Shown in pieces: positions 1 to 64,000 of a DNA stretch of 64,000 nt. Position 1 is the first letter of the stretch. Every line of letters begins with the position of its first letter. This DNA is from Cornus controversa. Taxonomy: Eukaryota > Streptophyta > Magnoliopsida > Cornales > Cornaceae. The position numbers and the translations under genes were made by a program. The stretch is taken from contig CM048845.1 in the NCBI GenBank assembly GCA_026545225.1, forward strand, positions 55,652,033 through 55,716,032, given 5' to 3'. Under the pieces are notes generated by a model, which saw only the letters and a list, made by a program, of their open reading frames with translations, was not told the origin of the DNA and searched no databases.

Positions 1-273
1 TTCTGTCATGCCCCAATTCCCCAACTCCCGAGAAAATCGGAGGTTAACCCGTCCATTAGTCCCAATGGACCCTTTTTACCCTCTATAAAGTGCCATGCTA
101 TCACGCCCCAACTCTCGAGTCCCGAGAACCGAGGTGTGAACCCGTGAGATCATCCTCACGCTATAACCACCACCTAATTATACAACCTCAATTTCTTACT
201 ATTTTCATGAAAATTGGGCATGACCCATTCTAATAAATCAGATCCTGATACGTTATTCCTACTTTAAATTCAA

Positions 274-426
274 ATGGACACTTATGGGCACGTGTCCCCC
301 CAACATTCACATCTAAAAATCAAAATTGACACTTCTGGGCACGTGTTCCCCCAGCATTTATATCTAACAAGCAAAATGGACACTTCTGGGCACGTGTCCC
401 CCCAGCATTTCTACAACATGCATATT
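274..426. repeat. 51-bp tandem repeat x3 with a CACGTG core
   Basis: Three near-identical 51-bp units start at 274, 325 and 376. Each carries GGGCACGTGT followed by a C-run, so the palindromic G-box core CACGTG occurs three times at regular spacing near the 3' end of the LTR as read on the minus strand. bZIP and bHLH factors are known to bind this core; a role here is inference. Confidence 0.85.
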
Positions 427-1169
427 ACAATAAAAAAAAATGTCTCAGTCCTTGAATGTCCATCTCATATACATAGATCACTTGAATAAAATACAACTGA
501 AGGAATTGAATCATCATAATCGCTCCATATATTTAGTCCAATGGTACAACATTTATCTAATATCATGGACATACAATCAATTCTAAGGAATCTAACCACC
601 ACCTCTACCATCAGTACCATCAGTTCTCCAACTGACTCCGTAATCAGCGATACCTGCAAAACCTGGGAGGGGGTGAGCTCAAAGGCCCAACAAGGTATGT
701 TGAACCATACTATCACTGCTGCAGCAGGTCAATCCTCACATATTCTCAAAAATATACACATTTAAATATATCACAATATTTAAATTATGCTCCACCTAGC
801 ATACATGAACCAACAATGTATATGGTAATTCTAACACATATGGACATATAAGCCAATTACACAGGATTTTTGAAATCATTTTCAACATGCTTGAAAGCAG
901 AAAACATCCAGCACGAATATGTATAAAGAATATATATGTCTATTTACATAAAATAATGTAAATCAATCATCACGTCCCCTACTCGACAAGTAGCAATCTC
1001 AAATGCAAGGTAAAAGCATTTAAATAATACATCATGCTTAACAACAAATAGTGCAAGCAACATCATACACTTGTCTCTCCCTCTTAGACTCAACCCGATA
1101 TCCTAACATGATTCTTGACCAATCATGTGACTGAGATACTTCCCACACAAGTACAACACCATCACCAAG

Positions 1170-1450
1170 AATTTACATCCTCCAAAGTGACTATCCCACC
1201 ACAACCGAGGATTTACCTCCTCCAGGTGGTTATCGTCCCACCACTACCGAGAAGTTCACGTCCTCCAGGTGGTTGTCGTCCATAATTTTAATTCTCATCG
1301 AGTATTTACCTACTCCAAGGTGACTATCCCACCATTACCGAGAAGTTACATCCCCCAGGTGGTTACCCCACCACTACCGAGGATTTACCTCCTCCAGGTG
1401 ATCTGACCACTAAGCACCGAGTACTGACCTACTCTAGGTGACTTAGCCTC
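1170..1450. repeat. Degenerate ~40-bp minisatellite inside the LTR
   Basis: Six units built on 'accgaggatttacctcctcc' plus 'aggtgg' lie with their ccgag motifs near 1206, 1248, 1299, 1339, 1378 and 1418, i.e. mostly 39-51 bp apart. The units are diverged from one another, unlike the 51-bp triplet at 274. Confidence 0.75.
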
Positions 1451-3534
1451 TTTTACCTGTTTACTCACAATGGCCCTGTACATGCATTTCGGACATGTAT
1501 AAATTGAACATCTAAAAGTCATACTACACAATGTATAATTAAGTTATGAAAACACTTAGCATGCATTTCACCTCCACAAAGCCACATGTATGACTACCTA
1601 TACATGTAAAACCTAGCATACAGTTCGTATATGCTCACAAACCTCACTTAAGCACATTTTAGTCATGCTTCACCCGTGCACACATTTTCTATATACAGAT
1701 AGCATGCATTTAATTCACATAAACTCACATATAGTCACGTATATGTCAAATCGTGCATATACATCACATATGCACATATACCAGCATAAATATCATCATG
1801 TTTCACTCAATCCATGCATTTACCACAAGTGTCTAGTATGCATTCTAATCACTATATATATTCACATATATATTACATCACCCACATATATAATAAGAAC
1901 ATATAGAACACCTAACTTATCATAATCATGCTTTGCAAATGCCCATCAAAAGTTATATTCATATTTAGCATACATTTCTAACACTGTACCCATATATATA
2001 ATCACACACATATATATATATATATATATTTAACACCATGCATAAAATCTGCCTATGCATACAAAATAACATTTAACTAAACATGTATTAATTAGCATGC
2101 TTCACATGGGCTCAATCTACACATATACATATCACAATGTACATAAGCATTTAAATCTAGCATGCTTTCATATCCCAAATATATATATATATATATATCC
2201 ATATATATATACCTTAACCACACTTATATATATATATAAGCACCTATATATATATATAATTATCATATATGAACAATCAATAGAACAGAACATATGTAAA
2301 ATTAACGACGTATTTAAAATATATACGTAGGAGATAGAGGCAAAAATCAACTTGCCTTGAGTCCCGCTCTTTCTAAGCCCGTGCCTGCAAAGCGGTCTGA
2401 AGTCCCGGTCCAGTTCGGCGTCAAAGTTCATGCAAACCATCCACTTTCTTCTTTCCATTCCCATGATTGGTCCAACTTATATTATTAGCCCAAATCACCC
2501 ACTATCTTCAGCCCAATTAATTAGGCAAGCCCGAATATCAAAATCCATCCGTTTACAATCACTTTAACCAACCATCCAATCCACCATCATCCCAAACTAC
2601 CACAATCAAAACCCAATTTTGAAACTCAGCCAGAATCAACAACCATAAAGACCGAACCCACGGCCAACCACCATTAGCCGCTAACACCTTCGGCCCTATC
2701 AAGAACTACCTGCCGGAATCACCCATCACCGAGGGCCATACAAGCTCAACCTATAGCTGAGCTTCCTCAACACCACCTATGGAACCACCATACACCATAA
2801 CTGAACCAAAGAAAACCCATAAACCAGCCATGCTCGAACCCAACTGACCGAAAGCCCATCGCCATAACCACCCAAAGCCGTCAACAAAGCAGTCCAATAC
2901 AACTAGCCCCAAAGCCGACCCACTACCCAAAACCCAGCCGTGAAGAACCCAGCCGAGTCCCCATTGTCGAACACCACCACCACCATTCGGTCCACCACCA
3001 CAGACCCAGCCGAAATCAACCACAACCCAATCGTGACAGCAACTGCTGCTGCTATCCCGAACCCGTGAACACCCATAAGCACTGTGGCTAAACCCCAGCC
3101 AAACAGAGCCTCGCTGACCACCACCTCGGAACCCACCTGCTGAAGCAACACCAAAAGCCTCAAAATTAAACCCATTTGAGAGCCAACACTGACCCACTGG
3201 CAGCCGAACCACCGAGCGTCATCGCTACCAGCCATAGCCAAACAAACCCCAACCGCTACAGCCGAACCCAGTCGAGCTCAACCCAAAATCGGACAGAACA
3301 CGGCCTCCTCCAGCCGTCGCTGTCGCCTTCAGCCACTGCTGGAGCACCACCTTCACCGTCACCCAGGTGAAGCCCCACTGTGAGCAACACCCAGTCGTGA
3401 ACAGCCTAGCCGAACCGAGCCGCCACGCGATACCAAACAACACCACTGAGAACAGCAAGCAACCACAGTCGCCGTCGACACCACCGCCGAAAACAACCTC
3501 CACCGCCGCTGCTAGGGCAGCCGGAATGAGCCCA

Positions 3535-3655
3535 CCCTTTCTTTCCTTCAGTTTCTCTCTCTCTCACCTGATTTCTCTTTCTCTTTTTATTTTCTTTTTT
3601 TCTTTTTCTTTCTTTTCTTTTCTTTTTCTTTTCTTCTTTTCTTTTTCTCCTCTAA
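3535..3655. repeat. Polypyrimidine (TTTC/TTCT) tract
   Basis: About 120 bases almost entirely of C and T, dominated by ctttt/tttct runs, at the edge of the CCG-rich part of the LTR. It is low complexity and explains the Phe/Ser-rich reading frame here. Confidence 0.85.
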
Positions 3656-4015
3656 TATACACCACACATTTTCCTACACACCCTCCACCACATATTTATT
3701 TATGTGTATAAAATATGTATATACTACCATACATGTATATATACATACTTATATACATGACAACCACACAATTATACATGTGCACCACCATTCCCTTATA
3801 ATTGCATATAAGCCTACCATATATTTATAATTAAATATAAATATAGGTACTATACATATATATGTAGATATATATATATATATATATATACATACACCTT
3901 CCATTTATATAGAAATTTCTATACCCACACCTTTTTGAATTTTAATTAATTTGAAAAGTTTTAACCCGGTTCAAAAATAATTCAGAACCGGTTAAAATGA
4001 ATCCGGGTCGTTACA

Positions 4016-6560
4016 TAGACAATATTTTGGACGACGTTGTTACTCAAGAATTGTCCTTGTAGAGGGGTGAATAAGGAATATAAGCAAATAATAGAACTTT
4101 TTCGGTTTAGACTTGTTTTGACAAAAGTAATCTTGTTTGGACTTTTGTCAAACACTTGATGAGCTTATGTATTCAACAAGTGAGAATGAAAATTGTAAAT
4201 ACACTATCTATAAGACTCTTATGCACTTAAATGATCTAGTGGATACAATAAGTGAAAGTGCTCATGTAAGTGCAACAGATCATGCTTGTAGTGTGTGAGA
4301 ATGTTGAATGCACATTTATTAAACACATGGTATGCACCTTGATTGACAAATGAATAATCAAATAAATACTCAATCAATCAACATACCCGAGCATTATTCA
4401 TCTCATCCTCCTCATATGAATTAAAGCGTATAAACTCATAACATTCACATACATATATATATAACATACAAAATTTAAACAAATGAAAAACTATTAAGTA
4501 AATGAGTTAAGAGTTAGATAAATGCAAACTAAAGAAACGACGGTTTACATGGTTTGGCACCTCCATTGGTCGCTTACATCCATGCCTCAAGAGCACCTCT
4601 TGAGGAGTCCAATACTATAGGGCTTCCCTTAAGGGTGGAAAACAAACCGTTAAAATTCTCAAGTGCACCAATTGGTCTTCTTTGCTCCGTGAGCACCTCA
4701 TTGAGATTTTCTTGCCAAGCTCATGACTTGGGCTTCTTTTCTATTTTGATAGCTAAGAGGTAATCATTTCTCACTCTAATGAGTGGAGAGCACTACCCAA
4801 CCATTCTCCTTATAAGGTAGAGAATAAATAAACCTTTACAAACTTTCATGAAGCTATCCCTTTTTTGCCAAGAGGACCTCTTGGATTTTCTTTCAAATAG
4901 GATGAATAATAATTTGAGTACAATAGAGAATATTCCTCAATGGATAGATATACAAGTAATAGCTTCATATCCTAGAGTTACAAATGAAGTATTCAAGAGA
5001 AAGCTCAACTCTAAGTTTGCAAGATGAACCACAATGAATGATATGTAAGATAAGGCCCGATGGTGGTTCCTACAAGAGATGTTCTATGAAGTAGAATGCA
5101 AATATTTGTTTTCAAGAGTTTGTCAAGTGTATGCCCATGAGTAGGTTTCTCTCTATCTCTCTTCTCTACCCAAAATTGTTAATACAATGGGTATATATAA
5201 GCTTTTGAATGAATATAACAGTTTGAGACCAGAACTAGCTATTAGATTCAGATTCATATTCCTATAGAAGTAGTCGACTTATGGAAAAAGTAGTCAACTT
5301 ATAAGTTGACTATTCATTTAGGAACAATCGGCTAATTTAATTTTGCTTTGCAGATTCTGAGGCTCTATAATAATAAGTCGAGTGGTCAAACTGATTAGGT
5401 TGACTTATAAGTAGACTTATTAAAGGAATAATTCGATTGTTTTGTCGTGCTCCAAAAGCCTAAGACGTTCTGTAATAATAAGTTGACTATTTATAGGAAA
5501 TAAGTTGATAATTCAAGTATGCTTCAACAACCTCACTTATTTATATTGAAAACATTCAAGTAAATCTCTCAATTTATATTTTGATTTACTTTAAGGTATT
5601 CAATGTAAATAAGAAAAATACCCCCATTTGGATTCAATAAAAATAGTTTCAAAATCAAATTTCAAGTAAGTCAAAATTTGATTTTTCAGTTTTAGTACAA
5701 AACAAATTTTTACAATTTTAAGATAAAAATTCATTGTGCAATTTGAATGACCAAATCAAGTCATTTGGAATTGAGAAAATTCAAACCATCATGATAAATA
5801 ATGGAGTATAATTACCGGGACTTTTTATATCAAGATTCATTAAAAATCTCATATTTATATTTTTGCCCCTAGAATCCTAACACTTAGCCAAATTTCTGTG
5901 CTAAGTTCCTGAAATAGCAACTGTGTATGACAAGACTTTATAAAGTGAGTCAATTGAGTTCAAAACCAAAGTCAATGTATCTAAGAACCATGAATGATAT
6001 TTTCTAATTCAAGTATAGGTTTTAGAATTTGTTTACTCAAGAATTAAGTTCCTTTAAAGCTAATCATAAGCTTAAATTAACCCAATCCCAACAAAGGCTT
6101 TCAAGATGATTAAATGAATTTCATGGCCTAATTTTAAGTGTCCAAAGAACCATGATATAATATGAATAATATGCATTGGTCTTATGGTCTATTAGGTTAA
6201 TAGATGAGTTTTCAAAAGAAGTTCCTTCAAAAATAACCTAAATTAAATACTAAAACTCACCCAAGACTAGCCTACCCACATCTTTGATCTTCAGATCTTT
6301 AAGCTCTTGGATTCTTTCATTATGTGACTTGGATTCATTTCAATTTTGTCATTGATCTTGATTATTGATTTTTGAGTTCTATGATCACGTGGCTTCATAT
6401 ATCTTCTTGTAAGTCCCTTTGAAGTCCAAAGCCTTTAAGATACTTGAGATAATATGATACCTTGTAAAATGCACACTCAACAAAACTTATTAAATCTACA
6501 CTATAATAGATTGTTATCATCAAAATTACCCAATTAACCTTGGATTGAATCCTTGAGGTC
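4016..6560 (-). mobile_element. Copia-type (Sirevirus-like) LTR remnant
   Basis: On the minus strand the region runs from a segment with 'attttgatgataacaatc' (about 6510-6530) to 'ccctctacaaggacaattct' (about 4045-4065), wording that resembles LTRs of Sirevirus-type Copia elements. It also holds the phrase 'tttacatggtttggcacctc' seen in related LTRs. No coding domain is visible. It appears cut at its 3' side by the Gypsy LTR at 4-4015. The outer (right) limit is approximate and the family call is by resemblance only. Confidence 0.42.
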
Positions 6561-8418
6561 AACACACGTAAATCTCATGTTGTTTGTGTGTGTGTTTCTA
6601 TCTGTTTTATTTGCCAATAGTGTGTGCAATCCTAATAAGTTGTGCAATACTATGGGCCCGTTTGGATGAGTGTTTTGATATTGGTTTTTGTTGTATCCTA
6701 AAACATAACATGTGTTATGTTATATTAGTATTTTGAATATTAATCCAAAACACGTTTGGTAACATTATTGTGTTTCATGATTTATGAAAATAGACAGTGC
6801 ATAACATGTTTGGTAACGTCAATGCGTTTTGAGAAATTCGAAACCAAAATACTGAAAACACGATTTGTTGCTCCAAGTGTTGCCAATTTTTTTTGTCGAG
6901 TCTTGTTAATATTTTTTAAAAAAAATGGCAAAGTCTGGTTTAAAATATGACATAATTGATTTACCTGCAATCCTATTATTTCTGTAAACCAACCCTACAC
7001 AACTCTAAATATATATTTCAAGCAATATTCCAACTCCATAAACTTGCAAAAGATGTTAGATATATATTACAATTTGCTCCAAATAGTATGAATCCACAAA
7101 ATTAAAATGAAGAACTTTAGAGCTATCTCCCACCAAACTCTCAATATAGCCATGTTCAAAGTATCCCTATACTTGGACTACAAATAGTGAATAGGACAAG
7201 ACAATATAATAAAAGTCTCTTAAGGAAATACAATCTTCAACTTTACAGATATTTAGATTATGAGCAATAATAATTAAATGCCTTCTTTATATGTGTAGCC
7301 AACACAAACTTATAAGATCTTGTGAAGGTTCTTTGGCACCAAACTTACGCCAGTAATGGGCTTTAGGTGATTAATCCTTAATGAAACAACTTAAACATAT
7401 TTAAATAGGTGAAGTACACTTGCAGAGATTATATGTAACAACCCAGATTAGATTAAACATCAAGCTTCAGTCCCTATGACCTTTTTGACAGCTGATTGTA
7501 AACAAGTTTGGACAACATATATTCAAATGTTAAAGCTGATATAACACCAAATTAAAAAAGTTAAAAATGCATTATATAGTCTTAAATACAAATTCTAGGA
7601 GCCGTTAATCAATTCAAAAAGCAATATGATCACAATACACATTTTCTAAACACGTGTGACAAGAAAATGTGTATTGACACTAAAATATATGTTGAGGTTT
7701 GGACTATCAAAAAAACTAACGCAGCAATTAGCACAGGTCTACTTTAGTTTAGACAACTCAGATATACTTGTATAAACATGCTTGGATTATAATTTGCAGC
7801 TTAGAATACAAGCATAAACATATTAGCCCTTTTTTGCTACTTTTGACGGTAGTTGTGTAAAGTAACAGAACATCTGATATCCACAAATGAATGAACTTTC
7901 AAATCAAATTTCTTTTAAACACAAACAAGTCATAAAAGATATATTGAACTTGTTCCCAAATTTTTACAAAAGATCACCCAATAAAACTACTTAAGCATAA
8001 CAACTTAACACAAAATATTCAAATTCTGAATAAACCATATAATAAAGTTTATAAAAAAAGATATAAATTTTAATAATCTTCAAAGATTGTATAAATTTTT
8101 AAACAGTAGCACAATGTCCATGAGTGTGTATTTGCTATGTTTGTGTCTAATTCTAAAGAAACTGTTGTGTTAACATATCCATAATGAAGTTGAATCCCTT
8201 TCTCATGTCTAAGTCCAAGTCAAATAGAATAAATGATTTTGACAATTTTGCTAAACATGTTCATAATGTTCAGGATTGCCTCAATCCAGAAACATTAAAA
8301 ATTATGCCCAATTAATTAAACCACTAAATAAATTGATTACAAACTTTTATTATAAGAACAAAATCAAAATACATGAGGTCTAATGATGTATAACAAAAAC
8401 ATGACTGGGTACAATTTG
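6561..8418. other. AT-rich intergenic stretch with one TIR-like motif
   Basis: No gene is recognised. A 'gggcccgtttggatgagtg' motif at about 6656 resembles one end of a plant MITE, but no matching inverted partner is seen nearby. The rest is unstructured AT-rich sequence. Confidence 0.5.
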
Positions 8419-8580
8419 TCAAATGGTTTGAATACTAAAAGAGAGGACACCCGCTAATAGTCCTATCAATATGGCAACAATTAAGAGATATTTTCTCTAA
8501 ACAACTCCCACTTGGAAAGTTAATGCTAATTTCAGGTCTGCACCCAGCTCACTCTTGATCTCAATCTCACATAATGAACT
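8419..8580 (-). pseudogene. Unidentified membrane-protein-like coding remnant
   Basis: One minus-strand frame reads 27 codons ending in LALTFQVGVV, then a TAG, then RKYLLIVAILIGLLAGVLS and a few more residues to TGA. The second part is a convincing single transmembrane helix (YLLIVAILIGLLAGVL) after a basic pair, and the first part (EIEIKSELGADLKL) is amphipathic. The in-frame TAG could be a decayed Trp codon, or the two halves may be separate exons. A 'tttttcaag' acceptor-like stretch precedes it. The family is not recognised; it may equally be chance. Confidence 0.25.
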
Positions 8581-8981
8581 TGAAAAAGTTTTTTTTTTTC
8601 TTAAAGCCTACTTGATGGTTGAAGAAAATAGTAAATAATATAGTATACTAACGCCAAATACAAATTAAAGCAACCATCTCATTTTTTCCATATATATATA
8701 TTTAACATATTTTGATTCTCAAAGCTTCAGTTATAAAGGTTTGGCATTAACACGTGCATTATACCCTCTCTTTTAACTGCTGTCTAGTATCATATTTTTA
8801 GTAATTAATATATGTTTATATATGGCAAAGCAGAGCCTCACAAAGTCAAAATAATTTCTATAACTATTAGTAACTAAGCTAAAATGGCAATGCAAAATGA
8901 AAAATCACATTGACAAACCCTTTGAGTTTTGGGTCAGTGAAAACTGAATCCTTCTTCATGCATCCAATGTAAGTTTGAGGG

Positions 8982-9676
8982 AGGGGTGACAATTCGTGTT
9001 CTCGTGTTGTGTCAATCTATAAATATTCTACTAAATAGCTCAACCCTAATCTGACCCATTTAATAATCGTGTCAGATACCTTCAATACTAGCTCAACCTG
9101 TTTATTAAATGTATTACCCGTGTAACCCGTTTAATAAACATGTCCTATATGGCACAACTTGTTTAATAACCTTTTTAATCGGTTTAAATTATATCATATG
9201 AGTTTCTCCACCCCTAAAAATCTCTCTAAAGATCATATAAAAAATAAAGTACATATCAATACATAAATCTTAAAATCAAACTATATTATAAATTTTGTAT
9301 CTATAAATAAACTCAAAAATATACTAAGGTGATTCAACAACTAGAAAGAAATCATAACAATCTCATCCTTGCAGTTGCCAAATAGGTGTTTTATGGCTAC
9401 ATTAGTCATATAAACAAACAAATAGATTACAAACAATTGCAATATATATAACTATGTATATTTAAGTTTATATAAAACCAAAATATATGAGTTTATATGA
9501 ATAACTCGTGCACAGATTATATACGGGTTAAATAGCTTAAACTCAAACCCAACTCATTTTTTCATGTCGTGTTCGTGTCGACCTATTTATTAAATGTGTC
9601 GGCTTACCTTAAACCCAAACCTGCTTAATTCATGTCATCTTCGAGTCATGTTGTCATGTCCAATTTTGCCACCCCT
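8982..9676. mobile_element. hAT-like non-autonomous repeat
   Basis: The left end AGGGGTGACAA and the right end TTGCCACCCCT are inverted copies (10 of 11 bases). The interior is dominated by degenerate 'acccgtttaataaa' and 'gtgtcgtgttcgtgtcgacc' phrases common in a dispersed plant repeat family. A clean 8-bp target duplication is not visible; flanks share only gaggg. It lies beside the decayed ABCA exon, possibly in its former intron. Confidence 0.45.
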
Positions 9677-9963
9677 AGAGGGTGAGAACGCTCTTTAGCA
9701 AAAAGTAGTGAAAGACGATCTGGGTATAAATGAAACAAGACAGGAAAGTGCATGAATATCAAAAGAGAGAAATTCTTAAGAGAACTACCATTTCTAACTA
9801 ATTCAAATTTAAAAAAACTAAAATCAGACTTTGCAACCAACAGAAACCTCCAATATCAAACTCGACTAAACTAAAAGAAATTCAAGATATCAATTCTATA
9901 AAAATAAATAAATAAAATCTAATCAAAACCTTAGATTGTAAAAATAGAAAGTATGATTATTAC

Positions 9964-10900
9964 CTTGTTAGAAGGAATAGGTCTTCCAGGATTATTGGCC
10001 AAAATTTGATTGACGATGGTTCAAATCCTCGAACTTCCATTGCCACTCCAAACGAAATCAAAACAGGGAAGCTTGCTCTTGTCTTCCCATTGAGGAATCG
10101 GAGGAGCGACAAAAGGTTTGGAATCCAAGACGTTCTCAAATGAGGAGAAAGACGCGAATCGAGACTCGGTGGCTCTTTGATGCAGAAGATGAGGAAGATG
10201 AAGAACAATGACGAAAAGAGTGTAGTAACCCTTGTGGACGGGTGTGAGTGGGCGAGTGCGAAGACAGACACTAGGTTGAGCTACCACACTAACAGGGTAC
10301 AGGGTGCTCAATCTCATATCGCCTGGGTGTGGAAAAGGAGATGTGCTTATATGTAGTATGTTATCTTCAAATGGTATGAGGCCTTTTGGGGTAAAACCCA
10401 AGAGCAAAATCGTGCGGGCTATGGCCCAAAAGCAGACAATATCATACCATGTATTGGAGCGGGGTATTACAGTTGGTATCAGAGCCTTAACCCAGCCGAA
10501 AGTGTGCCGACGAGGACATCAGGCCTCGTAGGGGGGTGGATTGTAGTAACCCTTGTCAACGGGTGTGAGTGGGCGGGTACGAAAACAGACATTGGGCTGA
10601 GCTACCACACTAACAAGGTACAGGGTGCTCAATCCCACATCGCCTGGGTGTGGAAAAGGGGATGTGTTTATATGTAGTATGTTATCTTCAAATGGTATGA
10701 GGCCTATTGGGGTAAAATCCAAGAGCAAAACCGTGCGGGCTATGGCCCAAAGTGGACAATGTCATACCATGTGTTAGAGCGGGGTATTACAAGAGTTAAA
10801 GAAATGTGGAGCCCTTTTTTCGCCATGAGATGAGGAGGTTCTTTGTAAACAAGACTCTGAATTGTTGGAGCAGTAGAGCCAAACCTTTCTGCAACTCCAT
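9964..10900 (-). pseudogene. ABCA-subfamily ABC transporter, exon 1, split by a TRIM
   Basis: The minus strand opens with ATG at 10900 and reads MELQKGLALLLQQ...FTKNLLISWRKKGSTFL, the N-terminus of plant ABCA transporters of the ABCA2/ABCA7 group (known form: a cytoplasmic lead, then a first membrane helix). After the TRIM (10221-10791) it resumes as LFSSLFFIFLIFCIKE, then, one frame over, PPIPQWEDKSKLPCFDFVW, then ILANNPGRPIP and a GT donor at 9963. Defects: the TRIM; an in-frame TAA just before it (CAA expected); a one-base loss after IKE; a TGA after GSSRI (CGA expected). Later exons were not found, so only a first-exon relic is supported. A 5' flank with CT-rich sequence lies to the right. 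Confidence 0.8.
10221..10791 (+). mobile_element. TRIM (terminal-repeat retrotransposon in miniature)
   Basis: Two direct repeats of about 250 bp (10221-10471 and 10542-10791), each beginning TGTAGTAACCC and ending GGGGTATTACA, flank a 70-bp middle. The middle starts with the initiator-tRNA-Met binding site TGGTATCAGAGC (10474-10485) and ends in a purine tract (taggggggtgga). No coding capacity. A 4-bp duplication agag flanks it (10217-10220 and 10792-10795). By eye the LTRs differ at roughly one base in ten, so the insertion is not recent. It lies inside a former ABCA exon. It lacks the 5S-like region of Cassandra, so it is another TRIM family. Confidence 0.9.
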
Positions 10901-11360
10901 TGATCGATTTTTCTCTCTAAATCTCTCTGAACTCTCTTTCTCTAGGGCTAACAATGGAGAAATCTAGGGCTTCCACTCATTGAAAACACAAGAGAGAGAT
11001 AGAGGAGAAATATCGGAGGTTCTCTAAACAAATCTAGGGTTTCACTTTCAATATTGTTGCAAATCTCCAAAGCAGTTGTGAGCAAGGAGAGAGGATTTGG
11101 CAAGAAAAAATGTCACGTGCTTTCAGTTTTAGCTTTTATATGTGATGCGGTTGGATCATTTAAGTGAAATTCCTCCGCTATCGTAAAGTTTTATGGGATT
11201 GGACCAAAAACATAACACCATTTTGGTCATACAAGGTTTGCCGTATTTTGAACCAAAATACATAACAATTTTAACTTTCTCAAACCACATCACCACTTGC
11301 CATGTTTTAGGCTATAAAAGTGAAAAAAAAAGAATATCCAGGCCAACCAAACCAAATAGA

Positions 11361-11396
<36 letters not shown>

Positions 11397-11782
11397 TAAT
11401 GTTACATCAACCAACTAATTTAACACGATCCTCAACCGACTGATGATGTAACATTAATGTGAATTAGTTTTTGTAGGACATTAAAAATATAAAAAAAATC
11501 AGACTAAAATATCCTTAAAATTTTAAAATATATTCTCTCTTTCCTCAACTAATAAGTACCCCCACTCTCTCCATCATTAATAATTATCCCCACTCTCTTC
11601 ACCATTAATCATATTTTCTCTCCTTATCCAAATTCATCATCACAACAACACCTGCATTCTTAAACAAATTTTCAGAATATATTAAAATGGTTGCCAGAAA
11701 ATCCATATCTGGACATAACAACACCAACAACTTGTTTTTAGAATATTAGCCATATCTAATATTAGTGGAAGGAAATAAAGAA

Positions 11783-11813
<31 letters not shown>

Positions 11814-12048
11814 CAGCAATGCAACTTAACAACAAAAAGATGAGGAGTGACAGTTATAAATAAAGAGAAGGGAAAGAAAAGAGAATGAAAACGATGGAAT
11901 GGGTAAAAAGGGTATTTTGTCTAAAATACTTATCATATTTAATATACATTGGGAGACTTGGAGAGTACCATTAGTTTATTGCCACGTAAAGGTCTGTTTT
12001 TCTCTCAATATTGTAGAGTTGTCAAATTTAGCATTTTTCATATATATA
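10901..12048. other. Flank of ABCA relic, then AT-rich DNA with a small hairpin
   Basis: 10901-11110 is the CT-rich upstream flank of the ABCA relic when read on the minus strand. A TA microsatellite fills 11363-11393. Directly after it gtaatgttacatca (about 11396) pairs with tgatgtaacattaat (about 11443), a 14-bp stem that may be a small foldback element. A second TA run lies near 11785-11810. No gene is recognised. Confidence 0.5.
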
Positions 12049-12120
12049 TCTATACTATTATTAAAAGTACAAAGGGCATTTTAGTTTTAGTACACTATTT
12101 TTTATTTTTAAATTAAAAAA

Positions 12121-12500
12121 ATATAATTACTCAAGCAAAACCCTTTCCCTTTTTATTTAAATTATTTCCCAAGCAAAACCCTTTCCTTTTTTAATAACCA
12201 TTTCTTCTTATTTCTAATTTCTAAATTTACTTTCTATTTAAATTATTTCCCAAGCAAAACTCTTTCCTTTTTTATTAACCCTTTATTTTTATTTCTAATT
12301 TTAAATTTACTTTTTATTTAAATTATTTCCCAAGCAAAACAATTTCCTTTTCTATTAACCCTTTCTTTTTATTTCTAATTTATAAATCTAAAAGGGCAAA
12401 ACCCTTTCCCGCGACCCTTTCTTTTTATTTCTAATTTCTAAATTTACTTTTTATTTAAATTATTTCCCAAGCAAAACTCTTTCCTTTTTTATTAACCCAT
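12121..12500. repeat. ~80-bp minisatellite near the Helitron 5' end
   Basis: Units containing caagcaaaac preceded by 'aattattt' and followed by 'ctttcctttt' recur with starts at 12132 (partial), 12170, 12251, 12331 and 12468. The usual spacing is 80-81 bp, with one enlarged interval. Units differ by small substitutions and one short inserted variant. Confidence 0.75.
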
Positions 12501-13786
12501 TCTTTTTATTTCTAATTTCTCAATTTAAAAAAGCGAAACCCTTTCCCATGAGAAAAAGTGTATAATGAGGCTCTAAACACCAATAAAATCACTCTTCCTC
12601 TCGGATACGGCTCTCCATTCTTCCTCCCCACTCTCATCTTCCTTTCGGCTCTCATCAACACGTCTCTCATCGTGACTCTCAGCTTTCTCTCAGTCTCATC
12701 AACAACCATTCAATTCGGTTTCATCTCGACTTACATGTGAGTTCTTTTCTTTGGCTTCTTTTTTTTCCCTTGATTGTTTACTATTAGCTTTTAAAATCAA
12801 TTTTTTTTTAATAAAAAATTACATCTGTCCACCTAAATCTGCAATCGATACAGGAACTAAAACATAGATCAAGAGACTAATTTAGAGAAGTGATTTAAGA
12901 CTTTTGATAAAAACTAAACCTTGCAAGGTAGGATATAGAGGTCAAGCGTTGGATCAGTTGGATATAAATACGATTGAATAATTTATTTTTATTTGATTAA
13001 GATCAATAAATTTCTTCAAACATAGTTAAAACTCTATTTTGATGAAGTAGACTATTACCTCTTCCCAATCTTGAGGCATTAAAAAAAGATATGGGATAAT
13101 TAGACTCCATCCAACACCATGCCCTCTAGACTTCTCATCTGGTTTATTGTACGTGCACCAACCTGTCTAATCATTTTATTTATAATGAGTGGTGACAGTT
13201 CACTTAAAAAATAAAACTAAATCAGAAGGTGATGTGATCCAATTTCTTTGGCCTCCCTAAAAGTTTAAGATTAGGAATTTTATGCATATATAGTTGAGGT
13301 AAATTGTGGTTTTGTTAGTTATTCATGGAATAATGTATACAAGATTCTAGCTTCACTGTCTTAATGTTATTTCTGGTCTGAAAGTTATTTGCGAAGAATT
13401 ATGTTCAGTTGTTGTATGGTTGGTCTGATGAGAGCTATGCCATCCAATTCATTACTATCAAGCATTTGAAGCTAAAGTTGAGATGATGTCTATATTCTTA
13501 GTCTTTTGGCTTCCTTTTCAGCAAATTTAGTTGAGGTTTGAGAATATCTTCAGCAGCTTTTGTATATGTTATTCTCTAATTTACATGGTTTATTTTGTTA
13601 TTTTAATTGGAGCTTGAAGTTGTAAGTTTATAAAAAATAAAATATAATTTTGTGGACTTCAAGAACTTGAACAAGTACATTAATGAAAAAAAAAACTATA
13701 GGTTTGTTTTCTTTTAACTCTTTACTCTCCTTATATATACTTTCTCTTATAAATAAATCTATAAGTTTAATTTTTACTCTCGCTAG

Positions 13787-15055
13787 ATGCTTTGAGAATT
13801 GTTATTGAAGTATCTCCTATATTCAACATAACTAAGAAGAACAATGGAGGGACATCCAAATTGCAAGACATCATTATAATGGATATGAGATATATTATTA
13901 CAACATTACATAAATGCTCATAATTAACATTATAAATTATTGAACTAATTATTTTTTATAACAGTTCAAGAACAATTACTTTGACATTGTGGGACGATCT
14001 AGCTGAGAATGAAGAAAATTTGATAACGAAGGTAATAAACGAAAGACCTATTATCACAGTTACACATTTGTCAATCAACACATTCAAATGTAACTTGTCA
14101 CACAACATTGAGATTATTCACTTTATATTTTTTTATTATATCTAAATGAATATAAAATAAAAAAATAATATTATATTTCAGGTTTGAGTCTTTAAACACA
14201 ACCGGGATCTACATTACAAATTAATATGAAAATTGAAAGAGTTAAAGCATTATGATATTAGTTGGTTATTTACTTCTTCTTACTTACATTAGGTTTTAAT
14301 TATTTATTTTACTTAAAGAATATCATGACTGGTAGGACATAGTTGGTGGAAGCTAATCCACTATCAATAGTTAAAAAATCAAATAGAAGTGTGTTCGTAC
14401 ATATCAACAACATATTATTCCAATAATTTATTATGTTTTGATAGATTTGAAGAAAACGTAAATGACAGACAGAGATGCTCTCATTTCAAGTTCAAAATAT
14501 CAATTATTCAAAGAGGTTGGAAACCTTTCGCTTGAAGACATAATTAGAAAATCTGCAATGACATTCAAGGTATTAAGTTATTATTATTTTATATATTCAT
14601 TTAATTTTTATTTATTATATCACATGATTATAATAAATTTTTGTTAAAAAAATATATTTTGTGACTCAACTTTCAGAAAACACATTACTTTTTTGAAGCA
14701 AGAATTATAGAGATTAAAAATGCATTCGGACCATAGTACAATGCATGTAAGTAATGCAAGAAGAAAGTTGAAGTACGAAAGCATGGACTTAGTTGTACTA
14801 ATTGCAAAACAAAATACTCTAAATGCTTTCAAATGTATTATTATATCTTCAAACATTCTATTTTTAAAAAAAAAATTACAATATGACAAATATGTCATTT
14901 TTTATTATTATGTATTAAGGAAGTATACTCATTTTATGATGCAATTTCGAGTCAAAGATATAACAAATAATGCATATCTAACAGTATTTGATGATTCTCA
15001 ATCATTAATAAATTGTTCACTAGATGAGCTAATATAGTTAAAAAGTCAGGTAATA
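13787..15055 (+). pseudogene. RPA70-like (replication protein A large subunit) relic in the Helitron
   Basis: Exon-like blocks match the order of RPA70 DNA-binding domains. Block 1 (13787-13893) reads DALRIVIEVSPIFNITKK. Block 2 (13964-14100) reads SRTITLTLWDDLAENEEN then INERPIITVTHL, the core of OB-fold B. Block 3 (about 14182-14249) reads PGSTLQINMKIERVKAL. Block 4 (14462-14569) reads RDALISSSKYQLFKEVGNLS. Block 5 reaches QFRVKDITNNAYLTVFDDSQ and CSLDEL, the C-terminal OB-fold. Introns with AG acceptors separate them. Block 3 has in-frame stops and the zinc-binding segment is disrupted, so it is a relic. Function in the family is single-strand DNA binding; in Helitrons it is usually cargo or a replication accessory. 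Confidence 0.7.
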
Positions 15056-15578
15056 CTTTTTCTCACTCATAAAATTTATGGATAAAACAATTCATTTGAA
15101 ATGTATCAATATTATAATATATTTTGTCACTCAACTTGCAAAAAATACATTATATTTTTTAAGCAAGAATTATAAAGATTAAAAATGCATCCAAACCATG
15201 GTACAAAGAAAGTTGAAATACAAAAGGATGGACTCAATTGTACTAATTGCAAAACAAAAGACGCTAAATGCTTTCAAAAGTATTATTATATCTTCAAACA
15301 TTCTATTTTTTTTAAAAAAAAATTACAATATGACAAATATGTCATTCTTTATTATTATGTATCAATGAAATATACTCATTTATGCATATTTATGATGCAA
15401 TTTCGAGTCAAAGATATAACAAATAATGTATATCTAACAATATTTGTGATTCCCAATCATTAATAAATTGTTTACTAGATAAGCTAATATAGTTAAAAAG
15501 TTAGGTAATACTTTTTTACTCACTCATAAAATTTATGGATAAAACAATTCATTTGAAATGTATCAATATTACTAAAAT
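14651..15578 (+). repeat. Tandem duplication of the last RPA-like block
   Basis: Copy A (14651-15115) and copy B (15116-15578) are direct repeats of about 460 bp, each with the same lead 'aatatattttgt', the QFRVKDITNN-coding core and the same tail 'tatggataaaacaattcatt'. Copy B preserves a CTNCKTKDAKC zinc-binding-like stretch, while copy A keeps the longer C-terminal reading (SLDEL). The two have diverged by many small changes, so the duplication is old. Confidence 0.85.
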
Positions 15579-16469
15579 AATTTTTTCTTTTTGTAGGACG
15601 AGGAGATTAATAATTTTATGACAAAGTGACAAGTTGCAAACGAAAATTATTTCTTTTTATGATCAAGATAGACAATAGTAAAAATAACATAGTCAAAAAT
15701 AATTTTATAGTGGCAGCTATCGAAGAAGTTTCACTTGAGAATGATTTATTTGAAGAACTGAGAAATATAAAAAGGATAAAGTGTTGAGATTTTTCAAAAG
15801 AATAGTAATAGATTGTTTAAGAATGGTTAGAATTATACCATTTGATTTCTTATAGATTATACTTAATTACTTCCATGTGAATAATAGTTAACTTATAGTT
15901 TTATTTTTTCAACAAGTGAATTTATATTACTGAAGTTACATAATGGAAATAGTTTTGAATGTTTTAATTAATGTGTTTAAATGTGTTATAATAGTTTTCA
16001 ATGTTTTGGACATTATAATAAAATTTTAATTTATTTTTTATTCACGTGCATTGCAAGTGTTTTAACCTAGTGTGTATATATGTGTGTGTGTGTGTGTGAA
16101 GCTGCCATGTTGTAACAGTGGCAAATTCATTCATAGTAACTTGGTTTGATTTGTTTTTTTTTCTTTTGCATACCAATAAACTGGCAGACTCACACTATTA
16201 AATGTACACTTTCTTTTCTTTAAAACATTCTTTTTAGAAGAATAATATTTGAAGCTGATTGAAATTGAACTACTAAAATAATCAAAATATTGATTCTCGT
16301 TAATAATGAGCTATCTAAATTATAATATGTAAATTGACTTTTATTATCTTGAAGAAATTATATTCATATTTTGAGACCTCATACAAATATAGTTATTTCC
16401 TAGTAATATATAAAAATTGACTTCTATTTATGAAATGAGATATTTCGTGGTTGAACTTTAAGAAATAAC

Positions 16470-16815
16470 GCTCCACCTACACATGATATTTTGAAGTTGA
16501 ATTTTGATGCTGTATTTCGAGCTCAATCAAAGAATGGCGATGCTGATCACGTGCTAAGTGATGCTTCAGATAAGTTGTTGAAGTTTGTCATTCACTTCTT
16601 CGCAATGGTGGTTGAGGCCATGGCTGTAAGGTTAGCTCTAAAAAGTGGGCTCAACCATGGGAGTTATGAGAAGTGGTGTTATAAGGTGATTGCAGTATGG
16701 TGATAAATCCAGAAGATATTTCTGTTGATATGCCATTCAGTCTTTTCTTCAGGCACATGGTGGATGGATGTTATCTTGGGTTAAAAGGCAACCAAATGGC
16801 CTAACTCATTGCCTA
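16470..16815 (+). pseudogene. LINE-type RNase H (RVT_3-like) remnant
   Basis: The plus strand reads PPTHDILKLNFDAVF, the opening of the RNase H domain found at the end of plant L1-type LINE proteins (KLNxDAA type). It continues through a decayed core with VEAMAVRLALKSGLNHG, matching the family's E-A-x-A-L-x-x-G-L helix, then FSLFFRHMVDGCY and a final segment resembling the 'VKREGNxLAH' strand. Stops after VIAVW and elsewhere show decay. It could instead derive from a free-standing RNase H-like host gene. No reverse transcriptase is found upstream. Confidence 0.6.
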
Positions 16816-16835
16816 GTATGCTATGCAACGAAGAG

Positions 16836-17530
16836 ACACGGGTACGACACGACACGGATACAGCGATACGAGAAATTATAAAAGAACGAGACACGAATTC
16901 AGAGATGATACGATAATAAAATAATAATATAATATATTAATATACATTAATTATTCAACCAAACAAAAATTACATTATAGAAATACTTCAATTTATTATC
17001 AAATAATTATTAACCAAACAAACTTATAAACAAAAATAGACAAATAGATTAACGAACCAAACTTATTTAGTCATCTACATATTCTTAGCTAGATTTTTAA
17101 TCATAATTTAGTCACATATAATTTTCTTTCGAAATACTTGAATATACATCACTGTTACGAAGTGTCCGACACATGTTCGAAGAACGTCCAAAGAGTGTCC
17201 AAGAAGTGTCCTAAATAAAATGTCAGGACACTCCTATTAAGGTCCTGTTTGGCAGAGCTTTTACTTCGATTTTTACACAAAAGAAAAAGCGAAGTATAAG
17301 CTAAATGAGAAAGCTGATAATCACCGACTTCCTTTGAACACTCTTTTTGGACTCCGAAGTTTTTCAGCCTTACCAATCCAAACACTCTCCAAAATGACTT
17401 TTGAGCTTGAAAAGCTGAAAGTCGCTTTTCAAAAGTTAATCCAAACAGGGCTTAATTGTCTGACATGGTGTCCGAGTGTCCGACACAAATATCGTACCCT
17501 AAATGAAGTGTCCATACTTTCTAAACGTTA
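16836..17530. repeat. Dispersed 'gacacgggtacgacacgacacgg' repeat, copy 1
   Basis: The left part is rich in cgacacgacacgg and gatacgag motifs and the right part in 'gtgtccgacac' and 'gtgtccaagaagtgtcc'. A related arrangement recurs at 39089-39564, so this is a dispersed repeat family. It is interrupted by a Harbinger-like MITE at 17241-17452. Ends and class are unclear. Confidence 0.5.
17241..17452. mobile_element. PIF/Harbinger (Tourist-like) MITE
   Basis: Ends GGTCCTGTTTGG and CCAAACAGGGCT are imperfect inverted repeats (10 of 12) and the 212-bp element is bounded by TAA on both sides (17238-17240, 17453-17455), the 3-bp target duplication typical of Harbinger elements. No coding capacity. 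It interrupts the dispersed repeat at 16836-17530, giving a relative age order. Confidence 0.72.
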
Positions 17531-18197
17531 GTTTTTTGCAGTCTAAAACTATTTCAAACGTGCAAATGCAGTACGTTAGGTTGATGGGGGCAGGGCTTTA
17601 TATGTAATCTGAAGTTTTAAGATTGGACTTGATCTAAACTTTAATCCGATCAGATATTGATTTTAACAGGTTTGAATTGAATTTAAATCTTAATTAGAAA
17701 ATTAATTGGATGGTGGTCTAATTCATTTACAAATAGTGTATAAAACGACCATGCGTTTGTCTTGGGTCTCTCGTGCTGGAAATTAAGCTGCTCCAGTATT
17801 GGAGGAGGTGATATCTTCAGAATGTTGATCTAGTTTTCATTAATAATATTGACTTTTTTTTTCTTCATAATATTGACTTGTTTTTGGTGGAAAAAAAAAA
17901 CTCGAGATCCAATCCAGTTCAAATGTCCTCATAACCGGTTAGGATTTATTTGGATTAACCATGAATCATATGAATTGAATGTAGATCATGTTTATAAGAT
18001 TCGATACATATTTGAATTTAAATATGTTTCTTAAAATTAAATTACATGAGGTGCAATTATCATGAGTTGTCTCTTAAATTAACACGCAGTGAGTATAAAA
18101 AATCATGCACGGATATTATGTTGCTCATACTTAAATGGCCCTCTCATAAAAAATAAAAAATAAAAATCGTATCAAAATACCCGAAAGTAAAATTGTA

Positions 18198-18397
18198 GAG
18201 AAATGCTAAACATCATGAAATTATTTCATGAATTTGTATCATGAATGATGTGGCAAGTAACGTGAAAAGTTAGTATTGGTGGGATTCGATAATAATATCA
18301 TGGGACTCTGTGTATGGGAGGAATCCCACCAATACTAACTCTCCACGTTACCTGCCACATCATTCATGAAATAATTTCATGACGTGTAGCATTGCTC
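18198..18397. mobile_element. Foldback MITE with 9-bp target duplication
   Basis: The 200-bp element is nearly a full palindrome: the left arm begins GAGAAATGCTAAACATCATG and the right arm, inverted, begins GAGCAATGCTACACGTCATG. Both arms share 'atgaaattatttcatga' and 'gttagtattggtgggatt'. Perfect 9-bp duplications aaaattgta flank it (18189-18197, 18398-18406), which points to the Mutator superfamily. A transcript would form a long hairpin. Confidence 0.88.
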
Positions 18398-18844
18398 AAA
18401 ATTGTAATAGCTAGTCAAAGGTGACCGTTTAGTTTGATAAAAAAAATGGTGAAAAAGGAAGAGAATGTAAAAGTTTGACTAAAGGGTGTGATTTAGGTAA
18501 ATGAATATTGATACAAAAGAAGTTTAAAGGGTGCCCTTCACCAATTTTAATTGTCGGGTGACTATGATGAGATTCGAACACACGAGATTTTTTACTCTAA
18601 TATTATGTTGACAACCATCTACTTCAAAATTTTAAGTTGTTAGAAAGAGTGTAACTTAAATATATAAATTATTCAACAATTTGATTATGATTGATGATTT
18701 TTTAAGTGTTGTTTGACAACTAAAGTACTTAATTCTGAATAAATTAAATACTTATTTAATCAAATGTATTTGATAATCGATATGGATACTATTTAAGATG
18801 AAGAAAAAAATGATAATGATAGAAACCTCACTTATTAACACTGG

Positions 18845-20417
18845 TGATAAGCACAGAATGTTGTGCATTCAGTCCTTCTAATTTACATATGTTAATCCTT
18901 TAATTATGTTTATATTAGTATTTTTATAGTTTTATTCTGTTTTTGTCATTTTCAGATCCTTAGATGAAATAGTGGTTAATTCCATGGTTCTTGGGCTTTC
19001 AATGAGGCTTCCATAAGAAGAAGAAATTGCCATAAGTTTGGGCCAAATTCCAATGATGAGTCCATGGATTGGGCCAAGCTATATTGAAGATTTAATGCAA
19101 AAGGGGCCAAAAATCTGAATTGGTTCATTCATTGGGTCAAGTACAAGTGCAAGACTAATCTCAAGCCCAAAATTCGTTCAAAATTCTGATCTGCGCACTG
19201 TTTGTATTTTGACCATAACTTCATGCTCCAAACTCCAATTAAGGTGATTTTTGCGGCTATGGAAAGATAAAAGAGAGTTCTAAATACGTTTAGTTTTGAG
19301 AAATCTCTAATTTTGACATCTTGGTGGTTGAAAGTGGACAAAACAGTAGGATAAATATTCTGGGCAGATTTTTCTTTGGTTGCTTTGAAAATTTTGTGAC
19401 AAGTGACCAATGAGATGACAAGCAACCACCCCACTCAATTAATTCACCAAAGTGCTATACACATGGAGGGAGATGATCCAATTTTTCTACAATGGAGTAC
19501 ATATGGAGCTATTTAGGCCATAGGATGAGTTTTAGTGGAAGAAATGGTGGACACTCATATTGCACTAACTTTGGCTATAAATGGAGGGGAATTGAGTAGT
19601 GTAGAGGGGGAGAAGTGAGTGGAAATATTCTGCACACATATAGAATTATGAAGTGTTCTTCAACTATGAAGACTTGTAAGTTAGCCATGAGGAGCTAAAA
19701 CTCTTCCTAGGGCATTGATGTAGCCCTAGCCAAGCATCAATGGTATGATAATAATATTTTTATTTGGGATTGTTATATGTGTATAATAAGTTGTATAACT
19801 TTGAGGATTACATTTGTAATTGAAGTATAAAGTTATGTTTAATCTTGACTTCATTCTTCTCTTATCTTATAAAGTATGAAAGTTATACAATAATTTTATT
19901 AGAACATAAATTCATTAGATTTGATAATTCATGCTTAAGGAAGATGAATCGTTCTACACTTTTAATTTCATGTTATGTCTTTTATTTAAGTAGTTAGGTA
20001 GACGATTCATGCTAACTAGAGATGAATTATTCTTATCTTTTGATTTATGTATTTTCTTGAAGATATCATGGTGGTATGTGACAAATCCCATGAATCATGA
20101 TTATACATATGTAACTTTCCCAAGTTGAAATACATTCTTCCGTTGATGTGAGGCTAGTGGTGAAATCAATACCCTAGTCCCTCTTATATTTATCAATTCA
20201 AACTTTAACTAGTGCCCTTTATTTTATGTTAAACAAATACCAAAAATATCAACCTCTCTTCAATGAATCAAATGAGACTAATTTAATCATATTCTCTGTG
20301 GGATCGACACCTTCACAAGAGCCCTATCTTACAAAGATTCGTGCTATTGCGAGTGGTTTATTAAGAATTGGACAAGAATTATTTTGGTAAAACAAAATAC
20401 CCTTTCCAAGCACAACA
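18845..20417 (+). mobile_element. Solo LTR, Ty3/Gypsy-type, perfect 5-bp duplication
   Basis: The segment starts TGATAAGCACAGAATG and ends AAGCACAACA. It is flanked by identical ACTGG (18840-18844 and 20418-20422). The 1,573-bp sequence has the '3-prime' phrase 'tgtgggatcgacacc' followed by 'gtgctattgcgagtgg', typical of Tat/Athila-like Gypsy LTRs. No internal region is present, so it is a solo LTR left by LTR-LTR recombination. The start wording resembles the LTR of the tandem array at 44824 onward, suggesting a related lineage. Confidence 0.88.
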
Positions 20418-21059
20418 ACTGGTTACTTAGAATTTTAAAAAGTATCAAAAAACATTCTCAATTTATAATCTACACTTAAATTAGTTCTTAAAATTTTAAG
20501 CATGTATCTTGGGAAGCAAATCATGTAGTTATCTCATAAGCTAAGAAGAGGTAATTTTTAGTGAGTGTCCCTCATGAGTGTAGGACAAATGGAAGTTAAT
20601 TGTAGCAGCATTTGTTGATTTTATTCTATAAATTTCATTTGCTTCGAAGGAAAAAATAAGGGTAAATATCACTTACATCCCCTCAGTTTAGGCAATATCC
20701 CGATTTGGCCCCCTCTAGTTTTAATAATTTCGACTACACCCTTGTAACTAACGTCTGTTAGTTAAACTAACGATTTTTGGTGACTTTACTATTTTACCCC
20801 TGATTAAAATATTTAATTTAATTAAGAAAAATAGATGATGCTAAAAAGACCAAATTGCCACTCTCTCTCCATCTCTTTCCACTCCGTTTCTCTACCGATT
20901 CTCTCTCTCCTAATTATCTCTCTCTCTAAAATGTTCTGTTATATATATATGTATATATGTTATGTAGTATATATATGTTATGTTATGTTATATTATATAT
21001 ATATATATAGTTCTATACATGCACATATATATACACACATTTACCAAGATCCACCAACC

Positions 21060-22116
21060 GAAACTCCCTGAATGACCACCAGTGGAAACCATGGCTGCTA
21101 CGAACAGACCTAGCTCCACCATCTTCTTCATCATCAAGCTACACCAAAGAAAATCCACTCTAGGCATGTCACCACCTCGGATCCACCACCATGGCCAGCA
21201 AACCAGAGTAGACCCACTTCATCTACCGACACCGAAAACCAGCCATCTTCCACGGCCAAGCAGCCACAGCTCCATGATAGAGTCACCTCCACCACCATGG
21301 CCGGACCCTCATTCACCAAGCTTAAACCACACCATTTTCGGCTAGCCATAGCAGTCGAACCTATTTCAAGTACCGGAGAAGCACCACCATCACCAACCCA
21401 AGCTCATCCATACCACCATTTCCTCACCGGAGCAACCCAAGGATGAACGTCCACACCACTGCACACCTAGCCATTTCAACCGTAAACATAGCTTCGACCT
21501 TCAGCCCAGAAGGCAGCCACCGTGGGAACCAGAATCAATGTCCAATACTGCCGACAACAAGGACCCAACAGCTGAAAGTAAAGCCTCGGATGGTGTCTCA
21601 CCAAATACGGTGGTGATGGTATTGACATCACTGGCGCATGCTCCATCTGTACCGTCAACCACCACAGACAGTGGCGGAATAATAAGAGATAACTCCATGG
21701 TCGCTGCGACTCTGACTTTAACACTGGAACAACCGACATCTGTCCATTGCTAAACCTCATACCGATCACTTGCTGCACCATCTGCCAAAAAAAATAGAGT
21801 CAAAGTTTAAACTAGCACCACCGTCAGCCACCACAAATGGCTTTATGATTGCAACAATCGACATCTGTCCATTACCAAACCTCACGCCGGTCACCTGCTG
21901 CACCATCCGCCAGAAATTTGCCAGATTGGCTGCTATAAATGCCATCATTGTCCTCTTCGACACACGTGACTTCCGCTTGGTTCTCTTTATGACAAAAATC
22001 GTGTCCCGGCGTTTCTAACCCACCCTCTTGGCATCCGTGGCCGTTCTGATCGTCGGCTTTTTTGGTGCAATCGTCTCCGGTTGGTTGGAAATCAATTTCT
22101 GGAGGGCTTTGGTTAG
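21060..22116. other. Interior of Mutator-like element: Pro/Thr-coding-like low complexity
   Basis: A C- and A-rich stretch with many 'caccacc' and 'accatgg' motifs opens short frames on both strands, none resembling a known family. A segment 'gacatctgtccatt...cacctgctgcaccatc' occurs twice, near 21735 and 21860 (125 bp apart). The last 95 bases read LLASVAVLIVGFFGAIVSGW, membrane-helix-like, and may be a captured gene piece, but nothing more of it is seen. Confidence 0.4.
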
Positions 22117-22991
22117 TGAAATACCCCTTAGAAAATTTCGCGCATGAGGTGGCCAGTCTCATACACAAAACCTAGGAGATACATAAAACTAGTAGCAACA
22201 AGAATAGAATACAAAAAATATAATGAACAATTTTCTAAAAGCAGAATAGAAAGTTCCTCTGAATTAAAATAACTGCTAAATAAACAAGTATATGTCCGGC
22301 AATACAATTTGAAAGTCCCGTAACCCAAGGACCCCTTAACCAGAATGAACAAAAGTTTTTAATTCTAAAATTAATATCAACAATCAAAGTCTCAAAAGTT
22401 CATAGTTTGACTCTTGAAGAAGATAAGTTCCTACCCTGTAACTGATGAGATGAGACGTCTGCTACAACCAAACCTTAAAACTCTATCCTTGCGGTGGAAC
22501 CTGTCTGGGACTTGAAATGTTAACAAAGTGGGTTAAACCCACGAGCAAGTTCTATCTACTACATCCCAATCAGAGAACCATTATACATACCCTCAGTATA
22601 AGGGACATAAAAGAAATCCATAGATTTAACATACAAGTCATTCTTTTATCCAGTTTCATGTTTTCAAAATAACACTCATTATTTATAATGTTACACCCAA
22701 ATCCTTATTATGAAAAAGTGAACACGTTTCTTAAGTTCAGCATAAATAAACATAACATGAATAATATCAAGTTTAAGCAATCCTAACATGCCACCATTTT
22801 ATCCTTTGATACCTTAATATGTATAGTTATATACATACTGGTTATTCCCTACCTAGTTCATGTTTTCAAAATCAAAATCAAAATCATAATCATCTTATAC
22901 ATTGTCCCAACAAACCCTTATCATTCAACAATAAACACATTCTTTAAGTTCAAAAAAATAAAGAAACATATGCATGCATTTTATTAAATCT

Positions 22992-23165
22992 AGGCAATCC
23001 TGATATGCCAAAAATAATATATAGTTACCTTATTAGGTATGGGCGATCCTGACACACCGGGCAATCCTTACATGCCAAATAAAATATATAGATACCTTAT
23101 TAGGTATGGGTGATCCTGACACGCCGTGCAATCCTTACATGCCAAATAAAATGTATAGATAATAT
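22992..23165. repeat. 67-bp tandem repeat, about 2.4 copies
   Basis: Units carry 'accttattaggtatggg' (starts 23027 and 23094) followed by a 'cgatcctgacac' phrase and 'gcaatccttacatgccaaat'. The repeat lies inside the 3.25 kb solo LTR. Confidence 0.8.
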
Positions 23166-23559
23166 CCCAATATGAAACATAAAATAAACAAGGTGCATTA
23201 TGATTTTAATTTGCATAAACAAAGTAATTCAAATTATCCGATATAAAATTATCACCATAAGACAAATCGTTCACAAGTAAACTATAATCAAGTATTCCAT
23301 GGGCATTTATATCTTTAAAGGAAAAATACATTCAAGTAAAGTAAATAACACAATTAACCACTTTAGAAGCAAACACCCAATCAAACCTCCAATTTATCCA
23401 AACCTTCAAGGGAGTCAAAAACTAACTCGAATTTAAGTTCTCGGGCCTATTCTGTCCCTAAAACCGTGTGTAAACATTCTGGAAATTTTTTGATATTCTC
23501 GGGAATTTAAAAGAAATATTTCCTAATAAGAAACAAATAAAGCATAAGCAAAGACATAC

Positions 23560-24215
23560 TTACACAACCGATACAACCTCAAGGGAAACTCCTTTTCACT
23601 TAAAATTTAAAACCCAAGTGAATTTTAATCCTATAAAGTTACCTACATTTTTTTTAGAATTTCCTGGAATTTTAAAATATTTTCTAAAAAATACAAGAAT
23701 GTGAAAACCCAACTTTTAGACACTTTAAAAATCAAATGAACTCCAAGGGAAGCTCATTTTAATTTAAAAATTTAAAACCAAGTGTATTTAACCTCTAGAA
23801 AGTTACAGTAAAACTTTGGGAATTTTAGAAAAATTTTAAATATTTTCTAAAATAAAAGAAGGGGAAAAACCCAACTTTTAGACATTTTAAAACTTAATTT
23901 AACACCAAGGAAAACTAATTTCGAGATGAAAATTTAAAAACACGTTAATTTAACCTCTAGAAAGTGACAGTAAAAATTTGGGAATTTTTGGAACTTTTTA
24001 AGTATTTTCTAAAATTAAAGATGGTAAAAAATCCTGTTTTTAGACACTTTAAAAAATCAATTTAAAAACAAGGAGAAATCATTTCGACATGAAATTTAAA
24101 ACCCAAGCTCCTTAAACCCCCAAGAAGTTGACATAAAATTTTGGGAATTTTTAGAATTATAAAAGTATTTTTAAAAAATAATTTTCTAAATTTTCAAGTT
24201 TTTTCAAAAATTTCA
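23560..24215. repeat. 163-bp tandem repeat, four copies, inside the solo LTR
   Basis: Four diverged units with the marker 'aagggaaact/aaggagaaat' at 23581, 23745, 23907 and 24070 give spacings of 164, 162 and 163 bp. Each unit repeats 'aatttaaaaccca', a 'ctagaaagt' phrase, 'tttgggaatttt', 'attttctaaa' and 'acttttagacactttaaaa'. The length is close to nucleosomal spacing. Confidence 0.85.
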
Positions 24216-25283
24216 AAAATTCAAAACAAATACCAAAATAATTTGGAATGGGCCCATATCAAAACCAGAGGTGGGCCCGTGAGTGGGGTCTAAAAATATA
24301 TTTCCGGTCACTGGTCGGCGCTAGCACCTGTCGCACACGCCCCCATGTGCCGGCGGCGAGCGTGGGGAACACACACCTGCTGGGGCTATATTCCCCAGCT
24401 CGCTAGGGACTTTTCTGACCTGATTCTGGCTTCGTCCGACCTCCGTTCAGCCCCATTTTTGTATCAAACTCTCCCCCTTGATCCTCTCTACCCATTGTTG
24501 CAAAAAGCCCCATCAACAATGACCCGAATCGGAAACCCCCAATTCACAAGTTCTAGGGTTCTTCGCGAAATTTTCAAAATTTAAATTTAATTTACCAACG
24601 ATCTAATTTTCTAAGGGTCAAGGGTTGTTTGCCCATGCAATCCACAACATCAAAGATAAAAATTAACATCCTTCACTCTCCTAGATTCGTGCTATTACGA
24701 TTCCCAAATATATTACCCATATATCATATATATATATATATACATATATATGCATAAACATGTTCATAAATAAATTCTTCACATATATTTAATTGGTATC
24801 GAAGGTCTCATGAATTTAATTCAACAGAAACAACATTAATTAACATACAATGAGATACAAAATTTTCAAGAACAATCATAGACAATTTGTGCGTAATGCA
24901 AACAACAGAAACCCGAGTCCCTTATTTTCTTTTGTCCTAATTATTATTATTCTATTATTGTTTTTATAAAATCTAAATAAACTAATAATAATAATAATAA
25001 TATAACCATAACCATGACCTATCAACTTAAGCATATCTCTAGCTCAATCATTCCAGCCCAGATTCCTTCCTAGCCCAATCCAAAGCATTTAAAAGATTTA
25101 AATCAAACAATACATAATCAATAAATAATTCACATAAAATGATAAAAATAAAAACAGAGAAATTCACATGAAATAATTTGGAATCTATAAAACATAAACA
25201 ATTCACATAAAATGATAAAATATAGATCGAGACAAGGTATTTCACATGAATTAATAACAAGAAAATAAAAAATAAAATAAAAA

Positions 25284-25312
25284 AATAATAATAATAATAA
25301 TAATAATAATAT
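25284..25312. repeat. (AAT)n microsatellite
   Basis: An uninterrupted ataata run of about nine units near the right end of the solo LTR. A second shorter (AAT)n occurs at about 24980-25000. Confidence 0.9.
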
Positions 25313-25411
25313 AAAGCAATTCAAATTCTTTAAAATAATTGACGTCCAAATTTCTGGGGTATTACAGTTGGGGCTTCAGCGAACATTGATATATATAGAA
25401 TGTATATATAT

Positions 25412-25413
<2 letters not shown>

Positions 25414-25447
<34 letters not shown>
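25414..25447. repeat. (TA)n microsatellite
   Basis: An uninterrupted TA run of about 33 bases between the solo LTR and the right inverted repeat of the Mutator-like element. Confidence 0.9.
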
Positions 25448-25452
<5 letters not shown>

Positions 25453-26066
25453 AGAATATATAAGTATATATAACATACAGTATACAATATATACGTCCAG
25501 AGCTCATTGATATATATAGAATATATATAATATATAAGTTAAGGGTACTTTCATAATTGAGCATTGTTTAATGAAGTTAAAGATGTTATTTTATAAATGA
25601 GAAGGGCAAAATAGACCATTCATCCAATTTTCTGATACTGATTTTGTTTGTTGTTGACGTCACACTAACAGAGGGGGCAAATCAAAACGTGAACCCAAAA
25701 TTAAGGGGTTGTAGTGGGGATTATTGAAACTAGAGGGGTCTAATCGAGATATTGCCTAAACTGAGGGGGTGTAAGTGGTATTTACCCAAAAAATAATAAT
25801 TTAAATAGTATAATTTGAACCAATTTAGAAAAAGCACCCCTCAAGCCTGGTATGGAAAGGAGAATTCAAGCCCAAACCCAAACCAAACCTAAACCCAAAC
25901 TCGTTCTAGTTCAATGTATCCCCCTTAAGCCTAGTATGCAGAGCTCATTTCACTCAAGCCCAGTTCATTATGAAAGTTCATACAGTATGTGGAGAGCTTA
26001 TTGCACTCTGGGCTTGGCATGGAAGAGGAAACAATTCCCTAGTAACAAAACCTACATAAGACCTAA

Positions 26067-26528
26067 GGGCTTGTTTGGATTGATAGAATTGGAAGGAAAA
26101 GAAAAGAAAAGAAAGGGAAGGATAATATTTTTTGTATTTGGATTGTCATTAATTGGTAAGAGAAAAGAAAGGATAATGAGTGATTTGGAGGGATAGATTA
26201 TCTCTCCAAATCTCTCATATGTTATCCTCCCAAAAGTGAAAAGATTTGGAGAGAAATGGTAAGAATAAGTGAATCATTCATAATACTAAAAATAACCCTA
26301 ACATTTTAAAGAACATAATTTAAAAGACATTTGGATATATCTTGTAATATAAACACAAAAGGACATGATGGTAAATTGATTAAACTGATTTCCTTTCTTT
26401 TCCTTTATAATTTATCCAAACATGATGGTAAATTGATTAAAATGGTTATCCTCTCTTTTCTTTTCTTTTCTCCCTTAACTAATGTTATCATTTCTTTTCT
26501 TTTCTCTCATGTATATCCAAACAAAGCT
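26067..26528. mobile_element. PIF/Harbinger-like MITE
   Basis: Ends GGGCTTGTTTGGAT and, inverted, AGCTTTGTTTGGAT form an imperfect inverted repeat. The element is flanked by TAA (26064-26066, 26529-26531). The 462-bp interior is rich in gaaaagaaaag at the left and its complement at the right, so the whole can fold back. No coding capacity. Confidence 0.65.
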
Positions 26529-26648
26529 TAAGTCACATCATTCTTCTAAATGGGTCCTGCTCTTGCTCTCGAGTCCTACCACTCTCTTTGTATGATATAG
26601 AATTTGCGGCTTTCACGCTCCCACTCTCACACTAAGGTCAAGAAGGTT

Positions 26649-26665
26649 ACACTACAAGAAAACAA
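26649..26665 (+). mobile_element. CACTA-type terminus, one end only
   Basis: CACTACAAGAAAACAAG matches the conserved terminal repeat of plant CACTA (En/Spm) elements. No inverted partner (…TTTTCTTGTAGTG) is seen within the window, so this is a lone end or chance. Confidence 0.35.
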
Positions 26666-26945
26666 GTTTTTAGCTATGGCTCTTGTTCCCGCTCCTGCTC
26701 GCTGTGACTTAGGTTAAGGCAAAAATGGGAGTTGTGAAGTCTTATGCTTTGAAAAAGAAAAAAAGAAAAAAAAAGAAAGAATTCTGCTTTTAAATGGATG
26801 CAAATGGAGCAATGACTTACCCTTACTATTTACACACAACAGAGTGACAGACAGCTCCATTGTAACTAAAAAATCACATGAATGCAAAAACCAAAGATAG
26901 CAATCAAATGCTACACACTTTCAGTTGCTAGATAATTTAGAAGGA

Positions 26946-27461
26946 TGTTGGGAATTTAATCCTCTTTTCGTTCGGCACATCGGAAGCATATAAGAAAATG
27001 ATAATCAAACACATCCTTGCACAACACAATATTTTACATGGTTCACCCAACTTTAGGGTTACATCCATGGAGAAAGATATTTCACTATATTAAGAAGAGA
27101 ATATACAATACACAGAAAACATGCCTACCACACACACTCTTTCACTCTCTATTGGCATCTTCCTCCCGAAATTACATATACCATCTCCTCTCCTCACAAT
27201 ACTCACCAAACCCCTTACATCTTTCCTCTTTCTCTATTTTTCCCTTTAACCCTACATCTATTTATAGAGTCTCCAAAACCAATTCCTTCTTGAATAAGGA
27301 TTATCATACCTTGTCTAACAAGAAGTTACCAATTTAATCATAACTCTAAAATAGATGTATACAACTTTCTACCCAAGTCTTCAGCCTTGCTCCATAAGTC
27401 TTTAGGCTTTCAAAATGGAAAATGAAACTGCCTCAAGTGAATTTGAGCAACAAACCCAACA
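26946..27461 (-). repeat. 3' LTR of the ndhH-carrying element
   Basis: 516 bp, TG...CA ends, aligned along its length with the copy at 28561-29056. The adjacent inner flank is the purine tract on the minus strand (27462-27476). Confidence 0.88.
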
Positions 27462-27505
27462 ATCTCCACCTTGGCCCAAATTCCATGAATGTGCAATCCC
27501 ATTGT

Positions 27506-28139
27506 CTTTATGAATATCCCATTGTATTCTGGAAGCGTGTAGCATTGGTCCTGATAAACCCCAATTTATTGCTTTTTCTCTGCTAATAATGCCCACCCCT
27601 TCGACTTGTTCTAAAAAAATGGGATTACTTATAATAAGCTTTTGATATTCAGCAACCCCTGTTAAAAAATAATCGCCAAAATCCAAACATTTATCTATCC
27701 AACCATGAGGTAGATCAGCGGCTACTCCTTCAATATGAAAATAATTATGCATCATTCGTATACTGGTAGCAGCTTCGAATAGGTTATATATTAATTCTCT
27801 TTCTCAAAAAATATAGAAAAAGGTGATCTACGCTCCAATATCAACCATGAAAGGGCCAAGCCATAACAAATGAGAAGATATACGACTTAACTCCAACATA
27901 ATTACTCTGATATAGCTAGCCCTTTTAGGTACTTGTATATTTCCTAACTGCTCTGGTGCATTTACGGTTATTACTTTTGTGAACATAGTAGCTAAATAAT
28001 CCCAACGTGTTACATAAGGCAAATATTGTATAATTGTTTAGTTTTTCGTAATCTTTTCCATCCCTCTGTGTACATAACCCAAGATTGGTTCACAATCAAT
28101 AATATCTTCACCATTTAGAGTAACGATGAGTCAAAGAAC
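27506..28139 (-). pseudogene. ndhH: Plastid ndhH fragment (NDH-1 subunit H), about codons 25-235
   Basis: On the minus strand the segment follows chloroplast ndhH from near codon 25 to near codon 235: LRLIVTL-like start, [32 protein letters not shown] (from 28022), [63 protein letters not shown]. The parent protein is the 49-kDa-type subunit of the plastid NAD(P)H dehydrogenase-like complex on thylakoids. The match is too close to NdhH for mitochondrial Nad7. The piece lacks both ends of the gene, carries several interruptions and cannot encode NdhH. It begins and ends abruptly between the primer-binding site and purine tract of the retroelement, so it is cargo of that element or a later insertion into it. 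Confidence 0.9.
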
Positions 28140-28546
28140 GCTCCTCCATAGTTCCACCTCAATTGAAGATTCATCTACCTCAAACCAAATTCTAACACAT
28201 CATCCTCATTGGTGTTCAATTACTGATGTATGACAATCCACTAATCAATCATCATCATCACTCACCATCCTCATCATCATCATCTCTACCCCCACACCTT
28301 CTTCTTTTCTCACTACTTTTCAAACCTCCCTTCTTCATAACATCATCTTGCCCCATCTTGAAAACGAGCATCCTCTGGCTTGTTCCAAGACTTGTTCCTT
28401 ATTGGCTTCACACTATCATCATCTTCGTGTCATCATTAACTTTGATTATATCTCCATAACTTTTCACGATTAACTTTTTGTTCTGACACACCACCAATCT
28501 TTGGCTCTAATCTTCAGGACCAACCACAGGCTTTGACCCACCATTG
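28140..28546 (-). other. Leader of the ndhH-carrying element
   Basis: Between the primer-binding site and the ndhH piece lie about 400 bp, purine-rich on the minus strand, with a gatgatgatgatgagg run (about 28240-28290). No protein family is recognised. Confidence 0.5.
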
Positions 28547-28558
28547 GCTCTGATACCA
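28547..28558 (-). other. Primer-binding site, initiator tRNA-Met
   Basis: TGGTATCAGAGC on the minus strand, two bases inside the 5' LTR. This is the standard site in Copia and TRIM elements and fixes the element's orientation. Confidence 0.92.
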
Positions 28559-28560
28559 GT

Positions 28561-29056
28561 TGTTGGGAATTTGATCCCTTTTTCGTTTGGCACATCGAAA
28601 GCATATCATCACATCAACAATCACACAAGCATATAGGGAGATAATAATCAAACACATCTATACACAACACAATATTTTACATGGTTCACCTAACTCTAGG
28701 GCTACGTCCATAGAGAGAGAGAGATTTCACTATATTGAGAAGAGAATATACAACATGTAAAAAGCATGTCTATCACACACACTCTTTCACTCTCACTTTG
28801 CATCTTCCCCCGGAATTACATATACCTTCTCCTCTCCTCACCAAACCCCTTACATATTTCCTCTCTCTCTGTTTTTCCTTTACCCCTATATTTTTTTATA
28901 GAGTTTCCAAAACCAATTCCTTCTTAATTAAGGATTCTCATACCTTGTCTAACAAGAAGTTACCAATTCAATCACAACTCTAAAATAGATGTATACAACT
29001 TTCTCCCTAAGTCTTCAGTCTTGCTCCACAACTGAATTTGAGCCACAAACCCAACA
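28561..29056 (-). repeat. 5' LTR of the ndhH-carrying element
   Basis: 496 bp, TG...CA ends, partner of 26946-27461. Confidence 0.88.
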
Positions 29057-29276
29057 AAGGATTCAATTCAACGATGATTTTTTTAAGCATATAATGGTTA
29101 TGAGCTCCCACTTCAAAAAGAGTTATTGCATTGACAAAAACGGATGGTTACAACGTACACCTTTAGGGCTAGCTCTAATTATATATTTATTCTCCTAACC
29201 AAAAAATAATTTAATTAATGATTTTGAAATATCGGTGACATGATAGGACCTAAGACCGATTAAAGTAAATACATTT

Positions 29277-29547
29277 GGGTAAACTTTATTGACACCCTCT
29301 AAGGTTTGAGGTATTATCATGTGGCTACAACTTTGTGTAATTTTGTCATCAACACCTCCTGTCAGAATTTTTAATTTTTTAATAAGTGAAATGTCATAAT
29401 TGTCCCTGATTATTTAAATAAATTTTAATATAAAAATATTAGAATTAGGAAATGACAAAACATCCCTCATATTAAATTTTTTTTTCTCTTTGGGCCCCAC
29501 CCCTCCATCTCTTCCACTGTCCACAACCAACGTCTATATATATTATG

Positions 29548-29591
<44 letters not shown>

Positions 29592-30977
29592 GACAGAATA
29601 CATATATATATGCTCCGATCACTGACCACCACCATTGAACACCATGGCCAAAACGCCTCTCTATCTCTCTCTTTCTCTAAACTAACCCACAAGGGTTTAC
29701 AACCCTCATACACCCGATCCCTCACACTCCTACAAACTCTCACAGACCCAATCCTCCTCTCATTCTTCTCTCCTAAAACCAGTATCATCATATCCTATGA
29801 AGACCTACTGTGAAACAAATAACACCACCACCATGTAATCATCGGCGTCAACCCAAGCCAAACAAACCCAAATCACCACCATCACCAAACCCATAACGGC
29901 AGCTAGCCCACCACCAATAGCCATCAGTTATAACCCTCTCTGCTCTCTTCAACCCATCTATCTTCTTCCTCTAAACCAATAATGCTCTGACGAGGAATCA
30001 TCGAATCGATCGAACACTTTGGGGCTACGAGTACTGCTTGGATCTTCGTTGAGACTAAATTTGCCTAATTCCTCTGGTTAGTTGTGTATTTTGATTTTGT
30101 TCTTCATCTCCGATCCCCAATTTTTGTTCGACTGTGGTGGTGGTGGTGGTTTTGTCACTAGTGGTGGTGGTGGTTGGTGGCAATGGTGGTTGTGGTTAGT
30201 TGTGTATTTTGATTTTGTTCTTTTTCTTCGTCTCCGATCCCCAATTTTTGTTCGACAATGGTGGTGGTGGTGGTGGTTGGTTGTGTAGATGATCGGAAAT
30301 TAAGCACAAATATATATGTTATAAATATGTTAACATTAATATTTATAGAAATAAATAATTAAATATATATGTTATATATATGTTAACATTAATATTTATG
30401 GAAATAAATAATTAAATATATATGTTAATGGACATAAATAATTAAATATATAGGTTATATATTATAGTATAAATATATATAGCTAGAGAAAAAGAAAAAA
30501 AAAATAGTTCATTTTTTTTATTTTATGTTAACATTAGTATTTATGGTAATAAATAATTATATATATAGGTTATATTATTCTATATATATATACAGAAAAA
30601 GAAAGAAATTTTTAATTATTTTTTATTTTATGTTAACATTATTATTTATGAAAATAAATAATTAAATTTATTTATGTATATATATATATATATGTAATAA
30701 TAGTGGGTATGTAACAAGATGGTATAGTTGGGGGCATTTTGGTCCATTAGGCAGGGTTAAATAGGTAATTTTAGTATTCAAAAAAATTAGGTCAAAAGTC
30801 AAAGGATAGTATGGTCTTTTCACCATCAAAAGGTGGTTTGACACAACTTACTTTTGGCAGGAGGGAGTGTATGTAATATACGACACAAACCTCTGGGGGT
30901 GTTATTGACAAAATTACACAAAGTTCTGACCACATGAAATTACATCAAACCTTAGGGGGTGTCAATGAAGTTTACCC
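29277..30977. mobile_element. Second Mutator-like element (non-autonomous), 1.7 kb
   Basis: Inverted repeats of 70 bp or more begin GGGTAAACTTTATTGACACC at 29277 and, inverted, GGGTAAACTTCATTGACACC at 30977, sharing 'ctaaggtttga' and 'aactttgtgtaattttgtca'. The 9-bp flanks aatacattt (29268-29276) and aatgcattt (30978-30986) agree in 8 of 9. Like the element at 20660 it has a pyrimidine lead, a TA microsatellite (29553-29585), and then a caccaccattg/accatgg-rich block. No transposase is seen. Confidence 0.87.
30076..30293 (+). repeat. 118-bp tandem duplication with (GGT)n runs
   Basis: Units start at 30076 and 30194 with 'ggttagttgtgtattttgat', share 'ctccgatccccaatttttgt', and each ends in a ggtggtggtggt run. 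The repeat lies inside the second Mutator-like element. Confidence 0.88.
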
Positions 30978-31998
30978 AATGCATTTTTATTTATGTGACA
31001 ATATATAATTAGTTGATGACACCGATGTCACAGAATCACTGGTGCACTAAAATTTTATCTTTACCATATCATCACCCACAATTTCTGTATATACAATTAG
31101 ATTAATTTAACCTAGTTGTCAATCAATATTCATATCTAATGCTCCGTTTGGTTGGAGGGATGGAAAAATGGATGGAACCCACAATTTCTGTATATACAAT
31201 TAGATTAATTTAACATAGTTGTCAATCAATATTCATATCTAATGCTTCATTTGGTTGGAGAGATGGAAAAATAGATGGAAGGGATGGATGTGGCATTTCT
31301 GTGTATATATATGTGTGTGTGTTTTTAAGGATGGGTTGGTTAGCTCAGGTTGAAGGTCGGGTTAGAGTTGGGTTAGAGTTGAACATTTCAGACGTCGGGT
31401 TGCCCGAGTTGTACCTCCAAGTTCAACCCACTCGAGTTGCACCCCTAACCTTAGCTAGCTGTACGAGCATCTTCTCTAAAGGAGTTAGTAGAAGAGATAT
31501 GCTTATATTATGAGTTCAAAAAAATTAGGCAATTGGTTTTTTTTTTTTAAATCAGATTCAAATTCGGCTTACAATCATACAGAAATTCAAAAACATTTTG
31601 GTAAGTCATATTTTAGTTCAAAAACATTTCAGCTAAAATTCAAAGAGTGCTGGATCAAATAAAGGAAATTATAAGAAAAAAAACCATTCAAATTATTTGC
31701 TTAACTATTTAGCACTAACAACAGTAACACTCCCACCTAGGCATCACCTGAGATTTAATTTCAAATTGAATGCATGGCTTCAGGACTAACTGATCATCAT
31801 CTAACAGCTATTTTATTGAAATTAAAAAAAAAATGTGAAGCACCAAAACTGATATAAGCATAAAAACCTGTGGGAGAAAGTGTTATATGCAGACAATTGC
31901 TGATCAAATTGATGGCCATGTAGGTCAAATGGCTAAAACTTGGTTTGCATATATCAGTCTATACATAAAATGAGGTCACTCAAAATTCTCCTGACTGA
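30978..31998. other. Intergenic DNA with a 103-bp tandem duplication
   Basis: 31078-31180 and 31181-31277 are direct copies beginning acaatttctgtatatac and ending in the 'tttggttggagggatgg' phrase, which itself resembles a MITE end. The rest, up to the PIG-F stop codon, is AT-rich. It should include the 3' UTR of the PIG-F gene, though no poly(A) signal can be assigned with confidence. Confidence 0.6.
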
Positions 31999-34900
31999 TT
32001 AGTCTCTCCTGACACGCTGCGGCTCACCTTGCAAGATTACAGAAGTGAAAGATGCTACCATTGCAACCAAGTACCCAGATATAGCTCCATAAGTAATGCA
32101 AATAGGCCATTCCTACCAATGAAGTTAAATAGATCGAGGCATTAGAATAGGACAATCCAACAACACATTCGCAGAATAAAGAAAACCAGATGGCTAATTT
32201 TCATAAAGTTATTCATTCAACCAGAATAGGTCTCAACGGTGAGGACAAGATTCCTACTCACCGGTGAGTAGGCAAGTATTGTTCAAAATATATTACAAAT
32301 AAGGGCATAATTGACTTTTCACACTCACATTTGACGTCCCTAACGGCCACCGGTGAGTATGAGTAGGAACCTCCTCCTCACCACCGTGACACAATGATAG
32401 AATGACAATGTGGACCTAAAATTAGATTTTGCGAATACAAGGAACCAAAAACTAGATGACGAGAATGCAAAATAGGTCCACCAAGAAATAGTTTCATATA
32501 GAATAATCAATTCGATTTTGTTTAAAGAGAGCGGTAAGGACAGCAAAGAATCAGCTCCTTTGTCGATGTATTGTGTTCAGAAACAAAGAACAATACAAAT
32601 AAATAACAATAACAAGACCTTGCAGTGCTCAACAACAGAATCATAGTGAAGATTATAAGCTAATTGATATTGTATCTTATAATTAAGAGAATGTTTGCAG
32701 TGTGTCTTTGCTATGCTAAATTAATATATTATAATGTTTCAGTGAGACAACTAGCTTAAGTGTACAAAAGTGAGAAATTGTAGTAGTCATGAATCAACCA
32801 TCACTCTAGATGAAAACAAATGAAAGAGAAAAATGTGATTCCAGAGTTAACAAATTAAAGACGAGCAAAGAAAATAGCGTACTGCATTCAACTTCATATA
32901 TTATTAGCAATAAAAAGGACACAATACCTGCCAAGGGCTTTCCCAATCAAGTGGCATAGGCCAAGCCCCAAACCAGGCTCCAATAACAGCTCCGTGTGCA
33001 GGTAGACAGATCATATAATCTATAGATCCAGATGGCCTGAGAGTGAATAATGCGAAAATTCATAACAGCACATAATATATGATGCTTTGAACCAAGGATT
33101 GGTAAATGCATGGAAACATTTCTTTTGACAAAATATAATGATAATTGAACACTCATAAATATTGAAATGAAAAAGATAACTATTCATAACCAGCATAGCT
33201 CCCATATAGCAGCAAATGAAGATAAACCACCCAATAACATAAGAGAACATACTTCGTTTGTGCAAATATTCGCTGCCAATCAGTCCACGATGAACCAAAA
33301 ACAGAGGCTGCAGGGACAAACTGCCAAAACATAAAGAAGTTGGTATGCCAAAGTATGCAAGGCATACAGACCAACAAGAGAAACAGCAAAACTCGACTTG
33401 CAGGTGAGTTGGGAATATATCAGAATAATGTAAGCAAAAAAAAAAAAAAAACGTAAATACTTGCATACACTTAATATATGTATATGGTACCAAGGCAATA
33501 TATTATCCTAATATTTTGCTTTTGAGAGTAGACAATGGACAGAAATCCTAGCATATAAATAATACATTTTGGAATAATTCACAGAATAAATCTCTTTCCA
33601 AATAAAGTCCAGTAAGTGCAAGATAGAACATGAAACATGATACTTAACGGCTCTTCATAAAGCTAAATATTAAGCACCAAAATTCAATGCTGAATTACTG
33701 ATACCGGAGATTTCAGTTAATGAAATATTATTCAAGGATAAATCTAATGATTCAAATCGTGTGATGCCTATTCTCGGTTCTTGTAGCAGATATTGTTACA
33801 AATTCATATGACGACAATAAGTTATCCGAATGCCCTATTGCAGACATTAGAGAGCATCTAATCCATTAATAAAATTGAAAATCTAAAGAGGTCAGAAGCT
33901 GTTAGAATTAAAAAGTGCAGAAAAATTTCAGCGCAAGTGTTTAGTCCAGTCCTCCCTTATCAAGTAGCAATTCTATGTCTGAAATTTGTAGGTGGAAATG
34001 ACAGAGCTCGGTTGAGGAGACCTAAATCAGTGCAAAAGATAAAGTTGTCTCCTTGAAACTCCCTGCTCCACTTGGTTGGAAGAAAAAGGCTTCTCTCTCT
34101 AAAATTCTCTCTAAATAAAAATTTACAACATCTATTATCTGTGGACCTTCAATTCTTTCAATTTATATTCATACATGGTCTCTTCCTTGTCTATGATTGA
34201 TCTAAATTGGAATTATTAGTCTCCTTTTCCTGAATTTGGTAATTGGGTACTTTCAATTAAAAAAATAGAAATAAAAAATCTTCAGTATTTGGCAAGGATC
34301 AAAATTTCCTTCTGTTTCCATTGGAGCAACTGAAACACACTCATTTCCTAGTGAGTCACAATGAAACATGGGTGTAAAACCGAAATTAATGTGCTTCTAT
34401 CGAACTAAATTTGTTCCCTTGGAAACATACAGAACAATCAGAACATATCGAACAAATTAAATATTTCATCTATGTCAATTGCAATTTCAAAGACTGGTAA
34501 AAAACAGTATCAATACTTTTCTTTTCCTATTTTTTTCCAAAATAAAGAGTAGGAGAGTGAAGGATTTGAACCCAAAGTTCTAACAAAAAATCTCTAATTT
34601 GAGAATTAGTAAATAAATGGAAGAAATAAAAGAAAAGGAAAAGAAGAGAGAGGAGATAGGAGGATAACTTACTGTAATACTTAGTTGCTATTTGTTACAA
34701 CTTAACTAATTGTTTTACTAAGTTGTGTCAAGATTCTTACTTCATGGATATTGCATAGTTCATGCCTATTATGTCACAGTATTTATTATCTTGTATATAT
34801 GGTTTTACTAGTAAAGTAGTGTTTGATGTTATTTTGACAATCACATTTGCTATTGTGTGGATGAATGAGTAGGCTCAAAACGACGTTTTCCATGTGTTTT

Positions 34901-37831
34901 CAAAATGTTTCGGTCTCCAAGCCAAGTGAAGTGCCACTCTCTTACAAAGTTTTGATCCTTGACTCTCGACTTTCATTGAATTATGTTGTTTCTTATATGC
35001 ATCTGAGTGAGGCTTGGATCATCAACTGTAATAATTAACAGAGAGATTGGAGTTCCGTCACATTAGAACAGGATATCATGGTTTTATTTGCTTAAATTGT
35101 GACAATATGCGGAGATTACACAAAAGGGTGGTTTTATTGATTAGAGTCATAATTATTGCATATTACACAATTTTAGGATGTTAAAGAGATTCAATATATA
35201 AAACTCTGAAGTCTTATACAAATCCTTCTTTATTTCCCTAATCCTTTGTAATATTTGATTTATCAATGACATTAAGGACTACCAATTTTACTTGCTAAAT
35301 GGTTCATTAGAATATGAATTAAAGATATAATGCTCTTTGTTACTAACCAAATCAGTTCTATGCCCTTCATGCGCACATGTACTTGTTCACATAAAATGAC
35401 AGAACAACTACAAAATTGAAGCCTTATACAAATCCTTTCCTATTTTCCCTACTCAATATTTAGAAGATGTGATTAACAACGAATCAGTATACTACCTATT
35501 TTTCACTTTTGTTAAATATTTCATTAGAATATGTATTAAAGATATTACTAACCGAACTGGCTTTATAGGCACATTGAGAGCCAACTAGTTAATTCTAACA
35601 CAAACTTCCTATAAGCATGTTCAATGAGAAGTGACAAGTCAAGTCTCTCAAAGAGAAAAATTAAAACCATTAAAGCAAAAACCAGTTTTAGCTGTAACTA
35701 AGAACCACTGAGCTTTTACAGTTGTACAAGTAATAAGAGGTAGTAAGTAAATGGATACTCACTGTTAACAGTGACATGAAAAGTGACCAGTTGAGGGTCT
35801 TTGGAAAGTACCTGTGTCCAATAAGTAATAACATGTTTTTAAAACATACATCTAGTAACAACGGCAAATTAACGATTCTATAAGTTAAAACGATTGTAAA
35901 ATATTAACTTTTGTGATCACTGTAATATATTTCTTAATCTTTTCTGAATTTTCGAAATGTAAATCACAGTTGAGGTTGGAGAGCACAGTGAATCTTGAAA
36001 TGAAAAATCCCAGATAAATTTATACAATATAGTTTGTTGTAGTTTATTCTTTAATTAACAACCAAAACCAATAAATATGAAGCAAGAATAAAAAATTCTA
36101 ATATTTTTTAAAATCCAAAGGTATTATACCTGGTTGTGATAAAAGGAATTGTTTTTTGTTTAAGGCACAGAATGACGGAAATTCATTTCCTTTCAACCCC
36201 AACTGTGACTTCACTTTTGCATTATCATGGTAACATATATATATATATATATATATATCAACAAACCACTGATTTCACATACTGAATGCCGATAGGTGCC
36301 CCCAAAGCAATAGCTCCAAGAGCATTCACTAAAGCCCCTACAGATTTGAACACAAATTATGCTAGGCACCTTGTACATAAAGAGCTAAACAGAACATAAA
36401 CTCATATAACCAAGAAAACATTTCAAACTTTAGCATGGAATTTTTGAAGGAAACCATTTCCCATTAAATTGCAGATATAAATATTAAATTTTAAGCATGA
36501 ATATAATCTTTTCCACCAGGACAGTGAAGAACGGTCTCACCCAAATTCATAAAGAGAAGAAAAAATTGTCTTCGTCAGAATTTACCATCAAAATAAATGG
36601 ATCATCAAGACTTCAATTTGCCTTAGACGCAGAGTATCACCTTCACATCTAAAAGTTAAGTTGTTTGTTCTTTTCTAAAGACATACTAATCTTTAATATC
36701 TTATTTGAAAAATAAAAAATAAAAAGAAAAGGAAAACAAAGCTAATGCAACTTAAATAACTCTTAAATTTTATCTAATAGGTATCAATATCAAGAAAACA
36801 TGAAATAACTAACCCTTTCTTTTTTGAATAACGCTACACGAGGTCAACCTCATGACAGTTTTCATGAGTTCTATGTATTTTTTACGTGATAATGTTCAAA
36901 TATTGAGGTGCGCATCTAACCGTTTGAAAGAGAATTGCATGAGAATTATATAGTCAAAATTTCATACCAAAACACAAGTCAGTCAAACTTTTACATTCTC
37001 TTTCTTTTGGCCAAATTAAACTATCATCTTTGACCATCTCGTATAATTTTATTGTATGACATTTTGAGCTGATTTTAGAGTAATGCTACATGACGATGTA
37101 ATTTGTGCATTATTTTTTTCCCCAAAATGTGCTAATTTATTGGAGAACTACCTTACACTAGCATTACTCTTCTTTCTTTAAAAAAAACAAAACATATACA
37201 CAAATATGCACAGACATAATGTATGCATACATATTTACATAAATACACACACACACATACATACTTATACACACGATCACAAGTATACAGATGTGTATAC
37301 AAACTCTAGCCGGGATTTAAGACTAACCAGCAGGAATCCCCAACAAGCCTCGTCTCACAGCTTTCAAGTACTGATAACCCACATAAAAACCAAATAAATT
37401 ACAACAAAAATTAAAAATTAATTTAAATAAGAAATAAATTCAATAACGAGAATAATTTGAAATACCGAGCATTGCTTAGGATTTTGCCGAAAAACACTGT
37501 AGAGAAGGATCACAATCGGGGCTTCAATGACCTGAAATCCAGACTCAAACACATTTAATTAAAAAAAATTGAAATAGAATGAGAGAGAATCACATGGCAC
37601 TGTGTGAATGGACGGTGATGATGAGGGTAGTACCCAGATCAGACGGAGGGTTTGAGATGGGTTGGTGATGAGATCGAGAGAGTAGACGTTATGGGCAACC
37701 CAGAACGCTGATGATAATCCTAATGCGCAGATCAAATGCAAGAACAAAACCTGTGATGGCGACGCGACTGATACGGTGTCGTTTTCAGATTTTGAAGCTT
37801 TGAGGGGCTTCTTTCTCTTTTTCTTCTCCAT
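31999..37831 (-). CDS. PIGF: PIG-F, GPI ethanolamine-phosphate transferase stabilising subunit
   Basis: Eight exons on the minus strand join in one frame to 233 residues: 37831-37634, 37531-37466, 37370-37328, 36337-36283, 35811-35763, 33320-33253, 33036-32928, 32112-31999 (TAA). All introns are GT-AG. The protein has a Lys-rich N-terminus (residues 1-12), a first helix at about 28-50 (LFLHLICALGLSSAFWVAHN), further hydrophobic segments near 69-79, 96-120, 129-145, 168-186 and 199-224, and the family hallmarks FGSSWTDWQRIFAQTK (145-160) and GAWFGAWPMPLDW (179-191) then PWQEWP. In the known pathway PIG-F binds and stabilises PIG-O and PIG-G in the ER membrane, where they add phosphoethanolamine to GPI mannoses. 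The length fits plant and animal PIG-F (about 220-230 residues). The start ATG is the only one ahead of the first helix. The gene looks intact; small transposons sit only in introns. Confidence 0.93.
32235..32395. mobile_element. Foldback element in the last PIG-F intron
   Basis: The left arm 'caacggtgaggacaagattc' plus 'ctactcaccggtgag' is matched by an inverted right arm carrying 'ggttcctactcatactcac' and 'ccaccgtg'. The centre is about 60 bp of AT-rich DNA. No clear target duplication is seen. It lies between exons 7 and 8. Confidence 0.6.
36235..36258. repeat. (TA)n microsatellite in a PIG-F intron
   Basis: An uninterrupted TA run starting about 25 bases beyond the end of exon 4, immediately inside intron 4. 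Confidence 0.9.
37077..37170. mobile_element. Short inverted-repeat element in PIG-F intron 3
   Basis: AGAGTAATGCTA and TAGCATTACTCT are exact 12-bp inverted ends 94 bp apart. No target duplication can be identified, so the assignment as a MITE is tentative. Confidence 0.4.
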
Positions 37832-39088
37832 ATTGTTATTTTTCTCTGATCATTAACTGTCAGTTGAGCCTGTTCATAACTTCCAACTATTAAATTTTAC
37901 ATTTCACCCCTTTAGGTTTCTCAAAGTAATAATTTTGCCCCACACTTTCTGAAATAGCAAATATTCCCCTCTTTTTTAATATCTCAATTTATCATGGGTA
38001 GCTTATGACTTTATGACTATACCTGTAGATGGATCGGATTCAAACAGGACCAGGTCTGATTCAATTCGAACCCTATAAGAGCCATAGCCGATATGATTTG
38101 ATCTGATAATCCGACAAATTATATATAATTAAATTTATATCCAATTTGTTATTAATCCGATATTCGATTCGATAATCCGATTCGAAAAAGAAATTAATTT
38201 TTTTTTCAAAAGAGATTATTAAATAATGATTATGAAAAAAAAGAGATGAAAAATAAAATATAAATAGAAAAGTAGTAAAAAATAAGTGTTTGACTTTTTA
38301 TTAAAGAAAAAACTATAAAAAAGACAAAATAGAGGGAGAGAAGAATAAGAAGGAAATAATGATAAAAAAATATTTTAGTAGTATGCAAATATTATATGTT
38401 ATAACATTAGATAATATATTTATAATAAATTATATATTATATTATTTCGGACCGGATTATTATCGGATCGGATCGATCATAATCCATCTCTAATTTCTTT
38501 AGTTAACGGATTATCGGATTCGGATCGCTAATGGATTATCAAATTAAATGTCCAATCCATATCTTAATTATTGGCTCAAATTCAAATTAAAATCCAATCC
38601 ATTAAAAGGTCTATTTACGAGGGTCATTTATACAGTTAGTATCGATACAAATCTAATTATACCAAAACTTCCAGTTCAGTCGCGATGTTTACTATCTATT
38701 CTTCATTTATCATGTTTAAGCTGGGAAAATAATGCTCTTCATTTAATTAAATCATGATAAACATTATGATTTTTTAATTAAACCATCTAAGCTATCTTAT
38801 TTCATGTATCACATGAACTGAATGGGAGATATGTCAAATTAGGACCCTACTGATATTTTTTTTTGTTTTATAATTTAATAGTATTTGACCACTTGATCAT
38901 TTGAATTTCAAAGGTAAAAATTGGATTATTAGAATTAAATTTTATGTATCAAAAAACTCGACCTTGTGAAATTAAATTGGTGGAACCATAATATGCAAAG
39001 GGTAAATGATTGTTTGGCTTAGCATTTTTGGTTCCATCGAACAATCTTCAAGATCTAAATGAAGTTGTTTTGTTCCTTTCTAGAAAGC
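37832..39088. other. Upstream flank of PIG-F and a 'gataatccgattcg' repeat
   Basis: 37832-38030 is the upstream flank of PIG-F; no core promoter element can be called securely. 38030-38560 is rich in 'gataatccgattcg' and 'ggatcggatcg' phrases, with 'tagatggat' at the left and 'atccatctcta' at the right, resembling a hAT-like non-autonomous repeat, though no 8-bp duplication is visible. The remainder to 39088 shows nothing recognisable. Confidence 0.45.
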
Positions 39089-39564
39089 ATAAATATTGAT
39101 ACGAGACACGAACACGATACGATAAGAGTATGACGATACGACAAATATAAAAAAAAAAAAAAAAAAAAGATACCGGTACGACATGATATGGCAATATAAA
39201 AATAATAAATTATATATAAATGAATTATTAACATTTCTTTATAAAATATTATGATTAAGAAACAACTTAAATAAGAGTTAAGAGACATATTGCATAATTT
39301 GCATGGATAAATTTTGTACTAAATCATAATATATATCTCAACATTTTTTTTTAAAATAAGTTTTAAACTTTTCTTAAGAATTATACTATGATATTATTGT
39401 TGAAAAAAAGTACATTTTAATGTTCAAAACTTGTTTAAAATGTATTTTGTAATATTTGAAAAGTATCGGATACATGGTCGAAGTATCTAAGAAGTATCAG
39501 ATACGCGTTATATATATTTTAATTAATTAAAATTATGCATACATTTAAGAAGTATCCAACTTAG
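39089..39564. repeat. Dispersed 'gatacgacacg' repeat, copy 2
   Basis: The left part has 'tgatacgagacacgaacac' and 'gacgatacgac'. The right part has 'aagtatcggatacatgg' and 'gaagtatcagatacgcg'. The arrangement parallels copy 1 at 16836-17530. A poly(A) run interrupts the left part. Confidence 0.5.
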
Positions 39565-40249
39565 TGAATATCTTATTAAAAGAATAATGAGATAAAAATG
39601 TAAAACAATGCTGAGATGGTTTGAGGCACACCCTTTGAATCTTCTGAGCATGAAATGGTCTTTCAGTCTTAATATGATTGCTTGATTTTGCCAAATATTC
39701 TACTGTTATTTTTATGAAACTCAGAATTTAAGCCTTTTCTCCTTGCTTGAAACTTGACCAATGATTGTGAAGGAGCCTTTTTTTTTTTTTTTTTTAAGTA
39801 TATTTATTTGCTTGTTTTTTTGAAAACAAGTGTCTCGTTTAAAATCTTAGGGATAGTAATGTCACCGGAACAAATGGTTTTAATGCTTGAGGTTTTGAAA
39901 TTCTTTTATTTGTTTAATTTCTAGTTTTTTCATTTTTGAAATTTTGCTTATGAGGATTTGGGTTCAAAATTTTAATTATTTGTGTCATTTCGTGTGTCAA
40001 TAATTGTGAGAGACTGTTTGTTAATCCTTCAATATTTTTAACATTAAATCGAAAGTTATGAAATTACTGTCTCCATCACAATAATCTTCCTATGTAACAT
40101 GTCAAAGTTAGATTTTATAAAAGTTGTAAAATACTTGTAATTAGCTTTAAAAAGAAACCTTTGTGGTCTTATAAATATTTCAAAGTTAAACAAACTATTT
40201 TTGATAGCAAGAATTTATTTTTCAATTGGAGCATAATTTAACTCGGTTT
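39565..40249. other. AT-rich intergenic DNA
   Basis: No gene, repeat or structured element is recognised apart from a T-run near 39777-39796. Confidence 0.5.
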
Positions 40250-41673
40250 GAATGTTCCCGGAACATATTAACAAACTTTTTCTTGGATAACGTCTTAATT
40301 TTTTGGATTCAACATTTTGTGAGTTGCGCGGTGCGGAAGCGGCTGTGAAAATTAGATTTAAAACCTAGAAGGGGGTGATTAGGTTTACTCGCTTTTTGCA
40401 TAATCTTTCAAATTATTCAATTGTAAGTCCAATTAAAAATTAAAGCAATCTCACAATGCAAGTAAATAAAATAAAATGCAGTAAAGTAAATGAATGCACC
40501 AGATATATGTGAAAAACTCAGATCGGAGAAAAATTATAGGTGAGGCTTTGTATCCCTAGAGAAATAAATCCACTATTGTCGAAATAAAATACAACAGACT
40601 CTATTCCAGACTCACACCCACTCCACTCTGACAAGAACTTGATGCGAACATCTCAGGCTTACTATTGCGATTACCTCATCCAATTGCTGCAGATTCCTAG
40701 CTTACATCAACATCCTTACAGAAGGGTAACTAGAAGAACACGAACACTCAGCAAGTATTTTGTCCTATTCGTAGCACAATATTCTTTTCATTCCTCACCA
40801 ACGAATAGTTGTAGAAGAAACCAATCTAGCAACTTGATCACGAAGAAATCTTTAATGTAGTCTTCGAACAGTTTGATCAAGCAAATAGTGACACCTTAAA
40901 TCACTCAGTGAATATATGTGTGCTCTCAAAAATATAAATAAAGAATTGAGGAAAAAATTATCTTGCTAGAAAAATATCTTAATGATTTCTCTCTCTAGAA
41001 TATTAATTTCTTGTCTGTGGAAAGCGTAATGAAAGAGAACTCATATGAGGTTTTTATAGAGATAAAAAAATCCTAATTTTTCTTTTAAAAAAATTTAAAA
41101 ATAAATAGGAAACAAGTCCCAAAGTTTAAGGAAATTTCAGAGTCAAATTCGGATAAAAAAATAGGACACTACAGGACCAAATTTTGCCAACAGCAAGCTT
41201 GGACCGGTCCAGCCTATTCCTTGGACCGGTCAGCCTTCTGCCTATAGAAACTGGAATCCTGAGACCTCTTGCACCAGTCTAGGGTTTGAGCTGGACCGGT
41301 CCAACATTGAATATTTCACTATTTTGCTAAAAAAGTTCTTTTATTCAAGGCCGAAACCTCCCAGTTTGAAATATACGTGTTCTTACCAATTTACCTGGAC
41401 TATGTGACTCTCATATGTGATCAACGATGTCCTCATACATTCAGAACCATCTCGAAACTTTAATTGATCAAATCCTTGTTCAGACCATTGATGGCTCTTC
41501 TGAAGATTCAAATTTCATCATCTAAAGAGCACTTGCATGGTTGGTGTATAACTTCATGCTCACTTTGAGACTTCAATTAAATGATCAATGATAATAATAT
41601 AAATGTAAGATTACAGCTCAATTATGTTTAATTTTACCACCGAAAATTGGCAATTACAAAAATATATGTCACA
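40250..41673 (-). mobile_element. LTR of a Sirevirus-like Copia element (3' LTR)
   Basis: On the minus strand the LTR starts TGTGACATATATTTTTG at 41673, right after the purine tract AAGGAGGGAGAT (41674-41685), as in Sireviruses, where a 'gggagattg' tract precedes the LTR. Near its end it has 'aatcacccccttctaggttt' (about 40360-40380). It contains an 'ggaccggtccag' palindromic motif more than once (41192-41310), with a variant repeated in the internal region at 43215-43250. The left limit is approximate. Confidence 0.6.
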
Positions 41674-44600
41674 ATCTCCCTCCTTGGCAATTTCGTGACA
41701 AAACCAACCTAAACAATTATAACCTAACCACTGAAAAAATTAAATTACAATATGTCCCAAATACAAAAAATATAACTTGAAGATCTCAGAGTATCATAAG
41801 CAAGCTTTCAAACTTTGTATGTAATGTTTGCCAAAAACCTGTAAAATTTGCACATTATGCAAACAACACTACCTGTAAAAGCTTAATAAAAAAAAATATA
41901 ATGATATAAAAATAAACTCCAAACTCCCTCTTAATCATATAACCAATGAAGTATACTGTCTCCCATATCTCCCCCTTTATCACATACACAATTCATCTCC
42001 TCCTTTTTAGAACAAATTGACAAAGTAAGACCAATGAAAACAAGAGAGAACCATTTAACACATGATTAAGTGAGATAAAAACATAACCTTTATTCAAACA
42101 TATCACATATGTTCCAAAATGATGAAGAGTTACACATAAGCATATCATAAAAACCATAAAAAGCATAGAACATCACATGTCTAAGCAAATAAAAATATAG
42201 AACATAACAAGTTTAACCAACAAAGACTAGACATAACATGTATGAGCAATAAATAAAACTAACTACTCAATGTCTAGCAAAACAAACAACTAGGTCTAAA
42301 CCACTAACACTTAATCCTCATCTTCCTCATCATCATCATCAGTTCCAGAAACTAAATATCAACATCTAAAAAAAAGATATCCTTAGACATGTAACTCCAT
42401 ATATTAAAATTTGCATCAAAGTTCACAAATGTATGATCCAAGCACAAGTATGGTATCTATAGAATTAACATGCAACCTAATCAAAAACACCATGTTTAAC
42501 CAAAAATAAACAAGTTAAAGTCATAAACCTAGCAAATAGATGAACTAGTTTGAATCATCAAAGCCTAAAAATTAATTATCATAAGTGATGTAAGAAAATG
42601 AATGATATCCATTAGCAAAGATGCATTAAGTTCTCATAAGGCTCAAATCATTATCCTCTATAGATGGTCTATCAAGATTTGTCCTCAAATATTACAAAAT
42701 CATATCACATGTTAAGATCAAGAATACCAATTACTTGAATCAAATATATATTTCCATAAAAAAATGTCATCCAAATCATATAAAGACTCTCAAACGTTGT
42801 CCTAAATAAATTCAATTCTTTCTTCTTCACTGGTAAAAGCACTTCTCTTAGCTCTTAGATATCTCCATTAGAGATGCAATGAATGAAAGCATAAACAAGG
42901 GCACAAGCTCCATTAAAGAACCCCATCAAACATTTGGAGATCAAGATTTGAAACAAAATTTTTTTTTTGAGCACAACATGTTTGAATCAATCATTCCAAA
43001 TCAACCTAAATCCTCCAAAGATCAATCCCTTCCACCAGTTCAACTCAAAATCAATAACAAACATCAATCAATTTGATGAAGATTAAGTAGCAAAAGGTAT
43101 GTTAAGAGTCTTGGCAAAGTGAGGGAAAAGAGGAGAAAAGTGCACACAAGGAGAAGGTAAGCACAAAATGAACACGATGCACACATGCAAACTCTAAAAG
43201 CTCTGGCCGAGCCTTGCTGGACTGGTCCAGCTTGTCCCTTGGACCAGTTCAGCTAGGTAAAATTGGTTTGTTGACCAAGTTTAACCAGATTTGCAATTTT
43301 TCAAAAAAATGCGTAAAATTCTCAAAAAAATCTTAAAAATCTAAAAAAAAGAAAATCTTTTTGAATATTTATTTATGTGAAAATAAAAAATATATAATAA
43401 TCATATAGTCATTAAAACCAATTTTTCACATAAAATAATAATGAGTTCTAAAATTTTTGAAAATTTTTTAAAAAATTCATAAATGCACAATTTTAAAACT
43501 CATAAATTTGACAACAAAATTCATACTTAATTTCATGATCATGGCACAATTTTCAATACAAAACTATTTATAAAAATTTTAAAATTCATTTAACAAATCC
43601 ACGTGTGTGTGTGCAATCCAACATTGTCAAAAATTAATCAAATTCATTTGATCCATCTTCTAAAACACATTGGATAATAAGTAAATAAAACCACACATGA
43701 TCAAATATTTTTCATTGAATTTCATTTTTTTTCTTTCTAAAACAGTGGCTTTCATTCTTACAGGTAGCCATCTATTTCCTCAAAACAACTTCTTTAAAAA
43801 GATATCTCATTGGAGATTTATGTCGTAGTAGTAGCTTCGAACAAATCCTGAAGGTAGCATTTTCCTTTTTGTTTTAGATTTTCAGCAATTATTTTCAATT
43901 TTTTTTCATGCTGAATAAAGATAGAATCTTTCCTTTTCATTTTTCATTAATCATTTAAGCCTTCAATGCTACTCATACAATATACTCTAGTCAACTTCAC
44001 ATTAGTTTTCAATCAATTCTCTTAGAGTTGGACTAGTACACAAATTGTATGGACTCAAAAGATTAACTTCTAAAAATAAATAAACATAGCACATTAGTCA
44101 TCAATGCTTAGATCATAAACTTAAGTACTTCATCCATTGATAAATTAAGTGTCTCAATTATGTATTCACAAATCAAAGTGAACTTAAACAGAAACATAGA
44201 GAATTCACATTATTTCATAAAAAAAAAATATGATTTTTACATTCACATGATTATCATAAAAATAAACAAATCTTAACCTAATCTAAATGATATGGTCCAA
44301 TGAAAATAAATAATGAACATAAGTTCAGTCCATGACCACAAAAGTCCTAATGACCTCAGTTAGGGGGTTTTTGCATCCAAAGACCTATTAGGAGTAAATT
44401 TCATGGTATCAACAGGCACGAACTTCTCCAAATCTTCCTTTCTCATACAAATTGTTTTAACATACAATCTATCAAGAAAATATTGTGGAGAAACATAAAC
44501 ATTTTTTTTCTTATTTAAATTCTTTTTAGCTTGAGAATTTTTGGAGTTATTCCAATTATATGACTTTTTAGCATAAGCCATATTCTTAACAAAAGAATTA

Positions 44601-44823
44601 TGCACATGCAAATCAGAATTAGAATGTTTTCTCTTTTTATAACAATAGTATTGATTATATCCATTCTTACCACAAAAAGTACAATGAAGCATATTGCGCA
44701 CAATATTAGCATACATAGACTCAACTTGAAGCTTAGATTTGGGTGCAAACAAATTCAAATTCTTGGGTTTAACAAAAATAATTTTACCCTTAGATGATGA
44801 CTGACGAATGTAGAATAATGGAT
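41674..44823 (-). mobile_element. Internal remnant of the Sirevirus-like element
   Basis: AT-rich sequence running from the purine tract back to a gag-like frame at 44360-44758. No protease, integrase or reverse transcriptase is recognised, so most of pol is missing. It ends where the tandem array begins, which suggests that the array's founder entered or joined this element. Confidence 0.5.
44360..44758 (-). pseudogene. Copia gag fragment with zinc-knuckle-like motif
   Basis: A 132-codon minus-strand frame holds CTFCGKNGYNQYYCYKKRK, the layout of the CCHC zinc knuckle in Copia gag, followed by basic and Asn/Lys-rich sequence. In the family this knuckle binds the element's RNA in the virus-like particle. 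The frame is a fragment of a fossil element. Confidence 0.65.
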
Positions 44824-45973
44824 GTTTGTCGTTGCTTGTCTACACTTCGTACAAAAAATAATAAAACCTGCAAAAACTCTACTAAAAATTGTATAGTAAT
44901 AAGCAGGGTCGAACCACTCTCAAGTGAGATTTCGAATGAGCTCAAATTCACACACTAATTTATGGAATGAAAATTATTTTTTTAAAAACATTTTTTATTT
45001 TGGAATTATAATGAATAAATGAAACTATAATAATAAAATAAATCTTAAGGGAAGGGAATCCACCACCATGAATCCACATAAATAAATTTTCTAATATTCT
45101 TATCTAGTTTTTTTCTCCAATAATCAATACACTTCACCAATCCAATTAGAACTTAAAAAGATGAAGGAAAATATGGAATAAAAAAGAATGACTTGATTAT
45201 ATATAAGAGAGACATTCATTTACTTAATCTGATGCACATTGGCTAGGTAAATAGAGGTAGGCATTCTTCGAATTACCATTATTTGGCAAACACGAAGAAT
45301 CCTCCCTCTAATTTTAGAAAATAAAAATCCAGAATAGAAGAGTAGAAGAATGCTCTTGGGAGGAAAAATTAGAAAAGAAAATAAAGAACTTACTTATATT
45401 TCATCATAGTGGCTTCATTACTCCCTTGAGAGGTGTGTTTACAAGAAAAGAAAATGAATACAAAAAAATATTTACAACTACACTTTATTTTTTTCTACAA
45501 TTTCTAACTCCCTTCACCATCTCCTAAGACCCCCTATTTATAGAGTTAGAGGGGAATGGTTTAGGTGGGAAAAATTTAAAATACAAAATTCAAAATACAA
45601 ATTTGAAATACAAAATTCAAAATTCAAAAACAAAAATTCAAAATACAAAATTTTGAATTTAAATATCTAATATTTGATCTCCATATCTTTAATTTGAATT
45701 CTGGACTGCAGACGTAAAAAGTATTTTGCAAAGTTTTGAACTTGAGACCTCTTGTGAAGTAGATTGCATAGAATACCATCTCTTCTACAATTCTTCTGAT
45801 GTTTATCTTTGGCTATATAAATCCTTTTTAGGCCTTTTCTGCTGCTTTTCTTCTTATTTGGAAATCAACCCCTATAAAACACAAAATGCAAAGATAAGAA
45901 TATTTAAATAAAGTAAAAGAGTAATTAAAGACTTATTTTGATATATAAAATAACATGTTTTGTGCACTTATCA
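44824..45973 (-). repeat. LTR of array unit 1 (representative)
   Basis: On the minus strand the LTR runs from TGATAAGTGCAC at 45973 to CAACGACAAAC at 44824. Near its 3' end it carries 'gagtggttcgaccctgctta', a phrase of Gypsy LTRs. It contains a short reiteration of 'aattcaaaatacaaa' at about 45580-45660. Equivalent copies: 48670-49819, 52516-53665, 56362-57511, 60208-61357. Whether the final AAC belongs to the LTR is uncertain. Confidence 0.72.
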
Positions 45974-48669
45974 AATTACCCCCAAACGAGCTTTTGCTAG
46001 TCCTCTAGCAAATACAAGCAAAAGATATTAGAGCACAAAACTGCTACTTTTATTTAACTCCTAACTAAAGATGTGCCACTTTCGCAGGCTGTTTCGATTG
46101 CATTTACCATATGCAATAAGGCCTTAAACCCTTAGGTTACCCCTAGTGGACGAGCTATAGCCTCGTGAGGGTTTCAATAATGATACCCACAAACATAAAA
46201 AAATGGTAATTAACACTCAAAGATTTTTTTTTCTATTAATGGGTATAAATCAAGAATAACTCAATCATTCTACTTTAGTGCGAAATAAAAAATTAAAAGA
46301 AAAGATTAAATACTATTCAAAAGTTAAAAATTTTCATTACTATTCTTGACTCAGAGTGTGTGTGTGAATAGCCACCAATAATATACTTCTCAATTTTAAA
46401 GCAAATGCATTTTAGATTTTCTTAGAAAATTAGCTTTGATTTCAAATCTCACTTATGATATTTCACTCAAAATTGAACACTAAGAGATTGGCTAATTTTG
46501 CACTCAAGTATATGTGAGTAGAATAATGTAGAACAAATGCAAATTATCTCACATATTTTCAACAAAGAACGAATTTTTCAAGAAAATACATTGGTCTCAT
46601 GAAAGGAATATCAAATATTAAGAATTTATACCACACAACAATATACTCAGTCATGTCCATATCCGAACTATACTATCCTTAAGATCAAAAAGGACTTTTA
46701 TTAGGATGTAACTTTAGGTAAAAGGAAGATAAAAAAAAGTGATAATGATAATGGTAAGGTGTATTCGAGAATGTTTGGGAAGAACTAACTCACTTAGAGC
46801 ATATTACTTTCAACTTTTTCTTCCAAAATTTTGTCAATTGGATACTTTCTATTTCACTTCTTTTTATATACACTTCTCAAAATCTCATCAACAATTATAC
46901 TCCCTCCTTTTTTTTCTTTTTTCTTTTTTCTTCTCTTTTTTTTTTCTTCACCCTCTTGTACATTGATCACATCCATTCTCGGAAACCTAAAAATAGTTAT
47001 AAAAGAAAGGCTAGACCAAAAAGCTTCACTGATTATCACATTCATTCTCGAAAAACCGTAACAAAAAATATGGTTATAAAAGAAAGAATGGGCAAAAAGT
47101 TCAACTGGTTAACAAGTGGTAATTCATAACTAAGAAAAAAATTTGAAAGGCTCAAATAATGAAAGATGGCCAAAAATCATTTCTGAAGGATATGTATAGT
47201 TCTTCAACATACATGAGCTTAAAAAACAAATTATGTGGCATAATATGGTGAATTCTTAATATCTGACCAAAAGAATGAAATAATGAGACTAATCAACAAA
47301 ATTATGTGGATTTCAAGAAAAAATAGAGTAATTAGCATATAACCCTCAAAATAAAAAGAATGGTACAATACCTCACTGGGTTAAATCTCCACGTTTATTC
47401 GTCAAATCTTTAACATGCAATCACTTATCAATTTCGAATCGTATTACGGGGCTTTAGTGAATTTTTTTTTCTTCTGAGTTTTAGAAATTCATGAAATTGT
47501 TCTAACTGAAAGATAGGATAAAATCTTAACTTTTATGAACTTATTAATGCACTAAAGGTTAAAGATTTTATTTTTAAAATTTATACACATTTAATATAAA
47601 AAAAATCAAATCATAGTGTGAAAATTACCATTATCACAAAACATTTTTCAAAAAAATTACAAATTCAACGCTTTTTCTGAAAATTTAGAAATTTAATGTC
47701 ATACCCCCAAACCTAAACTCAATAGTGTCCTCAATGTTGGACAAAATAACGATTAAGCACAAATAGAAGGTTGAAAGAATATTACCTTAATCAGAATTAA
47801 TTGATTTACTTTAACTTTTCATTAAACAAAAATGAAGCATTAGTAATCACATGAAAAGTTCAATACTATGCATGAAAAAATGCAATTTTTGTTTCTTATT
47901 TTTTTCAACAAATAAAAAATAAATAAATAAAATTACAACTCCTACAATTTTTGTTTTTTTGTTTATTAAAGTAACTCGAGGATTACCAGTTAAGGTCTGC
48001 CAACAACACAACCAGGAAAGTTCCCAGGAAAGTGTGGAGAGGCGCTTGGCCTGCTTAATGACGGTACGTCCACACTCCTTAGACAGAACTTTCCTAAGCA
48101 TTGTGAAGTTGGAAGGTGCTCACTGGAGTTACCAAGAGTTAGCTCTACTTTTATAAATATTTTTAAATAATAAAAAGAGCATTACTACAAAAATCCTAAA
48201 TTAAAATTCACAAAAAAATGTTAATTTAAAGATGTACAAACAAAATAAGTAATAAAAATAAAAATAAAAAAATGAGTGAGTGTGTGGTCTTTCTTCTTCT
48301 TTTTTTTTTTTATAAAAAAAAAGAACAAAAAATAAAAGAAAAAAAATGAAGAAAGTGTGACCTTAGGGATATTTCTAAGTTATTTTATCCTAGAGTTCGC
48401 ATGTGAAAGTTATCAACCTAAAAAAAAAACTATGTTTTCTTAATCTAAAAAGAAAAGAAAAATGATGTAAAAGAATTAGGTACTTACCTGGATGACAGCT
48501 ATTGTTCCTCTTCTAAGAATGTTTGATGGTGGCATCAACAGAAGCAATTCATCATAAGAACCTGCCATGGCAATTTTTTTTTTTCATTATTTTCTTCAAA
48601 TAAAAATAAAAATAAAAAAAACTAAAAAAATAAAATAAAAAATAAAAGAATAGGAGTAAGGGAAGGAAA
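45974..48669 (-). mobile_element. Internal region of array unit 1 (representative)
   Basis: From the LTR end at 48670 the minus strand reads through a T-rich stretch to a short frame at 48568-48488 (MAGSYDELLLLMPPSNILRR, then seven more residues) that ends exactly at CAG|GTAAGT, a consensus 5' splice site. Further on is a segment with 'aagcgcctctccacac' and 'ctgggaactttcctgg' (about 47990-48060), resembling the post-pol spacer of Tat/Athila elements. It ends at the purine tract GGGGGTAATT (45974-45983). No enzymatic domain is seen. The same layout recurs every 3,846 bp. Confidence 0.6.
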
Positions 48670-51600
48670 GTTTGTCGTTGCTTGTCTACACTTCGTACAA
48701 AAAATAATAAAACCTGCAAAAACTCTACTAAAAATTGTATAGTAATAAGCAGGGTCGAACCACTCTCAAGTGAGATTTCGAATGAGCTCAAATTCACACA
48801 CTAATTTATGGAATGAAAATTATTTTTTTAAAAACATTTTTTATTTTGGAATTATAATGAATAAATGAAACTATAATAATAAAATAAATCTTAAGGGAAG
48901 GGAATCCACCACCATGAATCCACATAAATAAATTTTCTAATATTCTTATCTAGTTTTTTTCTCCAATAATCAATACACTTCACCAATCCAATTAGAACTT
49001 AAAAAGATGAAGGAAAATATGGAATAAAAAAGAATGACTTGATTATATATAAGAGAGACATTCATTTACTTAATCTGATGCACATTGGCTAGGTAAATAG
49101 AGGTAGGCATTCTTCGAATTACCATTATTTGGCAAACACGAAGAATCCTCCCTCTAATTTTAGAAAATAAAAATCCAGAATAGAAGAGTAGAAGAATGCT
49201 CTTGGGAGGAAAAATTAGAAAAGAAAATAAAGAACTTACTTATATTTCATCATAGTGGCTTCATTACTCCCTTGAGAGGTGTGTTTACAAGAAAAGAAAA
49301 TGAATACAAAAAAATATTTACAACTACACTTTATTTTTTTCTACAATTTCTAACTCCCTTCACCATCCCCTAAGACCCCCTATTTATAGAGTTAGAGGGG
49401 AATGGTTTAGGTGGGAAAAATTTAAAATACAAAATTCAAAATACAAATTTGAAATACAAAATTCAAAATTCAAAAACAAAAATTCAAAATACAAAATTTT
49501 GAATTTAAATATCTAATATTTGATCTCCATATCTTTAATTTGAATTCTGGACTGCAGACGTAAAAAGTATTTTGCAAAGTTTTGAACTTGAGACCTCTTG
49601 TGAAGTAGATTGCATAGAATACCATCTCTTCTACAATTCTTCTGATGTTTATCTTTGGCTATATAAATCCTTTTTAGGCCTTTTCTGCTGCTTTTCTTCT
49701 TATTTGGAAATCAACCCCTATAAAACACAAAATGCAAAGATAAGAATATTTAAATAAAGTAAAAGAGTAATTAAAGACTTATTTTGATATATAAAATAAC
49801 ATGTTTTGTGCACTTATCAAATTACCCCCAAACGAGCTTTTGCTAGTCCTCTAGCAAATACAAGCAAAAGATATTAGAGCACAAAACTGCTACTTTTATT
49901 TAACTCCTAACTAAAGATGTGCCACTTTCGCAGGCTGTTTCGATTGCATTTACCATATGCAATAAGGCCTTAAACCCTTAGGTTACCCCTAGTGGACGAG
50001 CTATAGCCTCGTGAGGGTTTCAATAATGATACCCACAAACATAAAAAAATGGTAATTAACACTCAAAGATTTTTTTTTCTATTAATGGGTATAAATCAAG
50101 AATAACTCAATCATTCTACTTTAGTGCGAAATAAAAAATTAAAAGAAAAGATTAAATACTATTCAAAAGTTAAAAATTTTCATTACTATTCTTGACTCAG
50201 AGTGTGTGTGTGAATAGCCACCAATAATATACTTCTCAATTTTAAAGCAAATGCATTTTAGATTTTCTTAGAAAATTAGCTTTGATTTCAAATCTCACTT
50301 ATGATATTTCACTCAAAATTGAACACTAAGAGATTGGCTAATTTTGCACTCAAGTATATGTGAGTAGAATAATGTAGAACAAATGCAAATTATCTCACAT
50401 ATTTTCAACAAAGAACGAATTTTTCAAGAAAATACATTGGTCTCATGAAAGGAATATCAAATATTAAGAATTTATACCACACAACAATATACTCAGTCAT
50501 GTCCATATCCGAACTATACTATCCTTAAGATCAAAAAGGACTTTTATTAGGATGTAACTTTAGGTAAAAGGAAGATAAAAAAAAGTGATAATGATAATGG
50601 TAAGGTGTATTCGAGAATGTTTGGGAAGAACTAACTCACTTAGAGCATATTACTTTCAACTTTTTCTTCCAAAATTTTGTCAATTGGATACTTTCTATTT
50701 CACTTCTTTTTATATACACTTCTCAAAATCTCATCAACAATTATACTCCCTCCTTTTTTTTCTTTTTTCTTTTTTCTTCTCTTTTTTTTTTCTTCACCCT
50801 CTTGTACATTGATCACATCCATTCTCGGAAACCTAAAAATAGTTATAAAAGAAAGGCTAGACCAAAAAGCTTCACTGATTATCACATTCATTCTCGAAAA
50901 ACCGTAACAAAAAATATGGTTATAAAAGAAAGAATGGGCAAAAAGTTCAACTGGTTAACAAGTGGTAATTCATAACTAAGAAAAAAATTTGAAAGGCTCA
51001 AATAATGAAAGATGGCCAAAAATCATTTCTGAAGGATATGTATAGTTCTTCAACATACATGAGCTTAAAAAACAAATTATGTGGCATAATATGGTGAATT
51101 CTTAATATCTGACCAAAAGAATGAAATAATGAGACTAATCAACAAAATTATGTGGATTTCAAGAAAAAATAGAGTAATTAGCATATAACCCTCAAAATAA
51201 AAAGAATGGTACAATACCTCACTGGGTTAAATCTCCACGTTTATTCGTCAAATCTTTAACATGCAATCACTTATCAATTTCGAATCGTATTACGGGGCTT
51301 TAGTGAATTTTTTTTTCTTCTGAGTTTTAGAAATTCATGAAATTGTTCTAACTGAAAGATAGGATAAAATCTTAACTTTTATGAACTTATTAATGCACTA
51401 AAGGTTAAAGATTTTATTTTTAAAATTTATACACATTTAATATAAAAAAAATCAAATCATAGTGTGAAAATTACCATTATCACAAAACATTTTTCAAAAA
51501 AATTACAAATTCAACGCTTTTTCTGAAAATTTAGAAATTTAATGTCATACCCCCAAACCTAAACTCAATAGTGTCCTCAATGTTGGACAAAATAACGATT

Positions 51601-54600
51601 AAGCACAAATAGAAGGTTGAAAGAATATTACCTTAATCAGAATTAATTGATTTACTTTAACTTTTCATTAAACAAAAATGAAGCATTAGTAATCACATGA
51701 AAAGTTCAATACTATGCATGAAAAAATGCAATTTTTGTTTCTTATTTTTTTCAACAAATAAAAAATAAATAAATAAAATTACAACTCCTACAATTTTTGT
51801 TTTTTTGTTTATTAAAGTAACTCGAGGATTACCAGTTAAGGTCTGCCAACAACACAACCAGGAAAGTTCCCAGGAAAGTGTGGAGAGGCGCTTGGCCTGC
51901 TTAATGACGGTACGTCCACACTCCTTAGACAGAACTTTCCTAAGCATTGTGAAGTTGGAAGGTGCTCACTGGAGTTACCAAGAGTTAGCTCTACTTTTAT
52001 AAATATTTTTAAATAATAAAAAGAGCATTACTACAAAAATCCTAAATTAAAATTCACAAAAAAATGTTAATTTAAAGATGTACAAACAAAATAAGTAATA
52101 AAAATAAAAATAAAAAAATGAGTGAGTGTGTGGTCTTTCTTCTTCTTTTTTTTTTTTATAAAAAAAAAGAACAAAAAATAAAAGAAAAAAAATGAAGAAA
52201 GTGTGACCTTAGGGATATTTCTAAGTTATTTTATCCTAGAGTTCGCATGTGAAAGTTATCAACCTAAAAAAAAAACTATGTTTTCTTAATCTAAAAAGAA
52301 AAGAAAAATGATGTAAAAGAATTAGGTACTTACCTGGATGACAGCTATTGTTCCTCTTCTAAGAATGTTTGATGGTGGCATCAACAGAAGCAATTCATCA
52401 TAAGAACCTGCCATGGCAATTTTTTTTTTTCATTATTTTCTTCAAATAAAAATAAAAATAAAAAAAACTAAAAAAATAAAATAAAAAATAAAAGAATAGG
52501 AGTAAGGGAAGGAAAGTTTGTCGTTGCTTGTCTACACTTCGTACAAAAAATAATAAAACCTGCAAAAACTCTACTAAAAATTGTATAGTAATAAGCAGGG
52601 TCGAACCACTCTCAAGTGAGATTTCGAATGAGCTCAAATTCACACACTAATTTATGGAATGAAAATTATTTTTTTAAAAACATTTTTTATTTTGGAATTA
52701 TAATGAATAAATGAAACTATAATAATAAAATAAATCTTAAGGGAAGGGAATCCACCACCATGAATCCACATAAATAAATTTTCTAATATTCTTATCTAGT
52801 TTTTTTCTCCAATAATCAATACACTTCACCAATCCAATTAGAACTTAAAAAGATGAAGGAAAATATGGAATAAAAAAGAATGACTTGATTATATATAAGA
52901 GAGACATTCATTTACTTAATCTGATGCACATTGGCTAGGTAAATAGAGGTAGGCATTCTTCGAATTACCATTATTTGGCAAACACGAAGAATCCTCCCTC
53001 TAATTTTAGAAAATAAAAATCCAGAATAGAAGAGTAGAAGAATGCTCTTGGGAGGAAAAATTAGAAAAGAAAATAAAGAACTTACTTATATTTCATCATA
53101 GTGGCTTCATTACTCCCTTGAGAGGTGTGTTTACAAGAAAAGAAAATGAATACAAAAAAATATTTACAACTACACTTTATTTTTTTCTACAATTTCTAAC
53201 TCCCTTCACCATCCCCTAAGACCCCCTATTTATAGAGTTAGAGGGGAATGGTTTAGGTGGGAAAAATTTAAAATACAAAATTCAAAATACAAATTTGAAA
53301 TACAAAATTCAAAATTCAAAAACAAAAATTCAAAATACAAAATTTTGAATTTAAATATCTAATATTTGATCTCCATATCTTTAATTTGAATTCTGGACTG
53401 CAGACGTAAAAAGTATTTTGCAAAGTTTTGAACTTGAGACCTCTTGTGAAGTAGATTGCATAGAATACCATCTCTTCTACAATTCTTCTGATGTTTATCT
53501 TTGGCTATATAAATCCTTTTTAGGCCTTTTCTGCTGCTTTTCTTCTTATTTGGAAATCAACCCCTATAAAACACAAAATGCAAAGATAAGAATATTTAAA
53601 TAAAGTAAAAGAGTAATTAAAGACTTATTTTGATATATAAAATAACATGTTTTGTGCACTTATCAAATTACCCCCAAACGAGCTTTTGCTAGTCCTCTAG
53701 CAAATACAAGCAAAAGATATTAGAGCACAAAACTGCTACTTTTATTTAACTCCTAACTAAAGATGTGCCACTTTCGCAGGCTGTTTCGATTGCATTTACC
53801 ATATGCAATAAGGCCTTAAACCCTTAGGTTACCCCTAGTGGACGAGCTATAGCCTCGTGAGGGTTTCAATAATGATACCCACAAACATAAAAAAATGGTA
53901 ATTAACACTCAAAGATTTTTTTTTCTATTAATGGGTATAAATCAAGAATAACTCAATCATTCTACTTTAGTGCGAAATAAAAAATTAAAAGAAAAGATTA
54001 AATACTATTCAAAAGTTAAAAATTTTCATTACTATTCTTGACTCAGAGTGTGTGTGTGAATAGCCACCAATAATATACTTCTCAATTTTAAAGCAAATGC
54101 ATTTTAGATTTTCTTAGAAAATTAGCTTTGATTTCAAATCTCACTTATGATATTTCACTCAAAATTGAACACTAAGAGATTGGCTAATTTTGCACTCAAG
54201 TATATGTGAGTAGAATAATGTAGAACAAATGCAAATTATCTCACATATTTTCAACAAAGAACGAATTTTTCAAGAAAATACATTGGTCTCATGAAAGGAA
54301 TATCAAATATTAAGAATTTATACCACACAACAATATACTCAGTCATGTCCATATCCGAACTATACTATCCTTAAGATCAAAAAGGACTTTTATTAGGATG
54401 TAACTTTAGGTAAAAGGAAGATAAAAAAAAGTGATAATGATAATGGTAAGGTGTATTCGAGAATGTTTGGGAAGAACTAACTCACTTAGAGCATATTACT
54501 TTCAACTTTTTCTTCCAAAATTTTGTCAATTGGATACTTTCTATTTCACTTCTTTTTATATACACTTCTCAAAATCTCATCAACAATTATACTCCCTCCT

Positions 54601-57600
54601 TTTTTTTCTTTTTTCTTTTTTCTTCTCTTTTTTTTTTCTTCACCCTCTTGTACATTGATCACATCCATTCTCGGAAACCTAAAAATAGTTATAAAAGAAA
54701 GGCTAGACCAAAAAGCTTCACTGATTATCACATTCATTCTCGAAAAACCGTAACAAAAAATATGGTTATAAAAGAAAGAATGGGCAAAAAGTTCAACTGG
54801 TTAACAAGTGGTAATTCATAACTAAGAAAAAAATTTGAAAGGCTCAAATAATGAAAGATGGCCAAAAATCATTTCTGAAGGATATGTATAGTTCTTCAAC
54901 ATACATGAGCTTAAAAAACAAATTATGTGGCATAATATGGTGAATTCTTAATATCTGACCAAAAGAATGAAATAATGAGACTAATCAACAAAATTATGTG
55001 GATTTCAAGAAAAAATAGAGTAATTAGCATATAACCCTCAAAATAAAAAGAATGGTACAATACCTCACTGGGTTAAATCTCCACGTTTATTCGTCAAATC
55101 TTTAACATGCAATCACTTATCAATTTCGAATCGTATTACGGGGCTTTAGTGAATTTTTTTTTCTTCTGAGTTTTAGAAATTCATGAAATTGTTCTAACTG
55201 AAAGATAGGATAAAATCTTAACTTTTATGAACTTATTAATGCACTAAAGGTTAAAGATTTTATTTTTAAAATTTATACACATTTAATATAAAAAAAATCA
55301 AATCATAGTGTGAAAATTACCATTATCACAAAACATTTTTCAAAAAAATTACAAATTCAACGCTTTTTCTGAAAATTTAGAAATTTAATGTCATACCCCC
55401 AAACCTAAACTCAATAGTGTCCTCAATGTTGGACAAAATAACGATTAAGCACAAATAGAAGGTTGAAAGAATATTACCTTAATCAGAATGAATTGATTTA
55501 CTTTAACTTTTCATTAAACAAAAATGAAGCATTAGTAATCACATGAAAAGTTCAATACTATGCATGAAAAAATGCAATTTTTGTTTCTTATTTTTTTCAA
55601 CAAATAAAAAATAAATAAATAAAATTACAACTCCTACAATTTTTGTTTTTTTGTTTATTAAAGTAACTCGAGGATTACCAGTTAAGGTCTGCCAACAACA
55701 CAACCAGGAAAGTTCCCAGGAAAGTGTGGAGAGGCGCTTGGCCTGCTTAATGACGGTACGTCCACACTCCTTAGACAGAACTTTCCTAAGCATTGTGAAG
55801 TTGGAAGGTGCTCACTGGAGTTACCAAGAGTTAGCTCTACTTTTATAAATATTTTTAAATAATAAAAAGAGCATTACTACAAAAATCCTAAATTAAAATT
55901 CACAAAAAAATGTTAATTTAAAGATGTACAAACAAAATAAGTAATAAAAATAAAAATAAAAAAATGAGTGAGTGTGTGGTCTTTCTTCTTCTTTTTTTTT
56001 TTTATAAAAAAAAAGAACAAAAAATAAAAGAAAAAAAATGAAGAAAGTGTGACCTTAGGGATATTTCTAAGTTATTTTATCCTAGAGTTCGCATGTGAAA
56101 GTTATCAACCTAAAAAAAAAACTATGTTTTCTTAATCTAAAAAGAAAAGAAAAATGATGTAAAAGAATTAGGTACTTACCTGGATGACAGCTATTGTTCC
56201 TCTTCTAAGAATGTTTGATGGTGGCATCAACAGAAGCAATTCATCATAAGAACCTGCCATGGCAATTTTTTTTTTTCATTATTTTCTTCAAATAAAAATA
56301 AAAATAAAAAAAACTAAAAAAATAAAATAAAAAATAAAAGAATAGGAGTAAGGGAAGGAAAGTTTGTCGTTGCTTGTCTACACTTCGTACAAAAAATAAT
56401 AAAACCTGCAAAAACTCTACTAAAAATTGTGTAGTAATAAGCAGGGTCGAACCACTCTCAAGTGAGATTTCGAATGAGCTCAAATTCACACACTAATTTA
56501 TGGAATGAAAATTATTTTTTTAAAAACATTTTTTATTTTGGAATTATAATGAATAAATGAAACTATAATAATAAAATAAATCTTAAGGGAAGGGAATCCA
56601 CCACCATGAATCCACATAAATAAATTTTCTAATATTCTTATCTAGTTTTTTTCTCCAATAATCAATACACTTCACCAATCCAATTAGAACTTAAAAAGAT
56701 GAAGGAAAATATGGAATAAAAAAGAATGACTTGATTATATATAAGAGAGACATTCATTTACTTAATCTGATGCACATTGGCTAGGTAAATAGAGGTAGGC
56801 ATTCTTCGAATTACCATTATTTGGCAAACACGAAGAATCCTCCCTCTAATTTTAGAAAATAAAAATCCAGAATAGAAGAGTAGAAGAATGCTCTTGGGAG
56901 GAAAAATTAGAAAAGAAAATAAAGAACTTACTTATATTTCATCATAGTGGCTTCATTACTCCCTTGAGAGGTGTGTTTACAAGAAAAGAAAATGAATACA
57001 AAAAAATATTTACAACTACACTTTATTTTTTTCTACAATTTCTAACTCCCTTCACCATCCCCTAAGACCCCCTATTTATAGAGTTAGAGGGGAATGGTTT
57101 AGGTGGGAAAAATTTAAAATACAAAATTCAAAATACAAATTTGAAATACAAAATTCAAAATTCAAAAACAAAAATTCAAAATACAAAATTTTGAATTTAA
57201 ATATCTAATATTTGATCTCCATATCTTTAATTTGAATTCTGGACTGCAGACGTAAAAAGTATTTTGCAAAGTTTTGAACTTGAGACCTCTTGTGAAGTAG
57301 ATTGCATAGAATACCATCTCTTCTACAATTCTTCTGATGTTTATCTTTGGCTATATAAATCCTTTTTAGGCCTTTTCTGCTGCTTTTCTTCTTATTTGGA
57401 AATCAACCCCTATAAAACACAAAATGCAAAGATAAGAATATTTAAATAAAGTAAAAGAGTAATTAAAGACTTATTTTGATATATAAAATAACATGTTTTG
57501 TGCACTTATCAAATTACCCCCAAACGAGCTTTTGCTAGTCCTCTAGCAAATACAAGCAAAAGATATTAGAGCACAAAACTGCTACTTTTATTTAACTCCT

Positions 57601-60600
57601 AACTAAAGATGTGCCACTTTCGCAGGCTGTTTCGATTGCATTTACCATATGCAATAAGGCCTTAAACCCTTAGGTTACCCCTAGTGGACGAGCTATAGCC
57701 TCGTGAGGGTTTCAATAATGATACCCACAAACATAAAAAAATGGTAATTAACACTCAAAGATTTTTTTTTCTATTAATGGGTATAAATCAAGAATAACTC
57801 AATCATTCTACTTTAGTGCGAAATAAAAAATTAAAAGAAAAGATTAAATACTATTCAAAAGTTAAAAATTTTCATTACTATTCTTGACTCAGAGTGTGTG
57901 TGTGAATAGCCACCAATAATATACTTCTCAATTTTAAAGCAAATGCATTTTAGATTTTCTTAGAAAATTAGCTTTGATTTCAAATCTCACTTATGATATT
58001 TCACTCAAAATTGAACACTAAGAGATTGGCTAATTTTGCACTCAAGTATATGTGAGTAGAATAATGTAGAACAAATGCAAATTATCTCACATATTTTCAA
58101 CAAAGAACGAATTTTTCAAGAAAATACATTGGTCTCATGAAAGGAATATCAAATATTAAGAATTTATACCACACAACAATATACTCAGTCATGTCCATAT
58201 CCGAACTATACTATCCTTAAGATCAAAAAGGACTTTTATTAGGATGTAACTTTAGGTAAAAGGAAGATAAAAAAAAGTGATAATGATAATGGTAAGGTGT
58301 ATTCGAGAATGTTTGGGAAGAACTAACTCACTTAGAGCATATTACTTTCAACTTTTTCTTCCAAAATTTTGTCAATTGGATACTTTCTATTTCACTTCTT
58401 TTTATATACACTTCTCAAAATCTCATCAACAATTATACTCCCTCCTTTTTTTTCTTTTTTCTTTTTTCTTCTCTTTTTTTTTTCTTCACCCTCTTGTACA
58501 TTGATCACATCCATTCTCGGAAACCTAAAAATAGTTATAAAAGAAAGGCTAGACCAAAAAGCTTCACTGATTATCACATTCATTCTCGAAAAACCGTAAC
58601 AAAAAATATGGTTATAAAAGAAAGAATGGGCAAAAAGTTCAACTGGTTAACAAGTGGTAATTCATAACTAAGAAAAAAATTTGAAAGGCTCAAATAATGA
58701 AAGATGGCCAAAAATCATTTCTGAAGGATATGTATAGTTCTTCAACATACATGAGCTTAAAAAACAAATTATGTGGCATAATATGGTGAATTCTTAATAT
58801 CTGACCAAAAGAATGAAATAATGAGACTAATCAACAAAATTATGTGGATTTCAAGAAAAAATAGAGTAATTAGCATATAACCCTCAAAATAAAAAGAATG
58901 GTACAATACCTCACTGGGTTAAATCTCCACGTTTATTCGTCAAATCTTTAACATGCAATCACTTATCAATTTCGAATCGTATTACGGGGCTTTAGTGAAT
59001 TTTTTTTTCTTCTGAGTTTTAGAAATTCATGAAATTGTTCTAACTGAAAGATAGGATAAAATCTTAACTTTTATGAACTTATTAATGCACTAAAGGTTAA
59101 AGATTTTATTTTTAAAATTTATACACATTTAATATAAAAAAAATCAAATCATAGTGTGAAAATTACCATTATCACAAAACATTTTTCAAAAAAATTACAA
59201 ATTCAACGCTTTTTCTGAAAATTTAGAAATTTAATGTCATACCCCCAAACCTAAACTCAATAGTGTCCTCAATGTTGGACAAAATAACGATTAAGCACAA
59301 ATAGAAGGTTGAAAGAATATTACCTTAATCAGAATTAATTGATTTACTTTAACTTTTCATTAAACAAAAATGAAGCATTAGTAATCACATGAAAAGTTCA
59401 ATACTATGCATGAAAAAATGCAATTTTTGTTTCTTATTTTTTTCAACAAATAAAAAATAAATAAATAAAATTACAACTCCTACAATTTTTGTTTTTTTGT
59501 TTATTAAAGTAACTCGAGGATTACCAGTTAAGGTCTGCCAACAACACAACCAGGAAAGTTCCCAGGAAAGTGTGGAGAGGCGCTTGGCCTGCTTAATGAC
59601 GGTACGTCCACACTCCTTAGACAGAACTTTCCTAAGCATTGTGAAGTTGGAAGGTGCTCACTGGAGTTACCAAGAGTTAGCTCTACTTTTATAAATATTT
59701 TTAAATAATAAAAAGAGCATTACTACAAAAATCCTAAATTAAAATTCACAAAAAAATGTTAATTTAAAGATGTACAAACAAAATAAGTAATAAAAATAAA
59801 AATAAAAAAATGAGTGAGTGTGTGGTCTTTCTTCTTCTTTTTTTTTTTTATAAAAAAAAAGAACAAAAAATAAAAGAAAAAAAATGAAGAAAGTGTGACC
59901 TTAGGGATATTTCTAAGTTATTTTATCCTAGAGTTCGCATGTGAAAGTTATCAACCTAAAAAAAAAACTATGTTTTCTTAATCTAAAAAGAAAAGAAAAA
60001 TGATGTAAAAGAATTAGGTACTTACCTGGATGACAGCTATTGTTCCTCTTCTAAGAATGTTTGATGGTGGCATCAACAGAAGCAATTCATCATAAGAACC
60101 TGCCATGGCAATTTTTTTTTTTCATTATTTTCTTCAAATAAAAATAAAAATAAAAAAAACTAAAAAAATAAAATAAAAAATAAAAGAATAGGAGTAAGGG
60201 AAGGAAAGTTTGTCGTTGCTTGTCTACACTTCGTACAAAAAATAATAAAACCTGCAAAAACTCTACTAAAAATTGTATAGTAATAAGCAGGGTCGAACCA
60301 CTCTCAAGTGAGATTTCGAATGAGCTCAAATTCACACACTAATTTATGGAATGAAAATTATTTTTTTAAAAACATTTTTTATTTTGGAATTATAATGAAT
60401 AAATGAAACTATAATAATAAAATAAATCTTAAGGGAAGGGAATCCACCACCATGAATCCACATAAATAAATTTTCTAATATTCTTATCTAGTTTTTTTCT
60501 CCAATAATCAATACACTTCACCAATCCAATTAGAACTTAAAAAGATGAAGGAAAATATGGAATAAAAAAGAATGACTTGATTATATATAAGAGAGACATT

Positions 60601-63600
60601 CATTTACTTAATCTGATGCACATTGGCTAGGTAAATAGAGGTAGGCATTCTTCGAATTACCATTATTTGGCAAACACGAAGAATCCTCCCTCTAATTTTA
60701 GAAAATAAAAATCCAGAATAGAAGAGTAGAAGAATGCTCTTGGGAGGAAAAATTAGAAAAGAAAATAAAGAACTTACTTATATTTCATCATAGTGGCTTC
60801 ATTACTCCCTTGAGAGGTGTGTTTACAAGAAAAGAAAATGAATACAAAAAAATATTTACAACTACACTTTATTTTTTTCTACAATTTCTAACTCCCTTCA
60901 CCATCCCCTAAGACCCCCTATTTATAGAGTTAGAGGGGAATGGTTTAGGTGGGAAAAATTTAAAATACAAAATTCAAAATACAAATTTGAAATACAAAAT
61001 TCAAAATTCAAAAACAAAAATTCAAAATACAAAATTTTGAATTTAAATATCTAATATTTGATCTCCATATCTTTAATTTGAATTCTGGACTGCAGACGTA
61101 AAAAGTATTTTGCAAAGTTTTGAACTTGAGACCTCTTGTGAAGTAGATTGCATAGAATACCATCTCTTCTACAATTCTTCTGATGTTTATCTTTGGCTAT
61201 ATAAATCCTTTTTAGGCCTTTTCTGCTGCTTTTCTTCTTATTTGGAAATCAACCCCTATAAAACACAAAATGCAAAGATAAGAATATTTAAATAAAGTAA
61301 AAGAGTAATTAAAGACTTATTTTGATATATAAAATAACATGTTTTGTGCACTTATCAAATTACCCCCAAACGAGCTTTTGCTAGTCCTCTAGCAAATACA
61401 AGCAAAAGATATTAGAGCACAAAACTGCTACTTTTATTTAACTCCTAACTAAAGATGTGCCACTTTCGCAGGCTGTTTCGATTGCATTTACCATATGCAA
61501 TAAGGCCTTAAACCCTTAGGTTACCCCTAGTGGACGAGCTATAGCCTCGTGAGGGTTTCAATAATGATACCCACAAACATAAAAAAATGGTAATTAACAC
61601 TCAAAGATTTTTTTTTCTATTAATGGGTATAAATCAAGAATAACTCAATCATTCTACTTTAGTGCGAAATAAAAAATTAAAAGAAAAGATTAAATACTAT
61701 TCAAAAGTTAAAAATTTTCATTACTATTCTTGACTCAGAGTGTGTGTGTGAATAGCCACCAATAATATACTTCTCAATTTTAAAGCAAATGCATTTTAGA
61801 TTTTCTTAGAAAATTAGCTTTGATTTCAAATCTCACTTATGATATTTCACTCAAAATTGAACACTAAGAGATTGGCTAATTTTGCACTCAAGTATATGTG
61901 AGTAGAATAATGTAGAACAAATGCAAATTATCTCACATATTTTCAACAAAGAACGAATTTTTCAAGAAAATACATTGGTCTCATGAAAGGAATATCAAAT
62001 ATTAAGAATTTATACCACACAACAATATACTCAGTCATGTCCATATCCGAACTATACTATCCTTAAGATCAAAAAGGACTTTTATTAGGATGTAACTTTA
62101 GGTAAAAGGAAGATAAAAAAAAGTGATAATGATAATGGTAAGGTGTATTCGAGAATGTTTGGGAAGAACTAACTCACTTAGAGCATATTACTTTCAACTT
62201 TTTCTTCCAAAATTTTGTCAATTGGATACTTTCTATTTCACTTCTTTTTATATACACTTCTCAAAATCTCATCAACAATTATACTCCCTCCTTTTTTTTC
62301 TTTTTTCTTTTTTCTTCTCTTTTTTTTTTCTTCACCCTCTTGTACATTGATCACATCCATTCTCGGAAACCTAAAAATAGTTATAAAAGAAAGGCTAGAC
62401 CAAAAAGCTTCACTGATTATCACATTCATTCTCGAAAAACCGTAACAAAAAATATGGTTATAAAAGAAAGAATGGGCAAAAAGTTCAACTGGTTAACAAG
62501 TGGTAATTCATAACTAAGAAAAAAATTTGAAAGGCTCAAATAATGAAAGATGGCCAAAAATCATTTCTGAAGGATATGTATAGTTCTTCAACATACATGA
62601 GCTTAAAAAACAAATTATGTGGCATAATATGGTGAATTCTTAATATCTGACCAAAAGAATGAAATAATGAGACTAATCAACAAAATTATGTGGATTTCAA
62701 GAAAAAATAGAGTAATTAGCATATAACCCTCAAAATAAAAAGAATGGTACAATACCTCACTGGGTTAAATCTCCACGTTTATTCGTCAAATCTTTAACAT
62801 GCAATCACTTATCAATTTCGAATCGTATTACGGGGCTTTAGTGAATTTTTTTTTCTTCTGAGTTTTAGAAATTCATGAAATTGTTCTAACTGAAAGATAG
62901 GATAAAATCTTAACTTTTATGAACTTATTAATGCACTAAAGGTTAAAGATTTTATTTTTAAAATTTATACACATTTAATATAAAAAAAATCAAATCATAG
63001 TGTGAAAATTACCATTATCACAAAACATTTTTCAAAAAAATTACAAATTCAACGCTTTTTCTGAAAATTTAGAAATTTAATGTCATACCCCCAAACCTAA
63101 ACTCAATAGTGTCCTCAATGTTGGACAAAATAACGATTAAGCACAAATAGAAGGTTGAAAGAATATTACCTTAATCAGAATGAATTGATTTACTTTAACT
63201 TTTCATTAAACAAAAATGAAGCATTAGTAATCACATGAAAAGTTCAATACTATGCATGAAAAAATGCAATTTTTGTTTCTTATTTTTTTCAACAAATAAA
63301 AAATAAATAAATAAAATTACAACTCCTACAATTTTTGTTTTTTTGTTTATTAAAGTAACTCGAGGATTACCAGTTAAGGTCTGCCAACAACACAACCAGG
63401 AAAGTTCCCAGGAAAGTGTGGAGAGGCGCTTGGCCTGCTTAATGACGGTACGTCCACACTCCTTAGACAGAACTTTCCTAAGCATTGTGAAGTTGGAAGG
63501 TGCTCACTGGAGTTACCAAGAGTTAGCTCTACTTTTATAAATATTTTTAAATAATAAAAAGAGCATTACTACAAAAATCCTAAATTAAAATTCACAAAAA

Positions 63601-64000
63601 AATGTTAATTTAAAGATGTACAAACAAAATAAGTAATAAAAATAAAAATAAAAAAATGAGTGAGTGTGTGGTCTTTCTTCTTCTTTTTTTTTTTTTATAA
63701 AAAAAAAGAACAAAAAATAAAAGAAAAAAAATGAAGAAAGTGTGACCTTAGGGATATTTCTAAGTTATTTTATCCTAGAGTTCGCATGTGAAAGTTATCA
63801 ACCTAAAAAAAAAACTATGTTTTCTTAATCTAAAAAGAAAAGAAAAATGATGTAAAAGAATTAGGTACTTACCTGGATGACAGCTATTGTTCCTCTTCTA
63901 AGAATGTTTGATGGTGGCATCAACAGAAGCAATTCATCATAAGAACCTGCCATGGCAATTTTTTTTTTTCATTATTTTCTTCAAATAAAAATAAAAATAA

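Follow-up and report, generated by a model that had tools for sequence, protein, structure and literature searches.

A ten-unit tandem array of a non-coding LTR retroelement in Cornus controversa that probably grew by unequal exchange between LTRs after one insertion

The stretch of 64,000 nucleotides of the Cornus controversa genome that was analysed here (the window, C1:55652033-55716032) contains the first part of a tandem array of an LTR retroelement, which is present in the assembly as (LTR-int)10-LTR, occupies 39,631 bp on the minus strand and thus exceeds the earlier estimate of its size. We regard it as probable that this array began as an ordinary insertion, that the 5' LTR/PBS region then suffered a deletion, and that repeated unequal exchange between LTRs followed. 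This view is supported by hybrid LTRs in two other arrays of the family (C2 and C5), by the distribution of the deletion among the LTRs, and by the single target site duplication (TSD). Unequal exchange between LTRs was one of two origins put forward in the initial annotation, and it is the one that our data favour.

The array extends from position 44802 of the window to position 84432 of the extended sequence (C1:55696834-55736464) and runs past the window end. By adding the 30 kb that follow the window we found ten full units and an eleventh LTR that closes the array, which bears out the previous count of at least 4.98 LTR-internal copies as well as the placement of the right end outside the window. 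From left to right, the window comprises LTR1, which is the 3'-terminal LTR (44802-45973, 1172 bp) with an intact U5 end (44802-44823), internal region 1 (45974-48669, 2696 bp), LTR2 (48670-49819), internal region 2 (49820-52515), LTR3 (52516-53665), internal region 3 (53666-56361), LTR4 (56362-57511), internal region 4 (57512-60207), LTR5 (60208-61357) and internal region 5 (61358-64000), all on the minus strand. Internal region 5 is cut by the window end, and units 6-10 and LTR11 lie beyond it, up to extended position 84432. A direct-repeat search of the window detected repeats at a spacing of 3846 (one of 3847) that are 99-100% identical, base-by-base comparison revealed nearly no differences between adjacent units, and the array matches itself over 35,774 columns at 99.9%. 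The length and identity of these repeats exclude a chance origin of the periodicity. The period of 3,846 bp and the high identity were therefore described correctly, but the period is not exact, since three units have lengths of 3847, 3845 and, for the last one, 3847. Likewise, position 44824 had been taken as the start of the array. It is in fact the point from which the inner units match, and as the true start of the LTR it was rejected because the preceding 22 bases (44802-44823) are the intact LTR end that the inner copies lack. With LTRs and internal regions in alternation, an LTR first and last, no extra sequence between units and one TSD at the outer ends, the array fits a shared-LTR tandem LTR retrotransposon, and the view that the LTRs are shared in series is upheld.

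It is unlikely that this structure is an artefact in which an element of one or a few units was expanded during assembly or its copies were miscounted. Such an explanation would be in line with the distribution of indels: unit 10 and LTR11 (extended positions 79437-84432; 4,996 bp) contain one 5-bp deletion and ten single-base indels, most of which fall in homopolymer runs, as compared to only two single-base indels in the remaining 34,635 bp of the array. This suggests that the last unit and the last LTR represent sequence of lower quality, as if used to close the array, and the copy number consequently rests on this assembly. However, the units carry distinct substitutions (internal columns 1826 and 2661; LTR columns 93 and 723), and there are independent arrays with other units, other TSDs and hybrid LTRs.

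The whole array is flanked by the 5-bp sequence ATGAC, with the left copy at 44797-44801 and the right copy, which is invisible within the window, after the last LTR at extended positions 84433-84437. When the two flanks were joined with one ATGAC, they matched uninterrupted sequence at 92-95% identity over 106-120 of the 120 bases (best 40 of 1300 candidates). The single TSD and these empty-site matches indicate that one insertion into a dispersed repeat founded the array. Indeed, one perfect 5-bp TSD per array was observed in all six arrays of which both ends were read (ATGAC, GTATG, CGCTC, CACCT, ATAAC and AATAG). Recombination between neighbouring elements is a known route to complex elements (PMC1950507), but the idea that two or more separate insertions were fused in this way has a negligible probability, as it is contradicted by the ATGAC common to both outer ends, the lack of sequence between units, the near-identity of the units and the empty site.

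In single copies and the other arrays, the full LTR measures about 1.18-1.25 kb and starts with TGATAAGTGC on the element strand. Two bases past its other end, the single copies contain TGGCGCCGTTGCC, a likely PBS. We take this sequence to fit tRNA-Asp, the use of which is presumably a trait of the Athila-type lineage. The LTR alignment also revealed a TATA-like box, CTATAAATAG, within LTR1 (45534-45543, minus strand), which may serve as a promoter and would place the U3/R boundary some 25-35 bases further downstream. The minus strand carries both the PBS-like sequence and the TATA-like box, so that the element is oriented on this strand, with its 3' end at the left of the array; a plus-strand orientation was thereby ruled out. 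No ORF of 120 aa was found in the portion of the array within the window, internal region 1 included. The unit is non-coding and hence non-autonomous, and it is tied to its likely partner by homology of the LTR and the ends only. A candidate for this partner is found at C5:13.934-13.957 Mb, where a gag-pol element of about 11.3 kb forms a two-unit shared-LTR tandem with the TSD AATAG. This element has an open frame of 1850 codons, and Pfam analysis of three adjacent pieces identified gag, protease, RT, RNase H and integrase in the Ty3/gypsy order. This locus is one of several at which two copies of the B-type LTR sequence are spaced about 10 kb apart (best 40 of 1833 candidates). The related gag-pol element of about 11 kb is likely to supply the enzymes for the non-coding units. 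As for the sequence to the left of the array, the flanking ORF (44360-44758; also 44360-44839) has no Pfam match. Elsewhere in the window, the ORF at 27402-27803 on the minus strand matches Pfam Complex1_49kDa (E 2.9e-30); it presumably resembles plastid ndhH, and is probably a fragment of plastid DNA in the nucleus.

All ten LTR/internal junctions of the window array lack about 110 bp relative to the relatives of the element. The first of these inner junctions is located at 48661-48681 on the minus strand, and the same deletion recurs in each unit. The missing stretch, which is bounded by two copies of GTTTG, comprises the last 22 bp of U5, which LTR2 accordingly lacks, the PBS and adjoining internal sequence. 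An exact 21-mer of the deletion junction has ten matches in the genome, all at the window array. The deletion is absent from the 3'-terminal LTR at the left end, in which the U5 end is intact, and is carried by the other 10 of the 11 LTRs. This argues against an integrated concatemer, because deleted units would predict a deleted terminal LTR. The second origin that had been suggested initially, the integration of a concatemer of one-LTR circles, is thus not supported, in view of the one ordinary TSD and the intact U5 end of the 3'-terminal LTR. The R-U5 part of this LTR is 100% identical (rounded) to that of the other ten LTRs of the array, as compared to 98% for the best match elsewhere (best 40 of 1847 candidates), which indicates that the outer and inner LTRs derive from one source. 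The outer LTRs are 99.05% identical over 1155 columns, and one of them lacks 5 bp of U3 in addition to the 22 bp of the U5 end, differences that could be due to later mutation. Deletions in the U5/PBS region were present in two of six arrays (C1, which is the window array, and C2) and in none of the four single elements with compared LTR pairs, and an enrichment in arrays was dismissed as not significant (Fisher p 0.47).

The proposed history would have started with a non-autonomous element, probably mobilised by its 11-kb gag-pol relative, that inserted once into a dispersed repeat, and for this step the 5-bp target duplication and the empty site provide the basis. The 5' LTR/PBS region would next have lost about 110 bp between the 5-bp microhomologies, although the timing of this loss is our deduction. 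A second unit would then have arisen when the two LTRs of sister chromatids or of homologues were misaligned and underwent homologous exchange, and more events of unequal exchange would have led to ten units; the signature of such growth is directly visible in sister arrays of the family. Each exchange would generate an inner LTR with the U5 side of the 5'-terminal LTR and the U3 side of the 3'-terminal LTR. With this composition, the deletion is passed on to every inner junction, and the 3'-terminal LTR retains an intact end.

We therefore compared the inner LTRs with the outer LTRs of their own arrays. Fifteen of 19 informative inner LTRs fitted the predicted 5'-to-3' step and none fitted the reverse, as counted from raw matches rather than derived ones only and with single-base indels dropped; these 19 LTRs are not independent, because inner LTRs within the same array are duplicates of one another. 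By array, the fit was 9 of 9 for C1, 3 of 3 for C3, 2 of 2 for C2 and 1 of 5 for C5, whereas C5b offers no informative site and the one site of C5auto fits both orders. The ten informative single-base indels that were dropped belong to C1 (5), C3 (3), C2 (1) and C5auto (1), and the C1 inner LTRs would misfit if they were kept, owing to indels at columns 52 and 542 that are private to the last LTR. The four C5 inner LTRs that fit neither order by raw matching all carry the ancestral base at column 1050, and they therefore bear no derived variant against the model.

The clearest signature was observed in the C2 array, which derives from a partner-like element through a deletion of 7.26 kb in which the PBS and 185 bp of U5 were lost as well. 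Its inner LTR2 has G at column 357, in common with the 5'-terminal LTR, and at column 682 it has the C of the 3'-terminal LTR; both states are derived when polarised against seven other LTRs. In addition, the 5'-terminal LTR has five private substitutions (one of them, at column 1217, of ambiguous polarity), all within the 473 bp on the U3 side, a part in which the inner LTRs agree with the opposite outer LTR; the probability of such clustering by chance is 3e-7 over the array or 1.4e-5 over the LTRs, for an interval chosen post hoc. Together, the polarised sites and the clustering imply that the array grew from LTRs that had already diverged in place. In the C5 array, LTR4 shares the derived T at column 1050 with the 3'-terminal LTR and lacks the derived A of that LTR at column 91. 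By this one shared-derived site, LTR4 looks like a hybrid between both outer LTRs, as though a three-unit array had doubled. Gene conversion could imitate the hybrids in both C2 and C5. In the window array itself, the deletion is the sole shared-derived marker that links the inner LTRs to one outer LTR, the U3 side being uninformative. Internal column 1826 reads T T G T G G G G G G over the ten units, with the derived T only in units 1, 2 and 4, as if, by this one shared-derived site, a two-unit block had been duplicated.

Another way to obtain a tandem with one TSD is reverse transcription itself, in which minus-strand synthesis would pass (or lack) the PBS, reach the 5' end of the RNA and jump again by R homology, after which the tandem cDNA is integrated. 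Template-switch tandems have previously been proposed (PMC1950507; PMC7215508), and such a process would account for the TSD, for the combination, seen in C1 and C2, of a 3'-terminal LTR that has an intact U5 end with inner units that have no PBS, and for the 3'-terminal LTR of C3 with R-U5 of the other type. This LTR (2866-4104 of the fetched region) has a U3 identical to that of the inner LTRs, and an R-U5 that differs by about 15% from its four sisters and is 99.3% identical to the C5b LTR. Its private differences begin at position 459, the first one shared with C5b being at about 480, which locates the switch about 27-48 bases past the start of the TATA-like box, near where first-strand transfer would put the change. 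Since U3 is the same in both LTR types, gene conversion is a possible cause as well. The C5b LTR combines the same U3 with an R-U5 that is about 15% different, and C8s shows the converse, with a U3 that is about 8% different. The mixed U3/R-U5 types of C3, C5b and C8s are as expected from strand transfer between co-packaged RNAs. The outer LTRs of C5b are identical, as the reverse-transcription model predicts. However, the published template-switch model predicts identical outer LTRs in general, and those of C3 are about 15% apart in R-U5, those of C2 differ by a deletion and several substitutions, and those of the window array by a deletion. Moreover, the C2 inner LTR2 has variants of both local outer LTRs that are unseen in the seven LTRs compared, a cDNA of 39.6 kb would be implausibly long, and no other locus has an R-U5 of more than 98% identity that could have been the strong-stop donor for C1 (best 40 of 1847 candidates). 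Reverse-transcription read-through, which we first favoured for C1, C2 and C3, was thus weakened by the polarised sites and clustered private substitutions of C2, and we now consider it improbable. Repeated unequal exchange, the best explanation overall, accounts for the R-U5 difference in C3 only if gene conversion or an atypical strand transfer is assumed in addition.

One-LTR circles or cDNA that recombined by homology into a resident LTR, once or repeatedly, would yield the same LTR hybrids and keep one TSD, and integrase-independent formation of tandems in yeast is cited in PMC11899658. Nevertheless, the C2 inner LTR variants are those of the outer LTRs of the same locus, so that the circle would have to originate from that locus, and the exact C1 deletion junction was found at no other locus in the genome. 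A contribution of this kind has in our judgement a low probability. The same low standing applies to the idea that loss of the PBS and U5 end itself causes tandems. In that case, a PBS-less RNA would be primed by strong-stop DNA from an intact partner and, without a stop for the minus strand, synthesis would run to the 5' end and jump again by R homology; concatemers with an intact 3'-terminal LTR would integrate and later grow by unequal exchange. This reading is based on C1 and C2, which have such an anatomy among the six arrays that were read at both ends, and on the 3'-terminal R-U5 of partner type in C3.

The family is widespread in the genome assembly that was searched (772 Mb, 61 contigs). 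Matches to a 1-kb internal query were found elsewhere in the genome (best 40 of 460 candidates), and a short PPT-side 24-mer has 194 genome matches. The 46 matches of an exact 70-mer at the PPT-side junction represent 21 single-junction loci and five arrays (with 10, 6, 4, 2 and 3 junctions), and the 69 matches of a second junction type represent 64 single-junction loci and two arrays, at C2:38.09 Mb (3) and C5:13.94 Mb (2). A search of the genome for tandem versus single copies had been advised initially, and it revealed a single junction at 21 of 26 and 64 of 66 loci, respectively, as counted by junction pattern, most of these loci being known from junction matches alone. Loci with at least two junctions made up 5 of 26 in the 70-mer group versus 2 of 66 in the second (GCAAG) group (p 0.018), or 4 of 25 versus 2 of 66 without the window array (p 0.046). 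We did not accept this difference as a reliable signal, because the 70-mer is itself a piece of the window array and the array frequency in its group is therefore biased upward. Six single-copy regions were fetched, and C10s and C6s were left out of the LTR-pair comparison owing to their damaged LTR pairs; the other four have TSDs, an intact PBS and 1-3 LTR differences. The array at C8:17.449-17.461 Mb is truncated at both ends and has no outer LTRs, and its junctions contain an additional copy of about 392 bp of the U5-side LTR end. Among the matches listed (100 of the 194), two PPT-side junctions on the same strand, C2:63481900 and C2:63491698 (both minus), are 9.8 kb apart, possibly as a further two-unit tandem of the long element. 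At C2:90341357 (plus) and C2:90342069 (minus), PBS-LTR junctions of the family lie on opposite strands at a distance of 0.7 kb. Altogether, these data do not support the earlier suggestion of a retroelement that is becoming a satellite, which would form long arrays without boundaries beyond one insertion. The window array has 39.6 kb and is bounded by a TSD, element boundaries are kept, all ten exact matches of the deletion junction are at one locus, and most loci of the family are single-junction loci.

The arrays are young. The outer LTRs of the window array are one substitution apart over 1149 bp, which corresponds to about 33,000 years if a rate of 1.3e-8 per site and year is assumed, and the 0.66% between those of C2 corresponds to about 250,000 years.

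Shared-LTR tandem arrays are already known in plants, and the window array is another such array. In the account of TLI in rice, where they have TSDs, and by pipeline in Arabidopsis, almond and cotton, the mechanism is left open, as is the choice between insertion as a tandem and later recombination (PMC11899658, Mob DNA 2025). Like TLI, which are described as mostly recent, the window array has alternating LTRs and internal regions, an LTR at both ends and a 5-bp TSD. Unlike the two rice loci detailed there, which have two internal regions, it has ten non-coding units; its inner junctions lack the U5 end and PBS, and its sister arrays contain polarised hybrid LTRs. For the maize TRIM Wukong, 15 of 89 intact copies have 3-7 LTRs and unequal crossing over was proposed (PMC4528315), but this is a miniature element with up to 7 LTRs, as opposed to 11 LTRs and a 3.8-kb unit here. 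Cassandra is, like the window array, a non-coding LTR element found in arrays, with at least 12 LTR copies, yet its LTRs bear 5S sequences and its arrays are described from different plant species, including ferns (PMC7215508). The template-switch complexes of Triticeae share the inner LTR and flanking TSD with the window array, but their outer LTRs are presented as a matching pair, whereas only the 5' outer LTR here has the U5/PBS deletion of the inner LTRs (PMC1950507). Ogre-derived satellites are reported to grow from short repeats within the element, which is a different process (PMC7004042).

What this family adds is a set of several young arrays in one genome, with outer LTRs that can be told apart by deletions, by subtype or by substitutions. 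The C2 inner LTR with polarised variants of both outer LTRs opens the question of origin to direct tests and suggests that growth followed insertion, and the sister arrays show array growth unusually clearly. With ten units between outer LTRs that are one substitution apart in about 1.15 kb, the window array illustrates that one insertion can quickly add tens of kilobases to the genome.
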